Assembly: GCA_018396705.1 (NCBI GenBank)
Contig: JAGTQZ010000002.1
Span: 248,001 to 312,000 of the forward strand
Length of the DNA: 64,000 nt
Direction of reading: 5' to 3'
Source: Candidatus Bathyarchaeota archaeon
GTDB lineage: Archaea > Thermoproteota > Bathyarchaeia > Bathyarchaeales > Bathycorpusculaceae
Made by a program: the position numbers and the translations under genes. Position 1 is the first letter of the stretch. The number at the start of each line of letters is the position of its first letter. Of this stretch, positions 1 through 64,000 are shown piece after piece. The notes under the pieces were generated by a model that did not search any database, was not told the DNA's origin, and worked only from the letters and a program-made list of their open reading frames with translations.

Positions 1-2
1 TC

Positions 3-704
3 AGGTTAATTCGGGAAGAAACATCAAAAGATGTGAATATCTCCATAGTTGAATCGGACGCTTCTGCAATGATTTGCAAATATGCGTTCAGAATGCTGGG
101 CTATGAAAAACTAGCTGAAAACTGTAACGTTAAACTTGTAAATTTGTCAGAGGAAGAAGCTAGCCCAGCAGATGTGACTATTGGAGGTAAAACCTTTCGA
201 TTTATGGTGCCAAAGATAATTCGTAAGGCCGACGTGAAAATCAATGTTCCAAAAATTAAGTACACCTTGCGAGGAATTGAGTTAACCTGTGCTTTAAAAA
301 ACATATATGGATGTAATCCGTACCCTAAAAAATTTAAGTATCATGAGATGCTTGCTGAAACAATTGTGGCTTTAAATAAGTTAATGAAATTTGATTTGCA
401 CATCGTTGATGGGAATATTGTTTCGGGAATTCATCCACGAAAACTTGGACTTGTAATGGCCAGCCAAGACCCAGTATCCCTTGACACTGCAGCAGCCGAA
501 ATTGCAGGACTAAAACCAAAAAAGATAGAATACCTACAACTTGCGGAAAAAGAGGGGTTGGGCAGAGCTTTATACATACCAAAAGGTACGCCAATAAAAT
601 ATTTCAAATCAAGGTATCCCAAAAAAGATTTCAAAAAGAAACTAATGGACAAAGCATATGCCTTCCTAATTTTTACAGGGTTAAACAAAAAACTTGGAAT
701 CTAG
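3..704 (+). CDS. DUF362 family protein, C-terminal part
   Basis: The frame is open to the left edge, so the true start lies outside the window; the GTG at 33 is internal. The pattern is DUF362-like: a conserved KINVPKIK stretch, then ALKNIYGC, LHIVDGNI, and ASQDPVSLDTAAAEIAG near the C-terminus. The family is conserved in anaerobes, often linked to iron-sulfur proteins, with no settled biochemical role. No iron-sulfur cysteine cluster is visible in the part seen. It ends 18 bp before the next gene on the same strand, so the two are probably cotranscribed. Confidence 0.8.
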   Translation, partial: RLIREETSKDVNISIVESDASAMICKYAFRMLGYEKLAENCNVKLVNLSEEEASPADVTIGGKTFRFMVPKIIRKADVKINVPKIKYTLRGIELTCALKNIYGCNPYPKKFKYHEMLAETIVALNKLMKFDLHIVDGNIVSGIHPRKLGLVMASQDPVSLDTAAAEIAGLKPKKIEYLQLAEKEGLGRALYIPKGTPIKYFKSRYPKKDFKKKLMDKAYAFLIFTGLNKKLGI

Positions 705-722
705 ATCAAAAAGGAAAAAGCC

Positions 723-1715
723 ATGAAAATCTTGAAACTTGGAATTATCGGCTTAGGTTATGTGGGACAAATCCACCTTCAACACGCTAAAAGGCTTGAT
801 AATGCCCGCGTTATAGCTGTGGCAGATTTGTCCAAAAAGGCACTTAGCAAGGCTAAAAGCTATGGTGTCAAAAAAACCTTCACAGACTACACCCAACTGC
901 TCAAAGACCCTGAAATCGACGCAGTTATAATTGCCTTACCAACACATTTGCATCTAAAATGCGCAATAGACGCAGCTGAAGCAAAAAAGCATATAATGTT
1001 AGAAAAGCCAATAGCCAGAAACACCAAAGAGGCTAAAGAAATTCTCAAAGCGGCACGCAAAAACGATGTTAAATTAATGATGGGCTACCCATTAAGGTTC
1101 AACCAGCAATTTCAAACTCTTAAAAGAAAAATTCATGATGGAACATTGGGCGACATAGAAATAGCGATTGCCAACTACATAAGCACTGGTCCGTTCTTTC
1201 ATAGAGCAGAAGCCCACGCGCCTACACCGGTGCCAGAATGGTGGTTCCATAAAGAGCTAACAGGCGGCGGAGCCCTAATAGACTTGGGAAGCCACCTAAT
1301 AAACCTGCTCCGCTGGTACTTTGGCGAAATAACAGATATAAAAAGCCATTTAGGCTACAGGTTCAACATGGACTTCGAGGATAAGGCAACATGCCTCGCA
1401 AAATTCGAAAACAGGACAACAGCCATAATAAACGTAGGCTGGTTCTTACAAGGATACCAACTAAAAATCGAGCTAATAGGAACAGTAGACCACATAACAG
1501 CTCAACATAAACCATCAAACCCCTTGTCCACAATCATTCAAATGCTAACTACGGGAACATCACAATTCTACCAAGGTCACAAAACAGAACTCCAACACTT
1601 CATAAATTGCCTAATCCAAGAAAGAACACCATCGCCATCAGGTGAGGACGGACTTAAAGACTTAATTGCAATAGAACAAGCATACAAAAACCAAATACTT
1701 TTTGAAAAATTTTAA
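723..1715 (+). CDS. Gfo/Idh/MocA family oxidoreductase
   Basis: A 330-residue NAD(P)-dependent sugar or cyclitol dehydrogenase-like protein. The N-terminal Rossmann fold starts with GLGYVG (about residues 10-15), followed by the family EKP motif near residue 95 (LEKPIA), whose lysine is catalytic in characterised members. The C-terminal alpha/beta domain contains the GGGALIDLGSHLIN signature with a conserved His. Length is normal for the family. The substrate cannot be told from sequence; nearby surface-glycan genes make nucleotide-sugar chemistry possible, but this is inference. An A-rich purine tract (aaaaaggaaaaag) precedes the ATG. Confidence 0.88.
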   Translation: MKILKLGIIGLGYVGQIHLQHAKRLDNARVIAVADLSKKALSKAKSYGVKKTFTDYTQLLKDPEIDAVIIALPTHLHLKCAIDAAEAKKHIMLEKPIARNTKEAKEILKAARKNDVKLMMGYPLRFNQQFQTLKRKIHDGTLGDIEIAIANYISTGPFFHRAEAHAPTPVPEWWFHKELTGGGALIDLGSHLINLLRWYFGEITDIKSHLGYRFNMDFEDKATCLAKFENRTTAIINVGWFLQGYQLKIELIGTVDHITAQHKPSNPLSTIIQMLTTGTSQFYQGHKTELQHFINCLIQERTPSPSGEDGLKDLIAIEQAYKNQILFEKF

Positions 1716-1761
1716 GAGTCATCAACGAAATCGTACGTGTTCAAAATGATGTTAAATTGCG

Positions 1762-1920
1762 CTATTTTGATTTTTCCGCAATTTTCCTCGCTTCCCTTAC
1801 AGCTTCCAAGAAAACCTCCTCCCTCAACCTAAAACCCTGCTCAACCAACTCACTTAAGGCCTCCAAACAACCGCCATAAAAGCCGCAAAAATAGACGCTG
1901 AGGTGAAAAAGAAAATTAAG
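1762..1920 (-). pseudogene. C-terminal remnant of a DUF3368/PIN-like toxin
   Basis: The 300 bp between the oxidoreductase and the first VapC hold no intact gene. On the minus strand a peptide ending at a TAG at 1762-1764 reads ...EALSELVEQGFRLREEV and then LEAVREARKIAEKSK. This matches the usual C-terminal pattern of DUF3368 PIN-like proteins, where a leucine-rich helix is followed by GF(R/W)(L/I)S and a terminal helix. The frame upstream degenerates and no catalytic Asp residues are left. I infer a decayed toxin gene at the edge of the VapBC island. Confidence 0.4.
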
Positions 1921-2017
1921 GACTGAGGACTAGCCGACTCCATCGTTATATGCAAAAGGAACCATACAACCTCGTATTTTACCTTTTCAAACACAAGTCT
2001 CTTTGAAAATTGTAAAG

Positions 2018-2449
2018 TTAACCTCTATAATCTTTTAAATGTAGTGTTGGAACGGTTTCCTTTGATTTCTTGTATAAAATGTCGTCGGCTGTTAGAAGGG
2101 TTCCGCCGACCTCCATGCAAGCCTTTACATATGCACTGTCATAATAAGTTGCATTGTTCTTAACGCTCCAGTCCAAAATCTCCTTGTGCTCCTCAAAGCT
2201 GAGGTTTACAGGGTTAATCCGCAACTCCAAAAAGAGCGAAAACTTTTCTATGGCCTCGTCCAGGCTTATAAAACCATCTTTAACGCTTTTCCACAAAGTG
2301 TTCCCAACCTCGTAAACAACCAGTTCAGGAGATCTTAGATCCAGCTTTCCCTGCAAAAAATCTTCTAAAACCAACTCAGCCTTGTCTGATAAATCCTCAA
2401 CCAACAAAAACCTTGAAGCGACGGAAGCATCCACAACATAAACTCTCAA
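2018..2449 (-). CDS. vapC: PIN-domain ribonuclease toxin (VapC family)
   Basis: A 143-residue PIN protein. The four acidic positions expected for Mg2+-dependent RNase activity are present: D7 (VVDAS), E47 (VVYEVGN), D104 (YYDSAY) and D122 (TADD). VapC toxins cleave RNA, often tRNA or rRNA, and are neutralised by the cognate VapB. The start overlaps the end of the upstream antitoxin by 4 bp, the usual translational coupling of this pair. The tRNA or rRNA target is unknown. Confidence 0.88.
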   Translation of the reverse strand: MRVYVVDASVASRFLLVEDLSDKAELVLEDFLQGKLDLRSPELVVYEVGNTLWKSVKDGFISLDEAIEKFSLFLELRINPVNLSFEEHKEILDWSVKNNATYYDSAYVKACMEVGGTLLTADDILYKKSKETVPTLHLKDYRG

Positions 2450-2670
2450 CGAGCTTCCCTCATTTCCCTAATAGTTTCATTGATAAACCCAGATGGCACA
2501 ACATGCCTCTTCTCCTTCAAACTCGCCAGAAGCTTTTCAGCAGCCTTCTTCTTCTCTTCAATCTCCACTCTACGCTTAATGGCTTCCCTAATGTACTCAG
2601 ACCAATTAATCTTAACGCCCCTCATTTTCCTTTTTAAATTCTCATCAACTTTAATAGTAACTGTACCCAA
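2446..2670 (-). CDS. vapB: VapB-type antitoxin
   Basis: A 74-residue protein that begins with a short beta strand (TVTIKVDENLKRKM) followed by helices, the ribbon-helix-helix layout of VapB antitoxins. The charged C-terminal part (VVPSGFINETIREMREAR) would bind and block the toxin. It overlaps the toxin start by 4 bp and is first in the operon. The short intergenic region to 2846 separates this minus-strand module from the next, plus-strand module, so the two promoters are divergent. Confidence 0.82.
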   Translation of the reverse strand: MGTVTIKVDENLKRKMRGVKINWSEYIREAIKRRVEIEEKKKAAEKLLASLKEKRHVVPSGFINETIREMREAR

Positions 2671-2851
2671 CTACATCACCAATAGTAATTACAACAAGTA
2701 TATACATAAAAAGATTACTCAAATAATGATCATGTAGATGTGCGCTTAACAGAACAGTATCCCCTTGCGTCACGCTTTGCCTTGGGACAAGTAAAATTTT
2801 CAAAGATTTTAGATAAACTTTATATTCTAGATAATCCAAAATAACTTGGCG

Positions 2852-3130
2852 ATGGATTTGGCGACAATACTCGTTAAAAATGTTCCAGAAGACCTCCTTA
2901 AGGAGTTGAAGAGGCTTAAGGTGGAGTTAGGTTGCAAAACATGGGCTGAGCTTCTAGCAAAGCTTGTCGCTTCAGAAAAGACAATCATCTTAACCAAAGA
3001 CAAAATTGATGAAATGAGATCTGGAGTGCAAGGTTTCCTCCAGCTTAAAAGCATTGTTTCAAGCAAATGGACCGGCCCTCCAACAGTGCTTGAAGAGACA
3101 AAAAGGCTGAGACGTCATGAACCCGTCTAG
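2852..3130 (+). CDS. vapB: VapB-type antitoxin
   Basis: About 92 residues. N-terminal ATILVKNVPEDLLKELKRL is a ribbon-helix-helix arm; the rest is a toxin-binding tail rich in charged residues. I chose the ATG at 2852 over the in-frame TTG at 2846; both lie about 25-35 bp after a TATA-like tttatatt at about 2818-2825, so either gives a nearly leaderless transcript. Its end overlaps the next gene by 14 bp, as expected for a VapBC pair. Confidence 0.78.
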   Translation: MDLATILVKNVPEDLLKELKRLKVELGCKTWAELLAKLVASEKTIILTKDKIDEMRSGVQGFLQLKSIVSSKWTGPPTVLEETKRLRRHEPV

Positions 3131-3563
3131 TCGACTTTTGACGTTAGACTCCAATGTTTTAATAGCTGTCCTTAAAAATGATGAACCCTACAGCGCAGAA
3201 TGCATCGAAATATTGGAGAAAGTTCCGGACAAATTTATTCTGACGGAACCCAGCATCATATATCAGGAGGTCTGCGGCACATTGGCAAGAAAAGCTGGGA
3301 AGGCCGTAGCTGACAAGGCAAAAGAGCAATTGGACTTAATGATCCATCCATCACTCTTGACAAACTGCGACAAAGCTTTCTGCACATCAGCTTACCGCCT
3401 ATGTGCAGAATATAACATTTACGCCATAGATGCCATCTATCTCAAAGTAGCCTTAGATAAAAATGCCATCCTAGTATCTCTAGACAAAGAAGACTTCATA
3501 GAAAAAATAAATTCGAAAAAAGCGCCAATAGAAGCATACCACGTAGCCGAATTTCCATACTAA
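3117..3563 (+). CDS. vapC: PIN-domain ribonuclease toxin (VapC family)
   Basis: A 148-residue PIN protein with the acidic residues D11 (LTLDSNV), E51 (IIYQEVCG), D105 (YAIDAIYL) and D123 (VSLDKEDF). The first five residues may be dispensable. It overlaps the end of its antitoxin by 14 bp and faces the next module tail to tail with only 8 bp between stops. As for the other VapCs, the RNA target is not predictable. Confidence 0.87.
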   Translation: MNPSSRLLTLDSNVLIAVLKNDEPYSAECIEILEKVPDKFILTEPSIIYQEVCGTLARKAGKAVADKAKEQLDLMIHPSLLTNCDKAFCTSAYRLCAEYNIYAIDAIYLKVALDKNAILVSLDKEDFIEKINSKKAPIEAYHVAEFPY

Positions 3564-3571
3564 ACATATAC

Positions 3572-3955
3572 TTATAGTTGTAGAAGTTTAAGGCCAAAAC
3601 TCTTGAAAATATTAAAATGTTTTAAATCGAAAGTGAATAGTGATGCTCCTCTGTTTAATACTATGGCGGCGATCATAGCGTCTGTCCTCCGAGCTGGTGT
3701 TCCTGAACTTTCAGCTTTTAACTCTAACTCGGCAGATAACTGGGCATCCCTCTTAGTATATTCGAGTACTGGCAGAAGCAAAACATCCCTAACAGGCTTA
3801 GCATATTTTTCAAGACCATATAAAATCTCATGAAGATTAATCACTGTTGTGGCGACATCTTCGCCCTTCTCCAAAAGCTTCGTCAAAGCCTCATCGCCTC
3901 TATTAGACTGCCTATCGAAAATCTCGATCAACACGTCCGTGTCCAAAACAATCAT
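3572..3955 (-). CDS. vapC: PIN-domain ribonuclease toxin (VapC family)
   Basis: A 127-residue PIN protein: D5 and D7 in VLDTDVL, E43 (NLHEILYG), D92 (RRTDAMIA) and D110 (FTFDLKHF) supply the metal-binding acids. The short length and the FTFDLKHF end are typical of archaeal VapCs partnered with the DUF217-type VapB found just upstream. It overlaps that antitoxin by 4 bp. Confidence 0.88.
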   Translation of the reverse strand: MIVLDTDVLIEIFDRQSNRGDEALTKLLEKGEDVATTVINLHEILYGLEKYAKPVRDVLLLPVLEYTKRDAQLSAELELKAESSGTPARRTDAMIAAIVLNRGASLFTFDLKHFNIFKSFGLKLLQL

Positions 3956-4164
3956 AGCCGGCGCTCAGCCCTTGCAGCATAAATCTCCTTTAACAAAACT
4001 TCTTTATCTCTGAACTCCACACACCCCCTAAGCTTCCTTAAAGTTTCAAGGGGGCTAGCACCCTCAATAAGCCTCTCAAATAAGTCGCTGAAACTTTCAC
4101 CTTCACGCTTAACTTTTAACAACTTTCTATAAACTTCGTCTCTAATCGTTATTGTTTTGGCCAA
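3952..4164 (-). CDS. vapB: VapB antitoxin, DUF217-like
   Basis: A 70-residue antitoxin with the archaeal pattern KTITIRDEVYRKLLKVKREGESFSD, in which a swapped-hairpin DNA-binding arm is followed by a helical region. The C-terminal part (LLKEIYAARAERR) is the toxin-binding tail. A perfect inverted repeat lies 23-48 bp upstream of its ATG (see 4187-4212), a likely autoregulatory operator. Confidence 0.84.
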   Translation of the reverse strand: MAKTITIRDEVYRKLLKVKREGESFSDLFERLIEGASPLETLRKLRGCVEFRDKEVLLKEIYAARAERRL

Positions 4165-4186
4165 TTTTATTCACCGTTGAGTTTAA

Positions 4187-4212
4187 AATGTTTAAACATG
4201 TATTTAAACATT
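4187..4212. promoter_or_regulatory. Inverted repeat, probable VapB operator
   Basis: Two perfect 10-bp arms, AATGTTTAAA and TTTAAACATT, separated by 6 bp. They sit immediately upstream of the vapB at 3952-4164, in the expected core-promoter region, and are AT-rich enough to overlap the TATA element. TA antitoxins commonly bind such palindromes to repress their own operon; binding here is inference. Confidence 0.55.
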
Positions 4213-4410
4213 CTTTAATCGACAACAATCCTTCGATCTTTTAAAAGAGTCGAGTACGCCAAAAGCTTGCCTTAACCTGAAAGTATGCAAGAACTAAAAC
4301 TATTGGGGAATGAAGTTTGAGGCAAATATAAACAATTTCATCAAAAACAAGGAAATAGCATAGGTTTCATCTGGCTTAAAACAAAAATAGGAGTATATAC
4401 TCCTTTCTTT

Positions 4411-4698
4411 ATGGAGGGAATTAAATTAACCGGGAAAATTAAAACAAACATATTAATTGATGAGGATCTTTGGAAAAAATTTAAACTAAAAGCCAACATT
4501 GAGGGAGGTTTAAAGGGAGTTAGTAAAGCTTTGGAGGAAGCCTTAAAGGAAGAGCTAAGCGATCTTGCAGTTGCCAACGCCCTTGAGACTATGATTTCTG
4601 AGACTGTGAGGACAATTGAAGTTTCGCCAATTCGGCCGAAAGTTAAAACATCCGCGGGAAAAATTGTTCGAGGACTGAGGGATTCAACCGCTTGCTGA
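4411..4698 (+). CDS. VapB-like antitoxin of a broken module
   Basis: A 95-residue protein with a VapB-like front end (INILIDEDLWKKFKLKA type: beta strand then helix) and a tail that ends in a conserved-looking SPIRPKVKTSAGKIVRGLRDS. A PIN gene in the next frame begins across its stop codon but is frameshifted (4692-5102). The antitoxin frame itself is intact. It may persist as an orphan or could cross-neutralise another toxin; neither can be decided here. Confidence 0.7.
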   Translation: MEGIKLTGKIKTNILIDEDLWKKFKLKANIEGGLKGVSKALEEALKEELSDLAVANALETMISETVRTIEVSPIRPKVKTSAGKIVRGLRDSTAC

Positions 4699-5102
4699 TA
4701 TGCCTCGACTCAAGTGCCATAGTCGAAAAGTATGTGCTTTGAAGATGGCATGGACATAGTTCAAGAAGTTTACTCAAAAACTCTTCAAGGCGAAGCCAAA
4801 CTAGCTTTCTCTGTTTGGAACATAGGCGAAGCTTTAGGGGTATTAGACATATATCAAATATCAAAGGAGGAAATGGATAGAAAAGAGAGACTACAATGAA
4901 GGCCCGAAAGTTATTAGTTACGGAGACTTTAAGGCTCATAAAACTTGGATTAATTAAAACGATCCCTGTGAAAACGAAACTTCTTTTGGATTCGTGGATT
5001 CTTATAGAGAAATATCACATCTATCAAGCAGACGCGTTACAAATAATCTCATCAAAGCTAGTCAATGCTAACAAATTTATTACAGGAGAAAAAATTGACT
5101 GA
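4692..5102 (+). pseudogene. vapC: Frameshifted VapC (PIN) pseudogene
   Basis: Three pieces in different frames add up to one PIN protein. The first starts at a TTG overlapping the antitoxin stop and reads LLICLDSSAIVEKYVL before a stop. The second contains KLAFSVWNIGEALGVLD, including the second PIN acid. The third, from ATG 4896, contains LGLIKTIPVK and EKYHIYQADALQIISSK with the third acid and ends FITGEKID. At least two indels therefore separate the catalytic parts, so no active toxin can be made. Confidence 0.75.
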
Positions 5103-5175
5103 AATTGCAAAAACGGAAGGAATTAATGCGCAACATATTGGCTAGAAAAGTGAAATATAAAAAGCATCAACAAAC

Positions 5176-5538
5176 TTAAACTTTTAAAGGCTTACGTCCA
5201 GCGATTCTCGCCTGCACGGTTTTAACAACTGTAGCAAACCGTTTGCTAACGAATCTCCGCGGAATCTTCTCCTCCAAAACAGCCAAATAAGAAGACAAAT
5301 CCAAATCAGCCTCAGACTTACTGCCAATCTTGTTCAAGGCTTCAACAACCTTAACCAAGGCTTCCACCTGCCTAACCAAAGAACAGCTCCATTTAAGCTT
5401 CATCTCGCCCTTAACTTTCTTAGCCTTCAACTGACCAACAGCAAATTCAATGCTTTTCTTTAAATTTTCAGCAGCTAACAACAATAAAGCTTCACTACTC
5501 AAATCGACAGCTTCTGCCTCGCGTACATCTGCGCTCAT
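5176..5538 (-). CDS. Hypothetical helical protein
   Basis: A 120-residue protein not recognised. It is rich in Ala, Lys, Glu and Leu, and almost all of it should be helical; it has no signal peptide, membrane segment or catalytic motif. The C-terminus is basic (RIAGRKPLKV). It lies on the minus strand between two TA modules, with no partner in its own orientation, so it may be a single-gene accessory protein. The clean frame supports a real gene. Confidence 0.5.
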   Translation of the reverse strand: MSADVREAEAVDLSSEALLLLAAENLKKSIEFAVGQLKAKKVKGEMKLKWSCSLVRQVEALVKVVEALNKIGSKSEADLDLSSYLAVLEEKIPRRFVSKRFATVVKTVQARIAGRKPLKV

Positions 5539-5594
5539 AAAATGCGCCTAATAAAAGGTTAACGTGCTTAATTTTCCATAAAAAGCTTTCCAAG

Positions 5595-5700
5595 TTTTTA
5601 TTCGCTTTGGAAATGCGGCTAACTTGTTGATGGATGTGGCCAGACCCGTGCCTAAAAATTGTGCGGGACGAACTTTAAGGCACATTTTTCAGTCAGCGAC
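5595..5700 (-). pseudogene. Remnant of a nucleotide-sugar epimerase
   Basis: Minus-strand translation of about 5600-5680 gives a peptide containing LGTGLATSINKLA, which matches NIGTGVATSINRLA in the epimerase gene 1 kb away (6540-7314). The surrounding frame is broken by stops. It is therefore a decayed partial copy, or the remains of a related gene, embedded between TA modules. Confidence 0.5.
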
Positions 5701-5786
5701 ATAATTGAGCTATTCGATGCTAGGTTCTCTATCAAAAGCTCATAGACAACTACCCCGGCTTAAAGCCGGCCTACCATTTGGTATAG

Positions 5787-5806
5787 AAAAGGCTATATAG
5801 CCTTTT
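5787..5806. promoter_or_regulatory. 20-bp palindrome over a TATA box
   Basis: AAAAGGCTATATAGCCTTTT is a perfect palindrome 28 bp before the ATG of the vapBC module at 5834. The central CTATATAG provides a TATA-like element at a suitable distance for a near-leaderless transcript, so repressor binding would directly block TBP. A separate small inverted repeat (CCGGCTT-A-AAGCCGG, 5753-5767 region) lies just upstream. Confidence 0.5.
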
Positions 5807-5833
5807 TGCAGTATGGCAATAAGGTAATATGTC

Positions 5834-6106
5834 ATGTCTCTACGTGTGAAAATAGATCCAAATCTTGAGCGAAAATTCAGAGAGGCGGCCATGAAGAGGT
5901 TCGGCTACGGAAAAGGAGCCTTAAGCAAAGCGGCGGAGGAAGCCCTGCTAAAATGGGTCTCCACAGTTGAAAGCGAAACATTTGAAGGGGACCCAGTGGA
6001 AGCCATAGACGGACTACTATCAGATGTAAACATAGACTCCGTCACCCTCCAACACGAAGCCAAAAAATTCTGGGCGTCCAAAGTGTTTGAAAATGTATCT
6101 GGTTGA
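5834..6106 (+). CDS. vapB: VapB-type antitoxin
   Basis: A 90-residue protein with SLRVKIDPNLERKFREAAMKRFG at the front, a strand-helix DNA-binding arm, then helices and a tail ending FWASKVFENVSG. It overlaps the following PIN gene by about 14-20 bp. Placement under a palindromic promoter (5787-5806) supports autoregulation. Confidence 0.78.
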   Translation: MSLRVKIDPNLERKFREAAMKRFGYGKGALSKAAEEALLKWVSTVESETFEGDPVEAIDGLLSDVNIDSVTLQHEAKKFWASKVFENVSG

Positions 6107-6488
6107 CACAAACATTTTCCTTGAAGTTCTCCTTGGCAGAGGTAAAAAAGAAGAATGTAAACGTTTACTAAGAGCCTTAAGAGATGGAAAGAAAAGCGCC
6201 ATAGTCACCGACTTCTCGATACACTCAATAATAGTAATTATGGAAGAGTTAGGAAGACTTGACGTCCTTAAAACATTCCTTTTAAGCCTACTAGCCTATA
6301 AAGGGCTCCACATATACAACACAACAATAACAGACGAGGCAAAAGCCACAGAAATAGCAAAACAACAAAAATTAAGCATGGATGATGCCATCCAATACGC
6401 ATCAGCCCTCACAACAAACGCAGAAGCAATAATATCACTAGACAAACACTTCGACGGTCTAAAGATACCAAGGATTGAACCCCATTGA
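6093..6488 (+). CDS. vapC: PIN-domain ribonuclease toxin (VapC family)
   Basis: About 131 residues from the ATG at 6093; a TTG at 6087 is an alternative. The first acid is in YLVDTNIFLE; the later ones are in SMDDAIQYA and ISLDKHFDG, in the order typical of VapC. It overlaps its antitoxin, is the last module of the island, and is followed tail to tail by the broken epimerase gene. Confidence 0.85.
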   Translation: MYLVDTNIFLEVLLGRGKKEECKRLLRALRDGKKSAIVTDFSIHSIIVIMEELGRLDVLKTFLLSLLAYKGLHIYNTTITDEAKATEIAKQQKLSMDDAIQYASALTTNAEAIISLDKHFDGLKIPRIEPH

Positions 6489-6539
6489 CTATTCCTTAAT
6501 AAGCGTTCACTTCACCTTTAAAATGGCGCATTTACATTT

Positions 6540-7314
6540 TCAGTTTTCCAATAAAAGATTTCCTAAACCATTTTCAAGCGAGACTTTTGGATTGTAACCA
6601 AGCCTTTCCTTTGCCTTTGAAATGTCGGCAACGCTGTGTCTGATGTCACCTTCCCTAGCCTCGCAGTACTGGATTTTTAAATGCTCCTTGTTGGCAAATT
6701 TTAAAAGGATGCTGGCCAACCTGTTTATGGAAGTGGCCACACCCGTCCCAATATTAAAAGCTTCTCCAGCAACTCCAGAACATTTTAAAGCAAGCAAGTT
6801 CGCTTCAGCAATATCCTCAACATACACATAATCCCTTGTCTGTTCTCCATCACCAAAAATTACCAGAGGCATGTCATTTTTAATTCGATTCAGGAACTGG
6901 GCCATGACCCCGCTGTACTCATTTAAAGCTTGCCGCGGTCCATAAACAGCGCAAGAAGAAGCATAAACAAAACGTTTTACGCCTGAATCCACACAAGCCT
7001 TCAACAAATTCAAAGTCCCATTAACATTAATGTCAAAAGTCAAAGCTGGATCCTTAAAAGGATTCCGGAACGCTAACCAAAGCAGCCAAATGAACAATAC
7101 AATCAACATCATCCACCAAACTCCTCAAAAGCCCAGCATCCCTAACATCTCCCTTAACAAAATGAAAACCCGCCCCGCCAAAATGCCGCCTGACATTGTC
7201 TAGGCTTCCACTACGCAAACTATCCAAAACAACAACCTCAAAACCCTCAGCCAAAAGACTATCAACAGTGTGGCTCCCAATAAAACCCGCCCCGCCAGTA
7301 ACCAAAACCCTCAA
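6540..7314 (-). pseudogene. NAD-dependent nucleotide-sugar epimerase, inactivated
   Basis: The protein starts MRVLVTGGAGFIGSH (TTG at 7312-7314), a classic Rossmann motif, and ends like a GalE/WbpP-type epimerase (FGDGEQTRDYVYVEDIAEAN, then NIGTGVATSINRLA). Two lesions are present. A one-base insertion in the run at about 7055 shifts the frame after LVSVPESF. Also, SSCAVYGPRQ joins the usual AVYG and VYGPRQ segments directly, so the roughly 60 residues that normally lie between them, including the catalytic YxxxK, are missing. The deletion makes loss of activity likely even if the frameshift were an assembly error. Confidence 0.75.
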
Positions 7315-7339
7315 ACAACCACCAACCGATAAAACAGCA

Positions 7340-7500
7340 AAAATCCGCCACATAAACCTTCACAAAAACGCCAGTAAACCCCAATAAAACACCAACAAAA
7401 CACCAAAAACACCGGCAACAAAAACCTTTAAACAACAACAAAACAAAAACAAAACCCAAAACAAACCCAGAAAAACTCCAATCCAAACAACAAAATTTTC
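7340..7500. repeat. Low-complexity A/C tract, almost free of G
   Basis: Between the epimerase remnant and the flippase the plus strand is built almost only of A and C with short AAAAC/AACAAC/CAAAAC units. It has no convincing coding capacity. The opposite strand is therefore T/G-rich. The tract ends just before the flippase promoter. Confidence 0.5.
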
Positions 7501-7538
7501 CCTAACATTAGGATATAATAAAAGAAGGCCCTCTAACC

Positions 7539-9116
7539 ATGCAAAAAGCCCTAGAAATGGGCAAAAAATCCGCCACAGGAAGCTTCCAACTATTCATAGG
7601 CGTGGCAGCCTCCACCATAATTATGGCAATAGGCACAATAATATTGGCTAGGCTTATAAAACCAGAAGAATATGGCCTATACACAATAGCCCTAATCCCA
7701 TCATACATGGCTAATCTCTTCAGAGACTGGGGCGTAAACTCAGCCATAGCAAGATACACAGCCAGCCTAAGGGCTGAAAACAAAGATGAAAACGCCTACC
7801 CAATAATCATTTCAGGCATAATCTTCGAACTAGCCGCAGGACTCGCTTTGTCCATAATCTTGGTTGCCCTATCTGGTTTTATCGCTTCAACAGTATTCCA
7901 AAGACCAGGAGCCTCATCTCTAATTGCCGTGGCTTCCGTCACGGTGCTTGCAGGAGCCCTTCTTGCAGCCGCGCAATCAACCTTCATAGGCTTTGAAAGA
8001 ATGGAATTAAACAGCCTAACCAGCATTTGCCAAGCAATAGCGAAGACTATCACATCCCCGCTTCTAGTGTTTGCGGGCTATGGTGCTTTAGGGGCAACCT
8101 TAGGCTATACAATATCATTTATATTCGCAACAATAATTGGGCTAATAGCACTATACCTAGCCATAATTAGGGGTTTAAAAGCCAGAAACGCTGAGATAAA
8201 CGGTTTAAGCCAAACTTTGAAGGCTATGCTACGTTACGGAATTCCCCTATCAATAGCTTCAATTATAAGCGGTTTCTTGGCGCAGTTCTATGCTTTTTTG
8301 ATGGCGATATATTGTACAGACACCATGATAGGCAATTATCAAGTGGCAACCCAATTTGCCACGTTGCTGACGTTTTTCTCAATTCCCATATCAACAGTTC
8401 TTTTCCCAGTTTTCTCAAAAATTAACCCGAAAAAAGAGGGGGAACTGCTACAATCAGTGTTTGCATCTTCAGTTAAGTATACTGCAATATTCCTTGTGCC
8501 AGCAACTACGGCAATAATGGTTTTGTCTAAACCAATGATATGCACACTTTTCGGAGAAAAGTGGGCTTACGCGCCGCTATTTCTAACCATGCATGTGATA
8601 GGCAATCTATTCGCGATTTTTGGAAACCTAAGCCTAGGAAACCTTTTGGCAGGCTTGGGTGAAACAAAAACTCAAATGAAACTAAGCCTAATAACGCTGG
8701 CATTCGGCATGCCACTAGCTTTCGTGCTTATACCCTCCGCCGGCATAGTGGGCCTCATAACAACAAGCATAGTGGCGGGACTGCCAAGCTTGTCCATCGG
8801 ATCATACTGGGTTTGGAAGCACTACAACGTTAGAGTTGACATTAAATCCTCTACAAAAATATTAGCAACGTCCTTTATCGCGGCAGCAACAACATTTCTG
8901 GTAACAAACACCATGGCATACGCAGATTGGATAAAGTTGGTTGCTGGAATCACAACCTTTTTGATAACCTACATTGTCGCAGCTCCAGCGGTGGGCGCGG
9001 TTGAAAAAGCTGACGTTGCAAATTTAAAAATAATGTTTTCAGGTTTAGGGGTAATTTCGAAACTTTTAAGCATTCCACTATCCACTATGGAAGCTATTCT
9101 AGGCTTTTTGGGATAA
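7539..9116 (+). CDS. Polysaccharide/oligosaccharide flippase (MATE/Wzx type)
   Basis: A 525-residue integral membrane protein with about 12-14 predicted helices and the family start FQLFIGVAASTIIMAIGTIILARLIKPEEYGLYTIALIPS. It would move lipid-linked oligosaccharides across the membrane for surface glycan or protein glycosylation. The LIxPEEYGxY motif and the paired charged residues in the first loops are typical. The following glycosyltransferase and the decayed epimerase fit the same pathway. Length is normal, and the ATG is preceded by a purine-rich aaagaagg. Confidence 0.86.
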   Translation: MQKALEMGKKSATGSFQLFIGVAASTIIMAIGTIILARLIKPEEYGLYTIALIPSYMANLFRDWGVNSAIARYTASLRAENKDENAYPIIISGIIFELAAGLALSIILVALSGFIASTVFQRPGASSLIAVASVTVLAGALLAAAQSTFIGFERMELNSLTSICQAIAKTITSPLLVFAGYGALGATLGYTISFIFATIIGLIALYLAIIRGLKARNAEINGLSQTLKAMLRYGIPLSIASIISGFLAQFYAFLMAIYCTDTMIGNYQVATQFATLLTFFSIPISTVLFPVFSKINPKKEGELLQSVFASSVKYTAIFLVPATTAIMVLSKPMICTLFGEKWAYAPLFLTMHVIGNLFAIFGNLSLGNLLAGLGETKTQMKLSLITLAFGMPLAFVLIPSAGIVGLITTSIVAGLPSLSIGSYWVWKHYNVRVDIKSSTKILATSFIAAATTFLVTNTMAYADWIKLVAGITTFLITYIVAAPAVGAVEKADVANLKIMFSGLGVISKLLSIPLSTMEAILGFLG

Positions 9117-9163
9117 ACTTTTTAGGGTTAATACATTAACCCTTTAGTTGCGAAGTATTTGAA

Positions 9164-9742
9164 TTGAAATTTCTAGTAAATTATGTAATTCGATTTGCAA
9201 GGCGTAGCATACGGCTTATACGACGGTTTTGGAAAACAATACTTTTGGTTGTCTATGTTTCTCTGGCAACACTGTTATTAAACATGGGGGTTTCCATCTG
9301 GCTAAGCAGTTTTCATGGCCTGTATCTTCCAAGCGTCGGCAATATCCACGTGATAGGTGTGGAAGCCTCTGGTGGGGACATACGCACCTTGCCGAATGGA
9401 AGTCAATTTATCAACTGGGGAACAGTTTATCTTGGAGCTAGGACAGACCGTTTGTTCTATTTGAAGAGTATAAGCAATAAACCGATAATCCTTGAGCTAA
9501 CATCTTCAAATTTGACTTTCCAAAATTCAAAAGGCGACATCGTTAAGGAGCCTCTACCTGTTGAAAATCCCTTACGCTTGTCATGGAATTATACTGGTGT
9601 GCCGCTTGAACCAAACGAACGCATTTGCGTCATTTTAACTTTGGAGGTATCTTCGGATCCAAGGTTTATCGCATATATAGTGGAAAATGATGTTGAACAG
9701 TTCCATTTCATTGTAACCATAAAACCTCTGAGCCAAGCATAG
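9164..9742 (+). CDS. Membrane-anchored beta-sandwich surface protein
   Basis: A 192-residue protein from a TTG. A basic N-terminus (RFARRSIRLIRRFWK) precedes one membrane helix at about residues 24-46; the rest is predicted to be outside the cell. The core INWGTVYLG...YLK...LSWN...ILTLEVSS is shared with the 151-residue protein encoded at 14622-15077 (IDWGEVILG...YLK...LTWN...LILTVKS). Several N-x-S/T sites could be glycosylated. The two paralogues flank the archaeosortase locus. The function is unknown; a structural or binding role at the surface is inference. Confidence 0.65.
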   Translation: MKFLVNYVIRFARRSIRLIRRFWKTILLVVYVSLATLLLNMGVSIWLSSFHGLYLPSVGNIHVIGVEASGGDIRTLPNGSQFINWGTVYLGARTDRLFYLKSISNKPIILELTSSNLTFQNSKGDIVKEPLPVENPLRLSWNYTGVPLEPNERICVILTLEVSSDPRFIAYIVENDVEQFHFIVTIKPLSQA

Positions 9743-9856
9743 CAGATTGTTCTATAACAATGTTGAAAATTTTCTATACTAATTCTACATATGGATTTAT
9801 CTTTGCGTTTAAAATAATTCCTCAAATAAGGGCAGAAAGGAGAAAAAAGAAGGCGA

Positions 9857-10549
9857 ATGCCGAACAACGTTGTATCGGTGATTATTCCAGCATATAATGA
9901 AGAGAAAACACTAGGCAGCGTAATCGAAGAAACAGCCCAAATAATGGAAAGTTTAGGCCTTCCATACGAGATAATCGTTGTAGACGACGGTTCTGAAGAC
10001 CGTACGCGGGAAGTGGCGAGCAAATACAAGGTTACAGTGCTGTCAAACGGAGGAAACATGGGAAAAGGCTACGCCCTAAGAAAGGGTTTTCAACACGCCA
10101 ACGGCAACATAATTGTAACTATAGACGCAGACGGCTCCCACAAGCCTAAGGAAATCCCAGATCTGATTAACACATTAGTGGACGGCGCAGATGTAGTGGC
10201 TGGTTCAAGGTTTTTAGGAAAAAACAAAAACCACACCTCAAAACTCCACGTGTTCGGCAACCATCTCATAAACATGACAATTATGGTTTTAACGGGAAAA
10301 AAGATCACAGACAGTCAAACTGGGCTAAGAGCCTTAAAAAGAGAATTCCTTAAAAGCATAAGTTTGGAGTCTAACGGCTACGAGATTGAAACTGAAATAA
10401 CCATGAAAGGATTAAAAAATGGCTTTGTTTTCAAAGAGATACCTATAAGCTGTGAAAAAAGAAAAAATGGGGTGTCAAGGCTAAGCGCGCTACGACAAGG
10501 CCCAAAAATCTTAAAAACAATTTTAAAACATGCGGTTGCGCCGAAATAG
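9857..10549 (+). CDS. Family 2 glycosyltransferase (dolichyl-phosphate sugar synthase type)
   Basis: A 230-residue GT-A enzyme: VSVIIPAYNEEKTLG at the start, IIVVDDGSEDRT, and the metal-binding region VTIDADGSHKP. There is no C-terminal membrane helix, as in soluble DPM1-like enzymes that load a sugar from a nucleotide donor on to dolichyl phosphate. It is downstream of the flippase and upstream of the sortase substrate, consistent with lipid-linked glycan assembly for surface proteins. The sugar is not predictable. Confidence 0.86.
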   Translation: MPNNVVSVIIPAYNEEKTLGSVIEETAQIMESLGLPYEIIVVDDGSEDRTREVASKYKVTVLSNGGNMGKGYALRKGFQHANGNIIVTIDADGSHKPKEIPDLINTLVDGADVVAGSRFLGKNKNHTSKLHVFGNHLINMTIMVLTGKKITDSQTGLRALKREFLKSISLESNGYEIETEITMKGLKNGFVFKEIPISCEKRKNGVSRLSALRQGPKILKTILKHAVAPK

Positions 10550-10633
10550 AAAATTTTGTCTAAAGGTCTATACTTGTATTCCACATAAATTTATAAACAC
10601 TATCTTTTTTGTTATAGAAAGGGAGAGGGTATA

Positions 10634-11332
10634 TTGGATTTAAAGAAAATGTTGCTAGCGCTGATGATAATAACATTTGTTGCCAGTTTCCTTTACATGC
10701 CAGCTGTCAAAGCTGAAGAAGTGGTGATAAATAACTATGACAATGTAACGTCGGAGAAGGTAATTAGCGAAATCAACGACATTGTTAAAAAGGGTGTTAC
10801 GGAGGGGGAGATAATATACATTGAAGACTCTGCGTTTTCTAGTTCTCTAACATCATCCCTAAAGAATTATGGTCCTAGGATGTTATTATGTCGTTATTGG
10901 TACAGTTTAACAGTGTCTCCAAAGGCTGCCTATGTTGGGCAGTCCGTAACGGCTAATGCAACTACAAATAACATGTACGTTACAAATGTCACATTCATAT
11001 GGATAAAATTGTTCGACGGGATCAAAAAGACGGAAAGAGTCCAGGCCTCTTTGAAAAATGGTCTTAAGGAGGCTATCAGCACATACGAACTTACCAGTAA
11101 CAGCGATGTAGGCTCGTGGTTGGTGTTCGCCTTGTTCGAGTTTGAATATGTCAATTCATATGGGTGTAAATGTATAAAGTTGTTTGCCCTTAGGTGGACA
11201 TGTTTCTATGTTAATCCCAGAATCCCACAGCAAATACCAGACTATCCGGTTGTTGGCACTGCAGGTGCTATGACATCCATGATTATAGGGTTAGGTTTAT
11301 TCATAAATAAGAGAAAACGAAAACCCTTTTAG
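10634..11332 (+). CDS. Secreted protein with C-terminal sorting signal
   Basis: A 232-residue protein. Residues 1-25 form a signal peptide (LKKMLLALMIITF, cleavage near VKA-EE). The middle is a soluble region with several N-x-S/T sites and few cysteines. The C-terminus is a three-part sorting signal: the motif IPDYPVVG at about 201-208, a hydrophobic helix (TAGAMTSMIIGLGLFI), and a basic end (NKRKRK). This resembles the PEF/VPEFP-type CTERM signals recognised by archaeosortases, and an archaeosortase gene starts 52 bp downstream. A TATA element (aatttataaa) lies about 45 bp upstream, and a gggagaggg ribosome site precedes the start. Confidence 0.72.
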   Translation: MDLKKMLLALMIITFVASFLYMPAVKAEEVVINNYDNVTSEKVISEINDIVKKGVTEGEIIYIEDSAFSSSLTSSLKNYGPRMLLCRYWYSLTVSPKAAYVGQSVTANATTNNMYVTNVTFIWIKLFDGIKKTERVQASLKNGLKEAISTYELTSNSDVGSWLVFALFEFEYVNSYGCKCIKLFALRWTCFYVNPRIPQQIPDYPVVGTAGAMTSMIIGLGLFINKRKRKPF

Positions 11333-11383
11333 AGATCTTTTTAAAGTTTCTCTTCGTTTATTTTCTTTTGAAGGGTTAATATT

Positions 11384-13441
11384 GTGAAGAGAGTTTCAGA
11401 TAAAATCAGGTGGATAATTGGTGCATTTGAGGGCTATTGGCAGCACGTTTTAGCCCTATTTCTTTTTTTATTGGTAATCTGGGCAGTCTACTGGCGTGAC
11501 TTGGAAATATTGTTGAATGAAGCCCTCCACGCGGAAGCTCTTTCACACGTTCTTCTAATACCAGCCTTCGTGGGCGTTCTTCTCTATTTGAAGAGGGATG
11601 CGTTTAAGGCTTCGCTTGCTTTGGAGTCTCTACGAAAGAAATCTGGAGGCATGCCTTTTGATGAACTCGTTGGATTAAGCCTATGCCTCATAGCTTTTCT
11701 AGTTTATTGGTATGGTTCATACACATTTTATCCACTGGAATATCATGTGCTCTCTTTACCCGTATTTGTAGTGGGTGCCATGCTAATTCTCTTTAATCTA
11801 AAAGCCTTGAAAGTGCTAATCATCCCCGTAGTGCTTCTTGTTTTTATGGTCCCGATGCCCAACGAGATAGCATACACTTTAGGCGGAAACCTAGCAAACA
11901 TTAACACTCAAGCTTCCTATACATTACTCAAGGGGTTAGGAGTCCCGGTAACATTAAACACGACGTATGGCTCTCCAACCATAATGCTGACGAAAAACCA
12001 GGAGCAGCCAATTCCGTTCACTGTGGACATCCCATGCTCGGGTATTTACATGTTAACCGCCTTCTTCATGTTCGCTGTCTTTCTAATGGCGATTGTACAA
12101 GCTCCACTTCTCAAAAAAGCTTTAATCTTCGCGGTTGGCTTCGCTGTTTTTGAAGCTCTAAACATTGTCCGCATAACGTCCATAGTTTCTGCGGCTTACC
12201 TCTTCGGAGAAGAGGTTGCAATGCTTATTTTTCACTCATTAGCTGGTTTAATGCTCACATTCGTTGGAATATTCATCACACTTATCGTGTCTGAAAAGCT
12301 ATTGGCAATAAAAGTTATTACCAGCCGCGCTGACACGCCTTTATGCCCAGAGTGTAACAGGTTTCGGGAAAAATTCCAGAACTTTTGCTTAAACTGTGGA
12401 AGGTTCTTTAACCCATTTAGAAGGAAACCTTCCCGAGTTTTTTGGGCAAAAATAACGCTGCTACTAATCGGCTGTTGCCTAGTATCTCTAAGCGTCAGCG
12501 CGCCGGTTTTCGCCATCTCAAAGGAAACAATAGAGGTAACCTCATGGGAAAAAACAACAGAAATTCTGCCGCGGGTCCCAGATTACAACCTCACTTTTCT
12601 ATATCGGGATACTGGTTATGAACGAATAGCAAAACAGGACGCGTCGCTGGTTTACGCTTATTTTCCAGCAAACCTTTCAAGGCCGGTTACATATGCTATT
12701 ATAAGCGTGGCAACCAGCATCTCGAACCTTCATAACTGGGAAGTTTGCCTCATATCATGGCAGACAGCTCAGGGGCGTTACCCGCTAGTTGAAGTTCTAG
12801 CCTCTAACGATATACAATTGCTTGAGGGCGGCCAGTTAATTGCAAAGTACCTAGTTTTCCGAAATTCCGAGGAAAACTATACGCAATATACACTTTACTG
12901 GTATGAAAGGGCCACATTCAAAATGGGCGCCACAGTGCAACAGCGATATGTTAGAATAAGCCTTCTAATATGGGCATGGGGAGTTTCCAGCCCTCAACAG
13001 TATGAAAACCAGCTTCTGGAACTCGGAGATGCGGTAGCCCGCCACTGGGAACCAATAAAAACTCAAGCATTACTTTCTTTGGGAATACCTGCACAGCAAA
13101 CTCTCCTTGCCTTTTCAATAGCCCTCATAATAGTCACAAAAGCAGCAGAGTCCACCCGCAAGTGGCATAAAAAAATGAATAACATGAAAATATTCAACAA
13201 TCTAGCTTCACCCACAGACAAGCTTGTACTTCAAACAATTACCGAGTTAAGCAAAGCTAAAGGAAACGCCACGACAGCTGAAATAAATAATGCAATTAAA
13301 AACAGAACTGGGAAAACAATGAAACTTAGAAGGCTCATGGAAAGGTTAAACCGTCTACAGGAATATGGCTTCATAAAAGTGGACCTAACGTTAACAAATA
13401 ATACTCCAAAACTTGTTTGGAAAAGTTTAGTAAACCTCTAG
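11384..13441 (+). CDS. Archaeosortase with fused zinc ribbon, EpsI-like and winged-helix domains
   Basis: A 685-residue protein from a GTG. Residues 20-310 are a multi-pass archaeosortase/exosortase with C218 (IPCSGIY), R263 (NIVRITS) and H284 (FHSLAG), the expected Cys-Arg-His set. Residues 321-338 form a CPEC...CLNC zinc ribbon. A membrane helix at about 356-378 leads to an extracellular region of about 190 residues that resembles the EpsI-type (DUF3485) partner of exosortases. Another helix follows, and the last 75 residues look like a winged helix (SKAKGNATTAEINNAIKN, RLNRLQEYGFIKV). Archaeosortases process CTERM proteins, and the preceding gene encodes a candidate substrate. The cytoplasmic ribbon and DNA-binding-like end are unusual. 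Confidence 0.8.
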   Translation: MKRVSDKIRWIIGAFEGYWQHVLALFLFLLVIWAVYWRDLEILLNEALHAEALSHVLLIPAFVGVLLYLKRDAFKASLALESLRKKSGGMPFDELVGLSLCLIAFLVYWYGSYTFYPLEYHVLSLPVFVVGAMLILFNLKALKVLIIPVVLLVFMVPMPNEIAYTLGGNLANINTQASYTLLKGLGVPVTLNTTYGSPTIMLTKNQEQPIPFTVDIPCSGIYMLTAFFMFAVFLMAIVQAPLLKKALIFAVGFAVFEALNIVRITSIVSAAYLFGEEVAMLIFHSLAGLMLTFVGIFITLIVSEKLLAIKVITSRADTPLCPECNRFREKFQNFCLNCGRFFNPFRRKPSRVFWAKITLLLIGCCLVSLSVSAPVFAISKETIEVTSWEKTTEILPRVPDYNLTFLYRDTGYERIAKQDASLVYAYFPANLSRPVTYAIISVATSISNLHNWEVCLISWQTAQGRYPLVEVLASNDIQLLEGGQLIAKYLVFRNSEENYTQYTLYWYERATFKMGATVQQRYVRISLLIWAWGVSSPQQYENQLLELGDAVARHWEPIKTQALLSLGIPAQQTLLAFSIALIIVTKAAESTRKWHKKMNNMKIFNNLASPTDKLVLQTITELSKAKGNATTAEINNAIKNRTGKTMKLRRLMERLNRLQEYGFIKVDLTLTNNTPKLVWKSLVNL

Positions 13442-13481
13442 AAACCTTAAATGGCAAGTTCACCTCATTTTTAGTTTAGAA

Positions 13482-14375
13482 ATGTGCATAGAAACGAACA
13501 AAAAGGTCGAAGAAAAAACACCAAACGAACATTCGGCGGAGACCGTCAAAAAGCTTCAAGAGGAAGTTGAAAATCTGAAACTTGAGCTAAAAAAGGCTAA
13601 GAGCATACCTTCCGGGAAAATAGGCTTAGCCTTAGCAATCCCCGGCGTCTTATGCCTCGTCGGCGCAATTTTAAAGGACTCGAACGTTTTAGCCTTCATA
13701 GGTTTAGGTTTAACATTCTGGGGTGCTCTCTTCTTTTTCGTGAGACCTCTGCGGTATGTGCAAAGTAGTCTAATAGACTCAACGGCGTTACCTGCATACA
13801 AAACTATTGACAGAATAGTTGCAGACTTGAAATATAAAGGCAAAAGCTATTATATACCGCCATATCCAAAGGAAGTTTACCTTCCAGAACACTTAAAAGG
13901 CCTTAAAGACCATGTGGTTTTTATTTCTTCAGACGCTGGTGGCGTGCCTTCCATAGAAGAACTTGCAAAAAGCAAATTTTTGCTCGCCAACCCGAACGGT
14001 GTTTGTGTTGCTCCACCAGGGTTGGGAATTCTTGAACAGATTGAAAAAGAGTTAAGGAAGGACACAGCGAAACTTCAGTTAGCTGAACTATGCGAAACCA
14101 TCCCCATAATAATTGTTGAAAACCTACAGTTGGCAAAAGAAGCGGAAATGAAAATTGAAGACAACAGCGTTAATCTAAAAATATCTGACTCAGTGTACAA
14201 GAGTCTATATATTGATGAAAACTTGAAAAGTGTTTATTTACTAGGATGCCCTATTGCAAGCGCTGTAGCATGTGCGTTAGCCAAGGCTTCTGGAAAAGCA
14301 GTTACAATACAGAAGGTTAACGCATCTATTGATGGCCAGACAGTTGAAATTCGATACCGCATGGTGGAAAGCTAG
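13482..14375 (+). CDS. Conserved membrane protein with coiled coil
   Basis: A 297-residue protein, not assigned to a named family. It has a predicted coiled coil at about residues 9-38 (VKKLQEEVENLKLELKKA), two adjacent membrane helices at about 50-90, and a 200-residue cytoplasmic domain rich in hydrophobic strands (VFISSDAGGVPSIEEL, GVCVAPPGLGILEQIEKEL). It follows the sortase by 40 bp and precedes a small membrane protein by 2 bp, so it is probably part of the surface locus. No catalytic motif is visible. Confidence 0.6.
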   Translation: MCIETNKKVEEKTPNEHSAETVKKLQEEVENLKLELKKAKSIPSGKIGLALAIPGVLCLVGAILKDSNVLAFIGLGLTFWGALFFFVRPLRYVQSSLIDSTALPAYKTIDRIVADLKYKGKSYYIPPYPKEVYLPEHLKGLKDHVVFISSDAGGVPSIEELAKSKFLLANPNGVCVAPPGLGILEQIEKELRKDTAKLQLAELCETIPIIIVENLQLAKEAEMKIEDNSVNLKISDSVYKSLYIDENLKSVYLLGCPIASAVACALAKASGKAVTIQKVNASIDGQTVEIRYRMVES

Positions 14376-14377
14376 AC

Positions 14378-14584
14378 ATGAATTTTCCGATGTCCATGTC
14401 GGACATAAGCCTTTGGCTGGCGGTCATGGCTATAATTCTGCTCATAACATCTGAGATTATATCTTCAGCTTCTGGATACACTGGAAACATTATTATTGAA
14501 AAGAGGCGTCTTCGCCTCGTCGCCCTTGCTTTAGGAATCGGGTTTATGGCTACTGTGATTATGCGGATTTTCCAGCCTTTTTAG
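14378..14584 (+). CDS. Small two-helix membrane protein
   Basis: A 68-residue protein starting 2 bp after the previous stop. Two hydrophobic helices (LWLAVMAIILLITSEII and LVALALGIGFMATVIM) flank a short basic loop (IIEKRRLR). Close spacing suggests that it is made with, and perhaps binds, the membrane protein encoded just upstream. Similar small partners accompany many membrane complexes; the function is unknown. Confidence 0.55.
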   Translation: MNFPMSMSDISLWLAVMAIILLITSEIISSASGYTGNIIIEKRRLRLVALALGIGFMATVIMRIFQPF

Positions 14585-14621
14585 CTAAATTTTCAAACAA
14601 ATTAAGAGGAGATCGTTGGCG

Positions 14622-15077
14622 TTATTGAGTTTCAGTTGCTATTATGGATATATCAAATGAGAATGAGCCTCCTTGGGCGTTTGACTTCACTGTTAGGATT
14701 AAGTTTGCACTGATTGATTCGCCGACGTTTAAAATAGCGTTTTCCCGGTTCCAAGTTAAAGTTAAGTAATTACTTGCCGAAGATGGAGTCCAGTTTCCAT
14801 ATATCATGGAAAGCGTTACCTTTACATTACCAAGGTTTTTCAGGTATATAGTCCGTGTATAATTTTGACCTAGGATAACTTCACCCCAATCAATGCTAGA
14901 TAGGGAAACTGTACACGATGAGTCGCTGTATACGCCGAGACCCAGAGTGGCCCTCACGTTTCCCGAACTTTGAATCGTTTGGATAGCTGGAAGCAAACCG
15001 GCAACTAAGGCTGTTGTGACCATGGCTGCTAGCGCAAGGGCGAAGGCTATGGCCAAATTTGATTTTGGGCTTTCCAT
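14622..15077 (-). CDS. Membrane-anchored beta-sandwich protein, paralogue of 9164-9742
   Basis: A 151-residue protein with an N-terminal membrane helix (LAIAFALALAAMVTTALVA) and a beta-rich exterior. The pattern SIDWGEVILGQNYTRTIYLK, then LTLTWN and LILTVKS aligns with the larger protein at 9164-9742. It has several N-x-S/T sites. It is transcribed on the minus strand, convergent with the small membrane gene. The resemblance to pilin-like surface subunits is limited to the single N-terminal helix. Confidence 0.62.
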   Translation of the reverse strand: MESPKSNLAIAFALALAAMVTTALVAGLLPAIQTIQSSGNVRATLGLGVYSDSSCTVSLSSIDWGEVILGQNYTRTIYLKNLGNVKVTLSMIYGNWTPSSASNYLTLTWNRENAILNVGESISANLILTVKSNAQGGSFSFDISIIATETQ

Positions 15078-15166
15078 ATGAGGCAGCCTCCACGAGGAAA
15101 GGCTATCTTAAGTCTTAATAAACCTTATTGTTCACGATAACAACACAAATACAGATTCACCTGCCA

Positions 15167-15213
15167 GTGTTAGCGGCTATTCAGCTGGTCTAAAATCCAG
15201 CAGCTGCTAACAC
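15167..15213. repeat. Strong hairpin in a 314-bp intergenic region
   Basis: The region between divergent genes (15078-15391) has no coding frame. It holds a two-part stem: GTGTTAGCGGCT (15167-15178) pairs with AGCTGCTAACAC (15202-15213) with one G-T position, and an inner GCTGG/CCAGC stem (15184-15188 and 15197-15201) closes on an 8-nt loop. No poly-T run follows, so it does not look like a terminator. It could be a structured leader RNA or the end of a small transposon. Confidence 0.4.
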
Positions 15214-15391
15214 CCTAGCGTAGGCGCTGAAATTCATTTTTAAATTTATTGTTTCTAGGCGGCGGACTCACGCACTCAAGATCCCAATCACTTTTCAGCG
15301 GGGCCAGAATCGTCATCGCCCGCCATCAAAAACTAAATGTTAAACTTAAAATAAAAGTTTATGTTCGCTGGTCTCAAGGCGTTGTACAGCC

Positions 15392-16375
15392 ATGTTTAAA
15401 CATTTGAGGGTTACGCCCCTGGCCGCGGAAAGTTTAGGTGTACGCTCCATGTGCACCCTTGTCGAGACACCGGACTTGCGGGTTCTTCTTGATGCTGGAG
15501 TTTCGCTTTGTCCAAACCGTTTCGGTTTGCCCCCGCATCCGCTGGAGTACAAAGCGATAATTGAATGTAGATGGCGAATAGCTGAAGCCTCTGAAAGGGC
15601 AGACGTGGTGACCATAAGCCATTATCATTTTGACCATCACACGCCTTCCTATGAGGATTGGTTTTGTAACTGGACGAAGTTAGATGAAACCGCCAAGCAG
15701 ATTTATCAAGACAAAATTGTTTTGATGAAAAATCCGAAGGAGTGGATTAACTTTAGCCAGAGACGTCGAGGCTGGGTTTTCCAGAAAACTGGCGGAAAAC
15801 ACGCCAAAAAACTTGAAATTGCAGATGGCAGAACTTTCACATTTGGAAAAACCACAATAAGATTCTCGGAGCCTGTTTCCCACGGTCCAGATGATTCAGC
15901 CTTAGGCTGGGTGTTAATGGCAACCATAGAGTTTAAGGGTGAAAAATTCCTTTTCGCTCCAGATGTGCAGGGACCCATTTCAGTTAAAACTCTTGAAAAG
16001 ATTGTTGCAGAGAAACCACAACTTGTTATTATTGGTGGACCGCCCTCTTATCTGACAGGTTTTAGAGTAAACGAGGTAGAATTTAAACGTGGAATAGAAA
16101 ATTTGGAAAAGCTCGTTGAAATTGCGCCATGCATTGTTTTGGAACATCACCTTTTAAGAGATGAAAACTGGCGTGAAAAGGCGGCTAAGGTTTTTAAAAA
16201 AGCTGAGAAAGCGGAACACAGGGTTTTAACCGCCGCTGAGTTTATAGGCAGAGAAAACTCTTTTCTGGAAGCGGTCAGACGGAGACTCTTCGCGGAGAAA
16301 CCGCCCTCAAAAGAATTTGAGAAGTGGATGCGGGAAAACCATGAAAAAAGAAAGCAGACTAAGCCGCCAATTTAA
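15392..16375 (+). CDS. MBL-fold hydrolase, UPF0282-like
   Basis: A 327-residue metallo-beta-lactamase-fold protein. The HxHxDHH metal motif is present as ISHYHFDHHTP (about residues 75-82). Further possible ligands are SHGPDD and FLFAPDVQG, with ...VLEHHLLRD near the C-terminus. The closest known group is the archaeal UPF0282 set, whose substrate is not known. The start (ATG) is about 35 bp downstream of a TATA-like aaaataaaagttta. The gene stands alone, divergent from the beta-sandwich gene. Confidence 0.82.
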   Translation: MFKHLRVTPLAAESLGVRSMCTLVETPDLRVLLDAGVSLCPNRFGLPPHPLEYKAIIECRWRIAEASERADVVTISHYHFDHHTPSYEDWFCNWTKLDETAKQIYQDKIVLMKNPKEWINFSQRRRGWVFQKTGGKHAKKLEIADGRTFTFGKTTIRFSEPVSHGPDDSALGWVLMATIEFKGEKFLFAPDVQGPISVKTLEKIVAEKPQLVIIGGPPSYLTGFRVNEVEFKRGIENLEKLVEIAPCIVLEHHLLRDENWREKAAKVFKKAEKAEHRVLTAAEFIGRENSFLEAVRRRLFAEKPPSKEFEKWMRENHEKRKQTKPPI

Positions 16376-16412
16376 CCACTGTTTAATGTGAGAAAGCCAA
16401 TTAGTGGCCAAT

Positions 16413-17564
16413 TTAGATTTTAAAGTATTTAGCATAAAGAATTACGCCTACCAATAGAACGGCAACGCATGACAAGGCAACTGTTGCCAAGTCCAGAATT
16501 ACCGTTAAGCTTGTGATCGGCGCGTCTCTTAGAAAAAGGGATGTTAACGCGTCTGTGACGTAGTAGCTTGGTACGAATCGGCTGGCAGTTTGCGCTGTGG
16601 ACGAAAGAGAGGCGCCTACAAAGGTTCCGAGGAAAAGCTGTGGCAACACGAAGAGAAAGGATATTCCAGTTGCCGCTCCAGGCGTTTTTGAGACAGTCGC
16701 CGTGATTAGGCCGAAGCCTATATTAGATAGCGAGAAAATCAAAACGAACACAAATGCAAGAAGATAAGCAGAAAATCCAACAGCTGGTCTAAAGCCCATT
16801 AAATAAACTATAGCGAAGACGAGAACAGCTTGGATTAGAGCTATAAGCGTATAGGATAACACTTGGCTTACCATAAACTCTGCCGGCGTTATGGGCGTCG
16901 TCCTAATCCTTTTCAGCATACCATTTTCGCGGTCCTGCGTAAAGGACTGAGCGGCCATCATTATAAGAAATATTGAGGCAAAGGTAAACATACCCGGCGC
17001 CATAAACTCGAAGGCTGAAAACCGTCTAGCCTCTATTAAAGAGGCGACTCGCACAATGACAGGGCTTGGAGCCGCATGCTGATTCAAAAATGCGGCTAAA
17101 ACGTTTTGGATTATGGGTGGTATTGCTTGCGTGGCAACAATTGAACCCTTATCCAAATAAAGCTGAATGGTGGCGTTTATCCAGCCGCTTGGATTGTTTG
17201 GCTCCGCATAATAAGAGGTGAAGCTCTGGCTGAAATCAGCTGGGATAATAATGACTGCCTGAATTTTTCCTTGAGACAAATCATCATGAGCTGTTTGGTT
17301 GTCAGCGTAAACATGCACGTGTAAAATCGTAGCGTTTGACAATGCCTCAATAAATGCTTGAGATAAGCCGCCTGAACCAGCTAAGTCCATGTTAACAACA
17401 CCTATGTTGTAAACTGATTGGGAGCCGCTAAAGCCGTCTAAAGAAGCCCCAAAAGTTAGAACAAAAACTATTGGAAATAGGAATATTACAAATAGGACGG
17501 CGGGTTCCCTAAAAGTCTTCTTCACCTCCTTATTTGCCAGAGCTTTTATTCTTTGAAAATTCAT
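16413..17564 (-). CDS. ABC-2 type transporter permease
   Basis: A 383-residue permease. One helix near the start (VLFVIFLFPIVFVLTFGA) is followed by a large extracellular domain of about 150 residues and then five helices, with the family stretch RENGMLKRIRTTPITPAEFMVSQVLSY. This is the DrrB/YhgE-like layout used for export of drugs, lipids or polysaccharides. It starts directly after its ATPase (last base of one gene is the first of the other), so the pair is one operon. The cargo is unknown. Confidence 0.87.
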   Translation of the reverse strand: MNFQRIKALANKEVKKTFREPAVLFVIFLFPIVFVLTFGASLDGFSGSQSVYNIGVVNMDLAGSGGLSQAFIEALSNATILHVHVYADNQTAHDDLSQGKIQAVIIIPADFSQSFTSYYAEPNNPSGWINATIQLYLDKGSIVATQAIPPIIQNVLAAFLNQHAAPSPVIVRVASLIEARRFSAFEFMAPGMFTFASIFLIMMAAQSFTQDRENGMLKRIRTTPITPAEFMVSQVLSYTLIALIQAVLVFAIVYLMGFRPAVGFSAYLLAFVFVLIFSLSNIGFGLITATVSKTPGAATGISFLFVLPQLFLGTFVGASLSSTAQTASRFVPSYYVTDALTSLFLRDAPITSLTVILDLATVALSCVAVLLVGVILYAKYFKI

Positions 17565-18310
17565 CAGATTTCCTCCCTTATCCTTCGCCCAGTCAATCTT
17601 ATGAAGACTTCTTCGAGGTTACGGACGTCGTTTTGGGAAATCAGGTTTTTAGGCTGGTCAAGGGCGATAAGTCGTCCATAGTCGATTATGCCTATCCGGT
17701 CGCAGAGGGATTCCGCCTCCTCCATGTAATGGGTTGTCAAGAAAATTGTTTTATCCTCCTTTTTCAATTCTCGCATAAACTCCCAGACGGCCCGGCGAGA
17801 CTGCGGGTCCATGCCCACGGTTGGCTCATCTAGAAATATTATTTGCGGATTGTGAATTAAAGCCAAAACAATGCTTAGCCGCCTTTTCATACCGCCGCTA
17901 TATTTTTCAACCTTCCTACGAGCGTCTTGAGTTAACCCCAATTTTTCAAGAAGCATACTCCGCCTACCTCTAAGCGTGTCCTTGTCCAGGGCATATAGAC
18001 GCCCAAAAAGTTCTACATTTTCCTCTCCCGTTAAATACGGGTAAATCGCCGTTTCTTGGGGGCAGACGCCTATAAGCCCTTTTATTTTGACATTTTCTCT
18101 TCGCACATCATATCCGCCTATATAGACGAAACCGCTTGTAGGCTTTAAAAGGCCGCAAAGCATGTTCACAGTTGTCGTTTTACCTGCACCGTTAGGGCCA
18201 AGCAAACCGAAAAGTTCACCCCAAGCCACTTTAAGACTTACACCATTAACGGCAACAACATCTTTAAAACACTTAACAACATTCTCCATTAATATTGCAA
18301 ACTCACCCAT
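17564..18310 (-). CDS. ABC transporter ATPase
   Basis: A 248-residue ATPase from the ATG at 18310. Walker A is GPNGAGKTTT, the signature YSGGMKRRLS, Walker B IIFLDEPTVGMD, and the H-loop TTHYMEEAE. This is the DrrA/NatA-like class matching the adjacent ABC-2 permease. A TATA element (rc ctttataatc near 18353-18362) sits about 45 bp upstream of this ATG; a TTG further upstream (18343) would lie on the promoter and is less likely. Confidence 0.9.
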   Translation of the reverse strand: MGEFAILMENVVKCFKDVVAVNGVSLKVAWGELFGLLGPNGAGKTTTVNMLCGLLKPTSGFVYIGGYDVRRENVKIKGLIGVCPQETAIYPYLTGEENVELFGRLYALDKDTLRGRRSMLLEKLGLTQDARRKVEKYSGGMKRRLSIVLALIHNPQIIFLDEPTVGMDPQSRRAVWEFMRELKKEDKTIFLTTHYMEEAESLCDRIGIIDYGRLIALDQPKNLISQNDVRNLEEVFIRLTGRRIREEI

Positions 18311-18383
18311 AAACAGGCATCCATCAAGGGCTATTACAAACAATGAACCCCATGATTATAAAGTTTTGCTAAAAACAAGCAAA

Positions 18384-18488
18384 TGGCGGGCCCGCCGGGA
18401 ATTGAACCCGGGACCTACGGGTTAAGAGCCTCAACCCATCCCGCGCAGCGGTTTGGTCCGCCGCTCTACCTTACTGAGCTACGGGCCC
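18384..18488 (-). tRNA. tRNA-Lys: tRNA-Lys(CTT) with a 28-nt intron
   Basis: On the minus strand the acceptor arms GGGCCCG and CGGGCCC pair, the T arm is CCGGG-TTCAATT-CCCGG, and CCA is encoded. Between the D arm and the loop CTCTTAA an extra 28 nt (about 18430-18457) interrupts the anticodon stem. With it removed, GCGGG-CTCTTAA-CCCGT forms a normal Lys(CTT) arm. The intron thus falls near position 30/31 rather than the usual 37/38. I could not draw a canonical bulge-helix-bulge with certainty, so the exact splice points may shift by a base. Confidence 0.85.
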
Positions 18489-18587
18489 TTCTGACTGTTT
18501 TATTGTTCGGGTTTAGAAAAAGTTTTAAGGATACATTTTAGGGTTTCGATCAAGTGCAAAGAGAATAAAGTATGGGGCTTTGAAGTT

Positions 18588-18956
18588 TTAGGATGTTTGG
18601 ACTTTAAGAAGTGTTGTTATAAAGTTCTTTATTTTGTCGTTAGCGCTCAGAATTGTTTCTATGGTTTTTGCGCCTTTCTCCGTTAGCCGATACACGCGTT
18701 TCCTCTCGTCCCATGTTCCTTCTATGAGACCATTTCTTTCCAGTGAATAAAGAAGCGAGTAAACGGTGCCGGAGCTCACCAATAGGTTGAATTTGTTGTG
18801 AATGAAGGATATAACGTCGTAGCCGCTCATGGGCCCTTTTCTAAGTTCCGCTAGTATTATTATGTCCATGAAGTTTTTGATGATGCGTTCATACATTTTC
18901 TTAAGAATTTTGCCTTCCAATTTTTCACCGCCAACAATGATTGTTAATGCCGTCAT
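18588..18956 (-). CDS. PadR-family transcriptional regulator
   Basis: A 122-residue winged-helix regulator: ILAELRKGPMSGYDVISFIH and the recognition segment SSGTVYSLLYSLERNGLIEG are diagnostic for PadR. PadR proteins often repress their own gene and nearby exporters, and an ABC-2 exporter lies just downstream beyond tRNA-Lys; that link is inference. A TATA element (rc of gatataaatatttaa at 18986-19000) and an imperfect inverted repeat upstream of it (19007-19025) fit autoregulation. Confidence 0.88.
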   Translation of the reverse strand: MTALTIIVGGEKLEGKILKKMYERIIKNFMDIIILAELRKGPMSGYDVISFIHNKFNLLVSSGTVYSLLYSLERNGLIEGTWDERKRVYRLTEKGAKTIETILSANDKIKNFITTLLKVQTS

Positions 18957-19006
18957 ATCTATTCACATTCTAATATTTTGGGTTTGATATAAATATTTAA
19001 ATTTTA

Positions 19007-19025
19007 TTCAAATTCAGAATTGGAA
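19007..19025. promoter_or_regulatory. Possible PadR operator
   Basis: TTCAAATTC and GAATTGGAA form a 9-1-9 inverted repeat with one mismatch, directly upstream of the TATA element of the PadR gene. The position suits autoregulation; the AT-rich context lowers confidence. The remaining 330 bp up to 19359 contain no intact gene, only a hairpin CGATGCTT/AAGCATCG at 19106-19128 and short Lys/Arg-rich frames that may be the remains of a lost gene. Confidence 0.3.
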
Positions 19026-19359
19026 GTTAAAACTGAATAAAACATGTTTAAATAATACTCAGCTTCAGCATTCTCGTTGATTTCACTTTACAAAAACACC
19101 ACTATCGATGCTTGGTAGAAAAGCATCGAAAGACTAACGAATACACTAAAAACCGTGGAAAGAAGTTTATCCACCTAAGAGCAAAGTTTAAACATATTAT
19201 TCGAAATTGATAATGTTAAACCATTCAGAAAGAGAAAATAAACTAATGTATGACCAAAAAAGGCATAGTCACAACAAAAAAGAATTAGTTAGCGATATTT
19301 CTGCATATTAACAAATGTTATTTTTTCTTTTATACCCGTAAAAACTGGTGTTATGAAAA

Positions 19360-19926
19360 TTGTTCTCGTGGAAACACTCCTTTGAGAAAATAACCAGTGA
19401 ATATGAAACCATCTTAAGGAAAAGACAAGCCCTGGGCAACTTGTTCAGCAGCGGCAAAATATCCCAACATACCTTCCAGCTTTTCGATAAAGAGATGGAA
19501 GAAGCCTTAACAGAAATAGAGAAGCAGAAAAAACTCCTGTTAGATAAAATGGCTGTGAAAACCAAAGAGGTTGAAGAGCAAATTAAAATTCTTGAGAGAC
19601 TGCTGGCCAACTATGAAATTCAACATGTAAGCGGAGAAATCGACGAGGAAGTCTATCAACGTGAAATAGCTCTGCTATCCATAGGTCTTGAAAATGCAAA
19701 ACAAGAACTAAACGCGATTAGGGAGACCATGGACAAACTCGCAGGTACATCAAAAATTAAAGAAAATACCGCGCCACAGCAGATGGATGAGCCAAACACT
19801 GTCGAGGAGAATAGCCTATGCAAAGTTGAAGTTGAAACTGTTGAGGTCAAAACAGAAGTAGAATCGCAGATTTCAACTGAAAACGTGCCAGAAACACCGA
19901 TGGTAGAAGTTAAAAACGTGGAGTAA
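19360..19926 (+). CDS. CdvA-like coiled-coil protein
   Basis: A 188-residue protein from a TTG. Residues 1-135 are almost continuous coiled coil (IEKQKKLLLDKMAVKTKEVEE, ILERLLANYEIQHVSGEIDEE), followed by an acidic, Val/Thr/Glu-rich tail. This resembles the CdvA-like proteins of TACK archaea, which work with ESCRT-III (CdvB) in division or membrane remodelling. The N-terminal PRC-barrel of true CdvA is missing. No ESCRT-III or Vps4 gene is in the window, so the role is uncertain. Confidence 0.55.
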   Translation: MFSWKHSFEKITSEYETILRKRQALGNLFSSGKISQHTFQLFDKEMEEALTEIEKQKKLLLDKMAVKTKEVEEQIKILERLLANYEIQHVSGEIDEEVYQREIALLSIGLENAKQELNAIRETMDKLAGTSKIKENTAPQQMDEPNTVEENSLCKVEVETVEVKTEVESQISTENVPETPMVEVKNVE

Positions 19927-20029
19927 AACATATAGAAATACAAGTAAAAGGCCTTTTTCCTCTCTTTCTTTCTCTGACTGTTGACAGGTTTATATTGCTA
20001 AAATTTATAGAAGTTTAAAGGAGATAATT

Positions 20030-21103
20030 TTGCAAGATAAAGTTGTTATGACTTTTCATGAAAAGTTTAAGCAGTATGATTTGGGGGAAGGCCACCCGTA
20101 TCGTGGAGACCGCTTCATAAACGCTTTAAACTTCTTTAAAGATCAAGGCCTACTAAATCTGCCTAACTTAGCGGTTATAGCACCCAAACCAGCATCAAAA
20201 GTGGATCTTTTAAGGGTTCACGATGAAGATTATGTGAATCTGATTTTTCGCCTAGCATCCGAAAGTAAACTATATGATGTTGAAACTCCGGTTTCACCGC
20301 AGATTCTTGAGGCTGCCCTACTTATTACCGGCGGAGCCCTAGAGTGTGGTAAAACCGTTTATAGCGGAGAAGCAAAAAGGGGCATTTCGCTGGGAGGGGG
20401 ACTTCACCATGCCGGGAGAAATTATGGCGGAGGATTCTGTCTATTCAACGACATAGCAGTCCTCATAGAATACTTGAGAACTGAAAAAGATGTGAAAAAG
20501 TTCCTAGTGTTAGATTATGATGTGCATTTCGGAAACGGCACAAGCGACATTTATTACCGCGATTCCACTGTATTATTCATATCAATCCACCAAGATCCGA
20601 GAACAATTTATCCAGGCACAGGATTTACATGGCAGATCGGTGAGGGCGAAGGAAGAGGCTTCAACGTTAACGTGCCACTTCCGCCGGGAACAGGTGACAT
20701 ATCATATCTCTACGCTGTGAAAGAAATTTTTGTTCCATTGGCTGAAGAGTTCCAGCCGAACATTATAATTGCTAATGGCGGAAGCGACGCCCATTTTGCT
20801 GACGCGCTTGGAGATTTGAGCCTAACAGCTAAAGGCTTTTTCGTCTTATCCAGCCTAATAAGGGAAACAGCCAACAAAGTCTGTGACGGAAAGCTTGTCA
20901 TGCTTATTGGAAGCGGCTACAACCCACAATTTTTGCCACTCTGCTGGTATGCACTCGTTGCTGGAGCTGTCGGCCTACAAAGTTTTGATTTGAAGGAGTT
21001 CTTTGCTCCACCAGTTGAACCACCCTTTATCCGTAAAAAAGTTGAAGAAGTAATTGAAGAGTTAAAAAGTCTGCTTAAGGAAAAGTGGGTGTGCTTTAGG
21101 TGA
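20030..21103 (+). CDS. Histone deacetylase / acetoin-utilisation family amidohydrolase
   Basis: A 357-residue arginase-fold zinc amidohydrolase. The fingerprint GLHHAGRNYGGGFCLFND is followed by the metal ligands in LDYDVHFGNGT and the NGGSDAHFAD loop. The family removes acyl groups from proteins, polyamines or small molecules; archaeal members are not all histone enzymes. It starts at a TTG about 8 bp after aaaggaga. It is a single gene between the CdvA-like gene and a convergent UPF0145 gene. Confidence 0.88.
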   Translation: MQDKVVMTFHEKFKQYDLGEGHPYRGDRFINALNFFKDQGLLNLPNLAVIAPKPASKVDLLRVHDEDYVNLIFRLASESKLYDVETPVSPQILEAALLITGGALECGKTVYSGEAKRGISLGGGLHHAGRNYGGGFCLFNDIAVLIEYLRTEKDVKKFLVLDYDVHFGNGTSDIYYRDSTVLFISIHQDPRTIYPGTGFTWQIGEGEGRGFNVNVPLPPGTGDISYLYAVKEIFVPLAEEFQPNIIIANGGSDAHFADALGDLSLTAKGFFVLSSLIRETANKVCDGKLVMLIGSGYNPQFLPLCWYALVAGAVGLQSFDLKEFFAPPVEPPFIRKKVEEVIEELKSLLKEKWVCFR

Positions 21104-21120
21104 GATGCTGTTGTTGAGGG

Positions 21121-21465
21121 CTATTCTCTCTTCTCTTTCGGTTTCACTATGACCGCTGTTCCATAGGCCGCGAACACAGTGGCAGTTCCTTGTAAGATGT
21201 CGCTTGTCTCAAAGTCTGCGCCGATAACAGCATTAGCGCCTATTTTACGGGCGTTCTCAACAAGCCTGTTCAAAGACTCCATTCTCGCCTTTTCACATTC
21301 ATAAGTATAGGATGTCACTTCCCCACCGATGAGACCCTCAATGCTGGCGACTATTTTTCCGCCAACACCCCTTGTCCGCACCGTCAGTCCATGCACCGGC
21401 CCTAACACTTTTACGATTTCGTAGCCTGGAACCTCAGGTGTCGTAACTACTATCACTTCACTCAT
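21121..21465 (-). CDS. UPF0145/YbjQ-like protein
   Basis: A 114-residue protein with VTTPEVPGYEIVKVLGPVHG near the start, ARKIGANAVIGADFETSDI in the middle, and FAAYGTAVIVK near the end. The family forms pentameric rings related to heavy-metal-binding proteins; the exact role is unclear. Its end is 17 bp from the convergent deacetylase-family gene. Confidence 0.85.
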   Translation of the reverse strand: MSEVIVVTTPEVPGYEIVKVLGPVHGLTVRTRGVGGKIVASIEGLIGGEVTSYTYECEKARMESLNRLVENARKIGANAVIGADFETSDILQGTATVFAAYGTAVIVKPKEKRE

Positions 21466-21549
21466 GAAGTTCCGCCCACACTTTTATAGTTAGACACGCC
21501 TAATTTAAGTTTGCCAACCGAGGAGCGCAGTCTCTATTAGAGGGTATAG

Positions 21550-22677
21550 AGAAAATCCGCAGCCTTTTTCCGGTGGTTAAAAATAATATTTTCTTGAATC
21601 ATGCCGCCCAGTCTCCGCTTCCAAAGCCCGTGGCAGACGCCATGCGCTGACACGTGGAAGACTGTATGAATTTTGGAGCCTCGCCTTTGGAGGCCTTTGA
21701 CTTTGGAAAGTCATTGTTTGCAAGGCTTGTAAACGCCAAACCGGAAGAAGTAGCTCTCGTGGAAAACACTTCTGTCGGCTTGAATATCGCTGCTAACGCT
21801 TTACTGTGTCCATCTGGCTCGAAGGTTGTCACAACGGATTTGGAGTATCCGTCGGTGGTTTACCCATGGCTGAAGAAAAGCCCAATTGTAAAAGTCCACT
21901 ATATACGGAATAGGCGTGGCAAAGTTTTGCTGGAAGATTTTGAAAAAGCTGTTGGTAACAGCACTGTAGCGGTCGTGGTAAGTCACGTCAAATACGTTTA
22001 ACGGTTTCCGCAACAATTTAAAGGCTTTAAGCGAAATCGCCCATAGCCACGGTGCAGTCCTAATTGTGGACGCTATACAATCAGCGGGCGTAATTCCAAT
22101 AGACGTGAAAAGGGATGATGTGGACTTTTTGGCAACAGCATGCTACAAGTGGCTTCTTGGACCATCTGGTGCCGCATACTTGTATGTACGGAAAGAGCTA
22201 ATCGAAAAGTTGAAGCCTCCTATGTTGGGTGGGCAAGCGTGAAACAGGAAACTTTCGAGACCATTGATTTTGGGACATTTGGAGTTTGAGGCTCTCGGAA
22301 ACAGCTAGCCGCTTTGAAGTTGGCACACCAAGCACTGTGAGCTTTATAGGTGCCGCCGAAGCCGTAAAACTGCTGTTAAATTTCGGAATCGAAAACATAG
22401 AAAAACAAGTACTGAAACTAACGGACTATCTCATCGAGAAAATAAGACTCTTAGATTAAAGCTTCAAACCCCGGAAGAACCGCAGCATCGCTCCGGAATA
22501 GTGAACTTTAAAATCGACAAGCCTAAAGAAGTTTTGGAAAGCTTAAAACGCAACAAGATTGTTGTCTCCGCTAGAGCCAATGGGATAAGGGTTTCACCTC
22601 ATTTCTACAACACAGAATTGGAAATAGACAAGCTTATAGAAGAAATCAAAAAGCATATAGGCTTAATGTCAATCTAA
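21550..22677 (+). pseudogene. Class V aminotransferase (cysteine-desulfurase-like), multiply broken
   Basis: A continuous aminotransferase can be read only by changing frame several times. Pieces in order: FLNHAAQSPLPKPVADAM, an in-frame TGA near 21645, EVALVENTSVGLNIAANALL, AVVVSHVKYV, a frameshift near 22000, DAIQSAGVIPIDVKRDD with the PLP lysine in TACYKWLLGPSG, further shifts near 22240-22310 and 22460, then SARANGIRVSPHFYNTE. The PLP lysine survives, but one TGA, a TAA and at least three shifts rule out a functional product. Confidence 0.82.
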
Positions 22678-22793
22678 ACTAGAAGAGAAAAATGGCTTCT
22701 GGGAAACAATTATTTTCGTCTTCACAGAATCCAGGGAGGGCTGTTAATTTTGTTGAGAGAAAAAGGCGCAAAAATTACATGGGGCAAGTGTTT

Positions 22794-25265
22794 TCAGTCA
22801 TGTTCGCTTGTGAAGCTTAATTCTGGATACTGTGGCACTTGTCTGCCTTCGCCTTTTTGTGGTAGGGCCTCAAGCTTCACTATCTTGCACGTTCCAATGA
22901 GGTCTTCCCTATTTTCTTCGATGACTTTTGCGTATTCGGTGTTTCCAGCGTAAACCCTAACCAGTTTTATGGGCGCATTTAGGGGCTTACGCTTTTCAGC
23001 CTTGTCTCGTCTGATTTCGGATATAAGCGCAATCAATAAGTCGCCTTCCTTTTCAGCTTTTTCGTCTATGCGGCTTGGATCCACCTCTGGCCAGCGGGTT
23101 ATGTGTATACTTTTCACGCCCACGTATTCGGCGTACATGTATTGGTAGATTTCCTCTGTTATGTGGGGTGTTATGGGTGCCAACAACTGAAGTATACGAT
23201 ACAAAACTGTGTAAAGCGTGTATTGGGCTGCTTTCCGTTTAGCTTCACCATAAACTTCAGGCTTGTATAGGCGGTCTTTAACAGCTTCAATATATTGGTC
23301 GCAGAAGACATGCCAAGCAAAGTTTCGAACTTCTTCAACAGCTATGTTAAACTGGCATTTTTCAAGAGCTTCAGTAACCCGCTGTGTTAGCTTCTCCATC
23401 TTACTTAGAATCCATCTATCTAACAACCGGAGTTCATATCCGCTGCCACCAGGCTTGAAGTCGGCAAGTTGACTGCCAACGAAGCGAGCGGCATTCCAAA
23501 GCTTGGTTAAGAAACGCCGTCCATATTCTACGTCCGGCCAGCGGAATGGAATGTCTGAGCCTGTGGCTCCCCCCGCTGCAGCCCATTGCCTTGCAGCGTC
23601 TGCGCCGTACTTGTTGAGGACTTCAGGTGTTGCCACATAGTTTTTGAGGGATTTACTCATTTTTCTGCCATCCGAACCAAGCACCATGCCATTTATGAGG
23701 CAGCTCTTGTAGGGCTTCTCGTCGAATAGGGCTAGATGCCTAACCATAAGGTAATAGGCCCAAGTGCGAATGATATCCACACCTGAGGGATGCATGTCCG
23801 CCGGGAAAAGCCTCTTCCAGTCTTGGCGGTCAGGCCAACCCGCGTGCACCGCACATGTTATTGACGAGTCCATCCATGTGTCCAGCACGTCGGTTTCAGG
23901 GATAAAATCGCGGCATCCGCATTTTGGGCAAGCCTCTATGCGGGGCTTTTCAAGCTTGGGGTCTACGGGAACCCAGCTTTCATCGGCTAGTATGGTTTCG
24001 CCGCAGTTTTTACAGTACCATATGGGGATTGGGGTAGCGAAAACCCTTTGGCGGCTTATCACCCAATCCCAGTCCAGTGAACGCGCCCAGTCTATGAGAC
24101 GATACTTCATATAGTCCGGGTACCAGACAACCTCGTGGGCTGCCTTCTCCACGCTATCGGTCAGTATGCGGGTTTTCATAAACCACTGTTTGCGCTCCAG
24201 AATCTCGATGGGCGTGTCGCATCGTTGGCATAAGCCTATCTCCTGCCTTACCGGCTCAATTTTTTCCAGAAGCCCCTTCGCCTTTAAGTCTTCAACTATG
24301 GCTTTTCTGGCTTCCTCAATTGTTAAGCCTCTATATTTTCCACCATTCTCATTTATAAGCCCGTTTTCCGTCAGAATCATGATTACAGGCAAATTGTGCC
24401 TTTTAACTGTGCGAACGTCTTCCTTGTCGCCGTAGGTGCAGATCATCACAATGCCCGTGCCATAGGATGGGTCTACGGCGTCGTCTGGAATAATTTCCAC
24501 GGTGCGATTCGCAAAAGGCACGGTTACGCGTTTTCCAATATACTTGTTGTAGCGAGCGTCCGTTGGATTCACGGCTACAGCTACGCAGGCGGGAATAAAT
24601 TCTGGGCGGGTTGTGGCTATCAGCAGGTATTCGCTGCCCTCTGCCAGTGGAAAGCGTATATAGTGCAGTCGGCCTTCACGTTCTTCATATTCCACCTCAG
24701 CATCTGCAATGGCTGTTTCACATCTTGGACACCAATTCACAGGATGCGTGCCCTGGTAAATGTAGCCCTTCTTGTAGAGGATTATGAAGCTTAGCTGGGT
24801 GCGCCTCCAATAGTCCGGATCCATGGTGCGGTACTCGGTTGTCCAATCCACGCTGCAGCCTAAGCGTATAATGCCCTCCTTCATTAAGGCAATGTACTTC
24901 TCTACAAGCCGCATACACAAGCTTCGAAACTTGTCAGGTGGCAGATCGCGCTTGCGAATTTTATGCTCCTTTTCCACCTGGACTTCTATGCCCAAACCGT
25001 GACAATCCCAGCCCTGAGGGAAAAACACGTTAAAGCCTTTCATGCGCTTATAGCGGGCTACAACGTCAAAGTATGTCCAGTTCAGGACGTTGCCCATGTG
25101 GAACTCGCCGGAGGGGTAGGGTGGAGGGGTATCAATACTGAAAGTTGGCCGTGTATAATCATTCCAGTCGAAGCGATACACACCCCAGTCTTCCCAAAGC
25201 TTTTGCCATTTACGTTCAATGGCTAATATGTCAAACTCTTTAGGCAAAGGCTTCATGCCAGACAT
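22794..25265 (-). CDS. valS: Valyl-tRNA synthetase
   Basis: A class I synthetase of about 823 residues. The HIGH-type motif is FHMGNVLNW and the KMSKS loop is GRKMSKSLKN. The long connective editing domain contains ATTRPEF, GLCQRCDTPIE and TPIPIWYCKNCGE, with zinc-knuckle cysteines. The overall pattern, including PQGWDCHGLGIEVQVE, fits ValRS more than IleRS. I use the ATG at 25265 because a TATA box (rc tatatttatc, about 25290-25299) lies roughly 30 bp upstream; a TTG at 25280 is an alternative. It charges tRNA-Val in the cytoplasm. Confidence 0.9.
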   Translation of the reverse strand: MSGMKPLPKEFDILAIERKWQKLWEDWGVYRFDWNDYTRPTFSIDTPPPYPSGEFHMGNVLNWTYFDVVARYKRMKGFNVFFPQGWDCHGLGIEVQVEKEHKIRKRDLPPDKFRSLCMRLVEKYIALMKEGIIRLGCSVDWTTEYRTMDPDYWRRTQLSFIILYKKGYIYQGTHPVNWCPRCETAIADAEVEYEEREGRLHYIRFPLAEGSEYLLIATTRPEFIPACVAVAVNPTDARYNKYIGKRVTVPFANRTVEIIPDDAVDPSYGTGIVMICTYGDKEDVRTVKRHNLPVIMILTENGLINENGGKYRGLTIEEARKAIVEDLKAKGLLEKIEPVRQEIGLCQRCDTPIEILERKQWFMKTRILTDSVEKAAHEVVWYPDYMKYRLIDWARSLDWDWVISRQRVFATPIPIWYCKNCGETILADESWVPVDPKLEKPRIEACPKCGCRDFIPETDVLDTWMDSSITCAVHAGWPDRQDWKRLFPADMHPSGVDIIRTWAYYLMVRHLALFDEKPYKSCLINGMVLGSDGRKMSKSLKNYVATPEVLNKYGADAARQWAAAGGATGSDIPFRWPDVEYGRRFLTKLWNAARFVGSQLADFKPGGSGYELRLLDRWILSKMEKLTQRVTEALEKCQFNIAVEEVRNFAWHVFCDQYIEAVKDRLYKPEVYGEAKRKAAQYTLYTVLYRILQLLAPITPHITEEIYQYMYAEYVGVKSIHITRWPEVDPSRIDEKAEKEGDLLIALISEIRRDKAEKRKPLNAPIKLVRVYAGNTEYAKVIEENREDLIGTCKIVKLEALPQKGEGRQVPQYPELSFTSEHD

Positions 25266-25327
25266 CCTATGAAACTTCAACTTTGGAAAAGATAAATATA
25301 CCAGTAGATAACAATTACTCTGCCAAG

Positions 25328-25424
25328 GGTCTGGGGGAGCTGGGCGGTGACCCGGCTGAGAGGACTGCTGAGCGCGGTCGACCCCTAGAACCTGACCCGG
25401 GTAATACCGGCGGAGGGAAAGACC
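25328..25424 (+). ncRNA. TPP (THI-element) riboswitch
   Basis: The aptamer has the conserved CTGAGA near 25356, the ACCTGA-N-CCGGGTAATACCGGCG core and the closing GGAGGGAAAGACC. The outer stem pairs GGTCT (25328-25332) with AGACC (25420-25424), and the TTG start of thiT follows at once. The GGAGG within the 3' part is also the ribosome-binding site, so TPP binding would hide it and block translation. This fits thiamine control of the transporter gene. Confidence 0.92.
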
Positions 25425-25961
25425 TTGAATGAGAAAAAAGTAGAGCCCAAAATTAGTTCTTCAACCAAGATAATTGCTGAAGTTGTCACCTTTGTGGCGT
25501 TGGCAACAGCTCTCAGCTACATCAAAGTTTTCAGTCTTCCCCAAGGCGGGTCTGTGACAGCTGGCTCCATGGTGCCAATTCTCTGGTTGACGTTGCGAAG
25601 AGGACCAAAAATCGGTTTGTTCGCAGCTGCTGTTTACGGGCTTGTACAGTTGGCTGTGGAACCATTTATTGTTCATCCATTGCAAGTAATTTTAGACTAT
25701 CCTTTGGCTTTCGGCGCCCTTGGACTAGCTGGGTTTTTCAGAAACCGCCCCTTTGTAGGCGTGAACGTGGGCATTTGGGGACGCTTCATAGCTCATTTCA
25801 TCTCAGGAGTAATTTTCTTTGCCAACTATGCGCCTGAAGGCATGCATCCAGTCGTCTACTCAGCCATATACAATGGAAGCTACATTCTGCCGGAACTAGC
25901 CATAAGCATCTATATCATACTTCTCTTGCAAGAAACAAAAATCCTCAACGTATTCCTCTAA
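25425..25961 (+). CDS. thiT: Energy-coupled thiamine transporter S component ThiT
   Basis: A 178-residue protein with six predicted helices, starting at the TTG directly after the riboswitch. The stretch SYIKVFSLPQGGSVTAGSMVPILWLTLRRGP and the helix with EPFIVHPLQVILDYPLAF are characteristic of ThiT, the thiamine-binding S component that pairs with shared ECF ATPase and T subunits encoded elsewhere. The TPP riboswitch supports the substrate assignment. No ecfA or ecfT gene is in the window. Confidence 0.92.
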   Translation: MNEKKVEPKISSSTKIIAEVVTFVALATALSYIKVFSLPQGGSVTAGSMVPILWLTLRRGPKIGLFAAAVYGLVQLAVEPFIVHPLQVILDYPLAFGALGLAGFFRNRPFVGVNVGIWGRFIAHFISGVIFFANYAPEGMHPVVYSAIYNGSYILPELAISIYIILLLQETKILNVFL

Positions 25962-25975
25962 AAGAGGTTTATGGA

Positions 25976-26653
25976 ATGGTTAAACTGAAAACTGGAATTA
26001 AAGGCTTTGACGAGCTTATAGGCGGCGGCATCGAATCCGGCTCACGCAACATTCTTTACGGTCCGCCAGGAACTGGTAAATCCGTCTTTGCCATGCACTT
26101 TCTTTGGCAAGGATTGCTTGAAGGCGAAACGGTGGCTTATGATGTTATGGATAAACCTTTCCAAAGGCTTATAGCCTACTTCAAGTTCTTCGGCTGGGAC
26201 ATCGAACCATACATCGAGAAAGGCAGGTTTATCGCTATTCAAGCGTTTCCCCATTTTGAGCCTTACCTAAAGGACCCGCGGGTAATCTACTTTAACCTTC
26301 AAGATTTTGAGGAGATGAAACACATTGACAGACTGCTTTCCGAAAAAGGTGTAACAAGGTTTGCCGCCGGAGACTTCAGCGAACAGCTTTTCGCCTTATA
26401 CGATTTACGATACATGGAGTCCGTTGAGGATTGGACTATTAACTGGTGCCACTACGACAACATAGTCAACATCGACATTATGACGGCGGCAACCCAGAAA
26501 GACATAACTGTCCAACGGGCTGTGGACCTAGACTTCAACAAAGCGCATAACATCTTCTTTTTCAGATTTAATGAGAAAAAACGTTGTCGGGAACTCCGCA
26601 TATCAAAATGGAGGGGTGCGAGCACCCGCTGGAGTGGATTCCCTTCCGCATAA
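25976..26653 (+). CDS. KaiC/RAD55-like RecA-fold ATPase
   Basis: A 225-residue single-domain RecA-family protein. It has the KaiC start GIKGFDELIGGGIESGSRNILYGPPGTGKS with Walker A, and ends in the usual beta strands with LRISKWRGA. The region where KaiC homologues carry Walker B (typically VIDSIS) reads FAAGDFSEQLFALYDL, which lacks the normal aspartate pattern. It sits 14 bp after thiT, so it may be cotranscribed, but TPP control of it would be at the transcript level only. The function is unknown. Confidence 0.72.
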   Translation: MVKLKTGIKGFDELIGGGIESGSRNILYGPPGTGKSVFAMHFLWQGLLEGETVAYDVMDKPFQRLIAYFKFFGWDIEPYIEKGRFIAIQAFPHFEPYLKDPRVIYFNLQDFEEMKHIDRLLSEKGVTRFAAGDFSEQLFALYDLRYMESVEDWTINWCHYDNIVNIDIMTAATQKDITVQRAVDLDFNKAHNIFFFRFNEKKRCRELRISKWRGASTRWSGFPSA

Positions 26654-26689
26654 CAAGCTACGGCATAGAACTACTAAGGGAAAAATAAC

Positions 26690-27691
26690 ATGGGAAAACT
26701 TGACCCGAAAAACCTTGAAAAACTGTTGAAATGTGTTAAGGCGGATAGTCGCGTCGTTGTCCCACCTATGCTCGGCTATGATTCTGGAGTGCATTGGATA
26801 GGCGACAAGTGGCTTGTCGTCTCCACAGACCCGTGCATAAGTGTGCCGGAAAAATGGTTTGGATGGCTCCTAATCAATTATGCAGCCTCAGACGTAGCTA
26901 TTTTCGGGGCGAAACCCCAATTCTGCACCATAAATCTCCTCGGACCCTTAGAGACAAAACCTAAAATCTTCCAAAAGATTATGCGGCAAGCATGCAAAGC
27001 AGCCGAAGAATTGAGCATGGCCATAGTGACAGGACACACGGGCACATATAATGGCCTGTCAACACTCGTGGGAGTCTGCACGGCCTATGGCACCGTAGAA
27101 AAGGAGAAGCTTAAAACACCTAGTAACGCTAAACCAGAGGATTTGATCATCTGCACGAAACCTCTGGGTTTAGAAATAGCCATAAACCTCGCCTTGATGA
27201 AGAGAGATTTAGCTGAAAAAATTTTTGGAGCCAAGCGAACTCGCGATTTAAGGAGGCTTATAACGATTCAAAGTTGTGTTGAGGAGGCGCTTGCACTGGC
27301 GGAAATTAACGGCGTCCATGCCATGCATGACTTGACAGAAGGTGGATTGACGGCTTCGCTGAACGAGATGGCTGAAGCCTCAAAACTTGGTTTCAAAATC
27401 AAATTCGAAAAAATCCCAATATGCCCAGAAGCCCAAAAACTTAAAGAAGTTTTTGGTCTTTCAAATAGACAACTGCTCTCCATGTCTTCAACAGGCGCAG
27501 TTCTAGTCGCCGTCGACCCGCAGGTTAAAGACGAAGTGGAAAAACTGTTAATGAAATATAAATTGAAAGCTCATTGCATAGGAGTTTTCACAGAGGACAA
27601 AAGTCGCACAATTACGGTAGGCGGAAGGGTAAAACGGTTTCCAGAAAAAGCCGAAGACCCATATGAGGAATTTTTCATCAGCATGCCATAA
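26690..27691 (+). CDS. PurM/HypE-like ATP-binding protein
   Basis: A 333-residue AIR-synthase superfamily protein. Markers are VVSTDPCISVPEKWFGW, INYAASDVAIFGAKP, IVTGHTGTYNG and HDLTEGGLTASLNEMAEAS. The superfamily activates substrates with ATP (PurM, ThiL, HypE, SelD); this group resembles archaeal HypE-related proteins of unknown substrate. Being 36 bp after the KaiC-like gene and close to thiT hints at thiamine metabolism, for example ThiL-like phosphorylation, but the ThiL motifs are not clear. Confidence 0.8.
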   Translation: MGKLDPKNLEKLLKCVKADSRVVVPPMLGYDSGVHWIGDKWLVVSTDPCISVPEKWFGWLLINYAASDVAIFGAKPQFCTINLLGPLETKPKIFQKIMRQACKAAEELSMAIVTGHTGTYNGLSTLVGVCTAYGTVEKEKLKTPSNAKPEDLIICTKPLGLEIAINLALMKRDLAEKIFGAKRTRDLRRLITIQSCVEEALALAEINGVHAMHDLTEGGLTASLNEMAEASKLGFKIKFEKIPICPEAQKLKEVFGLSNRQLLSMSSTGAVLVAVDPQVKDEVEKLLMKYKLKAHCIGVFTEDKSRTITVGGRVKRFPEKAEDPYEEFFISMP

Positions 27692-27823
27692 AGTTAAACT
27701 CTTTATTTCATACATTAAAATTCTTCAGAATTAAAATGTTGATTTGCAGATTTTGAAAATTTTTATATTTTATATAATTGTTATTATGTTAATCTAAGTG
27801 TACCTCTCAGTGAGGTTTGTGTT

Positions 27824-28267
27824 ATGCCAATTGCCGTAAGAGTAAGGGATGTTATGACTGAAGGACTTATATCTGTGGAGAAAACAGAGCCCGTTATAAA
27901 GGCTATTAACTTAATGGTTGAAAAAGACATAGGTGCGGTGGTGGTCACGGAAAAGGGGAAGCCTGTTGGAATATTGACAGAAAGAGACATCATGAAGAAA
28001 GTTTGTCCAAAGGAACTTTGCACGCGAAAGGTGTCTGTTGGAGAGATAATGAGTCAGCCGCTTATAACGGTGGACGCAGATGCGAAACTTGGTGAAGCTG
28101 CATCTCTGATGATAGAGAAAGGTGTTAGAAGACTATTGGTTGCAGAAAAGGGAAAAATTGTGGGCATAGTAACACAAAGAGACCTAATGAGAGGAACTCT
28201 TGACACATTTGTGGCCTTGAGCATGATGAGCCCGCCTACAAACACGCTAATTACTAAGAAAAGCTGA
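27824..28267 (+). CDS. Tandem CBS-domain protein
   Basis: A 147-residue protein made of two CBS domains: VRDVMTEGLISVEKTEPVIKA with TERDIMKKV, and VGEIMSQPLITVDADAKLGEA with TQRDLMRGT. Stand-alone CBS pairs bind adenosine nucleotides and regulate partner proteins. A TATA element (ttttatattttatat) is about 45 bp upstream and it is followed by a T-rich terminator-like stretch. The partner cannot be inferred. Confidence 0.88.
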   Translation: MPIAVRVRDVMTEGLISVEKTEPVIKAINLMVEKDIGAVVVTEKGKPVGILTERDIMKKVCPKELCTRKVSVGEIMSQPLITVDADAKLGEAASLMIEKGVRRLLVAEKGKIVGIVTQRDLMRGTLDTFVALSMMSPPTNTLITKKS

Positions 28268-28387
28268 TTTGTCTTTAACTCCTCCTTTTTGTTATGCTCC
28301 CTAAAACATTTCAGCTTTTAATGTCCATTTTGTAGCGTTTAAGTGTCTAGTTGCGTCATCTTTAGAAGTTTAAAAATTGAATACCAT

Positions 28388-29335
28388 TTAAATTGTGGTG
28401 GGAATTTTTAGCTTTTTGGAAATCCAGCCCCAAACTCCGTTTGGAAATAGGAACAGTATGGCCAATATTGCTATTCCTTGTATGAGTGGAGTTAATCCGG
28501 TGAACCCCGTTGTGAGACTTGTTAATTCAACGGAGATTATTGAGCCTAAAATTGGGCCAAGTATTCTACCATGCGCACCTATAAATGATATGAATATTAT
28601 AGTGATAGACCAGAGGGCTGAGAAACCGACAAATGGATCTATATAACTTGTATATTGTATGTAGATGCTTCCTGAGAGACTTAAGAAAATAGCGCTTAGT
28701 ATAAAGCATAATGCTCTTAAAGTGAAAATGTTTATCCCAAACTCGGATGCTGCTAATTCATCACTGCCTATGGCTCTTAAAGCGTATCCTATTTTGGATT
28801 TATAAAGAAGGTATACAGCTATCGTTGAGATAAAAGCTAGCAATAGCGCCCAGTAATACAAAAGAGGAAGGGGAAGAGAAAGTCTACTTGGAAGGGTTAT
28901 GCCCGCCCCGCCGCCAACGTAATCCCATGCGCTGAAAATTTTGGAAAAAAGTTCACTAACAATGATGCTTCCTATAGCAAAGTACATGCCTTTCATTCTA
29001 AGTAGCGGGATACATAAACCTGCAGCGAGTAGAGCGCCAATTCCTCCAGATAAGAGAAACGTACCCCAAAAGGGAACGTTGTAACGTATCATTGCAATAG
29101 CTGCAGTATATGCTCCGATGGCCATGAACATTTGAGGGGCCAGAAAAACCATGCCAGCGTGAAATGACATGAAATTCCACCATTGAGCCGCAGCTATGTA
29201 AAATAGAATTAAGACAAGATCCATCAAAACAATCTTACCCGCTACGGAGGGAATCATTGATAGTAATGCCATGATTACAATTAACGTAAGGGTAATTTGC
29301 TTGGCTTTGGGATGTACAATAATGCTTTTCATCAC
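28388..29335 (-). CDS. livM: Branched-chain amino acid-type ABC permease LivM
   Basis: A 315-residue permease with about nine helices and the LivM loop YALRAIGSDELAASEFGINIFTLR, the EAA-like contact to the ATPase. It starts at GTG 29335 or ATG 29332, immediately after the LivH stop, and is the last gene of the transporter operon. See the substrate-binding protein at 31722 for likely cargo. Confidence 0.88.
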   Translation of the reverse strand: MMKSIIVHPKAKQITLTLIVIMALLSMIPSVAGKIVLMDLVLILFYIAAAQWWNFMSFHAGMVFLAPQMFMAIGAYTAAIAMIRYNVPFWGTFLLSGGIGALLAAGLCIPLLRMKGMYFAIGSIIVSELFSKIFSAWDYVGGGAGITLPSRLSLPLPLLYYWALLLAFISTIAVYLLYKSKIGYALRAIGSDELAASEFGINIFTLRALCFILSAIFLSLSGSIYIQYTSYIDPFVGFSALWSITIIFISFIGAHGRILGPILGSIISVELTSLTTGFTGLTPLIQGIAILAILFLFPNGVWGWISKKLKIPTTI

Positions 29336-30205
29336 TTACTCCTCACTCTTGAAAATTCCTGTAGGACGTATACAGAGAGTGACTGTGATAACTAAATACA
29401 CTGCGGCAGTCTGATAGAGTATGCCAAAAAAGAAACCTGCCAGAACATAAACTAACCCCAAAATCAAGCTGCCAACAATTGTGCCCTTAACGTGTGTAAA
29501 TCCCCCAATTATAACTACTCCAATAGCAAGGCTCATGTATTCAAAACCCGATGCTGGAGAAAACTGGTAAAGTAATCCTAAAATTGTGCCGCCTATTGCA
29601 GCCAGCATCGTAGCTAGTCCCATCGCATAATTATAAACTTGCTTAGGGTCTATTCCCAACATTTTAGCCGCTTCAGCATCCACAGGAACAGCTCTCATAG
29701 CTCTGCCAAGCAACGTTTTCTTCAAAAATAAGTGAAGCGCAACGAACACAACAATAGCTAATGCTAGACTTATCAAATACAAAAGGGGAATTTCCAAGAA
29801 GCCCAACCTTACAGCTTGACGATAATGCTCAAGATATAAGCTTCTTTCGTCAACTGTGAAAATTAGTTGCAATGCGTTCTTGACAATGAAGCCTAAAGCA
29901 AAGGTTATGATAACTACTCTAGTTATGTCCCCTGGAAGAAATCTGTTGATCAGAAATTTTTGAACGCCAAATCCCAGCAAGAACATTATAGCAAGCACTA
30001 CGGGCATTACAAGAAGTGGATCTAACCCGAAAAATGTTAAGAAGACAAAACATAGGTAAGCAGAGAGAACAGCGTAATCTCCATGTGTCAAATTAACAAT
30101 TCTCATCACGCCACGCCATATGAAGGCACCTAGACCTAAACATGCAAAAACTCCGCCCAAAGTTATGCCTCGAATTATCAGAGATATCAAGATCAGCACG
30201 TCCAT
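29336..30205 (-). CDS. livH: Branched-chain amino acid-type ABC permease LivH
   Basis: A 289-residue permease from the ATG at 30205, right after the LivF stop. The helix-loop pattern GAFIWRGVMRIVNLTHGDYAVLSAYL and the coupling loop LLGRAMRAVPVDAEAAKMLGID are typical of LivH. Together with LivM it forms the translocation path for amino acids or related organic acids. Confidence 0.9.
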   Translation of the reverse strand: MDVLILISLIIRGITLGGVFACLGLGAFIWRGVMRIVNLTHGDYAVLSAYLCFVFLTFFGLDPLLVMPVVLAIMFLLGFGVQKFLINRFLPGDITRVVIITFALGFIVKNALQLIFTVDERSLYLEHYRQAVRLGFLEIPLLYLISLALAIVVFVALHLFLKKTLLGRAMRAVPVDAEAAKMLGIDPKQVYNYAMGLATMLAAIGGTILGLLYQFSPASGFEYMSLAIGVVIIGGFTHVKGTIVGSLILGLVYVLAGFFFGILYQTAAVYLVITVTLCIRPTGIFKSEE

Positions 30206-30206
30206 T

Positions 30207-30923
30207 TTAATGACCCCCCAAATACGTTTTCCAAACATATTCGCTGTTCAATAGTTCCTTAGGTTCACCTTCCATTCTTATTCTGCCACCTTCAAGCACA
30301 TATGCCCAATCGGAAACTTCAAGAATCTGCCTAACATTTTGATCTATACATATAACACTTACGCCCATATCCCGGATTTTCTTAACGATATCCAACAAGT
30401 TTAGGAAAACTTTCGGCGCGAGACCAAGCGATAATTCATCTATTAATAATAGCTTTGGATTCGTAACAAACGCCCTTGCAATGGCAAGCATTTGTTGTTG
30501 GCCACCGCTTAATTTGCAGGCAAGTTGATTTTGCCGCTCTTTCAGAATTGGGAAAATGTTAAATACTTGCTCCAAGCGGTCTTGCATTTTCTTTCTCTCT
30601 TCTTTGAAGGGATAGAAAGCCAACTCAAGATTTTCCCTAACAGTTAAATTGCTAAATAAACGTCTTCCTTCTGGAAGTATTGTTATACCCCTTTTAATTC
30701 TCTCAGCTGGTGATAGATGATTTATTTTTTCACCTTCAAAGATTATTGACCCGGATTTAGGTGAAACTAAACCTACTATGGTTTTGCAAAGTGTAGTTTT
30801 GCCAGCACCATTAGGGCCAATTATGGCTGTTATCTGCTTATCCTTTGCCTTGAAGTTCAAGCCCCATAGAATGTGCAGGTCGCCATAATATACTTCAAGG
30901 TCTAATACCTCTAACATTCTCAT
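30207..30923 (-). CDS. livF: ABC ATPase LivF
   Basis: A 238-residue ATPase: Walker A GPNGAGKTTLC, signature LSGGQQQMLAIAR, Walker B LLLIDELSLGL. The order and length are those of LivF, one of the two ATPases of this transporter type. It starts 3 bp after the upstream LivG gene and ends 1 bp before LivH. Confidence 0.9.
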   Translation of the reverse strand: MRMLEVLDLEVYYGDLHILWGLNFKAKDKQITAIIGPNGAGKTTLCKTIVGLVSPKSGSIIFEGEKINHLSPAERIKRGITILPEGRRLFSNLTVRENLELAFYPFKEERKKMQDRLEQVFNIFPILKERQNQLACKLSGGQQQMLAIARAFVTNPKLLLIDELSLGLAPKVFLNLLDIVKKIRDMGVSVICIDQNVRQILEVSDWAYVLEGGRIRMEGEPKELLNSEYVWKTYLGGH

Positions 30924-30926
30924 CCC

Positions 30927-31649
30927 CTACGAGACTGGTAAACTTCCAAGATACGCGTCTATAACCTCTGGATTCTTAGCTATCTCCTCAAAAGTGCCCT
31001 CTGCTATTTTTTCACCTTGATGCATCACAAGAACACGATCAACTGTCCCGCGTATCGCTCGCATGTTGTGTTCCACCAGCATAACAGAAACTCCACCATC
31101 CCTAACCTTTTTTACAAGCTCCTTGCAATTGTCAATTTCGACGGGATTTAACCCGGCAAACGGTTCATCAAGCAATAGCAACTTTGGTTCAGCAGCTAAT
31201 GCTCTCGCAATCTCCAACATTTTGATTTCGAAGGCGGTTAATCCACCTATGGGTACTGCCTCTTTATTTTGCAGTCCTACAAGGTTGAGAAGCTTTAAGC
31301 TTTTTTCCCGTGCGGTTTTAATGTCGTTTCCAGGTCCAAATAAGCTGCCAATCATGACGTTTTCCAGCACGGTAAGCTTTCCATACGGTCTTGGGATTTG
31401 ATGGGTTCTAGCCAGCCCAAGTTTACAAATTTTGTACGGAGGCATATTGGTAATGTCATGTCCAAGAAAGGTTATTCTTCCGGAATCAGCTTTTATAACA
31501 CCGGACAAAAGATTGAAAAGAGTTGTTTTACCAGCACCATTTGGGCCTATTAAACCCAAAATTTCCGACTTACCAAGTTCAAAACTAAAATTTTTAACAG
31601 CGGTTACACATCCAAAGGATTTTGTTAAATTTTTGACCTCAAGTATCAA
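30927..31649 (-). CDS. livG: ABC ATPase LivG
   Basis: A 240-residue ATPase from a TTG: Walker A GPNGAGKTTLF, the LivG-specific Q-loop ARTHQIPRPYG, signature region GGLTAFEIKMLEIARAL, Walker B LLLDEPFAGLNPVE. The C-terminal IAEGTFEEIAKNPEVIDAYLG is the usual LivG end. It lies 72 bp downstream of the binding-protein gene in the same operon. Confidence 0.9.
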   Translation of the reverse strand: MILEVKNLTKSFGCVTAVKNFSFELGKSEILGLIGPNGAGKTTLFNLLSGVIKADSGRITFLGHDITNMPPYKICKLGLARTHQIPRPYGKLTVLENVMIGSLFGPGNDIKTAREKSLKLLNLVGLQNKEAVPIGGLTAFEIKMLEIARALAAEPKLLLLDEPFAGLNPVEIDNCKELVKKVRDGGVSVMLVEHNMRAIRGTVDRVLVMHQGEKIAEGTFEEIAKNPEVIDAYLGSLPVS

Positions 31650-31721
31650 TTATAATGACGCCCCATTACACAGTTTAAATTAGTTGCCGCTTGGAAAATA
31701 AAAAATGAGGGAGAGATTGGA

Positions 31722-33092
31722 CTATCCCCCTGTGGGTATTGGCTCATGAACTGTTACGGACACATCCTTAAACATGTTGTAAACTATGACGTTTTCCCAG
31801 TCCCACTTTGTCCCTCTGACCCATTGCCCTATGAAGACGGGTACCGAATGCCAATGCTCCTTCATTGTAACGACACCTGGATAGTTTGCAAACAGAGGTT
31901 GTAAATCGGTTGGTATTGCCTTCTTGAACTTGATGTGGCCGAAAATTGTGTCTAAATCAGTTTCAGCTATGGCATCCCTCACTTTTTCTCTGTCAACAGT
32001 CCCCGCCCTAGTAAAAGCATCCACAGCTATTTCAAAGAGCGTGTGCAGAAAGCCTATACTCGCTTGATAAAATTCATTGTTTTCTTGTTCGTATAGGTCA
32101 GCCCACTCGCTTGCACTCTGCCCGGTTATGCTTGACTTGAATGGTAGTTCCCTGCTCCAGTGCCATTCACACATGATTCCTAGTGGCAGATCTCCGCCCA
32201 GCGTCTTAATTTGTGTGTAGGTGTTGAATCCTCTTGATGATATGAAATATTTTGGCTTGAATCCGAGCTCTTGGCTTTGTGTCCAGAAGGCGTTAAACTC
32301 TGTAGTTCCACTGTTACCTATGACTATTTCAACTCCTTCAGCTTTAAATTGCTGAATAACAGATCCGAAGTCCTTTGTGTTCACGTCATGGAATCCGGGA
32401 TGCACTATCTTTGTGTAAGGCACTCTGTTTGCATCAATTCTGTCTCTAAAGATGTTGTAGAACTTTATTCCGTCAACATCATTTCGATAGAGAGTACCTA
32501 TTACTCCATTTGTTTTGCTTATGAGGCTATTAATTAACTTGACTTGAGATTCAATCATGATGTTTTCTGCGTAGTGAACGTTGAATGTCCATTCATATGG
32601 TCCGCCTTCAGCCCACGATAAGATAGGACACATTGACGAGAGGCAGGGTACTCCATATTTTTCAGCTTGCGTAACTGCTGGCAGTACAAAGGCTGGAGTG
32701 AAAGTCGCAATTAGCAGGTGAACACCATCCTTGGTTATTAAGTCGGCAGCCACTGATGCGGAAATGCTTGAATCACTTTGACAATCTTTGAGAATTATGT
32801 CTACTGGTATTTTCTTTCCATACTCCGCCAGATAAATTCCACCCTCTTTGTTGATGGCTTCCTTCATTTTTTGGGCAACCCATGGAACAGGTTTGGCGTG
32901 TGCAGCTGCGCCTCCCGTTAGCGGAGCAACCCATCCGATTTTTATAGAATCAGGGGCAGGTGGGCCTTGCGTGGTAGAGGTAGTGGTCGTAAGATAGTAG
33001 TAAACTGCTCCTAGTATCGCTATGACAACTATCACAACAATGATAGCTGCTTGAAGCTTTGTTATAGCACGAGTATTCATGTCCATGACCAC
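31722..33092 (-). CDS. livK: Substrate-binding protein of the Liv-type transporter
   Basis: A 456-residue type I periplasmic-binding protein. An N-terminal membrane anchor (AAIIVVIVVIAILGAVYYYL) is followed by a Thr-rich linker and the mature part, IGWVAPLTGGAAAHAKPV. Liv/AmiC-type proteins bind branched amino acids but also amides, urea or aromatic acids. The neighbouring oxidoreductases argue for an organic or amino acid that is then oxidised; the exact ligand is unknown. The gene is first in the operon. Confidence 0.88.
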   Translation of the reverse strand: MVMDMNTRAITKLQAAIIVVIVVIAILGAVYYYLTTTTSTTQGPPAPDSIKIGWVAPLTGGAAAHAKPVPWVAQKMKEAINKEGGIYLAEYGKKIPVDIILKDCQSDSSISASVAADLITKDGVHLLIATFTPAFVLPAVTQAEKYGVPCLSSMCPILSWAEGGPYEWTFNVHYAENIMIESQVKLINSLISKTNGVIGTLYRNDVDGIKFYNIFRDRIDANRVPYTKIVHPGFHDVNTKDFGSVIQQFKAEGVEIVIGNSGTTEFNAFWTQSQELGFKPKYFISSRGFNTYTQIKTLGGDLPLGIMCEWHWSRELPFKSSITGQSASEWADLYEQENNEFYQASIGFLHTLFEIAVDAFTRAGTVDREKVRDAIAETDLDTIFGHIKFKKAIPTDLQPLFANYPGVVTMKEHWHSVPVFIGQWVRGTKWDWENVIVYNMFKDVSVTVHEPIPTGG

Positions 33093-33204
33093 CTGGAAGC
33101 CTTTTACATTAGGAAAAGCCCTATATAAAAATTTACTTCCATCATAATCTGGTTTTTTATAAGATAAGCCTCTGAAGTAGGAGAAGCAATAGAGATAAGG
33201 TGTT

Positions 33205-34428
33205 TCATCCTAGTTTTGCTGACTTTTCTACGAGTTCCACAATATTTCTTACTTGTATAGTTGACCCCGCGGATTCAAGGGCTGTTTTGAATGCATACTC
33301 GCACCATGGACATGCAGTAACTAGAGTTGAAGCCTCTACTGATGTAACATCCTTAATTCTCTCCCTCGTTGTCCACGTCATGTATTCTGGATAGGCCATC
33401 ATGACTCCCCCACCGGCACCACAGCACCATGCATAGTTTTTGTTTCTCTCCATTTCTCTGAAATCTAATCCTTCAATAGCCTTGATGATATTTCTGGGCG
33501 CGTCATAGACTCCGCATAATCTTCCAAGATTGCAAGGATCATGATATGTCACAGTCTCTTCGGGTAGTTTTCCAAGATTCAATTTTCCATTTTTCACAAG
33601 CATATCCACGTATTCAGTGATGTGGAATATTTCAGCTTCGATGTTTCCCACACGTGGATAATATCGTTTAAACGCATTATATGCATGAGGGTCTGGTGTA
33701 ACTATCTCTTTTACGCCAATTTCATTGAAAATTTTAATATTTCGTTCTGCAAGTTCCTCAAACAGTCCGCTTTCTCCAAGTTGTGCCGCATATAAGCCGT
33801 CGTCTAGCTCATCTTCAAGCAGGCCAAAATCAACATTGGCTTTGTTTAGAACCCGTGCAATGGATTTTATAGCGTCGCGGACAAGTGGTTCTAAAGCGTA
33901 CATGCTGCCGGTGTATAATAAAACATCAGCCTTTTGTCTGGGCAAGCGTTTAACTTGGAATCCTAACTCCTCTGTCCACTTAAGCCTCTCTTCCTTTCTT
34001 GCAATACTGAATGGGTTCCCGTACCGCAGCAGACTTTCAAGGGCGTTTCTATGGGCTGGAATCCTCAAAAATCCTTCTTCAATACATATTCGTCTGAGTT
34101 CCTCAACAATACTAACGTGATCAAGTTCGTCGATTTCTGAAACTTTCATGAATACGGGGAAATGAATCACGCAGACTTCGTGGCATCCTCCGCAAAGGTT
34201 ACACTTATAAATTATTTCAGCAAACTTTTCATCAATAGCTATACGACCTTCCAGAAGAGCTTGCGCAGCGCTTAAGATTCCTCTGATCGAATAGCTTTCC
34301 CATGAATGTTTTGGATACTCATGTAGCGGGCATATTTTGTTTATGCCTCTGTCGTTGAACACTGGATGTTTGCACCAGCTAACTCTTGCGCATCGGTATA
34401 TTTGCTTAGCAAAATTCTCCAAAACCAT
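33205..34428 (-). CDS. (Fe-S)-binding CCG-domain oxidoreductase subunit
   Basis: A 407-residue protein. The N-terminal half has cysteine-rich patterns (CNLCGGCHEVC), and the C-terminal half carries two CCG-type motifs, DPCNLGRLCG...WCCGAGGG and the terminal CPWCEYAF. Such subunits (GlcF, HdrD-like) bind a 4Fe-4S cluster and pass electrons from a flavoprotein. It starts 8 bp after the FAD-oxidase gene, so the two almost certainly form a complex like glycolate or lactate dehydrogenase. Confidence 0.85.
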   Translation of the reverse strand: MVLENFAKQIYRCARVSWCKHPVFNDRGINKICPLHEYPKHSWESYSIRGILSAAQALLEGRIAIDEKFAEIIYKCNLCGGCHEVCVIHFPVFMKVSEIDELDHVSIVEELRRICIEEGFLRIPAHRNALESLLRYGNPFSIARKEERLKWTEELGFQVKRLPRQKADVLLYTGSMYALEPLVRDAIKSIARVLNKANVDFGLLEDELDDGLYAAQLGESGLFEELAERNIKIFNEIGVKEIVTPDPHAYNAFKRYYPRVGNIEAEIFHITEYVDMLVKNGKLNLGKLPEETVTYHDPCNLGRLCGVYDAPRNIIKAIEGLDFREMERNKNYAWCCGAGGGVMMAYPEYMTWTTRERIKDVTSVEASTLVTACPWCEYAFKTALESAGSTIQVRNIVELVEKSAKLG

Positions 34429-34436
34429 TTTGACAC

Positions 34437-35819
34437 CTACAAGCCGAGTATTCCAGGGGCCATAATTCCGTTAGGATCAATTACACTCTTAATCTTCTTC
34501 AGTAATGTGTAGTATTCGCCGAACTTGTGCATTTGGTCAGCCCATAAAGTTCCCATTCTATAGGGGCATGCTCCAATTTCCATGAGGCTTGTCTTTAGAA
34601 AGTTCCATGCTTTCAAAGCTTTTTCCACCTCCGCGGTGTTGCTGGGATCGAAATATGTAACGACAACCGCGACCAAGCTTCTGTCGCAAAGGAAGCCCCC
34701 TGCGCCTACCGTGAGTCCGAAGTTTTCTTTAACCTCTTTTGCAAGTTTCTCTATTGCCTTATAGTATTGGCCTATTTCGCCCACAGGCACATGCATTGGC
34801 AAGATAACTCTCATGCCGAGTTTGTATCCGAATAGGCCTACCCACCTATACCTTTCATTCCACGTGTCCCTTGAAAGATCAGGCCCTAAATAAGTGCCTT
34901 TCTCTCCGGCAATCTTCATCAATCTTTCCATTTCAATTTTAAGCTCCTCTTGTGTGTTGGCTTCTACCACAAATTTTATGGTGTGAAGCCACGGTGCTTT
35001 ATCCGGAAAGAGTTTGTCCAGAGTCCACCCCGGAGATAAGTACGTATATATCGTCGGTATCCTGCTTCTGCGAACTGCGTAAATGGCTTTGCCAGCGTCC
35101 TCTATATCTTTGTACCCGAATGTAGCAAATCCCATCGCTCCAGGAAGCTCCTCTATTTTGAGGGCAACTTCTACTATAATGCCGAGTGTGCCCTCTGATC
35201 CGCAGAAAAGCCCGGTTAAGTCATTGGCTAAGGCATACCTGTAAAAGTGGCCGTGAGCTTTCGGATTAGCCATTGAGCCTGTCGTTATAATTTCTGCTGT
35301 GGGTAAAACCACCTTACAACCAATAACGGTATCACCCATGTTTGAGAAGTATGGCCCTGCACCCCACCCGGTACCATGAGTTACAAAATTGCCGCCGACG
35401 GTTCCGCTAATGCCATTTTCAGGAGCCATCAAAAATCTGAATCCACGTTTACCGAGCACCGCTTCAAGTTCGCTGAAAGTTATGCCGGGCTCGACGATGC
35501 ATGAGAGTGTACTTTCATCTATGTTAATTACTCTGTTCATTCTGGCCAAATCAACGATCACGCCGCCGTTTTTTGCTGGTACAGAGCCCCATAAACTCGT
35601 GCCACCGCTTCTCGGATATAGAGGGGTTTTGGTCTTGTTAGCCCACCTAACTATTTCTTGCACTTCTTCCGTTGAATTGGGCCGAACGACAGCAATAGGG
35701 ATTGCGCCTTTCAGAGGCGTAGCGTCCCTTGTATATGTTAACATTGCCGGGGTGCTGTCTAGAACGTTATCTGCGCCGACAATGCCCTTTAATTCCTCAA
35801 TTTTTTTCGCGCTTTCCAT
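34437..35819 (-). CDS. FAD-linked oxidase, GlcD/D-lactate dehydrogenase type
   Basis: A 460-residue flavoprotein from the ATG at 35819. The FAD_binding_4 domain has PLYPRSGGTSLWG and later MAPENGISGTVGGNFVTHGTGWG; the C-terminal domain ends with VIDPNGIMAPG. This family oxidises 2-hydroxy acids, and with the CCG subunit next door it would feed electrons to the ferredoxin or quinone pool. The substrate is likely related to the ligand of the adjacent Liv transporter; this is inference. Confidence 0.87.
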   Translation of the reverse strand: MESAKKIEELKGIVGADNVLDSTPAMLTYTRDATPLKGAIPIAVVRPNSTEEVQEIVRWANKTKTPLYPRSGGTSLWGSVPAKNGGVIVDLARMNRVINIDESTLSCIVEPGITFSELEAVLGKRGFRFLMAPENGISGTVGGNFVTHGTGWGAGPYFSNMGDTVIGCKVVLPTAEIITTGSMANPKAHGHFYRYALANDLTGLFCGSEGTLGIIVEVALKIEELPGAMGFATFGYKDIEDAGKAIYAVRRSRIPTIYTYLSPGWTLDKLFPDKAPWLHTIKFVVEANTQEELKIEMERLMKIAGEKGTYLGPDLSRDTWNERYRWVGLFGYKLGMRVILPMHVPVGEIGQYYKAIEKLAKEVKENFGLTVGAGGFLCDRSLVAVVVTYFDPSNTAEVEKALKAWNFLKTSLMEIGACPYRMGTLWADQMHKFGEYYTLLKKIKSVIDPNGIMAPGILGL

Positions 35820-35832
35820 GAAAACCCGCACG

Positions 35833-36750
35833 TTACTTTTTGACAGTGTTTTTTAAATAATTGACGTAGTCAGCCACTCCATCTTTCACGGTGTATTTTG
35901 GCTTATAATTCAACTCTTTTCTTATTCTGCTGGCATCAACCAAAACTCTAGGCGTCTCGTCGCCGGGTTGCACTTCTATCTGGGCGTTAGGCAATTGCTC
36001 TTTAACATAGTTGGCTAAATCCCTCAGTGAAACCGCCTCATCACATGTGTTAAAAATACAGTGTTCATAACGTTTAACGTTGAGGCCGAACCATAAAACG
36101 TTGGCTGCCTCCTTAACATACTGTGGAACTATCCTGGTATCACCCTTCGACACTACAACTTTCTTACCTAGCACCGCGTCCTCGAAGAGAGATACAAGTA
36201 TATCCATGAAGCCCAGTCGATCACGTCCGGGACCGAAAACAAGGCCAAGCCTTAAGCCCAAAATGTCCAAGCCATAGGTTTCCCTGTAAAATTGGGTGCT
36301 AAACTCGTTGACTACATAGCTTATACCATGTCCAACCTTAGGTCTTAAAGGCGCTTCTTCATCCACTCTAGATTGTGAATAAAGATTTGGTGGACCCAGT
36401 TGAGAATATGAACTAGCCCAAACAAGCCTTTTTATATCCATCAACCTAGCAGTTTCCAGAACATTTAGGAAACCTTCAATCATCGTCTTTACAACACTAG
36501 AAGGTGTCCATGGAGGCCTTTCAGCAGCCACATAGGCCATATACTGCACATCATATTTTTTCACAACATCCATTATCTCATTTATCTCAGTAATTGAGCC
36601 CCTTTCAATTTTGACCTTTTCTTTGACATCAATAATCTTGGAGGGATCTCCCGACCTGCTGAGAGTTATAACTTCCACCCCTTCGTTTAAGAGTCTGCGA
36701 ACAAGGTGAGATCCTACAAAGCCTGTTCCTCCAATTACTAAACAGTTCAT
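35833..36750 (-). CDS. Atypical extended SDR (epimerase-like)
   Basis: A 305-residue Rossmann protein: VIGGTGFVGSHLVRRL at the N-terminus. The active-site region reads WASSYSQLGPPNLYS, then ISYVVNEFSTQFYRETYG. In normal SDRs the motif is YxxxK; here the position four after Tyr is Glu. The Tyr remains, so the enzyme may use another base, or act as a binding protein. The rest, including LRLGLVFGPGR, is typical. It starts a row of three redox genes on the minus strand. Confidence 0.78.
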   Translation of the reverse strand: MNCLVIGGTGFVGSHLVRRLLNEGVEVITLSRSGDPSKIIDVKEKVKIERGSITEINEIMDVVKKYDVQYMAYVAAERPPWTPSSVVKTMIEGFLNVLETARLMDIKRLVWASSYSQLGPPNLYSQSRVDEEAPLRPKVGHGISYVVNEFSTQFYRETYGLDILGLRLGLVFGPGRDRLGFMDILVSLFEDAVLGKKVVVSKGDTRIVPQYVKEAANVLWFGLNVKRYEHCIFNTCDEAVSLRDLANYVKEQLPNAQIEVQPGDETPRVLVDASRIRKELNYKPKYTVKDGVADYVNYLKNTVKK

Positions 36751-36889
36751 TTAGATCGACCTCCAGAGAGGTTTGGTTAGAAACGAAGACTTAAATATAA
36801 GTTTTTACGCGGATAAGTGACAAATTTGGGAGGCAAAGGTTTAAGATTATTCCTTTTACGAAGCGAGTTTTAACTATTTCAAAGTTAAT

Positions 36890-38866
36890 TCATTGTTGTA
36901 ATAGTGCATATTCCTCTTCCAATTCTAGTTCCTTTATCTTTTCTTTGGCGGGTGTACCATTTTTTTGCCAACCCATCAGCTTGTAAAACTCTTCTAAAGT
37001 TTTTTCTAAGAGGTTTCGATCGATGGTTTTCCCTTTGGACGGCCCATCAGGCAATGGTTCATAAAAACGTGATGGCCATGCATCATCTTCCCTTGTTGCG
37101 CCCATGCGAATGTTATACATTCTCTGGAGTGTAAATATTCGTTCACCTGCTTTCATGAGTTCCTCCGCGCTCATGTCTATTCCCGTTGCTGTCGTGTATA
37201 GTTTTGCATAGTGCGATGGGCCAAGGGCGTCTAAGGACATGGAAGCAAATATGCACATGCCTAATGCATTCATGATTGTTGTCAGCAGAGAATACCATTT
37301 TGTCATTAGGGCTTTTCCCTTGTAAAGTGAATCGTTTATCACTGGTGGGTCGCCGAAAATTTCCATTTTCACTTTTTTCGGCATATCTAGCCATTCAACT
37401 AACTTTTTGTCTTCAATCTCCTTACAGAAAAATTTCCCCTCAATTCCGAAATGCGTGGTTCTAACATTGTCCCCACCCCTTGGATTGACCAGTATGCCCA
37501 TGTTCCAAGCGACTGCTCCAACTCTTGGATCGTTGCCCATCAACTCCATTTTTTTAACGGCTATAGCTGCCTTTTTTGAGTCTCCCCCTATTTTTTCGGC
37601 AGCTTTAATAATGCCTTCAGCAAGTAGTCCTCCGATTTGCTCTTTAAATGCTATTTTACGGAGCATTTCAAAAACTGCTTCAGCATCTCCCCATTTTAAC
37701 TGCAAACCAGCATCACGCTCGGTTATTAGACCCCGCTCATATAGTTCCATAGCAAAAGCGACGGCGCACGCAGCAGAAGCTATATCTAATCCGAATCTGT
37801 GGCATAGTTCCTTACATTTCCATATCGCTGGGAGATCATTTATTTCACATTTTGCGCCAAATTCGAATACGGGCATTATGAAGGTCCCACTGCTTATTTT
37901 TAACCCCTTAAACTTGCCTTCTCTAACCTCCACTTGATGGAAGCATTGAACAGGGCAGTTTGCGCAACCTATCTTCCTCAAGTCCACTTGACCCCTTGGT
38001 GTGACATAAGGCACAATTGCTTCAAGGGTTCTTGTTTTAAGCCAGTTTTCAATAACCGTGGTTTGCCAGTTTCTCCCAGGAAGCACCCCCTTTCTAAAGG
38101 CGCCTTCAGACACTGGAAGGGAGGCATAGTTGCTCCAAGTTTTATAAGAAGGATCCGAAACTATACGTTTTAAAGCTTCATTCACTGCATCCTTAAACTC
38201 CTTTGGCTTTGCTACTTGTACTTTCTTTTTGCCATGAACTGCTATTGCTTTAACCTTCTTTTTGCCTAAGACCGCTCCGCAGCCGGTACGTCCAGCTGCA
38301 TGATACTTGTCAACCATTATACATGCATATCTGACTAGGTTCTCACCAGCCGGACCGATGGCCATAACACTTATTTCTTCGTCATCGACTTCCTTAGAAA
38401 GCTCCTTTTTCAATTCGTCGGTGGTTTCCAACGTGTCACGCTTGGCCCATAGGTGGCCTGCGTCACGTATTTCCACGGAATCCTCATTAATCCACAGATA
38501 AACCGGATTCTTAGACTCGCCTCTCAGAATTATCATATCATAGCCAGCTTTCTTCAAGTGGGTCGCCCAGAAACCGCCAACATTTGAGCATCCAATTAGG
38601 CCGGTAAGCGGCGATTTAGTTATCAAATCAGTCCGACAAGCCATAGGCGCTCCGGTGGCGATCAACGGACCGGCTGTAATTATGAGAATGTTCCTTTCGT
38701 CAAAGGGGTCTATATCAGGCCCAACCTCATCATAAAGCAGTTTTGTGGCTAAGCCTGTGCCTCCGATGAACTTTCTAATTAAGCGGCCTTCAATAGACTT
38801 CTTTTTTATATCACCAGAATTCAGATTAACGTCAAGAAAGTAGCCGGTAAATCCTCCTTGAATCAC
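36890..38866 (-). CDS. Aldehyde:ferredoxin oxidoreductase (AOR family)
   Basis: A 658-residue tungsten-pterin enzyme from a GTG. The N-terminal part has GCSNVGGFWATHLKKAGYDM, the middle binds the 4Fe-4S cluster with CANCPVQCFH, and PRVGAVAWNMGILVNPRGGDN is the pterin-binding region. AORs oxidise aldehydes to acids with reduction of ferredoxin and are typical of anaerobic archaea. The spacing to the SDR gene is 140 bp. The Liv transporter and hydroxy-acid oxidase next to it suggest one catabolic module. Confidence 0.9.
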   Translation of the reverse strand: MIQGGFTGYFLDVNLNSGDIKKKSIEGRLIRKFIGGTGLATKLLYDEVGPDIDPFDERNILIITAGPLIATGAPMACRTDLITKSPLTGLIGCSNVGGFWATHLKKAGYDMIILRGESKNPVYLWINEDSVEIRDAGHLWAKRDTLETTDELKKELSKEVDDEEISVMAIGPAGENLVRYACIMVDKYHAAGRTGCGAVLGKKKVKAIAVHGKKKVQVAKPKEFKDAVNEALKRIVSDPSYKTWSNYASLPVSEGAFRKGVLPGRNWQTTVIENWLKTRTLEAIVPYVTPRGQVDLRKIGCANCPVQCFHQVEVREGKFKGLKISSGTFIMPVFEFGAKCEINDLPAIWKCKELCHRFGLDIASAACAVAFAMELYERGLITERDAGLQLKWGDAEAVFEMLRKIAFKEQIGGLLAEGIIKAAEKIGGDSKKAAIAVKKMELMGNDPRVGAVAWNMGILVNPRGGDNVRTTHFGIEGKFFCKEIEDKKLVEWLDMPKKVKMEIFGDPPVINDSLYKGKALMTKWYSLLTTIMNALGMCIFASMSLDALGPSHYAKLYTTATGIDMSAEELMKAGERIFTLQRMYNIRMGATREDDAWPSRFYEPLPDGPSKGKTIDRNLLEKTLEEFYKLMGWQKNGTPAKEKIKELELEEEYALLQQ

Positions 38867-39063
38867 CTGACAACCCCGAACCTATTCATCCATGACGGGC
38901 AAATCTTTGTCCTTGCTGGCCTTTATAGGCTTTTCCCTTTAACGGTCTTTATCAACATAACGTCACTGAGGAAGACTGGTTAGTAACCTTTAAACGCTTT
39001 GATAGGGAAGCAAGTTGCAGTCCTCCAAAAAGTTTTTACTCCCTTTTAGATACTCTATTTGGT

Positions 39064-39222
39064 GTGGTTGCATTGGATGTTAAGCTTCTTGTGGATGGTG
39101 AAGAGATAAGCCTAAACAAGTTCGTGATTGAGATTTTGGGCGGGACTATTGTTGGAGCTGTCAGCGCTTTGCAGGGTATTAAAAGGGACTGGAAGGAGAT
39201 TAGGATAGAGATAAAGCGTTGA
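39064..39222 (+). CDS. Small conserved-looking archaeal protein
   Basis: A 52-residue protein from a GTG at 39064 (TTG at 39073 is an alternative): VALDVKLLVDGEEISLNKF, then ILGGTIVGAVSALQGI and a C-terminal DWKEIRIEIKR. It looks like small archaeal proteins with two strands around a Gly-rich helix. It ends 13 bp before the disulfide oxidoreductase gene, on the same strand, so a shared transcript is likely. The function is unknown. Confidence 0.55.
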   Translation: MVALDVKLLVDGEEISLNKFVIEILGGTIVGAVSALQGIKRDWKEIRIEIKR

Positions 39223-39234
39223 AAGTGGTTCTGC

Positions 39235-39891
39235 ATGATCTCTGAAGAACATAAGAGGCATTTACAAGAAGAGTTTGCCAGTGGACTGCAGAATCCCGTT
39301 AGACTTATTGTTTTTACGCAAAAGTACGAGTGCCCGTACTGCGCGCAGACCAGAAGCCTCATTGAAGAATTAGCTGGTCTAAGTGACAAGATACGCCTTG
39401 AAGTCTATGATTATGTGGCTGACGCTGACAAGGCTAAAGCTTATGGCATAGACAAAGTTCCAGCCATTGCAATTGTAGGCGAAAAGGATTATGGTTTAAG
39501 GTTCTATGGTTTACCCTACGGCTACGAGTTTGGAACTCTCCTAGACGGCATAATCAGCGTCTCGCGAGGTAGGGCAGATATTCTTGAAGAGACCCGAGAG
39601 AAACTTAAACGCGTAAAAACGCCTGTTCATATCCAAGTTTTCGTCACTTTAACCTGTCCCTACTGCCCTGCCGTGGCGAGTTTAGCATTCAAGTTTGCTA
39701 TTGAAAGCGACATGATCAAGGCTGACGTAATTGACGTCAGCGAGTTTCCCCACATTGGACACAAGTATGGGGTCATGGGCGTACCGAAGACGGTTATAAA
39801 CGAGAAAGTGGAATTTCTTGGAGCCGTTCCAGAAGATGTTTTCCTAGAACATGTTTTGCTGGCTGCTCGTCGTCCAGAGTACGTGCTTTAA
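39235..39891 (+). CDS. Protein disulfide oxidoreductase (PDO, two thioredoxin folds)
   Basis: A 218-residue protein with two CPYC active sites, ECPYCAQTR near residue 40 and TCPYCPAVA near residue 142, and the VGVPKTVIN-like cis-Pro region (MGVPKTVIN) in the second fold. PDOs form or reshuffle disulfides inside the cytoplasm of archaea. The small protein upstream and the DUF166 gene 26 bp downstream are probably cotranscribed. Confidence 0.9.
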   Translation: MISEEHKRHLQEEFASGLQNPVRLIVFTQKYECPYCAQTRSLIEELAGLSDKIRLEVYDYVADADKAKAYGIDKVPAIAIVGEKDYGLRFYGLPYGYEFGTLLDGIISVSRGRADILEETREKLKRVKTPVHIQVFVTLTCPYCPAVASLAFKFAIESDMIKADVIDVSEFPHIGHKYGVMGVPKTVINEKVEFLGAVPEDVFLEHVLLAARRPEYVL

Positions 39892-39917
39892 CCAACCTTC
39901 AAAGGAGTGCTGTAAAG

Positions 39918-40721
39918 TTGAGTGGCAAAGAGGGGTTTTTGACACTGGTTTTTATTTATAGTGGCGAGTTCGCTGAACGCGTCATAAGAAACCTCATAAA
40001 CGATCCAAGCTTTTGCAAGGCTTGTGGCTTGTACTGCGACTCATGCAAGTACAGCGTTTACAGTTATGTACGCAACATCCGCGCAGCGCTAGAGTTGCCG
40101 AAGCCTTCCGATCTACCAGCCTTCATTGATAAACCCGAAGAGTACATGCCAAAGACCATTCCAAAAGTGGACTTATGCGTGGCTTCAGGCTTGCATAAGG
40201 ACTTGCTTCTAGAGCTACCCGCCTATCTTGAAAAAGCTGGTGTCAAAGGCTTAATTGTGCCTATTGAAGACTTTAACGAGGTTCCGTCAGGTTTAAGGAA
40301 GCAAATTGAGGAACGTTGTATTGAACTGGGCTTGGAATACGCGTTTCCAAAGCCTTTCTGTTCGCTTGAACCGGCCCGAGATAAGCCGTTAATTTCGCGT
40401 TTCGTCACGGAGCTTGGTGTAGGACGCCCAGAACTGGAGATTTCCACGGCAAAAAGAGGGGGACGTGAAATGATTGAAGCGGCTATTGTTAAAAGAAGTG
40501 CTCCATGCGGCTCAACGTGGTATGTGGCGCGAAAACTGATAGGTGCCGAAACAAAACAAGAAGTTTTGTATGACGCCATTGCGAAGGCACATCACAGTTA
40601 TCCATGCACTGCCACCATGAATGTTGATCCAGAATCTAGAGAACCCATTTTGCATTTAGCTGGCTTCATCATAAGGGAGGAGGTAGAAAAGGCCCTAAAA
40701 GAAAAATTGGAAATAGCTTAG
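39918..40721 (+). CDS. DUF166 family protein
   Basis: A 267-residue protein from a TTG. A cysteine cluster CKACGLYCDSCKYSV lies near residues 32-46, and the conserved family motif KRSAPCGSTWYVARKLIG lies near residue 192. Some methanogen relatives are selenoproteins (DfsP); here both places read Cys and there is no in-frame TGA. A redox or metal-binding role is likely given the cysteines, but the function is not established. It overlaps the convergent LMW-phosphatase gene by 4 bp. Confidence 0.85.
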   Translation: MSGKEGFLTLVFIYSGEFAERVIRNLINDPSFCKACGLYCDSCKYSVYSYVRNIRAALELPKPSDLPAFIDKPEEYMPKTIPKVDLCVASGLHKDLLLELPAYLEKAGVKGLIVPIEDFNEVPSGLRKQIEERCIELGLEYAFPKPFCSLEPARDKPLISRFVTELGVGRPELEISTAKRGGREMIEAAIVKRSAPCGSTWYVARKLIGAETKQEVLYDAIAKAHHSYPCTATMNVDPESREPILHLAGFIIREEVEKALKEKLEIA

Positions 40722-41122
40722 GTTTTCTGTTGCGTTTTCAGCCTTTCAATCAGGTCTAAGACTTTGATTTTTATAGCATCCCTAATTTTTCTCGCCTCTT
40801 CTAACGGCATTTTTGCCGGGTCCGGCATGTTCCATTCTTCAACATGCTTTGCATAGACCACTGGGCATAGGCTGCCGCTGCAGACGATTATGGCTATTTC
40901 AGCTTTTTCCTGAAGTTCTCTCGTCATTATTTGGGGTTTTTTATGGCTTATGTCTATTCCCTCTTCAAGCATGAGCTGAACAGCGTTGGGATGAACTTTC
41001 TCCGCTAGTTTTATACCAGCGCTTGTGGCCGTCCAGTCTTCAGGCGCATACTTATTAAAGTAGGCTTCAGCGATCTGGCTTCTGAAACTGTTCTCCACGC
41101 AGACGAACAGGACGTTCTTCAA
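40718..41122 (-). CDS. arsC: Arsenate reductase / low-molecular-weight phosphatase family
   Basis: A 134-residue protein. The CX5R loop is CVENSFRSQ, where members usually have N/GN-S-C/R-S, with Asp in WNMPDPAK as the general acid. A second Cys pair (CSGSLCPV) matches the thioredoxin-coupled ArsC relay. It therefore probably reduces arsenate to arsenite using a thioredoxin-like partner, perhaps the PDO nearby. No arsenite pump or ArsR is visible, so a phosphatase role cannot be excluded. Confidence 0.8.
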   Translation of the reverse strand: MKNVLFVCVENSFRSQIAEAYFNKYAPEDWTATSAGIKLAEKVHPNAVQLMLEEGIDISHKKPQIMTRELQEKAEIAIIVCSGSLCPVVYAKHVEEWNMPDPAKMPLEEARKIRDAIKIKVLDLIERLKTQQKT

Positions 41123-41124
41123 CT

Positions 41125-42363
41125 TTAGCCTTTCCAGTCTAGAAGGCGTTTTTCACCCTCGATTTTCTTTAGGTCTGTTATGTCTTGAGTCACCTCCATC
41201 GTGCCCAAATATTTGCCATCCTTATCCCTTACAGCGAAGTATCTTATGTGTATTAGACGATCGTCCTTTTGTATCCAGAACTCCGCTACGTCTTTTTCTC
41301 CCTTCTTGAAGCCTTCAAGGATTCTGTTGACCACGTGTAGACTTTTCTGCGGATGGCAAAGCTGAACCTTTCTGCCTAGGACGGCTTTTGTTCTCACGAA
41401 CATGCGTTTCTCAGCCTTATTAAAGAACTTGACAGCGTCGTCCTTATCCACGAAGGTTATGTCCACTGGCAAAGTGTTTAAGATGGCTTCAACTTCTTCC
41501 TTCGTCAATGTCCCAGTCTCAAACTGTAAAGCGCCTTCAGCCATGGGCTTAACCTCAACCACTGGTTTTTCAGCCGGCTTTTTTATTAAATGTTCTGGAG
41601 TAAAGCAGCAGTAGCCAATCTCGTCGAAGTCCGTCCGCATCTCCGTCCACTCTTTTTCTGTGACGACACGTTGGGCTGTTGGGAGCAAGATGTTGTTTTC
41701 CTTGAAAAGGTGGCTGTTTAGGGTGCTGGTAATGGCGTTGGCTAGTTCGCCGAGCTGCCTCTTAAAGTCTTGGAAACCAATGCTAGCAGCGTTTTCCAAG
41801 AGGTTTTTGAGCTGCTTTTTCTTTTCCCTAAGCTGGTTGTGTTCTATCCACATTATGGCTGGCGGCTCAGTTATTCCATGCCTCTCCAAAATTGGGAAAA
41901 GGGCGTTTTCCTCCCGTAAATAGTGTTTTTCAGCGTCTAAAAGCTCTTCGGCAATATGCCTAAGCTGCGTCAACTCATCCCTTAGGGCTTCAATGTTTTC
42001 AGCGCTCTGCACTTTTTCAGCCATCATGCCAAGTTTTTGAGTTAACTGCTGAAGCGCTTTGTGTTCCTCAAGAAGGATGCCAATCGGGCTTGTCGGCGGC
42101 GATATTTCAAGCTGTTGTTGCTCTAATTGTTCTCTGAATATCGCCAAGTGCACGTCGCAAAGCCTCTGAATTTCTTCTCTAGACATTCCCTCGCTTATGA
42201 GCTCTTGTTCGATTTTGGCGATTTCCAGAGAGCTTACGCCTTCAAGAAACTGCCTAAAACGCTCTTTAACATGTTCCGGAGGCATACCAGCGTGAAGCTG
42301 CCTAATAATTTCTTTAAGAGCCTTTTTGCGGTCTTCCTCTATTACTCCACCCATGCTAGGCAT
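41125..42363 (-). CDS. DUF438-hemerythrin-PAS protein
   Basis: A 412-residue protein. Residues 1-80 are DUF438 (LKEIIRQLHAGMPPEHVKERF). Residues 95-230 are a hemerythrin-like four-helix bundle with H-x3-E motifs (EEHKAL, EKHYLREENALFPILE, WIEHNQLRE, HLFKENNILLP). A PAS domain follows from about 300. Such proteins are thought to sense or store O2 or NO through a di-iron site. It is next to a flavodiiron protein, consistent with oxygen or NO response in an anaerobe. Confidence 0.87.
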   Translation of the reverse strand: MPSMGGVIEEDRKKALKEIIRQLHAGMPPEHVKERFRQFLEGVSSLEIAKIEQELISEGMSREEIQRLCDVHLAIFREQLEQQQLEISPPTSPIGILLEEHKALQQLTQKLGMMAEKVQSAENIEALRDELTQLRHIAEELLDAEKHYLREENALFPILERHGITEPPAIMWIEHNQLREKKKQLKNLLENAASIGFQDFKRQLGELANAITSTLNSHLFKENNILLPTAQRVVTEKEWTEMRTDFDEIGYCCFTPEHLIKKPAEKPVVEVKPMAEGALQFETGTLTKEEVEAILNTLPVDITFVDKDDAVKFFNKAEKRMFVRTKAVLGRKVQLCHPQKSLHVVNRILEGFKKGEKDVAEFWIQKDDRLIHIRYFAVRDKDGKYLGTMEVTQDITDLKKIEGEKRLLDWKG

Positions 42364-43543
42364 CCTCCTTAATTTTGTTGGCTAGAGACTTGCCTATCTC
42401 AGCGATTTGTTGCAGGTTCTCTTCTGTTGGTGGACCATTAACCTCTAGTGTGCCTATAACCTCGATTTTGTAGTCTTTAAGCAGTTCCTGAATCTGTTTT
42501 ATTGCGCCTCCGCCCCAACCATAAGAGCTAAGGACAACAGCAAACTTTGTTGGCGGACGCAATGCCTTGAAAAGATATGTGACATAAACGGCTAGGGGAT
42601 GTGCCCCGCCCAGAACTGTTGGCGCACCTAAAACAATGGCTTTTGAATCCACAAGGTCTTTGGCTAAATCGCCGATATCGGCGACAACTAGATTATGTAA
42701 GGCTAGCTCCACGCCCTCAGAAATTAATACCTCAGCTATCTGTTTCACCATGGCGTCCGTGCTGTTCCACATGCTCACGTAAGCTACAACAGCCTTTGAA
42801 CGGGTTCTGCCAGCAGCCCACCGTTTATAAGCGCCTAGAATAAGCTCTGGTTTTCTGTGAATTGTACCATGGCTCGGTGCGATAACACGAATGTCGAGAT
42901 TCGCAATTTTTTCTAGGGCTTTCTGCGCCATAGCTCTGAAAGGCATCATTATTTCGCCCCAGTACCGCTGGGCGTGCACTAAATAGTCCTCAATCTCGTC
43001 GCTGTAGATGCCGCTTGCCAAGTGGGCGCCGAAAAAGTCGCATGGAAAAAGTATACCGTCCTCTTCAAGGTATGTGAACATTGTTTCAGGCCAGTGAAGC
43101 ATTGGCGCCTCAATAAATCGCATGGTTTTGTCGCCTAGGCTTACGGTGTCGTTGTCAGCTACCACCCTGATTCTCTCTTGTGGTACGTGATAATAGATTT
43201 GAGCCATTTTTGCGCCTCTGCCAGTGGCTACAAGTTTTGTTTTTGGAGCTATCTTCATTACATGCGGTACAGCGCCAGCGTGGTCTGGTTCAGCATGATT
43301 CATGACAACATAGTCTAACTCTTCCGGGTTTATCAAATTGCGGATTTTCTCTTCAAGTTCTTTTTCGAAACCAGGATTAACAGTGTCTATTAGGGCTTTA
43401 CCTGTTTTGCCTATTACGAGGTAAGCGTTATAGGATGTTCCTTTGGGAAGCGGTATCAAAGCATCAAAAAGTCTGCGGTTCCAATCTCTTACACCGATCC
43501 AGTAAACGTTTTCAGCCAGTTTCAAAATGTTTCTTTCATGCAT
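42356..43543 (-). CDS. FprA-type flavodiiron protein
   Basis: A 395-residue protein from the ATG at 43543. The N-terminal MBL-like domain has the di-iron ligands HAEPDHAG, and the later LHWPETMF and FPCDFFGAH; the C-terminal flavodoxin domain starts VVAYVSMWNSTDAM. These enzymes reduce O2 to water or NO to N2O. A 16-bp palindrome lies just upstream of the start between this gene and the divergent regulator. It overlaps the DUF438 gene by 8 bp, implying one operon. Confidence 0.92.
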   Translation of the reverse strand: MHERNILKLAENVYWIGVRDWNRRLFDALIPLPKGTSYNAYLVIGKTGKALIDTVNPGFEKELEEKIRNLINPEELDYVVMNHAEPDHAGAVPHVMKIAPKTKLVATGRGAKMAQIYYHVPQERIRVVADNDTVSLGDKTMRFIEAPMLHWPETMFTYLEEDGILFPCDFFGAHLASGIYSDEIEDYLVHAQRYWGEIMMPFRAMAQKALEKIANLDIRVIAPSHGTIHRKPELILGAYKRWAAGRTRSKAVVAYVSMWNSTDAMVKQIAEVLISEGVELALHNLVVADIGDLAKDLVDSKAIVLGAPTVLGGAHPLAVYVTYLFKALRPPTKFAVVLSSYGWGGGAIKQIQELLKDYKIEVIGTLEVNGPPTEENLQQIAEIGKSLANKIKEDA

Positions 43544-43555
43544 GTACGTCACCTC

Positions 43556-43571
43556 TATTACAATTGTAATA
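43556..43571. promoter_or_regulatory. 16-bp palindrome between divergent genes
   Basis: TATTACAATTGTAATA is a perfect palindrome, 12 bp upstream of the flavodiiron start and immediately before the TATA element (aactatatttata, 43571-43583) of the regulator gene. It is well placed to control both promoters. The neighbouring HTH protein is the obvious candidate to bind it. Confidence 0.6.
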
Positions 43572-43618
43572 AACTATATTTATATCTTTCCAGAAATACC
43601 ACAAGGAGGGGCCATAAA

Positions 43619-44017
43619 ATGATATTGCCATGCGAAGTTGCCGTAAAAAGCCTACTACCACCAGTGAGAGCAACCCTGGCCAAGTACCTAATGACTAAAC
43701 ATGGCTTAAAGCAAACGGAAGCTGCAAAATTATTAGGGGTAAGCCAGCCGGCTATAAGCCTCTACAATAGAAAAATGCGAGGAACTGCCCTAGACTTAGA
43801 AAAAAATGAAGACATTGAAAAGTTGATTGAAAAACTAGCGGACGCCCTTGCAAAAAAAGGATTATCCCACAAAGACTTTACATTAAAGTTTTGTGAAATC
43901 TGCAGGAAGGCCCGCGCCAAAGGCTTGTTATGTAACATGCATAAAAAGCTGGACCCGGCTTTTGACACTGAAAAGTGTCAGCTATGCATGGCAACAACAC
44001 TGGAATGTTTTGGCTAA
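43619..44017 (+). CDS. HTH regulator with Cys-rich sensor tail
   Basis: A 132-residue protein from the ATG at 43619, with aaggagggg just upstream; a longer start would lie across the promoter. Residues 20-55 are a lambda-repressor-like HTH (KQTEAAKLLGVSQPAISLYNRK). The C-terminal part has C92, C95, C105, C120, C123 and C130 plus H108, a pattern suited to an iron-sulfur or zinc site. Related archaeal regulators lie by redox genes. I infer an O2/NO-responsive repressor of the divergent flavodiiron operon. Confidence 0.8.
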   Translation: MILPCEVAVKSLLPPVRATLAKYLMTKHGLKQTEAAKLLGVSQPAISLYNRKMRGTALDLEKNEDIEKLIEKLADALAKKGLSHKDFTLKFCEICRKARAKGLLCNMHKKLDPAFDTEKCQLCMATTLECFG

Positions 44018-44022
44018 AGAAG

Positions 44023-44901
44023 TTACTCAGCTAGAAACTTTATGATTTTCTCGTATACGTCCCTGTCTCGGAGGTCCTCCTGCCCCTTGTATATGCTTGG
44101 GTTGTCGTTGACCTCCACCACTATGTAGTCACCATTAACCTCTTTGATGTCAACGCCGTAAAGTCCCTTCCCAATTATACTGCAAGCCTTTAAGGCTATC
44201 TCCTTCAATTTTTGTGGCGCATTATCCCGTTTTAGGGTGACTGTTCTTCCCCATACAAAACTTGGTTTCCCACGCTTTTTTACGCCATGTTTCCATTTAC
44301 CCTTTGGCATCATGTACTTGCACACGTATAAGACTTCGCCGTTTAGGACGCCTACGCGCCAGTCGAAACTAGACGGCATAAACTTTTGCACGACTATATA
44401 GTCTGACCGCCTAAAGAAGCGTTTTGCAATTTCGCGGAAACTTGTTTCACAGGAGGCTTTCTCAACATACTTTGAGAAGCTCGTGTATGGTGCCTTTAAA
44501 ACCACCGGCTTACCGAATAGCTCAAAGATCTCTGTGATTTGCTTGTGATGGAACTCTTCTTTGCTGAGGAAAACTGTTGGGATATGTGGTACTCCATATT
44601 TCTCGAGAAGGCTGTACTGGTGGATTTTGTTAGCGCAAATTCTAATTGAAACAGGGTCATCAACAACTCTTAGGCCGAGCTCCCAAGCCGTTTTCGAAAC
44701 AACATAAGCCGTATAAAGCGGATCCGTAGTCGCCCTAATAAAGACAGCGTCATACTTCGGGATTTCAGAAAGCCCATTCCTGAACATAAAGCAGAATTTA
44801 TGACCCATTCTTTCAGCTGTTTGCTTAAAGCTCTGCAGAGCCTCAGCTTCCCTTAAGTTAGAGAAATTATATTTTTCAACAAAACATGCTATCCGCGTCA
44901 A
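44023..44901 (-). CDS. RimK-like ATP-grasp ligase
   Basis: A 292-residue ATP-grasp protein. The nucleotide-binding strand has VVLKAPYTSFSKYVEK, and the catalytic end has GVDIKEVNGDYIVVEVNDNPSIYKG with the metal ligands. RimK-like ligases form an amide bond between a carboxylate, activated as acyl phosphate, and an amine. It overlaps the RLAN gene upstream by 4 bp. The substrate is unknown; the divergent GCS2 ligase suggests that the two act on the same peptide-like product. Confidence 0.86.
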   Translation of the reverse strand: MTRIACFVEKYNFSNLREAEALQSFKQTAERMGHKFCFMFRNGLSEIPKYDAVFIRATTDPLYTAYVVSKTAWELGLRVVDDPVSIRICANKIHQYSLLEKYGVPHIPTVFLSKEEFHHKQITEIFELFGKPVVLKAPYTSFSKYVEKASCETSFREIAKRFFRRSDYIVVQKFMPSSFDWRVGVLNGEVLYVCKYMMPKGKWKHGVKKRGKPSFVWGRTVTLKRDNAPQKLKEIALKACSIIGKGLYGVDIKEVNGDYIVVEVNDNPSIYKGQEDLRDRDVYEKIIKFLAE

Positions 44902-45629
44902 TCAAACCATCCTTTCCCGGCAAACCGGGAAACAATCTTAGAAAGCAAATTAACATCGGAAGATTGAAGTTCATCCAATTTTAAGGGTTGAAGCCCACAT
45001 AGGTAGGCTTTCCCATCAAAGCATTGAAGATACAACTTACAAACCGGAATATTGAAAGTTTCATAGACTTTCTTGGCAACAGCCTTCACATTGATAGCTT
45101 CAAAAGCACATTCGCCGAAAAAACATTTAACGGACAACAATTCACCTTGAAGCGGTTGGGCACAGACAGCATACCGATAGTTCATGCTCAAGCTTTTAAC
45201 CACCCTATACAAGGCTGTCCGATTTTTAGCCATTTGGAAACCGTTAAACGAGAATGGATTCACAGCAAAAACAACGACTGGAAAAGCGAATTCAGCCATA
45301 ATTTGCTTCACAGAGTCTGTAACTATGAAAGGCATAGTTGGCGTTCCATTTTTTGCTGCTCTAGTTAACAGGATTGGTGGTCTATAGGCGTCAGCAGCAT
45401 TTTCTGTTGTTGGAACAACCGCGTCGCCTAATACTTCAGCATGGAGCGAAACATAGTAACCAGTCTTCATATATCGATAGTCATTGTTTACGTTGAGAAC
45501 GAAACCTCTAAAAGAAGATTTGAGGAATGCTGACGGTTTCGTTATAGGCGTGTTCGTTTTTAGGTCTATGTTTGAGACGACCAGCAAACGGAAGGCACCA
45601 GACAACAGAAAATCGCTAAAACACTCCAT
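44898..45629 (-). CDS. RLAN-like N-terminal partner of RimK ligase
   Basis: A 243-residue protein. The stretch FVLNVNNDYRYMKTGYYVSLHAEVLGDAVVP resembles the RLAN domain that usually sits in front of the ATP-grasp domain in about 480-residue RimK proteins of bacteria. Here the two parts are separate, overlapping genes. The second half (VTDSVKQIMAEFAFPVVVFAVNPF) resembles a degenerate ATP-grasp core. It may select or hold the substrate for the ligase. Confidence 0.7.
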   Translation of the reverse strand: MECFSDFLLSGAFRLLVVSNIDLKTNTPITKPSAFLKSSFRGFVLNVNNDYRYMKTGYYVSLHAEVLGDAVVPTTENAADAYRPPILLTRAAKNGTPTMPFIVTDSVKQIMAEFAFPVVVFAVNPFSFNGFQMAKNRTALYRVVKSLSMNYRYAVCAQPLQGELLSVKCFFGECAFEAINVKAVAKKVYETFNIPVCKLYLQCFDGKAYLCGLQPLKLDELQSSDVNLLSKIVSRFAGKGWFD

Positions 45630-45701
45630 GTATTTAAAATTAACTATGAACTTCGAGGCATACGCATAAAGTTTGAAGCTATAACCTTATATTTTGGCTA
45701 T

Positions 45702-46922
45702 TTGCAACCTACTTTAAAGAGGTCTGTCGATACGTATAGAACCCTAGAGGTTCTCGGTCCGGAGCACGAGTTTTCACTTGTTGATGAAAATTTGAGACCA
45801 TTGCCTATCGTGGACAAGGTTATAAAGAACGTTTATGGACGTGTTGTGAACTTTGTGAAGTTCGGCGATTTCACTTTTGGGAAAGAGTTGCAATTGCATG
45901 TTATGGAGGTTAAGCCCAACAAGCCTTTCAGGTCACCGGAAACATTTGAGGAAAGGATGCATGAAGCTATTTTAAGGCTCGGTGACATGCTTGAAAGACA
46001 TTATGACGCAAGATTGTTGGGAACAGGGATGCATCCTACGCTTAGGCTTTGGGAAACAGCGGTTTGGCCGCATCGTCACAAACAAATATATGAGGCTTTC
46101 AGCCGCATCTTCAACCTTAAACAACATGGCTGGCTTAACATCCAAAGCTTCCAGCTTAACCTTCCATATACAAGTGAAGACAAAGCCGTTTTGATGTATA
46201 ATTTGCTGGCAAACATCTGTGCATATCTCCCAGCCATTTCAGCTTCGTCACCCATTCACGATGGGCGTTTAGGCGAATATGTGGACAATCGCCTACATTT
46301 CTACATGGAAAACCAAAAGGAAATACCCTCAATAACGGGGAAAGTTGTCCCAGAATATATTCAGTCATTTGAACAGTATAGACGCGACGTTATTAGACGT
46401 TACTCCAACGATTTAGCTCGAGCTGGCGCCCACCCATGCATTCTCAACAAGGACTGGGTCAACTCAAGGGGAGTGATTCTTCGCTTTGAACGGAGAGCCC
46501 TAGAAATTCGAATAATGGACGAACAGGAATGCATAAGGTCTGATGTGGCCTTAAGCTGTTTTGTCAGGGCTCTGCTTAGGGGCTTAATAAAAACTGGTGT
46601 GCCGCTGTTGCCGACAGAAGTTTTAACTGAAGACTTCAAATCCATCATAAAGTATGGTTTAGAAGCAAAGGTGCTTCATCCCAATGGGCCAACGGCTAGG
46701 CATGTATGTAGACACTTCATAAAAATTTCTTGGGAGAACGCTACAGCTGAAGAGAAGCGGTATCTACCATTGATAGAGAAACGAGTAGAACATGGAAGCC
46801 TTTCAGAAGTCATAAGGAAAAAAGTGCAGATTAGGATGCAGAAAACAAGTATGGAAGAAGCAATTATAGACGTTTACTCGAAACTTTTAAAATGTTTAGA
46901 GGATAATGAGCCCTTCTTCTAG
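45702..46922 (+). CDS. GCS2-family carboxylate-amine ligase
   Basis: A 406-residue protein from a TTG. It shows the glutamate-cysteine-ligase-2 pattern: LGPEHEFSLVDENLRP (metal-binding Glu pair), LLGTGMHP, and the later RGVILRFERRALEIRIMDEQEC. The family joins an amino acid carboxylate to an amine or thiol amino acid, as in gamma-glutamylcysteine synthesis. It is divergent from the RLAN-RimK operon with 72 bp between starts, and 2 bp from the cysteine-cluster gene. The product is not predictable. Confidence 0.88.
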   Translation: MQPTLKRSVDTYRTLEVLGPEHEFSLVDENLRPLPIVDKVIKNVYGRVVNFVKFGDFTFGKELQLHVMEVKPNKPFRSPETFEERMHEAILRLGDMLERHYDARLLGTGMHPTLRLWETAVWPHRHKQIYEAFSRIFNLKQHGWLNIQSFQLNLPYTSEDKAVLMYNLLANICAYLPAISASSPIHDGRLGEYVDNRLHFYMENQKEIPSITGKVVPEYIQSFEQYRRDVIRRYSNDLARAGAHPCILNKDWVNSRGVILRFERRALEIRIMDEQECIRSDVALSCFVRALLRGLIKTGVPLLPTEVLTEDFKSIIKYGLEAKVLHPNGPTARHVCRHFIKISWENATAEEKRYLPLIEKRVEHGSLSEVIRKKVQIRMQKTSMEEAIIDVYSKLLKCLEDNEPFF

Positions 46923-46924
46923 AG

Positions 46925-47485
46925 GTGTCATGCTTGCAAACCGAAAGTGAAAGGCAGAAAAACTTTTTTAATATTTGCGGTTCATGCAACATAAACTGTT
47001 GCTGGGATGCTAGACCACCCATAACAGCACAACGCGAAAAAACCATTCTGGAGTACTTAAAGGCGCATAGCATTCAGATTGCCAGCCCATTCGTGCACGC
47101 TGAATACACTTTCCCAAGGGAAACAGCGGAAGGTTACTGCATATTCTACGACAAAAGCACCCGAAAGTGCATTGTGCATCCAGTCAAACCAGAAACATGC
47201 GTAGCCGGACCCATAACTTTTGACATAAACGCCAAAACAGGCAAGATTGAATGGTACTTGAAAATGGAGAAGATTTGCCCCCTCGCAGGAGCCATGTACA
47301 GAGACAGAACTCTCTTTGAAAAACATTTTGAAACAGCTCGAAGAGAGATACTGCGGCTTGTCAAAGAGCTAAACCCGAAAGCGCTGAGAATAATTCTGAA
47401 ACGAGAAGAACCGGACACCTTTAAAATAAACGAGGAAGAAATAGAAAGAACAATTTTGAATAAACTGCAAAATGAAGAGTTATAA
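46925..47485 (+). CDS. YkgJ-type cysteine-cluster protein
   Basis: A 186-residue protein from a GTG, directly after the GCS2 gene. Cysteines at ICGSCNINCCWDARPP, EGYCIFYDKSTRKCIVHPVKPETC and ICPLAG give the CxxC...C...C set of the YkgJ/CxxCxxCC family, thought to bind zinc or iron-sulfur. The tail is basic and helical. In this cluster it may be a metal-dependent modification protein for the ligase product; inference only. Confidence 0.8.
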   Translation: MSCLQTESERQKNFFNICGSCNINCCWDARPPITAQREKTILEYLKAHSIQIASPFVHAEYTFPRETAEGYCIFYDKSTRKCIVHPVKPETCVAGPITFDINAKTGKIEWYLKMEKICPLAGAMYRDRTLFEKHFETARREILRLVKELNPKALRIILKREEPDTFKINEEEIERTILNKLQNEEL

Positions 47486-47547
47486 GAAAAGCAATCAATT
47501 TCCTCAACAGCCCCCACGTAAAAAGAGAGGGTAGAAAATTTTCTAAA

Positions 47548-47608
47548 GCCACGCATAGGCAGTTTCGCCGACAGCAGAAAGGGTTCCACCTTTTCGCCCA
47601 GACACCGC
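47548..47608 (-). other. 3' arm of the pre-23S processing stem
   Basis: On the minus strand, segments downstream of the 23S 3' end pair with segments upstream of its 5' end: plus-strand AGACACCGC (47600-47608) pairs with 51454-51462, AAAGGGTTCCACC (47578-47590) with about 51476-51487, and GCCACGCATAGGC (47548-47560) with 51505-51517. This is the long helix cut at a bulge-helix-bulge in archaeal pre-rRNA. The opposite arm is listed separately. Confidence 0.7.
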
Positions 47609-47941
47609 GTTAGTGCCCGACATCTCGGGCGATTGGGGGCCGCGGGCTGAGCTGGTCGGCCGAAGCCTTCCAGCGTACACCCCGGCTCCATCAAACCCGT
47701 CTTTTACGGGAGCCCTCGTCCCACGGGCTCGGGCTGTTGCCAGCCCAGCCGTATGTGGGAGTGGCTGCCTATTTTCGGGAGGGGCTTCGGGCTTAGATGC
47801 TTTCAGCCCTTATCCCCGGCGGCGTGGCTGCCCGGCGTCTGCCCTGTCGGACAACCGGTAAACTAGAGGCCACAGCGTCCCGTTCCTCTCGTACTAGGGA
47901 CCCTTTCCCCTCAGGCAGCCAGCACCCCCAGCAGATAAAGT

Positions 47942-47989
<48 letters not shown>

Positions 47990-48629
47990 AGGCGAGCAGC
48001 CTCACCCTTGGCCCCTTATGCAGGGCCAGGATGGGAAGAGCCGACATCGAGGTACCAAGCCGCGGGGTCGATGGGGACTCTCGCCCGCGACGAGCCTGTT
48101 ATCCCCGGGGTAACTTTTCTGACACATCCGGCCCCCACCAAGGGGGACACGGATGATCGCTAGGCCCGGCTTTCGCCCCTGGATCCCTCACTGTGGAGGA
48201 TCCAGTCAGGCCGGCTTTTGCCCTTGCACTCTACGACGGGTTTCTGTCCCGTCTGAGCCGACCTTTGGGCGCCCTTGATATCTTTTCAAGGGCGTGCCGC
48301 CCCAGCCAAACTGCCCACCTGCCGTTGTTCCAGCGCCCGAAGGCGCCGGTGAGAAACACGGCCGCGAAAGGACGGTGTTCCATTGGCGCCTCCCCCGGCT
48401 CCCGGAGAAGCCGGGATCGACGGCTCCCGTCTACGCTCTGCATCCGCAGCCATGTTCCAGCGGCAGGCTGCAGTAAAGCTCCACGGGGTCTTCTTTTCCC
48501 GCTGGGGGTTCGTGGACTGTTCGTCCACGTTACGTGGGTTCACCGGGTGCCAGGCGGGGACAGCGGGGCCCTCGTTGATCCATTCATGCACGTCGGAACT
48601 TACCCGACAAGGCATTTGGCTACCTTGAG

Positions 48630-49390
48630 CAACCCCAAACTGGGGTTGGACCATATCTTCGCCCTCAAGGTCATCTTCAACATCCCTCTACGGCGCTCGG
48701 CGTATGGTCTCTGAGGCGTCCACCCGCCTCTCCAACTCAAAGAGAATATCGCTGAGCTTGTATTTTCTATCGCTGGAGGCTTCATAGGCTTTTTCCAGAA
48801 GTCTCTTGAACCCTTCGAGGCTTCTATGTTCCCCTTTCTCTAACCCTTCAACTATTTCGGCGAAGTATTGGAATTCCCGCCATTTAATTATTGGCCTATG
48901 CTTTTTGAAGAATGGAAATATATTCTCAGCGAGGTTTCTCCGCGCGTCCACGACATATTGCAATGTTGATTCTTCCTGTCCAGGCTTTGGGATTATGCGG
49001 CCACAGTTGAAAACTCGCTTAAGGATTTCAAGAATCACTGCATGGTCTTTACTTTGCGTGACGTGAAACACTGGATCAATGACCCATCCGAATTTTGTGT
49101 TGTCCTGTTTTTTTATTGATATTGAGAAACAACCTTCGCCATCCACGAGTCCAACTATGTAGTAGTGGAGGTACTTTCTCCTTCTTGGCAGCATCTTTAG
49201 GTCTATTAGGTCTTTGAACTCGTCGAGCATATTGTTCACCATGGTTAGTTTGCTGGCTGTTGTTTTTAAGCGTTTAAAGGCGGGTGTTCCCTGCGGGTCA
49301 GAGGCACATGAACGGCCGTTTTTCCCTGCTCGGGAGGCCGTCCGCTTCCCCTTCCCCGCATATAGCCGAGTTTAACGACTCCCTTTTGTT
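48630..49390 (-). other. Archaeal intron in 23S rRNA
   Basis: The rRNA reads ...GTAACTCTGACTCT, is interrupted, and resumes as CTCAAGGTAGCCAAATGCC. Removing about 761 nt restores the universal sequence around E. coli position 1923-1927 (base of helix 71). Ends are defined within a base or two because of the CTC repeat. The intron flanks form hairpins (AACCCC/GGGGTT at about 48631-48647), consistent with bulge-helix-bulge splicing. It carries a homing endonuclease gene. Confidence 0.88.
48688..49242 (-). CDS. LAGLIDADG homing endonuclease in the 23S intron
   Basis: A 184-residue protein with one LAGLIDADG motif, IVGLVDGEGCFSI, near residue 30, so it would work as a homodimer. The rest follows the family: GWVIDPVFHVTQSKDHAVLEI-like strands and the second helix VDARRNLAENIFPFFKKH. 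It would cut intronless 23S alleles at the intron insertion site and spread the intron. The gene is in the same direction as the rRNA, in the middle of the intron; the frame is intact. Confidence 0.92.
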   Translation of the reverse strand: MVNNMLDEFKDLIDLKMLPRRRKYLHYYIVGLVDGEGCFSISIKKQDNTKFGWVIDPVFHVTQSKDHAVILEILKRVFNCGRIIPKPGQEESTLQYVVDARRNLAENIFPFFKKHRPIIKWREFQYFAEIVEGLEKGEHRSLEGFKRLLEKAYEASSDRKYKLSDILFELERRVDASETIRRAP

Positions 49391-50492
49391 GAGAGTCAGA
49401 GTTACTCCCGGCGTTTGCAGGCCCTTAGCCCGGTTGAACCCGGGTTTCAGGTACCTGTACTGGCCAGGATTCAGGAGCCGTTCACACCCTTTCGGGCTTG
49501 CGGCTCCCTATGTTTTTATTAAACAGTCGGGACCCCCTTGCCACTGCGACCTGCTGTCCCAGCTGGAGGCCAAGACAGCAGGCACCCCTTCTACCGAAAG
49601 TACGGGGCTATTTTGCCGAGTTCCCTCGCCCTGGCTTATCCCCGACACGCCTTAGGTTTCTCGCCTAGGGGCACCTGTGTCGGTTCTAGGTACGGGCACG
49701 GAGGATCCTTCCCAACGCCCTTTTCACTGGCTCCAGGGATCAGCTGAACCGCCCTAAACGGGCGGCTATTCCCGCTTTCACCTGGTTCTCGCCATTACGG
49801 CACTCCCCAGGCTTATACGGTTAAGCAAGGCGACAGCCTTGCTCAGCCTACCCCGAAGCGTCAGGCGTTGGGCCTGCGTCGCCGCGATCGTACCTCCGTG
49901 GCGCCGGAATTTTAACCGGCTTCCCTTTCGGCGTGGTCGGTTAAGCCACGCCTTAGGACCGGCTTACCCCCGGCTGACGACCGTTGCCGGGGAACCCTGG
50001 CCCCTTCGGCGGAGGGGATTCTCACCCCTCTTTGCTGTTACTACCACCGGGATCTGCACTCCCGGCCGGTCCACTGGACCTCACGGCCCAGCTTCTACCC
50101 AGCCGGGACGCCCTCCTACCGACGCAGCCATGCGGCTGCGCCCCGAGGTATCGGCGGCTGGCTTAGTCCCGTCCATTTTCGGGGCCGTCAGCCTCGGCGG
50201 GTGAGCTGTTACGCACTCTTTAAAGGATGGCTGCTTCTAAGCCTACCTCCCCGCTGTCTAAGGCTGACGACGCCCTTCGGTTTGACGTTTAGCCAGCACT
50301 TTGGGGCCTTAACCTCGGTCTGGGTTGTCCCCCTCTCGGTCCGGGAGCTTACCCCCCGTAACCCGTCTCCCGGGGTCTACGGCGCCGATGGATTCGGAGT
50401 TTGAAAGGAAGGTGGAGCCTTTCGGCCCCTTGGCCTTCCAATCAGTGCTCTACCCCACCGGCCGCCTCGCCCGGGGCTGGGCTGCGACCCAC

Positions 50493-50527
<35 letters not shown>

Positions 50528-50890
50528 TCTTTAGCCCCTAGCCCCAGGTCTGGGGAACGAATTGCACGTCAGCACCCTTTCGGGCCTCCACCAGGCTTTC
50601 GCCTGGCTTCGCCCTGCCCAGGGCTAGATCGCCCGGTTTCTAGCTTCACGGCCGTGACTCCGAGCCCTTTCAGACTCCGCGCCTCGCTAGGCCTTGCCTA
50701 GCTGCGCGCATGTCGGTTTCCCTACGCCTACGGGCTTGAGGCCCTTAAGCTCGCCACAGCCGTGAACTCCCCGGCCCGTGTTTCTAGACGGAACGTGCAA
50801 CCCTGGTCCCCCTCCCTCGTACTCCCGCCTCGCGACGGTTTCCTTTGGGAGGGATCTACCCTTCCGGGCTGCACACGTCTATAACCGTCT

Positions 50891-50938
<48 letters not shown>

Positions 50939-51453
50939 GTCACCGTACTAGTGCGCTATCGGTCTTGAGACGTATTTAGTCTTGGAAGTTGGTGACTCCC
51001 AACTTCCCGCACCCAAACCAGGGTACGGTACTCTGGGACTCCGGCACAACTCCTTCCGGCTTACGCCTACGGGGCTTTCACCCTCTATGGCAGGCCGTTC
51101 CAGGCCACTTCGGCTTAACCGGTGAGGAGGAGCCGGGCCCATAACCCTACATCCCCCATGAGTTGTCCCCATGAGGTTCAGTTTGGACTCTTCCCCTTTC
51201 GCTCGCTGCTACTCAGGGAATCCCGTTTGGTTTCTTTTCCTCCCCCTACTAAGATGCTTCCGTTCGGGGGGTTCCCGCTCCCTGCCGGGAGCACCGCAGA
51301 CCCCCGAAGGAGTCTGCGGTAGGAGGTCCCATTCGGGAATCCCCGGTTCTAAAGCTGCATACGCTTACCCGGGGCTCTATCGCGGCTGGCCGCGCCCTTC
51401 GTCGGCGCTCAAGCCGAGCCATCCCCCAGACGGCGTGGCATGTCGGGCTTTTA

Positions 51454-51517
51454 GCGGTGTCTGTTTGGCGTTTGCGGTGAACCCTTTTTGTTGACGGCGG
51501 AACAGCCTATGCATGGC
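51454..51517 (-). other. 5' arm of the pre-23S processing stem
   Basis: Minus-strand sequence just upstream of the mature 5' end is complementary in three blocks to sequence beyond the 3' end (see 47548-47608). The blocks are in the correct order with unpaired stretches between them. Beyond it, to about 51600, short hairpins such as GTGAGCTTGAAGCTCAC (51524-51540) may belong to the precursor leader. Confidence 0.7.
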
Positions 51518-51925
51518 CTCATTGTGAGCTTGAAGCTCACTAGCCCTTTGCTCCACCATCAAAGCGGTGGGGAGCTGCATCTATTTTAATGGCTTAACGT
51601 AATGTAGCCAAGATAATTCTGAAGCGGTTTTCAGCCATATAAGGGTTACGTCGGCACCCTTCATTATTACACAGCCATTTTATTTGCGATTTCTGAACGG
51701 CGTCACATTTCACAGATGACGTAAGTTTTAAGATTGTTGCCCATCGCCTTTTATGTCTCCCAAGCGATTTCGACTGTGCAAAGTGGATTTATCTTATTAT
51801 TCATGCTTAAAATGGACAGCTTGCCAGTTGATAGGCTTAGCAGATTTACTGCAGATTCATAAACAATAATTTGTTGAATACATCACTTTCATTTTTTTAG
51901 GATCATTATGATAACCTCTAACTAA

Positions 51926-52020
51926 GCTCACATGGGAACTATAACGGTGGAGAGCACTCTCGGCGAGGGACGACATTCACAGTGACGCTTCCATTGGAAC
52001 CGAAACCTCAACCAAGTTGA
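51926..52020 (+). pseudogene. C-terminal fragment of a histidine kinase
   Basis: The 760-bp region 51450-52208 has no complete gene. Within it, two frames joined by one shift read AHMGTITVESTLGEG and then GTTFTVTLPLEPKPQPS before a TGA. This is the G2-box end of a HATPase_c domain of a sensor kinase (typically GGTI..VES..GKGTTF.V.LP). The upstream kinase parts are gone. No response regulator is adjacent. Confidence 0.65.
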
Positions 52021-52208
52021 CAAAATTTACTTGAGCACGCTTGAACATATTCGGGGGACTTAAATTCTTAGAAAATTTTAGGATTACGCTCTTGTAGTCA
52101 TTGCTACAGAATTTGACATCGATATTTGTGATTGTTAGAGAACCGAATTATTTGTTCTAAAGTCTAGATTTTTAAGCAGCTTTCACACTTAAACCATTAG
52201 GGAAACCT

Positions 52209-52883
52209 ATGCCTCAGAAGACTCTTATTTTGTTTTCAGTTGCGGTTTTGGCATTATTTATGCTGAGTGTTTTTGGACTCTTCAGTTCCCTCTTAGGTGA
52301 CGCCCAACTTGACAATAGAGACGAGTTAAAAAGGATTGTTATTGATTTTCTGAAAAACACGGATGTGTATCGCAATGGTGCGTGGAACGGCTCCGTTGAG
52401 ATTAGAGATATTTACAATCATAAATCCGGGGGCAAAGTTCTCGTTGCAGAATTTATTACAATAAGCGCTGGGCATCCTGAATTCATGTGCGAGGCAATTG
52501 AAGGGCATACTGCAATAATAACATTGAACAATGAAGGACAGGTTGTTTCTGCATTTTGTGTACATGGCTCGAAACTTTGGGACATAATTAATCAGAAGTG
52601 GGTTTACGTTATTAAAATATCTGAGCAGCAAGCCATAGTCATAGGCAAAAACTTCTTAAACAGCATAGGATGCATTGTTGGACCAGTTCTTTCAGCAAAT
52701 CTTGAAGAAAAAGTTCCAAACTTTTACTGGCATGACTTAGCCGAGTTGGGAAAACCGAATATAACAGAGCCTAGGCTCTGTTGGGTTATAAAGTTTGAGC
52801 AAGCATATAGACCCGGCCACTTCTTTGAGGTTTGGTTAGACGCCTACACTGGAGAAATTCTAGGCGGCCAACAGTGCCGCTGA
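52209..52883 (+). CDS. Secreted or membrane-anchored PepSY-like protein
   Basis: A 224-residue protein with an N-terminal hydrophobic segment (LILFSVAVLALFMLSVFGLF), signal peptide or anchor, and a C-terminal part resembling a PepSY domain (CWVIKFEQAYRPGHFFEVWLDAYTGEILGG). PepSY domains inhibit proteases or bind near the membrane. Its single-copy position between the rRNA and tRNA-Thr gives no functional partner. The ATG is preceded by aggg. Confidence 0.6.
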   Translation: MPQKTLILFSVAVLALFMLSVFGLFSSLLGDAQLDNRDELKRIVIDFLKNTDVYRNGAWNGSVEIRDIYNHKSGGKVLVAEFITISAGHPEFMCEAIEGHTAIITLNNEGQVVSAFCVHGSKLWDIINQKWVYVIKISEQQAIVIGKNFLNSIGCIVGPVLSANLEEKVPNFYWHDLAELGKPNITEPRLCWVIKFEQAYRPGHFFEVWLDAYTGEILGGQQCR

Positions 52884-53008
52884 CCAAAAATTTACGTACC
52901 GAAAATTCAAGCGAAACATCTTGCAAAAGCCAAATTTAAAGCCAAATGCGCATGTAACATTTTTATTTGTGTTTTTGATACGCCATTATAGCATAATGGT
53001 GAACAGGT

Positions 53009-53085
53009 GCCTCGGTAGCTCAGCCTGGTAGAGCAACGGCCTTGTAAGCCGTAGGTCGCGGGATCGAAGCCCGCCCGAGGCTCCA
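53009..53085 (+). tRNA. tRNA-Thr: tRNA-Thr(TGT), intronless
   Basis: Acceptor GCCTCGG/CCGAGGC, D arm GCTC-AGCCTGGTA-GAGC, anticodon arm ACGGC-CTTGTAA-GCCGT with anticodon TGT, T arm GCGGG-ATCGAAG-CCCGC, then T and an encoded CCA. Total 77 nt. It lies 68 bp before a tyrosine recombinase gene on the same strand, so its 3' end is a likely attachment site. Confidence 0.95.
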
Positions 53086-53153
53086 ACACCTCTAGTTCTG
53101 GAGCCCTTTCCATACCCGCGATTTTAAAGTCCACAGGATCAAACGCTAGTGAA

Positions 53154-54341
53154 ATGAAGGACATACACGCAAGTGCCAGAAAGCTTGAGGCTGCTAGGCG
53201 GAGACTTTCCAGCCTTAAATATGGAGATCTTCTGCTAAAGTTTCTAGACCATCTTCAGGCCCTAGGACTTTCAACATCGAGGGTGCTGAAGTATGCCACA
53301 TGCCTATGCACCATATTCAAAAACGTTCCATTCAACCCTGCAGAGGCAGAAAAGTCTGAAGTGGAGAAGGTTGTGGCTTGGATAAACTCTAGGCCCTACA
53401 GGTCTTGGACCAAACATGGGTTGAAGCTTACAGTTAAGAAGCTTCTTCAATATGCAAAGTGTGGCAGCTGCCATAAGAAGGCACCCGTACCGCCTGAAGC
53501 CGCATGGATTGATGTGAAAGCCGACGAAAGGGATTGCAGGGTGACCCCTGAATCACTTTTAACAGTTGAGGATGTTAAGGCAATCATTCGGAACGCTGAA
53601 AACGAGAGAGACAAAGCCCTAGCGTCCGTGCTTTATGAAGCCGCCCTAAGGCCTGGGGAGCTGCTGACGATGAAGGTTGGAAGCGTGGAGTTCAGGGACA
53701 ATTACTGTATTATTTCGGTTAACGGCAAAACAGGCCTAAAAAGAATCCCACTTGTGGCTTCATATAAGTATTTGTTAGACTGGCTGGAAAAACACCCCAG
53801 AAAGGCTGATCCAGAAGCCCCCTTATGGGCATCCCTAAGCAACAACGCCAAAGGATCCAGCATTAGCTACGCCTACCTCAGGAAACTATTGAAAAAGCTG
53901 GCCCAAAAAGCTGGTATAAAAAGGGATGTTTGGCCCTACCTTTTCAGGCACTCCAGCCTAACAAACATGGCCAAAAACCTCACAGAATCAAAACTTGCAT
54001 TGTTCGCCGGCTGGACCCAAGGATCAAAAATGACCAAGAGATACGTGCACTTCTCGGCAAGAGACCTTGAAGAAACAGTTTTAGAAATTCACGGGCTAAA
54101 GCCCTCAAGCAAATCAGATGGATTCCTTAAGGTAACGGAATGCCCAAGATGCGGAAGAAGAAGCGCACCTGACGCTGTCAGGTGCGGCTTCTGCGGCTAT
54201 GTAATCGACAGAAAGTTAGCCATGGAGGTTGAGGAAAAAAGGGTGGAGAGGCTGGAGGAGGTTGCTAGGCGCTTGGAGATGCTTGAGCAAACCGTTTACT
54301 CCTTATTGAGTGGTAAGTGTGGAGATCTTGGACAACAATAG
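53154..54341 (+). CDS. Tyrosine recombinase (integrase) with zinc-ribbon and coiled-coil tail
   Basis: A 395-residue protein. The N-terminal SAM-like core-binding domain is followed by the catalytic domain: R in EAALRPGELLTMK, a K in the beta hairpin, YLFRHSSLTNMA (usual HxxR has Y in place of the first His), and the nucleophile Tyr in TKRYVHFS. A CPRCGRRSAPDAVRCGFCGY zinc ribbon and a coiled coil (EEKRVERLEEVARRLEMLEQ) are added at the end. Its position after tRNA-Thr and before a GC-richer region marks it as the integrase of a mobile element. Confidence 0.88.
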   Translation: MKDIHASARKLEAARRRLSSLKYGDLLLKFLDHLQALGLSTSRVLKYATCLCTIFKNVPFNPAEAEKSEVEKVVAWINSRPYRSWTKHGLKLTVKKLLQYAKCGSCHKKAPVPPEAAWIDVKADERDCRVTPESLLTVEDVKAIIRNAENERDKALASVLYEAALRPGELLTMKVGSVEFRDNYCIISVNGKTGLKRIPLVASYKYLLDWLEKHPRKADPEAPLWASLSNNAKGSSISYAYLRKLLKKLAQKAGIKRDVWPYLFRHSSLTNMAKNLTESKLALFAGWTQGSKMTKRYVHFSARDLEETVLEIHGLKPSSKSDGFLKVTECPRCGRRSAPDAVRCGFCGYVIDRKLAMEVEEKRVERLEEVARRLEMLEQTVYSLLSGKCGDLGQQ

Positions 54342-54417
54342 CCTTGATGGCATTGACTTCACGCAGCAACCTCTCGAGATCAGTCCTTCTAACGAGGATA
54401 TATTCCCCATCCGCCAC
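54265..54417 (-). CDS. Possible small protein antisense to integrase end
   Basis: A 50-residue frame from a GTG at 54417: VADGEYILVRRTDLERLLRE, then NAIKAIVVQDLHTYHS. The first 25 residues look like short regulatory proteins that carry (E/Y)xLVxRxDLExLLxE. A TATA-like tttttaag is about 30 bp upstream of the start. The last 77 bp overlap the integrase gene in antisense, which lowers confidence. The remaining stretch to 54729 has no frame but a perfect palindrome at 54596-54612. Confidence 0.35.
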   Translation of the reverse strand: MADGEYILVRRTDLERLLREVNAIKAIVVQDLHTYHSIRSKRFAQASPSA

Positions 54418-54595
54418 ATCTGACACCCAAAACTACAGGCAACCAAGACTTAAAAATCGCAAGCATGGAACCGCTACCAATAAGTGACGGCCCAATTTTG
54501 ATGCATTAAAAATTCAGACAGCCACCCTTCATGAGGACCGTCGGAATCCGAGATCCAACTTGGGTCACTCCAACAGCACAAAGTAGTTAACAAGC

Positions 54596-54612
54596 AATTG
54601 TTGCCAACAATT
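54596..54612. promoter_or_regulatory. 17-bp palindrome near element start
   Basis: AATTGTTG-C-CAACAATT is a perfect 8-1-8 inverted repeat in the 390-bp gap between the integrase and the first GC-rich operon. It is about 130 bp before the next start codon, too far for a core promoter. It could be an operator or part of a replication or recombination site. Confidence 0.35.
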
Positions 54613-54744
54613 TGATGTACGATCCCCTGACAACCTGTGCCCACCCTAGCCAAAAAGCGTGTTCCCCAGGCCTTTAAAGGCAAAAACGTGTTGTCTTCTG
54701 AGTCGCAGATGCGACTTGAACATTAGGGGTTGGAGGTGGTGGAT

Positions 54745-55866
54745 ATGTTGCCTCAGAATGTTGAGGTTAAGGGTAAAAGAGGAAGGGTGCTGACTCAGGG
54801 GTTCTTGACGGACGTTGACGTCCCATCCGAGGAGAGGCTTACGGTGCAAGTGGACGTTTCTGGGATGAGTGACGTCGAACATATGAATTGGGTTAGGTCC
54901 ATACAGGATCTCCTAAGGTTTATCGACGTTGAATACCATGTTGCTGTAACCGGCAAATCAAGCGAAAAAACGAACCTGAGAAGGAGGAGTGTAAGAGTCC
55001 GATACGTGAAGGATTCCTCGGGTAAACAGATCAAAATTGCAGCGTTCCATCCATACCCAAGCATGCTTGTTAACCGGCTGAAGAGCATAAGGCACAAGGT
55101 GTACGACGTCTTGAACGAGTTCTGCTTGGTTCTCCAAGAGGAACGGGTTGGAAGGATGAAGCGGAAGCTGTACTTTCTCCCAGCAGGCTTGGCGCCTGAG
55201 CTGATGTTGAGGATCGAGGAGCTGAACTATCAATTAGAGGATTTGAAGGGGAAAATTTCGGAGTTCGAGGAGAGCGAAAACTTTAAGGCGATTATGAAAC
55301 GTGTGGCGGAAACAGGCGTTGAATTGAACTTCAGAGCGAACCTTCCTCCAATAAGAGTTTCGCCGGTTCCGCTGAGCCTTTCAAAACAGTTCTTCATGCA
55401 ATACGTTGAGGAGGAGAAGAAGAAGGCGTTCCTCGAAATCGACGAGGCAAAACGCAGGGGCCTCATTGCGCTAGAGAGGGAAATGCAGCGTAAACGTGAG
55501 GAGATGTTGGAGGCGTTGAAGAGGAACCTTCAAGACAGGTTTGCAACGATTATTGCTCTTGCCGAAGAAGCCGTAAAGGCAGCCGCAAAAGGCGTGAACG
55601 TGAACAGCAGAGCTGCGGCAAAGAGGCTTGAACGGTTGTCGCGTTTGATAGAGAATACTGGTGTGGAGTTTGATGAGAAGCCATTCAAGGCATTAAGCAA
55701 CGTCCTCTCAGCCATCAATTCAAAGGATGCTGAAGCAATCAAAGCTGCTGTTGGAGAGTTGGCGGAAAGCCTAGGGGTAGTGCCTTCCGGCGACCCTGTG
55801 AGGGATATTGAGATGGCCTCGAGAACGGTCAGAGGGAAATCAGTGTTGCTCTTCACCATAGACTAA
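54745..55866 (+). CDS. DUF3150-like coiled-coil partner of a CobS-like ATPase
   Basis: A 373-residue protein from the ATG at 54745 (a TTG at 54730 is possible). No named family is certain. Its layout resembles DUF3150: an N-terminal beta-rich part (LTVQVDVSGMSDVEHM), a middle helix NRLKSIRHKVYDVLNEFCLVL, and long coiled coils (ELNYQLEDLKGKISEFEE, REMQRKREEMLEALKRNLQ). DUF3150 proteins sit beside CobS-like AAA proteins, as here (26 bp to the ATPase gene). I infer that the two make a complex; the third, VWA-containing partner is missing. Confidence 0.5.
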   Translation: MLPQNVEVKGKRGRVLTQGFLTDVDVPSEERLTVQVDVSGMSDVEHMNWVRSIQDLLRFIDVEYHVAVTGKSSEKTNLRRRSVRVRYVKDSSGKQIKIAAFHPYPSMLVNRLKSIRHKVYDVLNEFCLVLQEERVGRMKRKLYFLPAGLAPELMLRIEELNYQLEDLKGKISEFEESENFKAIMKRVAETGVELNFRANLPPIRVSPVPLSLSKQFFMQYVEEEKKKAFLEIDEAKRRGLIALEREMQRKREEMLEALKRNLQDRFATIIALAEEAVKAAAKGVNVNSRAAAKRLERLSRLIENTGVEFDEKPFKALSNVLSAINSKDAEAIKAAVGELAESLGVVPSGDPVRDIEMASRTVRGKSVLLFTID

Positions 55867-55891
55867 GGGGAACAGCCATGGAGGGCTGGGT

Positions 55892-57283
55892 GTGAGTTTT
55901 GAAGACGTTTCATCCGCCCTAAACAAGCTGGTTAAGACCGTCGCTGAGGTTTACAGGGGCTACCATCAGTACAATATGATCGAAACGGTTTTCAGCGGGC
56001 TGTTGATGGCCGAGCCGGTTCTGCTAATAGGAAGCCATGGAACCTTCAAAACATCGCTTGCAAGCTTCGTCGGCAACCTTTTCGACAAACCGGTTGTCGC
56101 CCTCGAGGAAACGGTGTCTGCCAGAAGCGAACTTGAGAAGTTCTTTGAAAAACTCGGAGACGATTTGAAGCTTGACCCCGAACGTCTGATGCGGAACCTC
56201 GTCGACGGCGTGAACGTCGACTATGAGCATGTAGGAGCCAAACTGCGGGTTAGAGTTGAAGTTGATGCCGTGAAACATCTGGGTGCGGATAAACTCGGCG
56301 AGGCGAAAAGGAGGCCGATAAGTGTTTTCAGCATACAGGTTAACGATCAGATGGACCCCGAGGATGTTCTCGGATACGGCATCGATCATCCCGCAATCCT
56401 GGGCATGAAGCCGCCCCACGCCGTGAAATCAGGAAGGCTTGCAGGCGCAGACTTGGTCTGCCTCGATGAGCTATTCAACGCGCCGAGGCTCCTGTCGAAG
56501 CTGCATCACGCCTTGAACGAGAAGGTTGTTGACACGACTGTTGGTCCTGTGGAGGTGAAACCCCTCACATGGGTTCTATGCACGAACCCACTCAACGAGT
56601 TCTACCAGACGAACCTCAGGCTGATCAACGTGGCGACGACAGATCGTTATGCGTTGAGTGCAAGAAGCCTCCCGCCAAGCGCCCAAGAGATCTTGGTTAT
56701 GGCCGAGAAATGGAAAATGCTTAAGCTCAAGAAAAGGGCGCCGGTTGAGTTGATCTACGAGGCGAGGAGGCTGATGGATGAAGTTGCAATCCCAGAGGAG
56801 TTTGTGGTTTTCTGCCTAGGGCTTGTCAGCCACCTTTCAAGGTGCTACTTCTCAACCGCTAAAGGCAGGAGGGCTGAGGAAAGCAAGGATCCATTTGAAA
56901 CCGAAAAGGACTGCAGTTTATGCATATATGGCAAGGACTACCCGTGTGGGATAGCCAACGTCGGCAAGGTCAGGACGATGATAAGGCTTCAGCAGGCAAT
57001 GAAGGCTCATGCACTGCTCAACGTTAGAAAGGAGGCGAATGAAGATGACCTTTCCTTTGCGTTGCTCTCGGTTCTGCCCCATCGCCTTTCATGGAACAAC
57101 CAAGAGTTCCTCGCTGAACATGGAAGCATCTTCACGGCGACGAAGTCGCTTGTTGAGAAGTACGCGCAACTTTTTGAGGCAAACCATGCAAGGCTTAGGG
57201 AGGTCGAAGACCTCATAAAGAAGCCGGATGTCTCAATGGCGTTGGAGCTGAAGGCGAAATATGCGGATGCACCTATAATTTGA
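55892..57283 (+). CDS. MoxR/CobS-like AAA+ ATPase with Cys cluster
   Basis: A 463-residue AAA+ protein from a GTG. Walker A GSHGTFKTS (47-55), Walker B LVCLDE (188-193), sensor 1 CTNP (230-233). Between Walker A and B it has a long insertion, with NDQMDPEDVLGYGID before Walker B. C318, C341, C344 and C352 form a CxN-CxxC-C cluster that might hold zinc or iron-sulfur. MoxR/CobS proteins remodel partners, usually with a VWA protein; only a DUF3150-like gene and a 49-residue fragment flank it here. Confidence 0.8.
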   Translation: MSFEDVSSALNKLVKTVAEVYRGYHQYNMIETVFSGLLMAEPVLLIGSHGTFKTSLASFVGNLFDKPVVALEETVSARSELEKFFEKLGDDLKLDPERLMRNLVDGVNVDYEHVGAKLRVRVEVDAVKHLGADKLGEAKRRPISVFSIQVNDQMDPEDVLGYGIDHPAILGMKPPHAVKSGRLAGADLVCLDELFNAPRLLSKLHHALNEKVVDTTVGPVEVKPLTWVLCTNPLNEFYQTNLRLINVATTDRYALSARSLPPSAQEILVMAEKWKMLKLKKRAPVELIYEARRLMDEVAIPEEFVVFCLGLVSHLSRCYFSTAKGRRAEESKDPFETEKDCSLCIYGKDYPCGIANVGKVRTMIRLQQAMKAHALLNVRKEANEDDLSFALLSVLPHRLSWNNQEFLAEHGSIFTATKSLVEKYAQLFEANHARLREVEDLIKKPDVSMALELKAKYADAPII

Positions 57284-57286
57284 TCC

Positions 57287-57436
57287 ATGCTGGACGAAGT
57301 TGTCGACATGATGAAGGAGTCAGCTAAGAAGAGGGGCGATGCGGCAACCCTAGAAGCGCTTGAACCGCGACTCAACATAACCGGAGCCGACGAAAAAAGG
57401 GCTGGAGCTTCGAGAAGTGGAAGGGCTCCGAGTTAG
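57287..57436 (+). CDS. Small frame after the ATPase, possibly a truncated partner
   Basis: A 49-residue frame from an ATG 3 bp after the ATPase stop: MLDEVVDMMKESAKKRGDAA, then LEALEPRLNITGADEKRA and a Ser/Arg/Gly end. The first 40 residues are helical and well formed, but the end looks like read-through into non-coding sequence. The usual place of a VWA (CobT-like) gene is here, so it may be the remains of one; the sequence does not prove it. Confidence 0.4.
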   Translation: MLDEVVDMMKESAKKRGDAATLEALEPRLNITGADEKRAGASRSGRAPS

Positions 57437-57453
57437 GTCAAGTGAAGCTGAGA

Positions 57454-57969
57454 TTATGCGGCGAAGACCGCGACTGTGGCCATGGCTGAAACGGCCGAGG
57501 CGTTTTCGAGGGCCTTCAAGGGGTTGGCTGGACGTAGACCGGCGACAGCCCTTTCGAGGCTGCTTATGAATGGAGGCCTTGCATTAGCTTCTATCACGTG
57601 TACGGGTATTGGAATTCTCCTGATTTCAGCCTCGTCTGAAGCGTGGTTTAGGCCGCCGATGCATGCGTCCTGAATGTAGTGGAGCGCGTATCCAAGCTGC
57701 CATGCAGCCTCAAACTGCTTGCCGTCGAGCCATAGGCGCCTTGCATGCCACAGGCGCCTCATGATCCTGTTTCGGTTCACGCCGTGGTGGCGGACGCGGT
57801 TAACGACGAGGTAGACGTTGCCTCTGCGGCTAACCTTCGCCTGCAGCTCCGCTTCGGGGCTTCTGTCTGGCTCCTCGACGCCGTCAAGCATGGCCCAGAG
57901 GAGCTCCTTTCTGACGCTCAAGGCGCGTGCAACGGCCCTCGTTATGGCCTTATGCGTTGAAATCTTCAG
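57454..57969 (-). CDS. Zinc-dependent phospholipase C-like protein
   Basis: About 171 residues. The C-terminal part has WQLGYALHYIQDACIGGLNHA, an H-x3-D site like the zinc-binding core of phospholipase C/S1-P1 nuclease-fold proteins. The motif KISTHKAITRAVARAL, with a conserved His, lies upstream of the first TTG (57921), and a CTG at 57967-57969 with GGTGA 6 nt before it is the best start. Function is unknown; it may be a lipid or nucleotide hydrolase. Last gene of a minus-strand operon. Confidence 0.6.
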   Translation of the reverse strand: MKISTHKAITRAVARALSVRKELLWAMLDGVEEPDRSPEAELQAKVSRRGNVYLVVNRVRHHGVNRNRIMRRLWHARRLWLDGKQFEAAWQLGYALHYIQDACIGGLNHASDEAEIRRIPIPVHVIEANARPPFISSLERAVAGLRPANPLKALENASAVSAMATVAVFAA

Positions 57970-57982
57970 GGCTGGTCACCTG

Positions 57983-58366
57983 CTATTCCACTAGGCACCT
58001 TACACTCATGTAGAGGTCTCTGGCCTCCTCGGCCTGCCTCACCATGTCGCTTAGGAAGCCGTCGATTAGGGCGGCTGAAACGATGTCTGACCTGTAGGTT
58101 GCGGCTATCAGCAGGGTTCTGGTTTTGGAGTCGAAGGCGTAGACCTCGTTGTATTTGGCGACAACCTTAACCTCCAGCCCGCGTTTTCCAAGCGCCTTTT
58201 CCGCGGCGAAGGAGGCTGCAAGCTGAAGGAACTCCTCAATGTTCATGATGCATCTGCCCATGAACTTCACGCCGCCCATGACCGTCCAGTCGCCCAGCAT
58301 GGACCTGATTTCCCCGTCGCTGAACCAACGCTTTAGCCACAGCGCAAACTCCTCGACAAGGGCCAT
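57983..58366 (-). CDS. Hypothetical cytosolic protein
   Basis: A 127-residue protein from the ATG at 58366, not recognised. The first part is helical (LVEEFALWLKRWFSDGEIRSML), followed by strands (KFMGRCIMNIEEFLQLAASF; VKVVAKYNEVYAFDSKTRTLLIAA). There is no membrane segment. Its start lies 14 bp after the stop of the membrane-protein gene, and 13 bp separate its end from the phospholipase-like start, so the three are one transcript. Confidence 0.55.
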   Translation of the reverse strand: MALVEEFALWLKRWFSDGEIRSMLGDWTVMGGVKFMGRCIMNIEEFLQLAASFAAEKALGKRGLEVKVVAKYNEVYAFDSKTRTLLIAATYRSDIVSAALIDGFLSDMVRQAEEARDLYMSVRCLVE

Positions 58367-58379
58367 CAGCCCGCCCCCT

Positions 58380-59342
58380 CTAGCATACATAGTCGTCCAT
58401 CGGCGTGCGCTTCGGCGGAGTTTTTTCCATCGGCGCTTTTTCCGTTGGAGCGGTCTCCCTTGTTTGTTCCGTCGGTTGGCTTTTGCGCTCCATCTGCTGC
58501 GTTTTTCGTTGGCTTTTTGGCCGGTTTACACGTACCAGGGTTTCCATTTCCTTCAGGAACCTGTCGATGGCTTCGGCTATTATGAAGGCTCTGCCCCAGA
58601 CGTCGTGTGTTACGCAGGAGTCCAAGTCCTTGAGCAGGAGGTTCAGATCGCCTCCCCCCTCAAGGTAGGCTAGGTAGTCCTCAAGGGTTTCAGCGTGTGG
58701 GATAAGCGGTTCGAACAGCGTCCCGCGCAGGTCGGTTCTCTTCATCAGCCTCCTAGCGTGGAGCTTGGCAAGCGTGAACCTGAAGGCTAGGTCTCCAAGG
58801 TGGGCCGACGCGTATAGCGTGGCAAGCGTCGCCGCAATCGCCAGCACCAGCCTCGTGGCCTGGTCGCCGACCGGGATCCAGCGGTAGGGATAGGCTATGA
58901 AGCCGAGCCACGACGCAAACATCAGCGTTGGAAACCTGATGAGATCTATTCGTCCCAGGAAAAGCGAGGCCGCGTATCTTACGCTGAGGGCCATGAACGT
59001 GAAGAGGAGGGCTGCTCCGAAGACGTCCCAGGCCTTGTGCTTCATCGAGCGATACCGTGGAATGTGGATCCATCCCCTCTTCGCCATCCATAACAGCGGA
59101 GTTTTCACCTTCCCGTTGAGCACTTTTTTCCTCACGATGTCGCCGGCTTCCTCGGCTTCGTGACTGAAAAGCGCAGATGCGAACGTCGCCAGCATCTGCA
59201 TTGCAAACGCCCAAGCTATGAGCGTCGGCTCACGCAGGTCGAGGACGCTGAAGAAGAAGTTCTTGTCAATCGAGTAGAGCATGATTGTTGGAACAAGCTG
59301 GAAGATGATTGTGAACAGCGCGTAGAGGGTTAACGGCTCCAC
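58380..59342 (-). CDS. Multi-pass membrane protein with charged C-terminal tail
   Basis: A 320-residue protein from a GTG. Helices at about 5-25, 40-60, 110-130, 140-155 and 165-185 are separated by a basic cytoplasmic loop (KTPLLWMAKRGWIHIPRYR). A soluble helical domain (HAETLEDYLAYLEGGGDLNLLLKDLD) is followed by a low-complexity tail of Pro/Thr/Lys/Glu repeats with TEKAPMEKTPPKRTP. No family was recognised. It sits between two soluble unknowns in the operon. Confidence 0.6.
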   Translation of the reverse strand: MEPLTLYALFTIIFQLVPTIMLYSIDKNFFFSVLDLREPTLIAWAFAMQMLATFASALFSHEAEEAGDIVRKKVLNGKVKTPLLWMAKRGWIHIPRYRSMKHKAWDVFGAALLFTFMALSVRYAASLFLGRIDLIRFPTLMFASWLGFIAYPYRWIPVGDQATRLVLAIAATLATLYASAHLGDLAFRFTLAKLHARRLMKRTDLRGTLFEPLIPHAETLEDYLAYLEGGGDLNLLLKDLDSCVTHDVWGRAFIIAEAIDRFLKEMETLVRVNRPKSQRKTQQMERKSQPTEQTRETAPTEKAPMEKTPPKRTPMDDYVC

Positions 59343-59354
59343 GACACAACCCTC

Positions 59355-59783
59355 CTAGCCGTAAATTGTTCCGAAGCTGATGTCGCGGAGCTGCTTTCTG
59401 AAGTCGCGAACTGTTTCGGGGTCCCTCAGCCAAATCGCGTATTTCTTGGCTCCTTCGCAGATCTTCTCAAGCTTCCTGTCCAGGAGCCTCAGCACCCTGT
59501 CGGCGTTTGGGTCTTTTCCCACTTCAACTGACCATATTCCCGAAACCAGCTTCTCCGCCAGGCCGCTTGGAATCGCCAGATAGTCGTATGTCTTCCCGTT
59601 CAGGCTCCACTTGTTGAACCTGCTTGCGCCTAGAAAGACGGCGACCAGCCCCTTCACGTTGGCCCTTTTCCGGGCGGCAAACCCGTCGTTGCTGCTGAAG
59701 ACCTGGAAGGCTTCAGGCTCCTCGCAGAACGCCCTTTTCAGGCGCTCCTCGGGGGAGCTCCACAGCCTCTCCGTGCTCGTCAA
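59355..59783 (-). CDS. Hypothetical protein overlapping a DUF7662-like gene
   Basis: About 142 residues. The start is uncertain: a TTG at 59783 gives MTSTERLWSSPEERLK and overlaps the upstream gene by 71 bp, and a CTG at 59741 is possible. The core reads GLVAVFLGASRFNKWSLNGKTYDYLAI, then DRVLRLLDRKLEKICEGAKKYAIWLRD. No domain was recognised. It is next in the operon after the nuclease-like gene. Confidence 0.5.
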   Translation of the reverse strand: MTSTERLWSSPEERLKRAFCEEPEAFQVFSSNDGFAARKRANVKGLVAVFLGASRFNKWSLNGKTYDYLAIPSGLAEKLVSGIWSVEVGKDPNADRVLRLLDRKLEKICEGAKKYAIWLRDPETVRDFRKQLRDISFGTIYG

Positions 59784-60369
59784 TATAGAAAAATCTGACT
59801 CCGCTGACCAGGGATCCGTACCTTTTGATCCACAGGTTCGGGACATGGGCATCACCTCCGAACGCCACAATCTTGGTTTTGGCCTCCGCCTTCTCAAGCA
59901 GCCAGACCTTCTCCGTTATCGCGGGGAACCTTGCCGCCGGCGTCTTTCCAGCCGTCAGGTACATCACCTCGACGACCACGCTCCCGTCGGCGGAGGCCAG
60001 GTCGAACACTCGCCTCACGCCCTTGACGTTGACGGACACGCCGATGTAGAGCTTGACGCCGAGCCTTCTAGAGAGGGCCTCTGCAGCCGTTGACACAAAC
60101 GATGCTTCCGTCCTCGTCGGCTCGGCCACGCGCCTGAACCTCACCACGCCCGCCTCTAGGTTGACGGCTTCAACCTTCCAGCCTGCCCCGAGCCATCCGT
60201 ACTTGGCCTGTGTATGCGAGGCGTCGTTTGACCACCAAACTCGAAGCTTTCTGGCCGAGCCGGGAAGCGGACAGCCCAGCAGTCTCTCCAGTTCGTCGAA
60301 GCTTACTGATACGCTGTCCGCCTTCTGCTTTTCCAGCCATTCTGCGAGTTGCGTGTACCTGCTTGCCAA
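59713..60369 (-). CDS. DUF7662-like domain fused to a nuclease-fold-like domain
   Basis: A 218-residue protein from a TTG. Residues 1-80 match the DUF7662-type pattern LAEWLEKQKADSVSVSFDELERLL, LPGSARKLRVWWSND and GWLGAGWKVEAV. The second half (FDLASADGSVVVEVMYLTAG, then AITEKVWLLEKAEAKTKIVAFGG) resembles a PD-(D/E)xK-like fold in which relatives usually have D-A-K or E-x-K; here E-V-M leaves no Lys. It may be inactive or a decoy. It is first in the operon under an operator-containing promoter. Confidence 0.6.
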   Translation of the reverse strand: MASRYTQLAEWLEKQKADSVSVSFDELERLLGCPLPGSARKLRVWWSNDASHTQAKYGWLGAGWKVEAVNLEAGVVRFRRVAEPTRTEASFVSTAAEALSRRLGVKLYIGVSVNVKGVRRVFDLASADGSVVVEVMYLTAGKTPAARFPAITEKVWLLEKAEAKTKIVAFGGDAHVPNLWIKRYGSLVSGVRFFYIDEHGEAVELPRGAPEKGVLRGA

Positions 60370-60426
60370 CGCTATACCTTCCTTAACAGCGCAGGTCTAC
60401 CCGAGATAATAAGACGGGTTTCACGT

Positions 60427-60437
60427 ATATAAACCTT
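60427..60437 (-). promoter_or_regulatory. TATA/BRE promoter of the minus-strand operon
   Basis: Reading the minus strand, cgaaaggtttatatacg gives BRE-like purines and a TATA box about 60 bp before the TTG at 60369. An imperfect palindrome at 60447-60460 lies just upstream of it, the place for an activator or repressor. Confidence 0.5.
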
Positions 60438-60446
60438 TCGAAAAGT

Positions 60447-60460
60447 AAGCTGACTTACCC
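60447..60460. promoter_or_regulatory. Operator-like palindrome, copy 1
   Basis: GTAAGCTGACTTAC, arms GTAAG/CTTAC. Almost the same sequence recurs exactly 70 bp away (60517-60530). It is directly upstream of the operon TATA box and near a small winged-helix gene, so it is probably the binding site of that regulator. Confidence 0.55.
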
Positions 60461-60516
60461 GCCCGTACACCCCCCTACCCCTCGCCATCTCTCTTTTTTC
60501 AACCCAACAGCGAGGG

Positions 60517-60530
60517 GTAAGCTAGCTTAT
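60517..60530. promoter_or_regulatory. Operator-like palindrome, copy 2
   Basis: GTAAGCTAGCTTAT contains the perfect palindrome TAAGCTAGCTTA. It matches copy 1 at 11 of 14 positions and lies 48 bp beyond the end of the winged-helix gene. Two sites 70 bp apart (about seven helical turns) suit looping or cooperative binding. Confidence 0.55.
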
Positions 60531-60577
60531 TGATAGAGGGGCCTAACAAAGAAAGAAAGAACGCAATATAGAGGCTA

Positions 60578-60781
60578 CTACTTTCGCTTGATCATGTAGA
60601 GCTTGAAGGTCCTCGTGCCCTTGCGTTCCACTAGATCGATGGCCTCCAACGCGGCCATGAAGCCGCTGAGCCAGTTCCTAGAAACGCCTATGGAACGCTC
60701 CAGATCGCTCAAGCTCATCAAACCGTTCTTCTCCAGCAGACGGCTTATCTGCTGAAGGGTTTCATGTGGATTGTCGACCAT
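60578..60781 (-). CDS. Small winged-helix DNA-binding protein
   Basis: A 67-residue protein from an ATG coupled to the stop of the upstream gene (TGA-T-ATG). LEKNGLMSLSDLERSIGVSRNWLSGFMAALEAIDLVERKGTRTF is a winged helix: two helices, a recognition helix and a beta wing. Its size and position fit an element-encoded regulator acting on the repeated operators to its left. It has no sensor domain. Confidence 0.75.
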   Translation of the reverse strand: MVDNPHETLQQISRLLEKNGLMSLSDLERSIGVSRNWLSGFMAALEAIDLVERKGTRTFKLYMIKRK

Positions 60782-60782
60782 A

Positions 60783-61055
60783 TCAGTTCACCACAAGTAA
60801 GAGTAGTGTAGAAATTAAAACGACGCAGATGGCATTTGCACGAAGCATACTAACGAGTAAGGACAATGTGGCGCCAAAACACGCATGGGCGGGAGCAGCG
60901 AGGCGATGTGAAGACGCAACTGCTATGTGAAGAGAGGCGGCGATCCTTTCATCTGACTCAGATAGGATAACGCTTTGCTCCGTAAACTGATGTGCCTTGA
61001 GAGTTCTCAGCTTTGAAAGTAAACTTTTCAATTCACACCGTAAACCACACCGCAA
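60783..61055 (-). CDS. Possible small membrane protein
   Basis: A 90-residue frame from a TTG. Its second half is hydrophobic (ACFGATLSLLVSMLRANAICVVLISTLLLLVV), with one or two helices; the first half is charged. It ends 1 bp before the winged-helix start, suggesting translational coupling. However it starts inside the tail of a broken pilin gene and may be a chance frame; the coupling is the main support. Confidence 0.4.
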   Translation of the reverse strand: MRCGLRCELKSLLSKLRTLKAHQFTEQSVILSESDERIAASLHIAVASSHRLAAPAHACFGATLSLLVSMLRANAICVVLISTLLLLVVN

Positions 61056-61364
61056 CGCCTAGCACTAGACCAGTGGGTTTTTCCAACTGTGTGCTTTGGG
61101 GCGTCTGTGTTCGTAATTGTGACCCCGCCGTTTTTCAGGATTCAAGTATACTATTGGCTTGGTTCCATGTTCCTCAGCGTGGCGGTGAATATGCCTTTCA
61201 CCGTCGAGGGTGAACGAAATAGCTTCAATTGTGACTTGGACGTATTGGGATGCGATGTTTGCCGTGTTGTTTAAGGTGCTGTAGGCAACGACACCTCCTA
61301 CGAGAATTATGGCGATGAGGATCAGTGTTGCAACGAGCTGGCTAACGGAACGCTTTTTCCTCAA
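61033..61364 (-). pseudogene. Archaeal pilin-like gene with frameshifts
   Basis: The start is a class III signal: RKKRSVSQLVATLILIAIIL with GGVVAYSTLN, the type IV pilin/archaellin N-terminus. After ISFTLDG the useful sequence jumps frame: VKGIFTATLRNM is in one frame, GTKPIVYLN in another, and LKNGGVTITNTDAPKH returns to the first, ending GVVYGVN at a TGA near 61033. Three shifts in 150 bp leave only a short, mis-read product. The helix would still insert into the membrane. Confidence 0.65.
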
Positions 61365-61471
61365 ATTGACACCGAAAAACGTGGAAACCTGGACATTAAA
61401 ACTTTGGGCAATGGTTATCGACTTATATACTTTTCAAATTAAGAGATTATTACTGATTTTGGGTTTAGCGA

Positions 61472-62824
61472 ATGTTCGTTAGGCTCTCGTACAGTAAGGG
61501 TTCGCTTATAATTCAAGGGGATGTCCCCACGCCGTATGGGCAGTGGGATCCGCGGATCCGCGCCTATCGTGCCTTAGGTTGCCATTACAGGGACGTTTTA
61601 AGGTACCTTCAGAGGAGCAGGATACCGTTCGAGGATTCCGTTCTGAAGCCTCTGCCAGTTGAGCCGGTGTATGGCGGCGTTAAACTTTACCCCTATCAGC
61701 GTGAGGCTTTCCAGCGTTGGCTTGAAAACGGCGGTTGGGGGGTGATCTGCATTGCGACCGCGGGAGGAAAAACGTTCATAGGGCTTAAGGCTATTGAGGA
61801 GCTTAGAAAGCCCACGATTATACTTGTTCCAACCCTCGCCCTTGTTGACCAGTGGGTTGAGAGGCTTAGAAATGTTTTGGGCATCGAAGCCGGCGTTTTG
61901 GGAGGCGGGAGAAAAGAGGTTAGATGGGTCACAGTTTCAACATACGATTCAGCATACATACATGCCGAGGAGCTCGGCGACAAATTCGAGCTTTTAATAG
62001 CGGACGAGTGCCACCACCTTTTCGCCCCTGGATACAGCCAGATAGCCGAAATATTGGCTGCGCCGTTCAGGATGGGGTTGACAAGCACTCTTCACAGGGC
62101 GGATATGCGTCACCTCGACGCCCCGAGGCTTATAGGAGGGGTTGTCTACGAAGCGGGGCATGAAGACCTTGCAGGCGAGTACGTTGCGCCATACGAGCAT
62201 AAAAGGGTCTACGTTGAGTTGACGCCTGAGGAGAAGGCTGAATACGAGAGGCTCTGGGGCGTTTATAAAGGGTACCTTGTCATGCAAGGGCTTGAAATGA
62301 GGAGCGAGGAGGACTTTCAGCGGCTCATAATGCTTTCAGCCTACGATCCAAAGGCGCGTGAGGCGCTTCTGGCGAGGAACAGGGCCCTCAAGATAGCCCT
62401 CAACTCGGAGGCTAAGATGCGCTTCCTAGCCGAGCAGCTGAGGGCATCCAACGAGAAGACGATAATATTCACGCTCCACAACAGCCTAGTTTACGCCATA
62501 AGCAGGCGCTTCCTCATTCCGGCGATAACGCATAAAACCCCAGATAAGGAGAGGAGGCTCATCCTCCAAAAATTCAAGGCTGGAGAGTACATCACGATAG
62601 TTACAAGCCAAGTTTTGGACGAGGGTATAGATGTGCCGGACGCAAGCAGGGGCATAATTCTGAGCGGCACCGGAAGCCCGAGGCAGCTCATACAGAGGCT
62701 TGGAAGGCTGCTGAGGAAGAAGGATGGGAAGGTTGCTCAGCTGATAGAGGTTGTGTCCAAGGAGACGAAGGAGGTTGAGTTCAGCAGAAGAAGAAGGAGA
62801 AAGCCGAAGCTTCCGGAGGCGTAG
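61472..62824 (+). CDS. xpb: XPB/Rad25-like SF2 helicase
   Basis: A 450-residue helicase. An N-terminal damage-recognition-like part is followed by Walker A ATAGGKT, DECH box (IADECHHLF), STLHRAD (motif III region), TIIFTLHNS, and motif VI SPRQLIQRLGRLLRKKDGK. XPB opens DNA in repair and, in archaea, works with the Bax1 nuclease, whose gene follows by 2 bp. It starts about 30 bp after a TATA element (cttatatac). A basic tail RRRRRKPKLPEA ends it. Confidence 0.88.
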   Translation: MFVRLSYSKGSLIIQGDVPTPYGQWDPRIRAYRALGCHYRDVLRYLQRSRIPFEDSVLKPLPVEPVYGGVKLYPYQREAFQRWLENGGWGVICIATAGGKTFIGLKAIEELRKPTIILVPTLALVDQWVERLRNVLGIEAGVLGGGRKEVRWVTVSTYDSAYIHAEELGDKFELLIADECHHLFAPGYSQIAEILAAPFRMGLTSTLHRADMRHLDAPRLIGGVVYEAGHEDLAGEYVAPYEHKRVYVELTPEEKAEYERLWGVYKGYLVMQGLEMRSEEDFQRLIMLSAYDPKAREALLARNRALKIALNSEAKMRFLAEQLRASNEKTIIFTLHNSLVYAISRRFLIPAITHKTPDKERRLILQKFKAGEYITIVTSQVLDEGIDVPDASRGIILSGTGSPRQLIQRLGRLLRKKDGKVAQLIEVVSKETKEVEFSRRRRRKPKLPEA

Positions 62825-62826
62825 AC

Positions 62827-64000
62827 ATGCTCCCCTCCGATCTCCTCATCGTCACCCGCTGGCGCGACAACATTAGGCCGAAGTACTCTAGGCTCGGCGA
62901 CGCCGACGTTTCGCTGGCCAGCGAGGTCATACAGATATACAGGCGGGGCGTTGGCCTGAAGAGGGGTGAAGTAAGGGAGAGGGTTCTTGAGCTTGAGGAG
63001 GCGTGCGGCAGATACAAGTTTGTAAGGGGGCTAGCGTTGCTTGTTGAACGCAGATGCGACTTCACGCTTGAGGCGGCCGTCAACCCCCTCGAGGCGAGGC
63101 ACACCCTATTCGCGTTGGCAGCCTCAAGGGGGCATCCGACAACCGAGGAGGAGAGGAGGAATCTTTTGGATGAAGCTGCAAGGATGCTGGGCGTTTCAGC
63201 GGAACAGCTTGAATCTTCCCTCTACGCGGACCTGGACTCCGAAGCCGTCTTGAAGGCGGCCCCAGACGTTGACGCTTTCGAGCTGCTGAAGGAGTACAAC
63301 CTGAGCCAAACGCAGACGCTGCTGTTCTTTGCAACCGAGATATCCTTTTCAGCGTCTGGAAACTGGCAGAGGATTTTCAGGGCGATAAAATATCACGGGC
63401 TGATGTATTCGATGATGAGAAACGGGGATCTGTTCACAGTCAAGCTTGAGGGACCTGTTTCGCTTCTAAAGCTGACTAGGCGGTATGGAGCGGCGATCGC
63501 GAAGGTTTTCCCCGAAATCGTTAGAGGAAGGCCATGGAGGGTTGAGGCGAAAATATTGAAGGGGAACAGAATCCTCAACTTCTTCATTGACAGCGTAAGG
63601 TTTGGAGGACTGTTTCCCGACGCGGCTCCGCAGGAGGCTTTCGACAGCCAAGTGGAGGAGGACTTTCTGCGCCAGTTCAAGGCCCTTGGCACAAACTGGA
63701 ACGTTAGACGCGAGGCTGAACCGGTTGAGGCGGGCTCGTCGGTGCTTATTCCGGACTTCGTGTTTACGCTTGGCAAAACCCGCGTCTTCATGGAGGTTGT
63801 CGGCTTCTGGACGAGGGATTACTTGCGCCGGAAGCTTGAGAAGCTTTCAGAGGTCAAGGGCTCCCCATTCATAGTTGCAGTTAACGAGGAGCTTGCATGC
63901 GACAAGATTGCGAGGCTCCAGAACCCGGGGATTCACCTGATATATTACAGGGGAAGGATACCGGTGAAGGCGGTTTTAGATGCGCTTGCGCCGTACGCCA
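62827..64000 (+). CDS. bax1: Bax1/DUF790 nuclease, 3' truncated by window
   Basis: The frame runs open from the ATG at 62827 to the window end, 391 codons, with no stop. The N-terminal part (LPSDLLIVTRWRDNIRPKY) and the nuclease core IPDFVFTLGKTRVFMEVVGFWTRDYLRRKLEKL identify DUF790/Bax1, the XPB-associated endonuclease. The D and E in PDF...EVVG are the predicted metal ligands. Its 2-bp spacing to xpb confirms the pair. The two proteins unwind and cut damaged DNA together. Confidence 0.9.
   Translation, partial: MLPSDLLIVTRWRDNIRPKYSRLGDADVSLASEVIQIYRRGVGLKRGEVRERVLELEEACGRYKFVRGLALLVERRCDFTLEAAVNPLEARHTLFALAASRGHPTTEEERRNLLDEAARMLGVSAEQLESSLYADLDSEAVLKAAPDVDAFELLKEYNLSQTQTLLFFATEISFSASGNWQRIFRAIKYHGLMYSMMRNGDLFTVKLEGPVSLLKLTRRYGAAIAKVFPEIVRGRPWRVEAKILKGNRILNFFIDSVRFGGLFPDAAPQEAFDSQVEEDFLRQFKALGTNWNVRREAEPVEAGSSVLIPDFVFTLGKTRVFMEVVGFWTRDYLRRKLEKLSEVKGSPFIVAVNEELACDKIARLQNPGIHLIYYRGRIPVKAVLDALAPYA

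Follow-up and report, generated by a model that had tools for sequence, protein, structure and literature searches.

A predicted Ig-like surface protein of a Bathyarchaeota archaeon carries a probable C-terminal sorting tag for the exosortase-family enzyme encoded beside it

The product of the gene at positions 10634 to 11332 of the DNA analyzed here (the window: 64,000 nucleotides, G000:C2:248001-312000, from a Candidatus Bathyarchaeota genome, G000, of 1.71 Mb in nine contigs, 97% complete) is best explained, judging by its structural model, as a surface protein that is secreted and has a single Ig/MG2-like domain. With considerable confidence, we propose that this protein bears a CTERM tag and is sorted by the adjoining exosortase-family enzyme, in a few-to-one system with an exchangeable cargo slot. 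The cargo gene has the following features:

10634..11332, forward strand: cargo (substrate) gene, an ORF of 232 aa with a TTG start
10634..10717, forward strand: probable signal peptide at the N-terminus (MDLKKMLLALMIITFVASFLYMPAVKA/E), recognized by eye in the translation; helix 3-20 in the AF2 model
10901..11215, forward strand: Ig/alpha2-macroglobulin-MG2-like beta-sandwich, residues 90-194 (AF2 model, VIA-align, homologous family in relatives)
11234..11257, forward strand: candidate recognition motif IPDYPVVG, residues 201-208 (translation, family alignment)
11258..11329, forward strand: hydrophobic helix and basic end NKRKRKPF (translation, AF2 model, tail profile)

The TTG start is preceded by AGGGAGAGGG, and the N-terminus of the protein is plausibly a signal peptide. 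A scan against Pfam and NCBIfam matched no family to the protein. Its AF2 model (mean pLDDT 64, from a 6-sequence alignment) comprises the beta-sandwich at residues 90-194, a loop bearing the motif and a helix at 207-228, with pLDDT blocks mostly of 77-87 at residues 90-170 and lower beyond. In VIA-align comparisons, the sandwich reaches Z 12.4 over 96-97 residues to domains of complement C5 and PECAM-1; the similarity to 8ayh_C (Z 12.4, rmsd 2.1, 96 aligned residues) is a match at the level of the fold only. The protein belongs, as a divergent member, to a family of Ig/MG2-like proteins repeatedly encoded next to the sortase: an ectodomain HMM built without it recognizes it at 1.3e-4 (at Z 20000), and in several relatives members of this ectodomain family lie adjacent to the sortase or close to it.

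The C-terminal end of the protein (...QQIPDYPVVGTAGAMTSMIIGLGLFINKRKRKPF) has the layout of a CTERM signal, with a motif, a hydrophobic helix and a basic cluster at the extreme C-terminus. The sequence-only reading that preceded this analysis had pointed to such a tripartite signal, and profile searches bear this out. An HMM built from relatives only, with the rows of the window and of its own genome omitted, matches the tail at E 5.6e-10. None of the other window ORFs (404 ORFs) scored better than E 5.1 against this HMM, and none of 5000 shuffled tails of the same composition matched the tail profile at E <= 1e-3. When the profile was stripped of each genome's own rows, 18 of the 20 rows were recovered at E <= 1e-3; L075 +5 reached only 0.0012, and L047 -2 was missed. 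The consensus of the signal is [IV]P[DEQ]xP(x)xG, with the first proline (Pro4) and Gly10 present in 20/20 and Pro7 in 19/20 of the aligned tails. In Candidatus Bathyarchaeota, this tail is common to several ectodomain families without significant BLASTP similarity to one another, which argues that the tail itself is kept, rather than reflecting common descent of whole proteins.

None of the sorting-signal models in NCBIfam and Pfam matched the tail above its cut-off. The NCBIfam scan of this tail at E <= 10 returned only LPXTG (15.1 bits, cut-off 15.9) and PEP_CTERM (12.5 bits, cut-off 16), and when all 20 tails were scanned against NCBIfam at the same threshold, no PGF, PEF or PEFG model was among the 12 families listed. 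The sequence comparisons support the idea, already raised when IPDYP was set apart from PGF and PEF, that the tail represents a new recognition class, a kind of CTERM sorting signal not covered by any curated model. The literal IPDYP is not conserved in orthologues that adjoin a sortase, where the motif reads IPDLP, VPEVP, IPEVP, VPEIP or IPYTP; both prolines and the glycine are conserved and the remainder is variable. Pro202, Pro205 and Gly208 are invariant in 9/9 aligned members of the Ig-like family.

A profile made from alignment A4 of the Ig-like family matched 23 genomes at E <= 1e-4, of which 15 were kept for counting (ectodomain spanned, E <= 5.2e-15) and 8 were dropped as matching mainly the tail or a part. 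A long sortase is present in 11 of these 15 genomes, one of which, G067, is counted although the search there (L177 6303-6743) turned up no more than a C-terminal fragment of the sortase, next to an intact cargo gene. Among the genomes without a long sortase, G049 and G006 have intact cargo genes with tails of the form VPEIQLAGTAG..., the cargo tail of G053 is degenerate, and the cargo orthologue of G040 (L178 6441-7037) is split by an in-frame TAA, which may reflect decay after loss of the sortase or a base error.

The sortase gene follows the cargo gene on the same strand, with 51 intergenic bases before its ORF start at 11384. Its features are:

11384..13441, forward strand: exosortase/archaeosortase, 685 aa, with a C-terminal extension (PF09721, TIGR04178)
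12035..12235, forward strand: putative catalytic Cys218, Arg263 and His284, in the membrane part, invariant in 25/25 aligned sequences
12344..12397, forward strand: zinc-ribbon-like CxxC...CxxC, residues 321-338, between membrane helices, all four Cys invariant in 25/25
13175..13426, forward strand: C-terminal winged-helix domain, residues ~598-681 (AF2 model and structure comparison)

The enzyme clears the cut-offs of PF09721 (9e-31, 107.6 bits against 25.7) and TIGR04178 (4.5e-13, 49.3 bits against 23). All named NCBIfam subtypes listed for it stay below their cut-offs (the best being XrtW, 79.3 bits against 425), and TIGR04297 is absent among the NCBIfam matches listed. In named records, its relatives come almost exclusively from Candidatus Bathyarchaeota MAGs (28 loci). 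The catalytic part is followed by the CxxC...CxxC cluster, a helix, an alpha/beta domain (377-555), a further helix and the winged helix; the cysteine cluster and the winged helix are kept in Bathyarchaeota orthologues, and from the order of the helices we infer that both are cytosolic. A zinc-ribbon match above the Pfam cut-off was not found in the enzyme. The extension gave no match to the EpsI model at E <= 1 in the Pfam and NCBIfam scans, the alpha/beta domain being modelled at 377-555, and a PDB sequence search with the sortase alignment gave one match, at E 0.55, which we took as chance. The VIA-align comparisons fall mostly on the winged helix and the alpha/beta domain, so that the lack of exosortase structures among the listed matches is uninformative on the membrane part; they relate the winged helix to those of Orc1/Cdc6, RosR and BlaI/MecI at Z ~10. 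The genome also encodes a second, shorter exosortase-family protein (G000:C4:289440, L002), which is thaumarchaeosortase-like (TIGR04297 at 1.4e-13, below cut-off); short archaeosortase forms are common in the order.

We compared 38 sortase loci including that of the window, several of them cut by contig ends, using longest-ORF gene calls rather than annotations. Three further genes of the window recur at many of these loci:

9857..10549, forward strand: family 2 glycosyltransferase, AglJ-like (PF00535, 1.8e-36), upstream edge of the cargo slot; homologue at 19/38 sortase loci
13482..14375, forward strand: conserved downstream membrane protein, 297 aa; homologue at 27/38 sortase loci, usually 26-93 bases downstream of the sortase gene
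14378..14584, forward strand: conserved small membrane protein, 68 aa; homologue at 25/38 sortase loci

A flippase homologue is present at 16/38 loci. On either side of the locus lies a protein that has a membrane helix at its N-terminus and may belong to the sortase system, one at 9164-9742 (forward strand; homologues at 15/38 sortase loci) and one at 14622-15077 (reverse strand; a weak match to choice-of-anchor D at 1.6e-4, below cut-off). In closer relatives, the stretch from the glycosyltransferase to the sortase is filled by cargo genes that differ by genome, among them members of the L047/L050 family, of the L049 family or of the Ig-like family seen in the window, and two singletons in L042. 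Slot cargo of differing families has the same kind of C-terminal tail. By sequence comparison, the slot between glycosyltransferase and sortase appears to be one whose cargo can be exchanged.

The occurrence of the tail follows that of the long sortase. Across 151 genomes of the order, 38 have a long sortase and 39 the tail; 29 have both, 9 the sortase only, 10 the tail only and 103 neither, which makes 19/151 mismatching genomes. Sorted by enzyme content, the tail is present in 29/38 genomes with a long sortase, in 10/72 with only a shorter PF09721 protein, and in 0/41 with no such enzyme. With the 13 genomes that contributed profile rows omitted, the proportions are 16/25 with and 10/113 without a long sortase (Fisher 1.5e-8, where the Fisher values for tail and sortase ignore the relatedness of genomes). 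A sample of 300 genomes from the phylum gave the tail in 12/16 genomes with and 2/284 without a long sortase. Three other genomes of the same genus have neither. Twelve genomes combine a tail match with a sortase of 43% identity or more, and in 12/12 of them one or more tail genes lie no further than 5 kb from the sortase, as do 17/27 matches; since the profile rows stem mostly from sortase neighbours, these adjacency counts are partly built in. A strict tail regex matched 22 loci among the 38 sortase neighbourhoods, including L060 by way of a chance IPDNNG, and we prefer the counts from the profile.

Tail conservation, co-distribution, adjacency and intact catalytic residues all speak for the pairing of tag and enzyme. 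The proposal of the sequence-only reading that the protein is a partner of the adjoining sortase holds up, given the conserved neighbourhood and the co-distribution, and on sequence grounds the adjoining membrane enzyme very probably recognizes the tail of the 10634-11332 protein. Against the pairing count the 9 of 38 sortase genomes without a detected tail, the 10 genomes that have a tail but lack a long sortase, and the divergence of the 10634-11332 protein from the rest of its family.

The same reading had gone further and suggested that the sortase has one dedicated target, which did not survive the search of the whole genome. The pattern (I/V)P(D/E)(Y/F)P gives 10 DNA matches in G000 and 8 on a reversed control, mostly off-frame or internal, and we rejected it as a class motif because it is both too narrow and too noisy. 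Two of its matches are C-terminal with a helix and a basic end. One is the gene at 10634-11332, and the other, in an IPEFP protein (G000:C1:6844, L032; at least 528 aa, ending IPEFPMALYLPIFIALSFIAITFSKNRK), was rejected as a class member, as the tail profile does not match its different proline-containing tail, which possibly represents another sorting class. The broader pattern [IV]P[DEQH]xP[LIVFM]G has three DNA matches in G000, of which one is a real C-terminal tail, and a variant one residue longer finds only 10634-11332. It is the broader motif that reveals the true second member, G000:C4:411602 (210 aa, IPDVPFGTITAMLSMLFAFGAYITLRRR, tail IPDVPFGTITAMLSMLFAFGAYITLRRRNILARF). A tail profile containing both members finds exactly two genes in G000, with the next match at E 0.67. 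The second tail matches the full profile at E 1.2e-15, and at 3.1e-13 with both own-genome rows omitted; with tails removed, the protein is homologous to a sortase-adjoining protein of genome G104 (BLASTP 1.8e-50). In relatives, tail-profile matches number up to 13 (G099) and 10 (G074). These sequence data suggest a few-to-one system here, with two tagged proteins, and a many-to-one system elsewhere, with one to thirteen in relatives.

It is consequently very unlikely that the 10634-11332 protein is the only target of the sortase in the cell. The distance of 51 bases on one strand and the presence, in several relatives, of members of this ectodomain family at or close to the sortase would fit such an arrangement, and sorting enzymes placed next to a single target are known (PMC3237569). 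However, a dedicated pair as defined there has a single target in the genome, and the second tail gene in G000, the up to 13 tail genes in relatives, and the change of slot cargo between genomes already contradict it at the level of sequence. We consider it just as improbable that the shorter archaeosortase processes the tail and that the adjoining long sortase serves other proteins. The short enzyme is encoded in G000 and in 10/10 genomes that have the tail and no long sortase, but the tail is found in only 10/72 short-only genomes, against 29/38 with the long enzyme, and tail genes cluster at the long sortase in the long-sortase loci examined. We infer that it is the long sortase that processes the tail, while in the 10 tail-only genomes the shorter archaeosortase could process the tag. 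A shade less probable still is the absence of any sorting, with the protein held as an ordinary type I membrane protein by its C-terminal helix. The helix and basic end do resemble a stop-transfer anchor, and this tail passes the cut-off of no curated CTERM model; yet the two prolines and the glycine ahead of the helix are kept over dissimilar ectodomains, the tail tracks the sortase across genomes, and tails shuffled at constant composition fail to match the profile.

Together, our data suggest a model in which the enzyme at 11384-13441 would recognize [IV]P[DEQ]xP(x)xG at the outer face of the membrane, cut the cargo at the motif by means of its Cys-Arg-His site, and pass it to an anchor, for which a membrane lipid or glycolipid is the likeliest candidate, as with ArtA. 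Recognition, cleavage, transfer and anchor are proposed by analogy with ArtA (PMC7157517) and EpsH (PMC1569441).

The system is related to several known ones without coinciding with any of them. It resembles archaeosortase A/PGF-CTERM in having a motif, a helix and a basic end, paired with a multi-pass enzyme, and differs from PGF-CTERM in its motif and in its few targets, most of which, in close relatives, are encoded at the sortase locus. Unlike ArtA, the enzyme is of the EpsH-like kind (PF09721) and has a long extension at its C-terminus, and lipid attachment is putative here; for ArtA of Haloferax volcanii, cleavage and C-terminal lipid attachment are described (PMC7157517). With EpsH/PEP-CTERM, where exosortase-type genes lie near glycan genes and some EpsH proteins have a C-terminal extension (PMC1569441), it shares a PF09721 enzyme, nearby glycan genes and a proline-acid motif before the helix. 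It is, however, archaeal, its motif has the further proline spacing and glycine, its extension contains the four-Cys cluster and winged helix, and the enzyme scores under the cut-offs of all named exosortases. Where a sorting enzyme has few targets, it is often encoded beside them (PMC3237569, PMC8416519), and the proximity of target and enzyme is as in dedicated pairs of rhombosortase and GlyGly-CTERM when targets are few (PMC3237569); protease family and motif are unrelated to these, and the adjacency here exists despite two or more targets. Thaumarchaeosortase is a distant relative from the same superfamily, and the second sortase of G000 resembles TIGR04297. Thaumarchaeosortase (TIGR04297) pairs with PEFG-CTERM. 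By contrast, TIGR04297 is not among the matches listed for the window sortase, nor does a PEFG model appear among those listed for the tails. In the available portions of the literature on sortases, archaeosortases and exosortases in Bathyarchaeota, including PMC5244752, we found no description of this system.

Elsewhere in the window, an archaeal 23S rRNA gene at 47613-51450 (reverse strand) spans 3838 bases, against a model of 2987 positions, and has a LAGLIDADG endonuclease ORF (48688-49242) inside it; the gene likely holds one or more rRNA introns. Downstream of the rRNA, a possible integrated element (53154-62824) encodes an integrase (53154-54341), a MoxR-like AAA protein (55892-57283) and a helicase of the XPB type (61472-62824).

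The fusion to a winged helix, a DNA-binding-like domain, raises the question whether sorting is linked to gene control. With its conserved four-Cys cluster and winged helix placed in the cytosol, the sortase might also be a membrane-embedded regulator, sensing the supply of cargo or anchor outside and controlling transcription of the exchangeable cargo slot inside, so that one chain would combine a sortase with a one-component regulator, for which BlaR1-type signalling offers a comparison; we regard this as a speculative and rather unlikely reading. The sorting system itself provides a testable rule for surface-sorted proteins in Bathyarchaeota, a large and mostly uncultured archaeal lineage, and a tail motif from which annotators can build a CTERM model. 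The pairings of one sortase with one to thirteen tails form a natural series for transitions between dedicated and general sorting.

Follow-up and report, generated by a model that had tools for sequence, protein, structure and literature searches.

An exosortase-family protein of Bathyarchaeia combining a sortase core with a zinc ribbon, an EpsI-like domain and a winged-helix-like tail

The locus and the sortase core

The window analysed here, a stretch of 64,000 nucleotides, corresponds to positions 248001–312000 of contig C2 in a 1.7 Mb genome of nine contigs (G000) from an uncultured member of the Bathyarchaeia. The gene under study lies in a row of genes that encode, in order, a flippase, an Ig-like membrane protein, an AglJ-type glycosyltransferase, a secreted 232-aa protein, the enzyme itself and two proteins that we designate c1 and c5. 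The arrangement is operon-like and suggests that the enzyme gene belongs to a glycosylation operon:

7539..9116, plus strand: Wzx/MATE-like flippase (PF13440, 8e-32)
9164..9742, plus strand: c2 family, small membrane protein whose domain is Ig-like, of the choice-of-anchor D type (domain match, locus comparison)
9857..10549, plus strand: GT2 glycosyltransferase, AglJ/dolichyl-phosphate type (PF00535, 1.8e-36; TIGR04182, 4e-46, under cut-off)
10634..11332, plus strand: candidate substrate, secreted 232-aa protein (tail profile match, E 2e-4)
11384..13441, plus strand: whole gene of the exosortase-family protein with zinc ribbon, EpsI-like and winged-helix parts (single-frame architecture, also in relatives)
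13482..14375, plus strand: partner family c1, two helices and a cytosolic domain (adjoins the enzyme in most loci)
14378..14584, plus strand: conserved 68-aa two-helix membrane protein, c5 (locus comparison)
14622..15077, minus strand: second c2 Ig-like membrane protein, conserved in many loci (locus comparison)

The window also contains, at 6540–7353 on the minus strand, an NDP-sugar epimerase gene in two overlapping frames of 190 and 99 aa. The related locus L065 has the epimerase as one 316-aa frame, and the split in the window may represent a frameshift, a pseudogene or an assembly error.

Family c1 adjoins the enzyme gene in most of 32 loci and is encoded in 39 of the 41 enzyme-bearing genomes vs 31 of the 216 others (P 2e-24). 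Its distribution, 70 of 257 Bathyarchaeia genomes, is wider than that of the enzyme. Searches with c1 against Pfam and NCBIfam returned nothing above cut-off; its cytosolic domain carries a conserved GCP-x-x-SA-x-AC motif.

The enzyme gene has a GTG start and encodes 685 aa without internal stops, exactly the frame given in the original prediction. The following parts can be assigned on the plus strand:

11384..12319: exosortase/archaeosortase core, a multi-helix membrane enzyme, residues 1–312 (PF09721, TIGR04178, monophyletic core tree)
12035..12037: Cys218, predicted nucleophile (kept in all but the Ser-variant members)
12170..12172: Arg263 of the catalytic set (invariant)
12233..12235: His284 of the catalytic set (invariant except for Glu in L094)
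12344..12397: C4 zinc ribbon, Cys321/324/335/338, predicted cytoplasmic loop (four Cys invariant in 17 sequences; sub-threshold DZR match)
12449..12511: membrane helix after the ribbon, residues ~356–376 (alignment-averaged hydropathy)
12521..13072: EpsI-like domain, predicted extracytoplasmic, residues 380–563 (hhalign score above shuffles and decoys; sequons)
12731..12748: H450-x-W452-E453-x-C455 motif, equivalent to H-x-P-E-x-C of EpsI (invariant; aligned to the EpsI motif)
13079..13147: last membrane helix, residues ~566–588 (hydropathy; basic residues after it)
13196..13438: winged-helix tail, predicted cytoplasmic, residues 605–685 (AlphaFold2 H-H-H-E-E; Foldseek; W679, P675)

Residues 30–302 matched the Pfam family Exosortase_EpsH (PF09721; 107.6 bits, cut-off 25.7, E 9e-31), and the TIGR04178 (exo_archaeo) score was 49.3 bits against a cut-off of 23 (E 4.5e-13). 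All typed exosortase and archaeosortase models (XrtA, XrtD, XrtW, ArtA–ArtF and others) scored far under their cut-offs. The label 'archaeosortase' is, on these scores, a loose one, because the best typed models were the bacterial exosortases XrtW (79 vs a cut-off of 425), XrtA and XrtD (52 vs 400), even though each remained under its cut-off. Cys218, Arg263 and His284, proposed earlier as the catalytic set, proved invariant in an alignment of 17 full-length sequences.

A second sortase-family gene of G000, on contig C4 (locus L002, G000:C4:289440), encodes a separate thaumarchaeosortase-like protein. About eight large secreted proteins of this genome, encoded on contigs C1, C2, C3, C4, C7 and C9, end in a PEFP-type tail (e.g. 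VIPEFP followed by a helix and NRK) and are possible clients of that enzyme.

Relatives and candidate substrates

A search of 61 related genomes recovered the same protein at full length and in a single frame with 31–60% identity, and overall dozens of genomes share the full-length architecture, with identities of 28–60%. Its presence in other archaeal genomes, which had been put forward as a check on the prediction, extends to 41 of 257 Bathyarchaeia genomes, counted by matches to a profile of the EpsI part, and to six further genomes from two other classes of the same phylum that also encode the domain. Nearly all matches in the 41 genomes fall within open frames of ~590–754 aa, some of the shorter ones being located at contig ends or next to a masked gap. 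One relative resides in a closed chromosome (CP070730). Because the architecture recurs at such identities, including in CP070730, it is attributable neither to chance nor to a join: the earlier worry that the frame might fuse two neighbouring genes by misassembly can be given practically no weight, the identical single-frame layout being present in dozens of independent genomes, and we rejected an assembly or frame artefact.

In a tree of the sortase core, all 38 fused members formed one branch (99/96), apart from the bacterial exosortases and the other archaeal ones. A plasmid search with the core of the window protein gave no match; the same search with the core of a relative retrieved bacterial exosortases, which were used for comparison.

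The secreted 232-aa protein encoded just before the enzyme ends in IPDYPVVGTAG followed by a helix and KRKRKPF (11234–11329), and most loci contain at least one nearby secreted protein that ends in [VI][VI]PE-x-P-[LF]-G, a membrane helix and Lys/Arg residues. A profile was built from 19 tails of these enzyme loci, supplied by 15 genomes, and was searched against the 257 genomes, an E value of about 1e-6 or better being counted as a strong match. Such matches were found in 30 of the 41 enzyme-bearing genomes vs 5 of the 216 others; with the 15 training genomes removed the figures were 15/26 and 5/216, with a Fisher P of 3e-13 that ignores the relatedness of the genomes by descent. The five genomes carry tails without the enzyme. 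At E ≤ 0.1, the number of tailed proteins reaches 19 in G148 and 15 in G160, and G000 has two, the one in the window and G000:C4:411605. The candidate substrates belonged to no NCBIfam family and matched no PEP-CTERM model. Because tailed secreted proteins adjoin the enzyme gene and the tail co-occurs with the enzyme across genomes, the protein probably acts as a sortase on a PEP-CTERM-like signal of its own. Tail signal and operon together would amount to a sorting system resembling PEP-CTERM for uncultured Bathyarchaeia, a group about whose cell surface hardly anything is known.

The added domains and their likely roles

The four ribbon cysteines (Cys321, 324, 335 and 338, forming two CxxC knuckles) were invariant in the 17-sequence alignment, and the Pfam DZR family matched 16 of the 17 members, each time under the cut-off. 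Hydropathy averaged over the relatives revealed the core helices and then helices at ~358–372 and ~571–584; together with the invariant cysteines, this confirmed the predicted ribbon and the membrane helices on either side of the EpsI-like part. The mean net charge over the relatives was +6 for the loop at 304–357 and +3.5 for the loop at 585–604. N-x-S/T sequons numbered 120 over the family in residues 380–563 vs 57 expected from shuffling, 14 vs 12 in the ribbon loop, and 19 vs 32 in the tail. Because of the basic loops and the sequon enrichment at 380–563, the ribbon and winged helix most likely lie inside the cell and the EpsI part outside.

The EpsI likeness of the middle part, also claimed in the original prediction, stood in profile–profile comparison with controls and was absent from direct searches. 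The window protein had no direct match to the EpsI families (TIGR02914, DUF3485/PF11984), one relative reached E 0.06 against DUF3485, and in a plain HMM search of the proteome, that is, by sequence-to-profile comparison alone, the likeness was not significant. The PF11984 search of G000 was likewise empty, and a separate EpsI is absent from this genome. Against a profile of eight bacterial EpsI domains taken from annotated plasmid records, profile–profile alignment gave P 1.7e-4 and placed LHNWEVC on H-x-PE-x-C and LYWYE on YYWF. A deeper profile of 42 archaeal members scored 30.0. Its 60 column shuffles reached at most 17.2, the reversed profile 13.9, and 17 unrelated profiles taken from these loci and this protein at most 15.7; a chance resemblance was rejected on these controls. 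Residues 380–563 are thus predicted to be a remote homologue of EpsI, because their score exceeds those of all shuffled, reversed and decoy profiles. The motif residues H450, W452, E453 and C455 were invariant in the full-length alignment. A weak Foldseek likeness of this part to START/PYL folds (prob 0.1–0.4) was set aside as evidence.

Fusion of EpsI to EpsH has been described in bacteria, its function being not known (PMC1569441). The archaeal family may offer an indication in the form of two cysteines that change together. All three S218 sequences in the member table also have S455, and L129 (G311) is the single C218 member, of those whose EpsI part could be read, to have S455. A further search in the class that contains G423 yielded five genomes from three genera, all with S218 and S455, that retain R263, H284, the ribbon cysteines, H450, W452 and E453. 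The Ser-Arg-His members are thus L130, L131, L228, L229 and L230 from the other class and L093 (G106:C9) from the Bathyarchaeia; all six, in two lineages, have S455 and keep Arg, His and the ribbon. In the core tree L093 is on a different branch from the other-class Ser members, and there have therefore been at least two independent Cys-to-Ser events. Genome G106 has two copies of the enzyme with different catalytic losses, L093 (Ser218-Arg-His) and L094 (Cys218-Arg-Glu), the latter with H284E and a CxxH in the ribbon; the pair may work as a heterodimer in which each copy supplies what the other lacks, or both copies may be altered.

A serine nucleophile is conceivable in the S218 members, because their genomes still carry VPE-type tails. 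Either Cys218 and Cys455 work together, or lineages that avoid thiols outside the cell drop both while the ribbon thiols inside stay, a reading that does not need catalytic coupling. One tentative and on balance doubtful proposal is that Cys218 and Cys455 are coupled thiols, which would form a transient disulfide or pass the acyl group from one to the other through a second thioester, making EpsI one half of the active site. If true, this would give EpsI a function, and the Ser-nucleophile lineages would have switched both positions to become serine sortases. To our knowledge, no function of EpsI has been reported since its fusion was described. The enzyme–EpsI fusion in archaea and the joint change of motif and catalytic cysteine would make a specific EpsI role testable by two-residue swaps.

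AlphaFold2 modelled residues 610–681 as H-H-H-E-E with pLDDT of about 60–88. Modelling the whole chain on four sequences gave a mean pLDDT of only 45, whereas the model of the C-terminal half alone was better (mean 66.7), with ~77–88 for a tail of three helices and a two-strand wing. Foldseek matched the tail to the winged helices of Cdc6/Orc1, AF2008, PadR, PerR and HxlR/YodB with prob 0.99–1.00, the E values being only ~1e-2 to 1e-1. Five of 14 tails matched Pfam Cdc6_C under its threshold, and a tail profile found nothing significant among the sequences of solved structures. The winged-helix fold that had been suggested for the C-terminal region is thus supported by the structure prediction and Foldseek. 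P675 and W679 were invariant in the 17-sequence alignment, P675 being near-invariant over a wider tail set; in 42 tails the near-invariant residues were L655, P675, W679 and K680, placed in the fold core and wing. The putative recognition helix varies among these 42 relatives, lacks a conserved face and has a mean net charge of −1. The divergent members L095 and L096 have shortened, eroded tails, and the relative L018 (G058) has an insertion of ~50 residues after the first helix of the tail. Several loci have a DUF1616 membrane protein in the vicinity of the enzyme (L075:11116-11748, L079:9302-9925, L073:12367-13302 and L084:11120-11716); one copy has an N-terminal sub-threshold match to GMT-wHTH (E 0.01), which would make it a second surface-biogenesis protein with such a domain.

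The ribbon and winged helix are most likely a protein dock rather than a gene switch, because the recognition helix is variable and on average acidic and the residues that hardly vary lie in the wing and core; we infer the docking role mainly from the non-conservation of that helix. We consider it reasonably probable that the protein is a membrane-embedded C-terminal sorting enzyme that has its helper parts, including this docking module, built into the same polypeptide. Cys218, with Arg263 and His284, would attack secreted proteins at the [VI][VI]PE-x-P-[LF]-G tail with its helix and Lys/Arg residues, at the outer face of the membrane, as for ArtA with PGF tails (PMC9263693) and for bacterial PEP-CTERM proteins, and the trimmed protein would be passed to a surface acceptor, a lipid or glycan. 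The EpsI-like domain would cover the active site from the outer side of the membrane and cooperate with it, and the joint change of the two cysteines suggests a functional link between Cys455 and Cys218. The ribbon and winged helix would dock partner proteins, such as the downstream c1, or the cytoplasmic end of the substrates. Sorting enzymes could accordingly bear a built-in cytoplasmic module.

The original prediction had the tail bind DNA and so link surface anchoring to gene control. In such a scheme the tail would bind DNA near the membrane and couple the state of the sortase to surface-protein gene expression, as a one-chain counterpart of the control of bacterial PEP-CTERM genes by PrsK/PrsR. 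The winged-helix fold, the basic character of the window protein (tail +8, putative recognition helix +3) and the bacterial precedent of separate regulators for sorting-tail genes (PMC1569441) would be compatible with it; however, one would expect the DNA-reading part of a conserved regulator to be preserved, except where target sites vary from lineage to lineage, and over the 42 relatives that helix is poorly conserved and on average acidic, the near-invariant residues being those of the core and wing. We therefore regard gene control by the tail as unlikely, although the basic tail of the window protein itself may bind DNA. The same pattern, a conserved wing Trp and Pro beside a variable surface helix, might be expected of a structural cap that stabilizes or oligomerizes the enzyme without a partner or regulatory role, but the four ribbon cysteines are strictly conserved and c1 strongly co-occurs with the enzyme; both point to a specific partner and make a mere cap distinctly unlikely. 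A role in signalling or as a scaffold, with the sortase fold retained but its chemistry lost, is very unlikely. The Ser-Arg-His members, a five-genome clade in the other class and one Bathyarchaeia copy with the rest conserved, could be taken as showing a non-catalytic role; yet Cys-Arg-His is retained in the window protein and in most relatives, genomes with the enzyme tend to be those with the cognate tails, and the Ser-variant genomes also have VPE-type tails, so that serine may serve as the nucleophile. A catalytically active sorting enzyme with a docking module remains the preferred reading.

Comparison with known sorting systems

In bacteria, exosortases with a fused EpsI (TIGR02914/PF11984) comprise XrtD/VPLPA-CTERM (TIGR04152), XrtW (NF038142) and the sphingomonad XrtA. 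They share with the window enzyme the core fold, the Cys-Arg-His set and the position of EpsI after the core, as well as an operon with glycosyltransferases and tripartite tails of the V-P-E type. Unlike them, the window enzyme is archaeal and has a ribbon before EpsI and a helix and winged helix after it; its clade is separate from theirs, and its scores with the typed models are far under cut-off. ArtA–ArtF and thaumarchaeosortase resemble the window enzyme in being archaeal members of the TIGR04178 superfamily that are associated with C-terminal tripartite tails. ArtA is not known to us to carry EpsI, a ribbon or a winged helix as a fused part. Its catalytic set is Cys-Arg-Arg (PMC9263693), as opposed to Cys-Arg-His in the window enzyme.

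The PEP-CTERM/EpsH system likewise combines a sorting tail, EpsH and EpsI beside polysaccharide genes; in those bacteria regulation is by separate kinase and response-regulator proteins, PrsK and PrsR, and the 2006 survey did not find PEP-CTERM in archaea (PMC1569441). The predicted fold of the window tail is shared with the C-terminal winged helix of Cdc6/Orc1 and with the PadR and HxlR regulators; unlike these, the tail would be tethered to the membrane, has only sub-threshold sequence matches and lacks a conserved recognition helix.

None of the papers searched described an archaeosortase with a winged helix or zinc ribbon. We know of no described sortase with this four-part layout, in agreement with the original prediction, which knew of no archaeosortase so built. 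The combination of sortase, ribbon, EpsI-like and winged-helix parts is real and conserved, is apparently undescribed and represents a new variant within the exosortase/archaeosortase superfamily.
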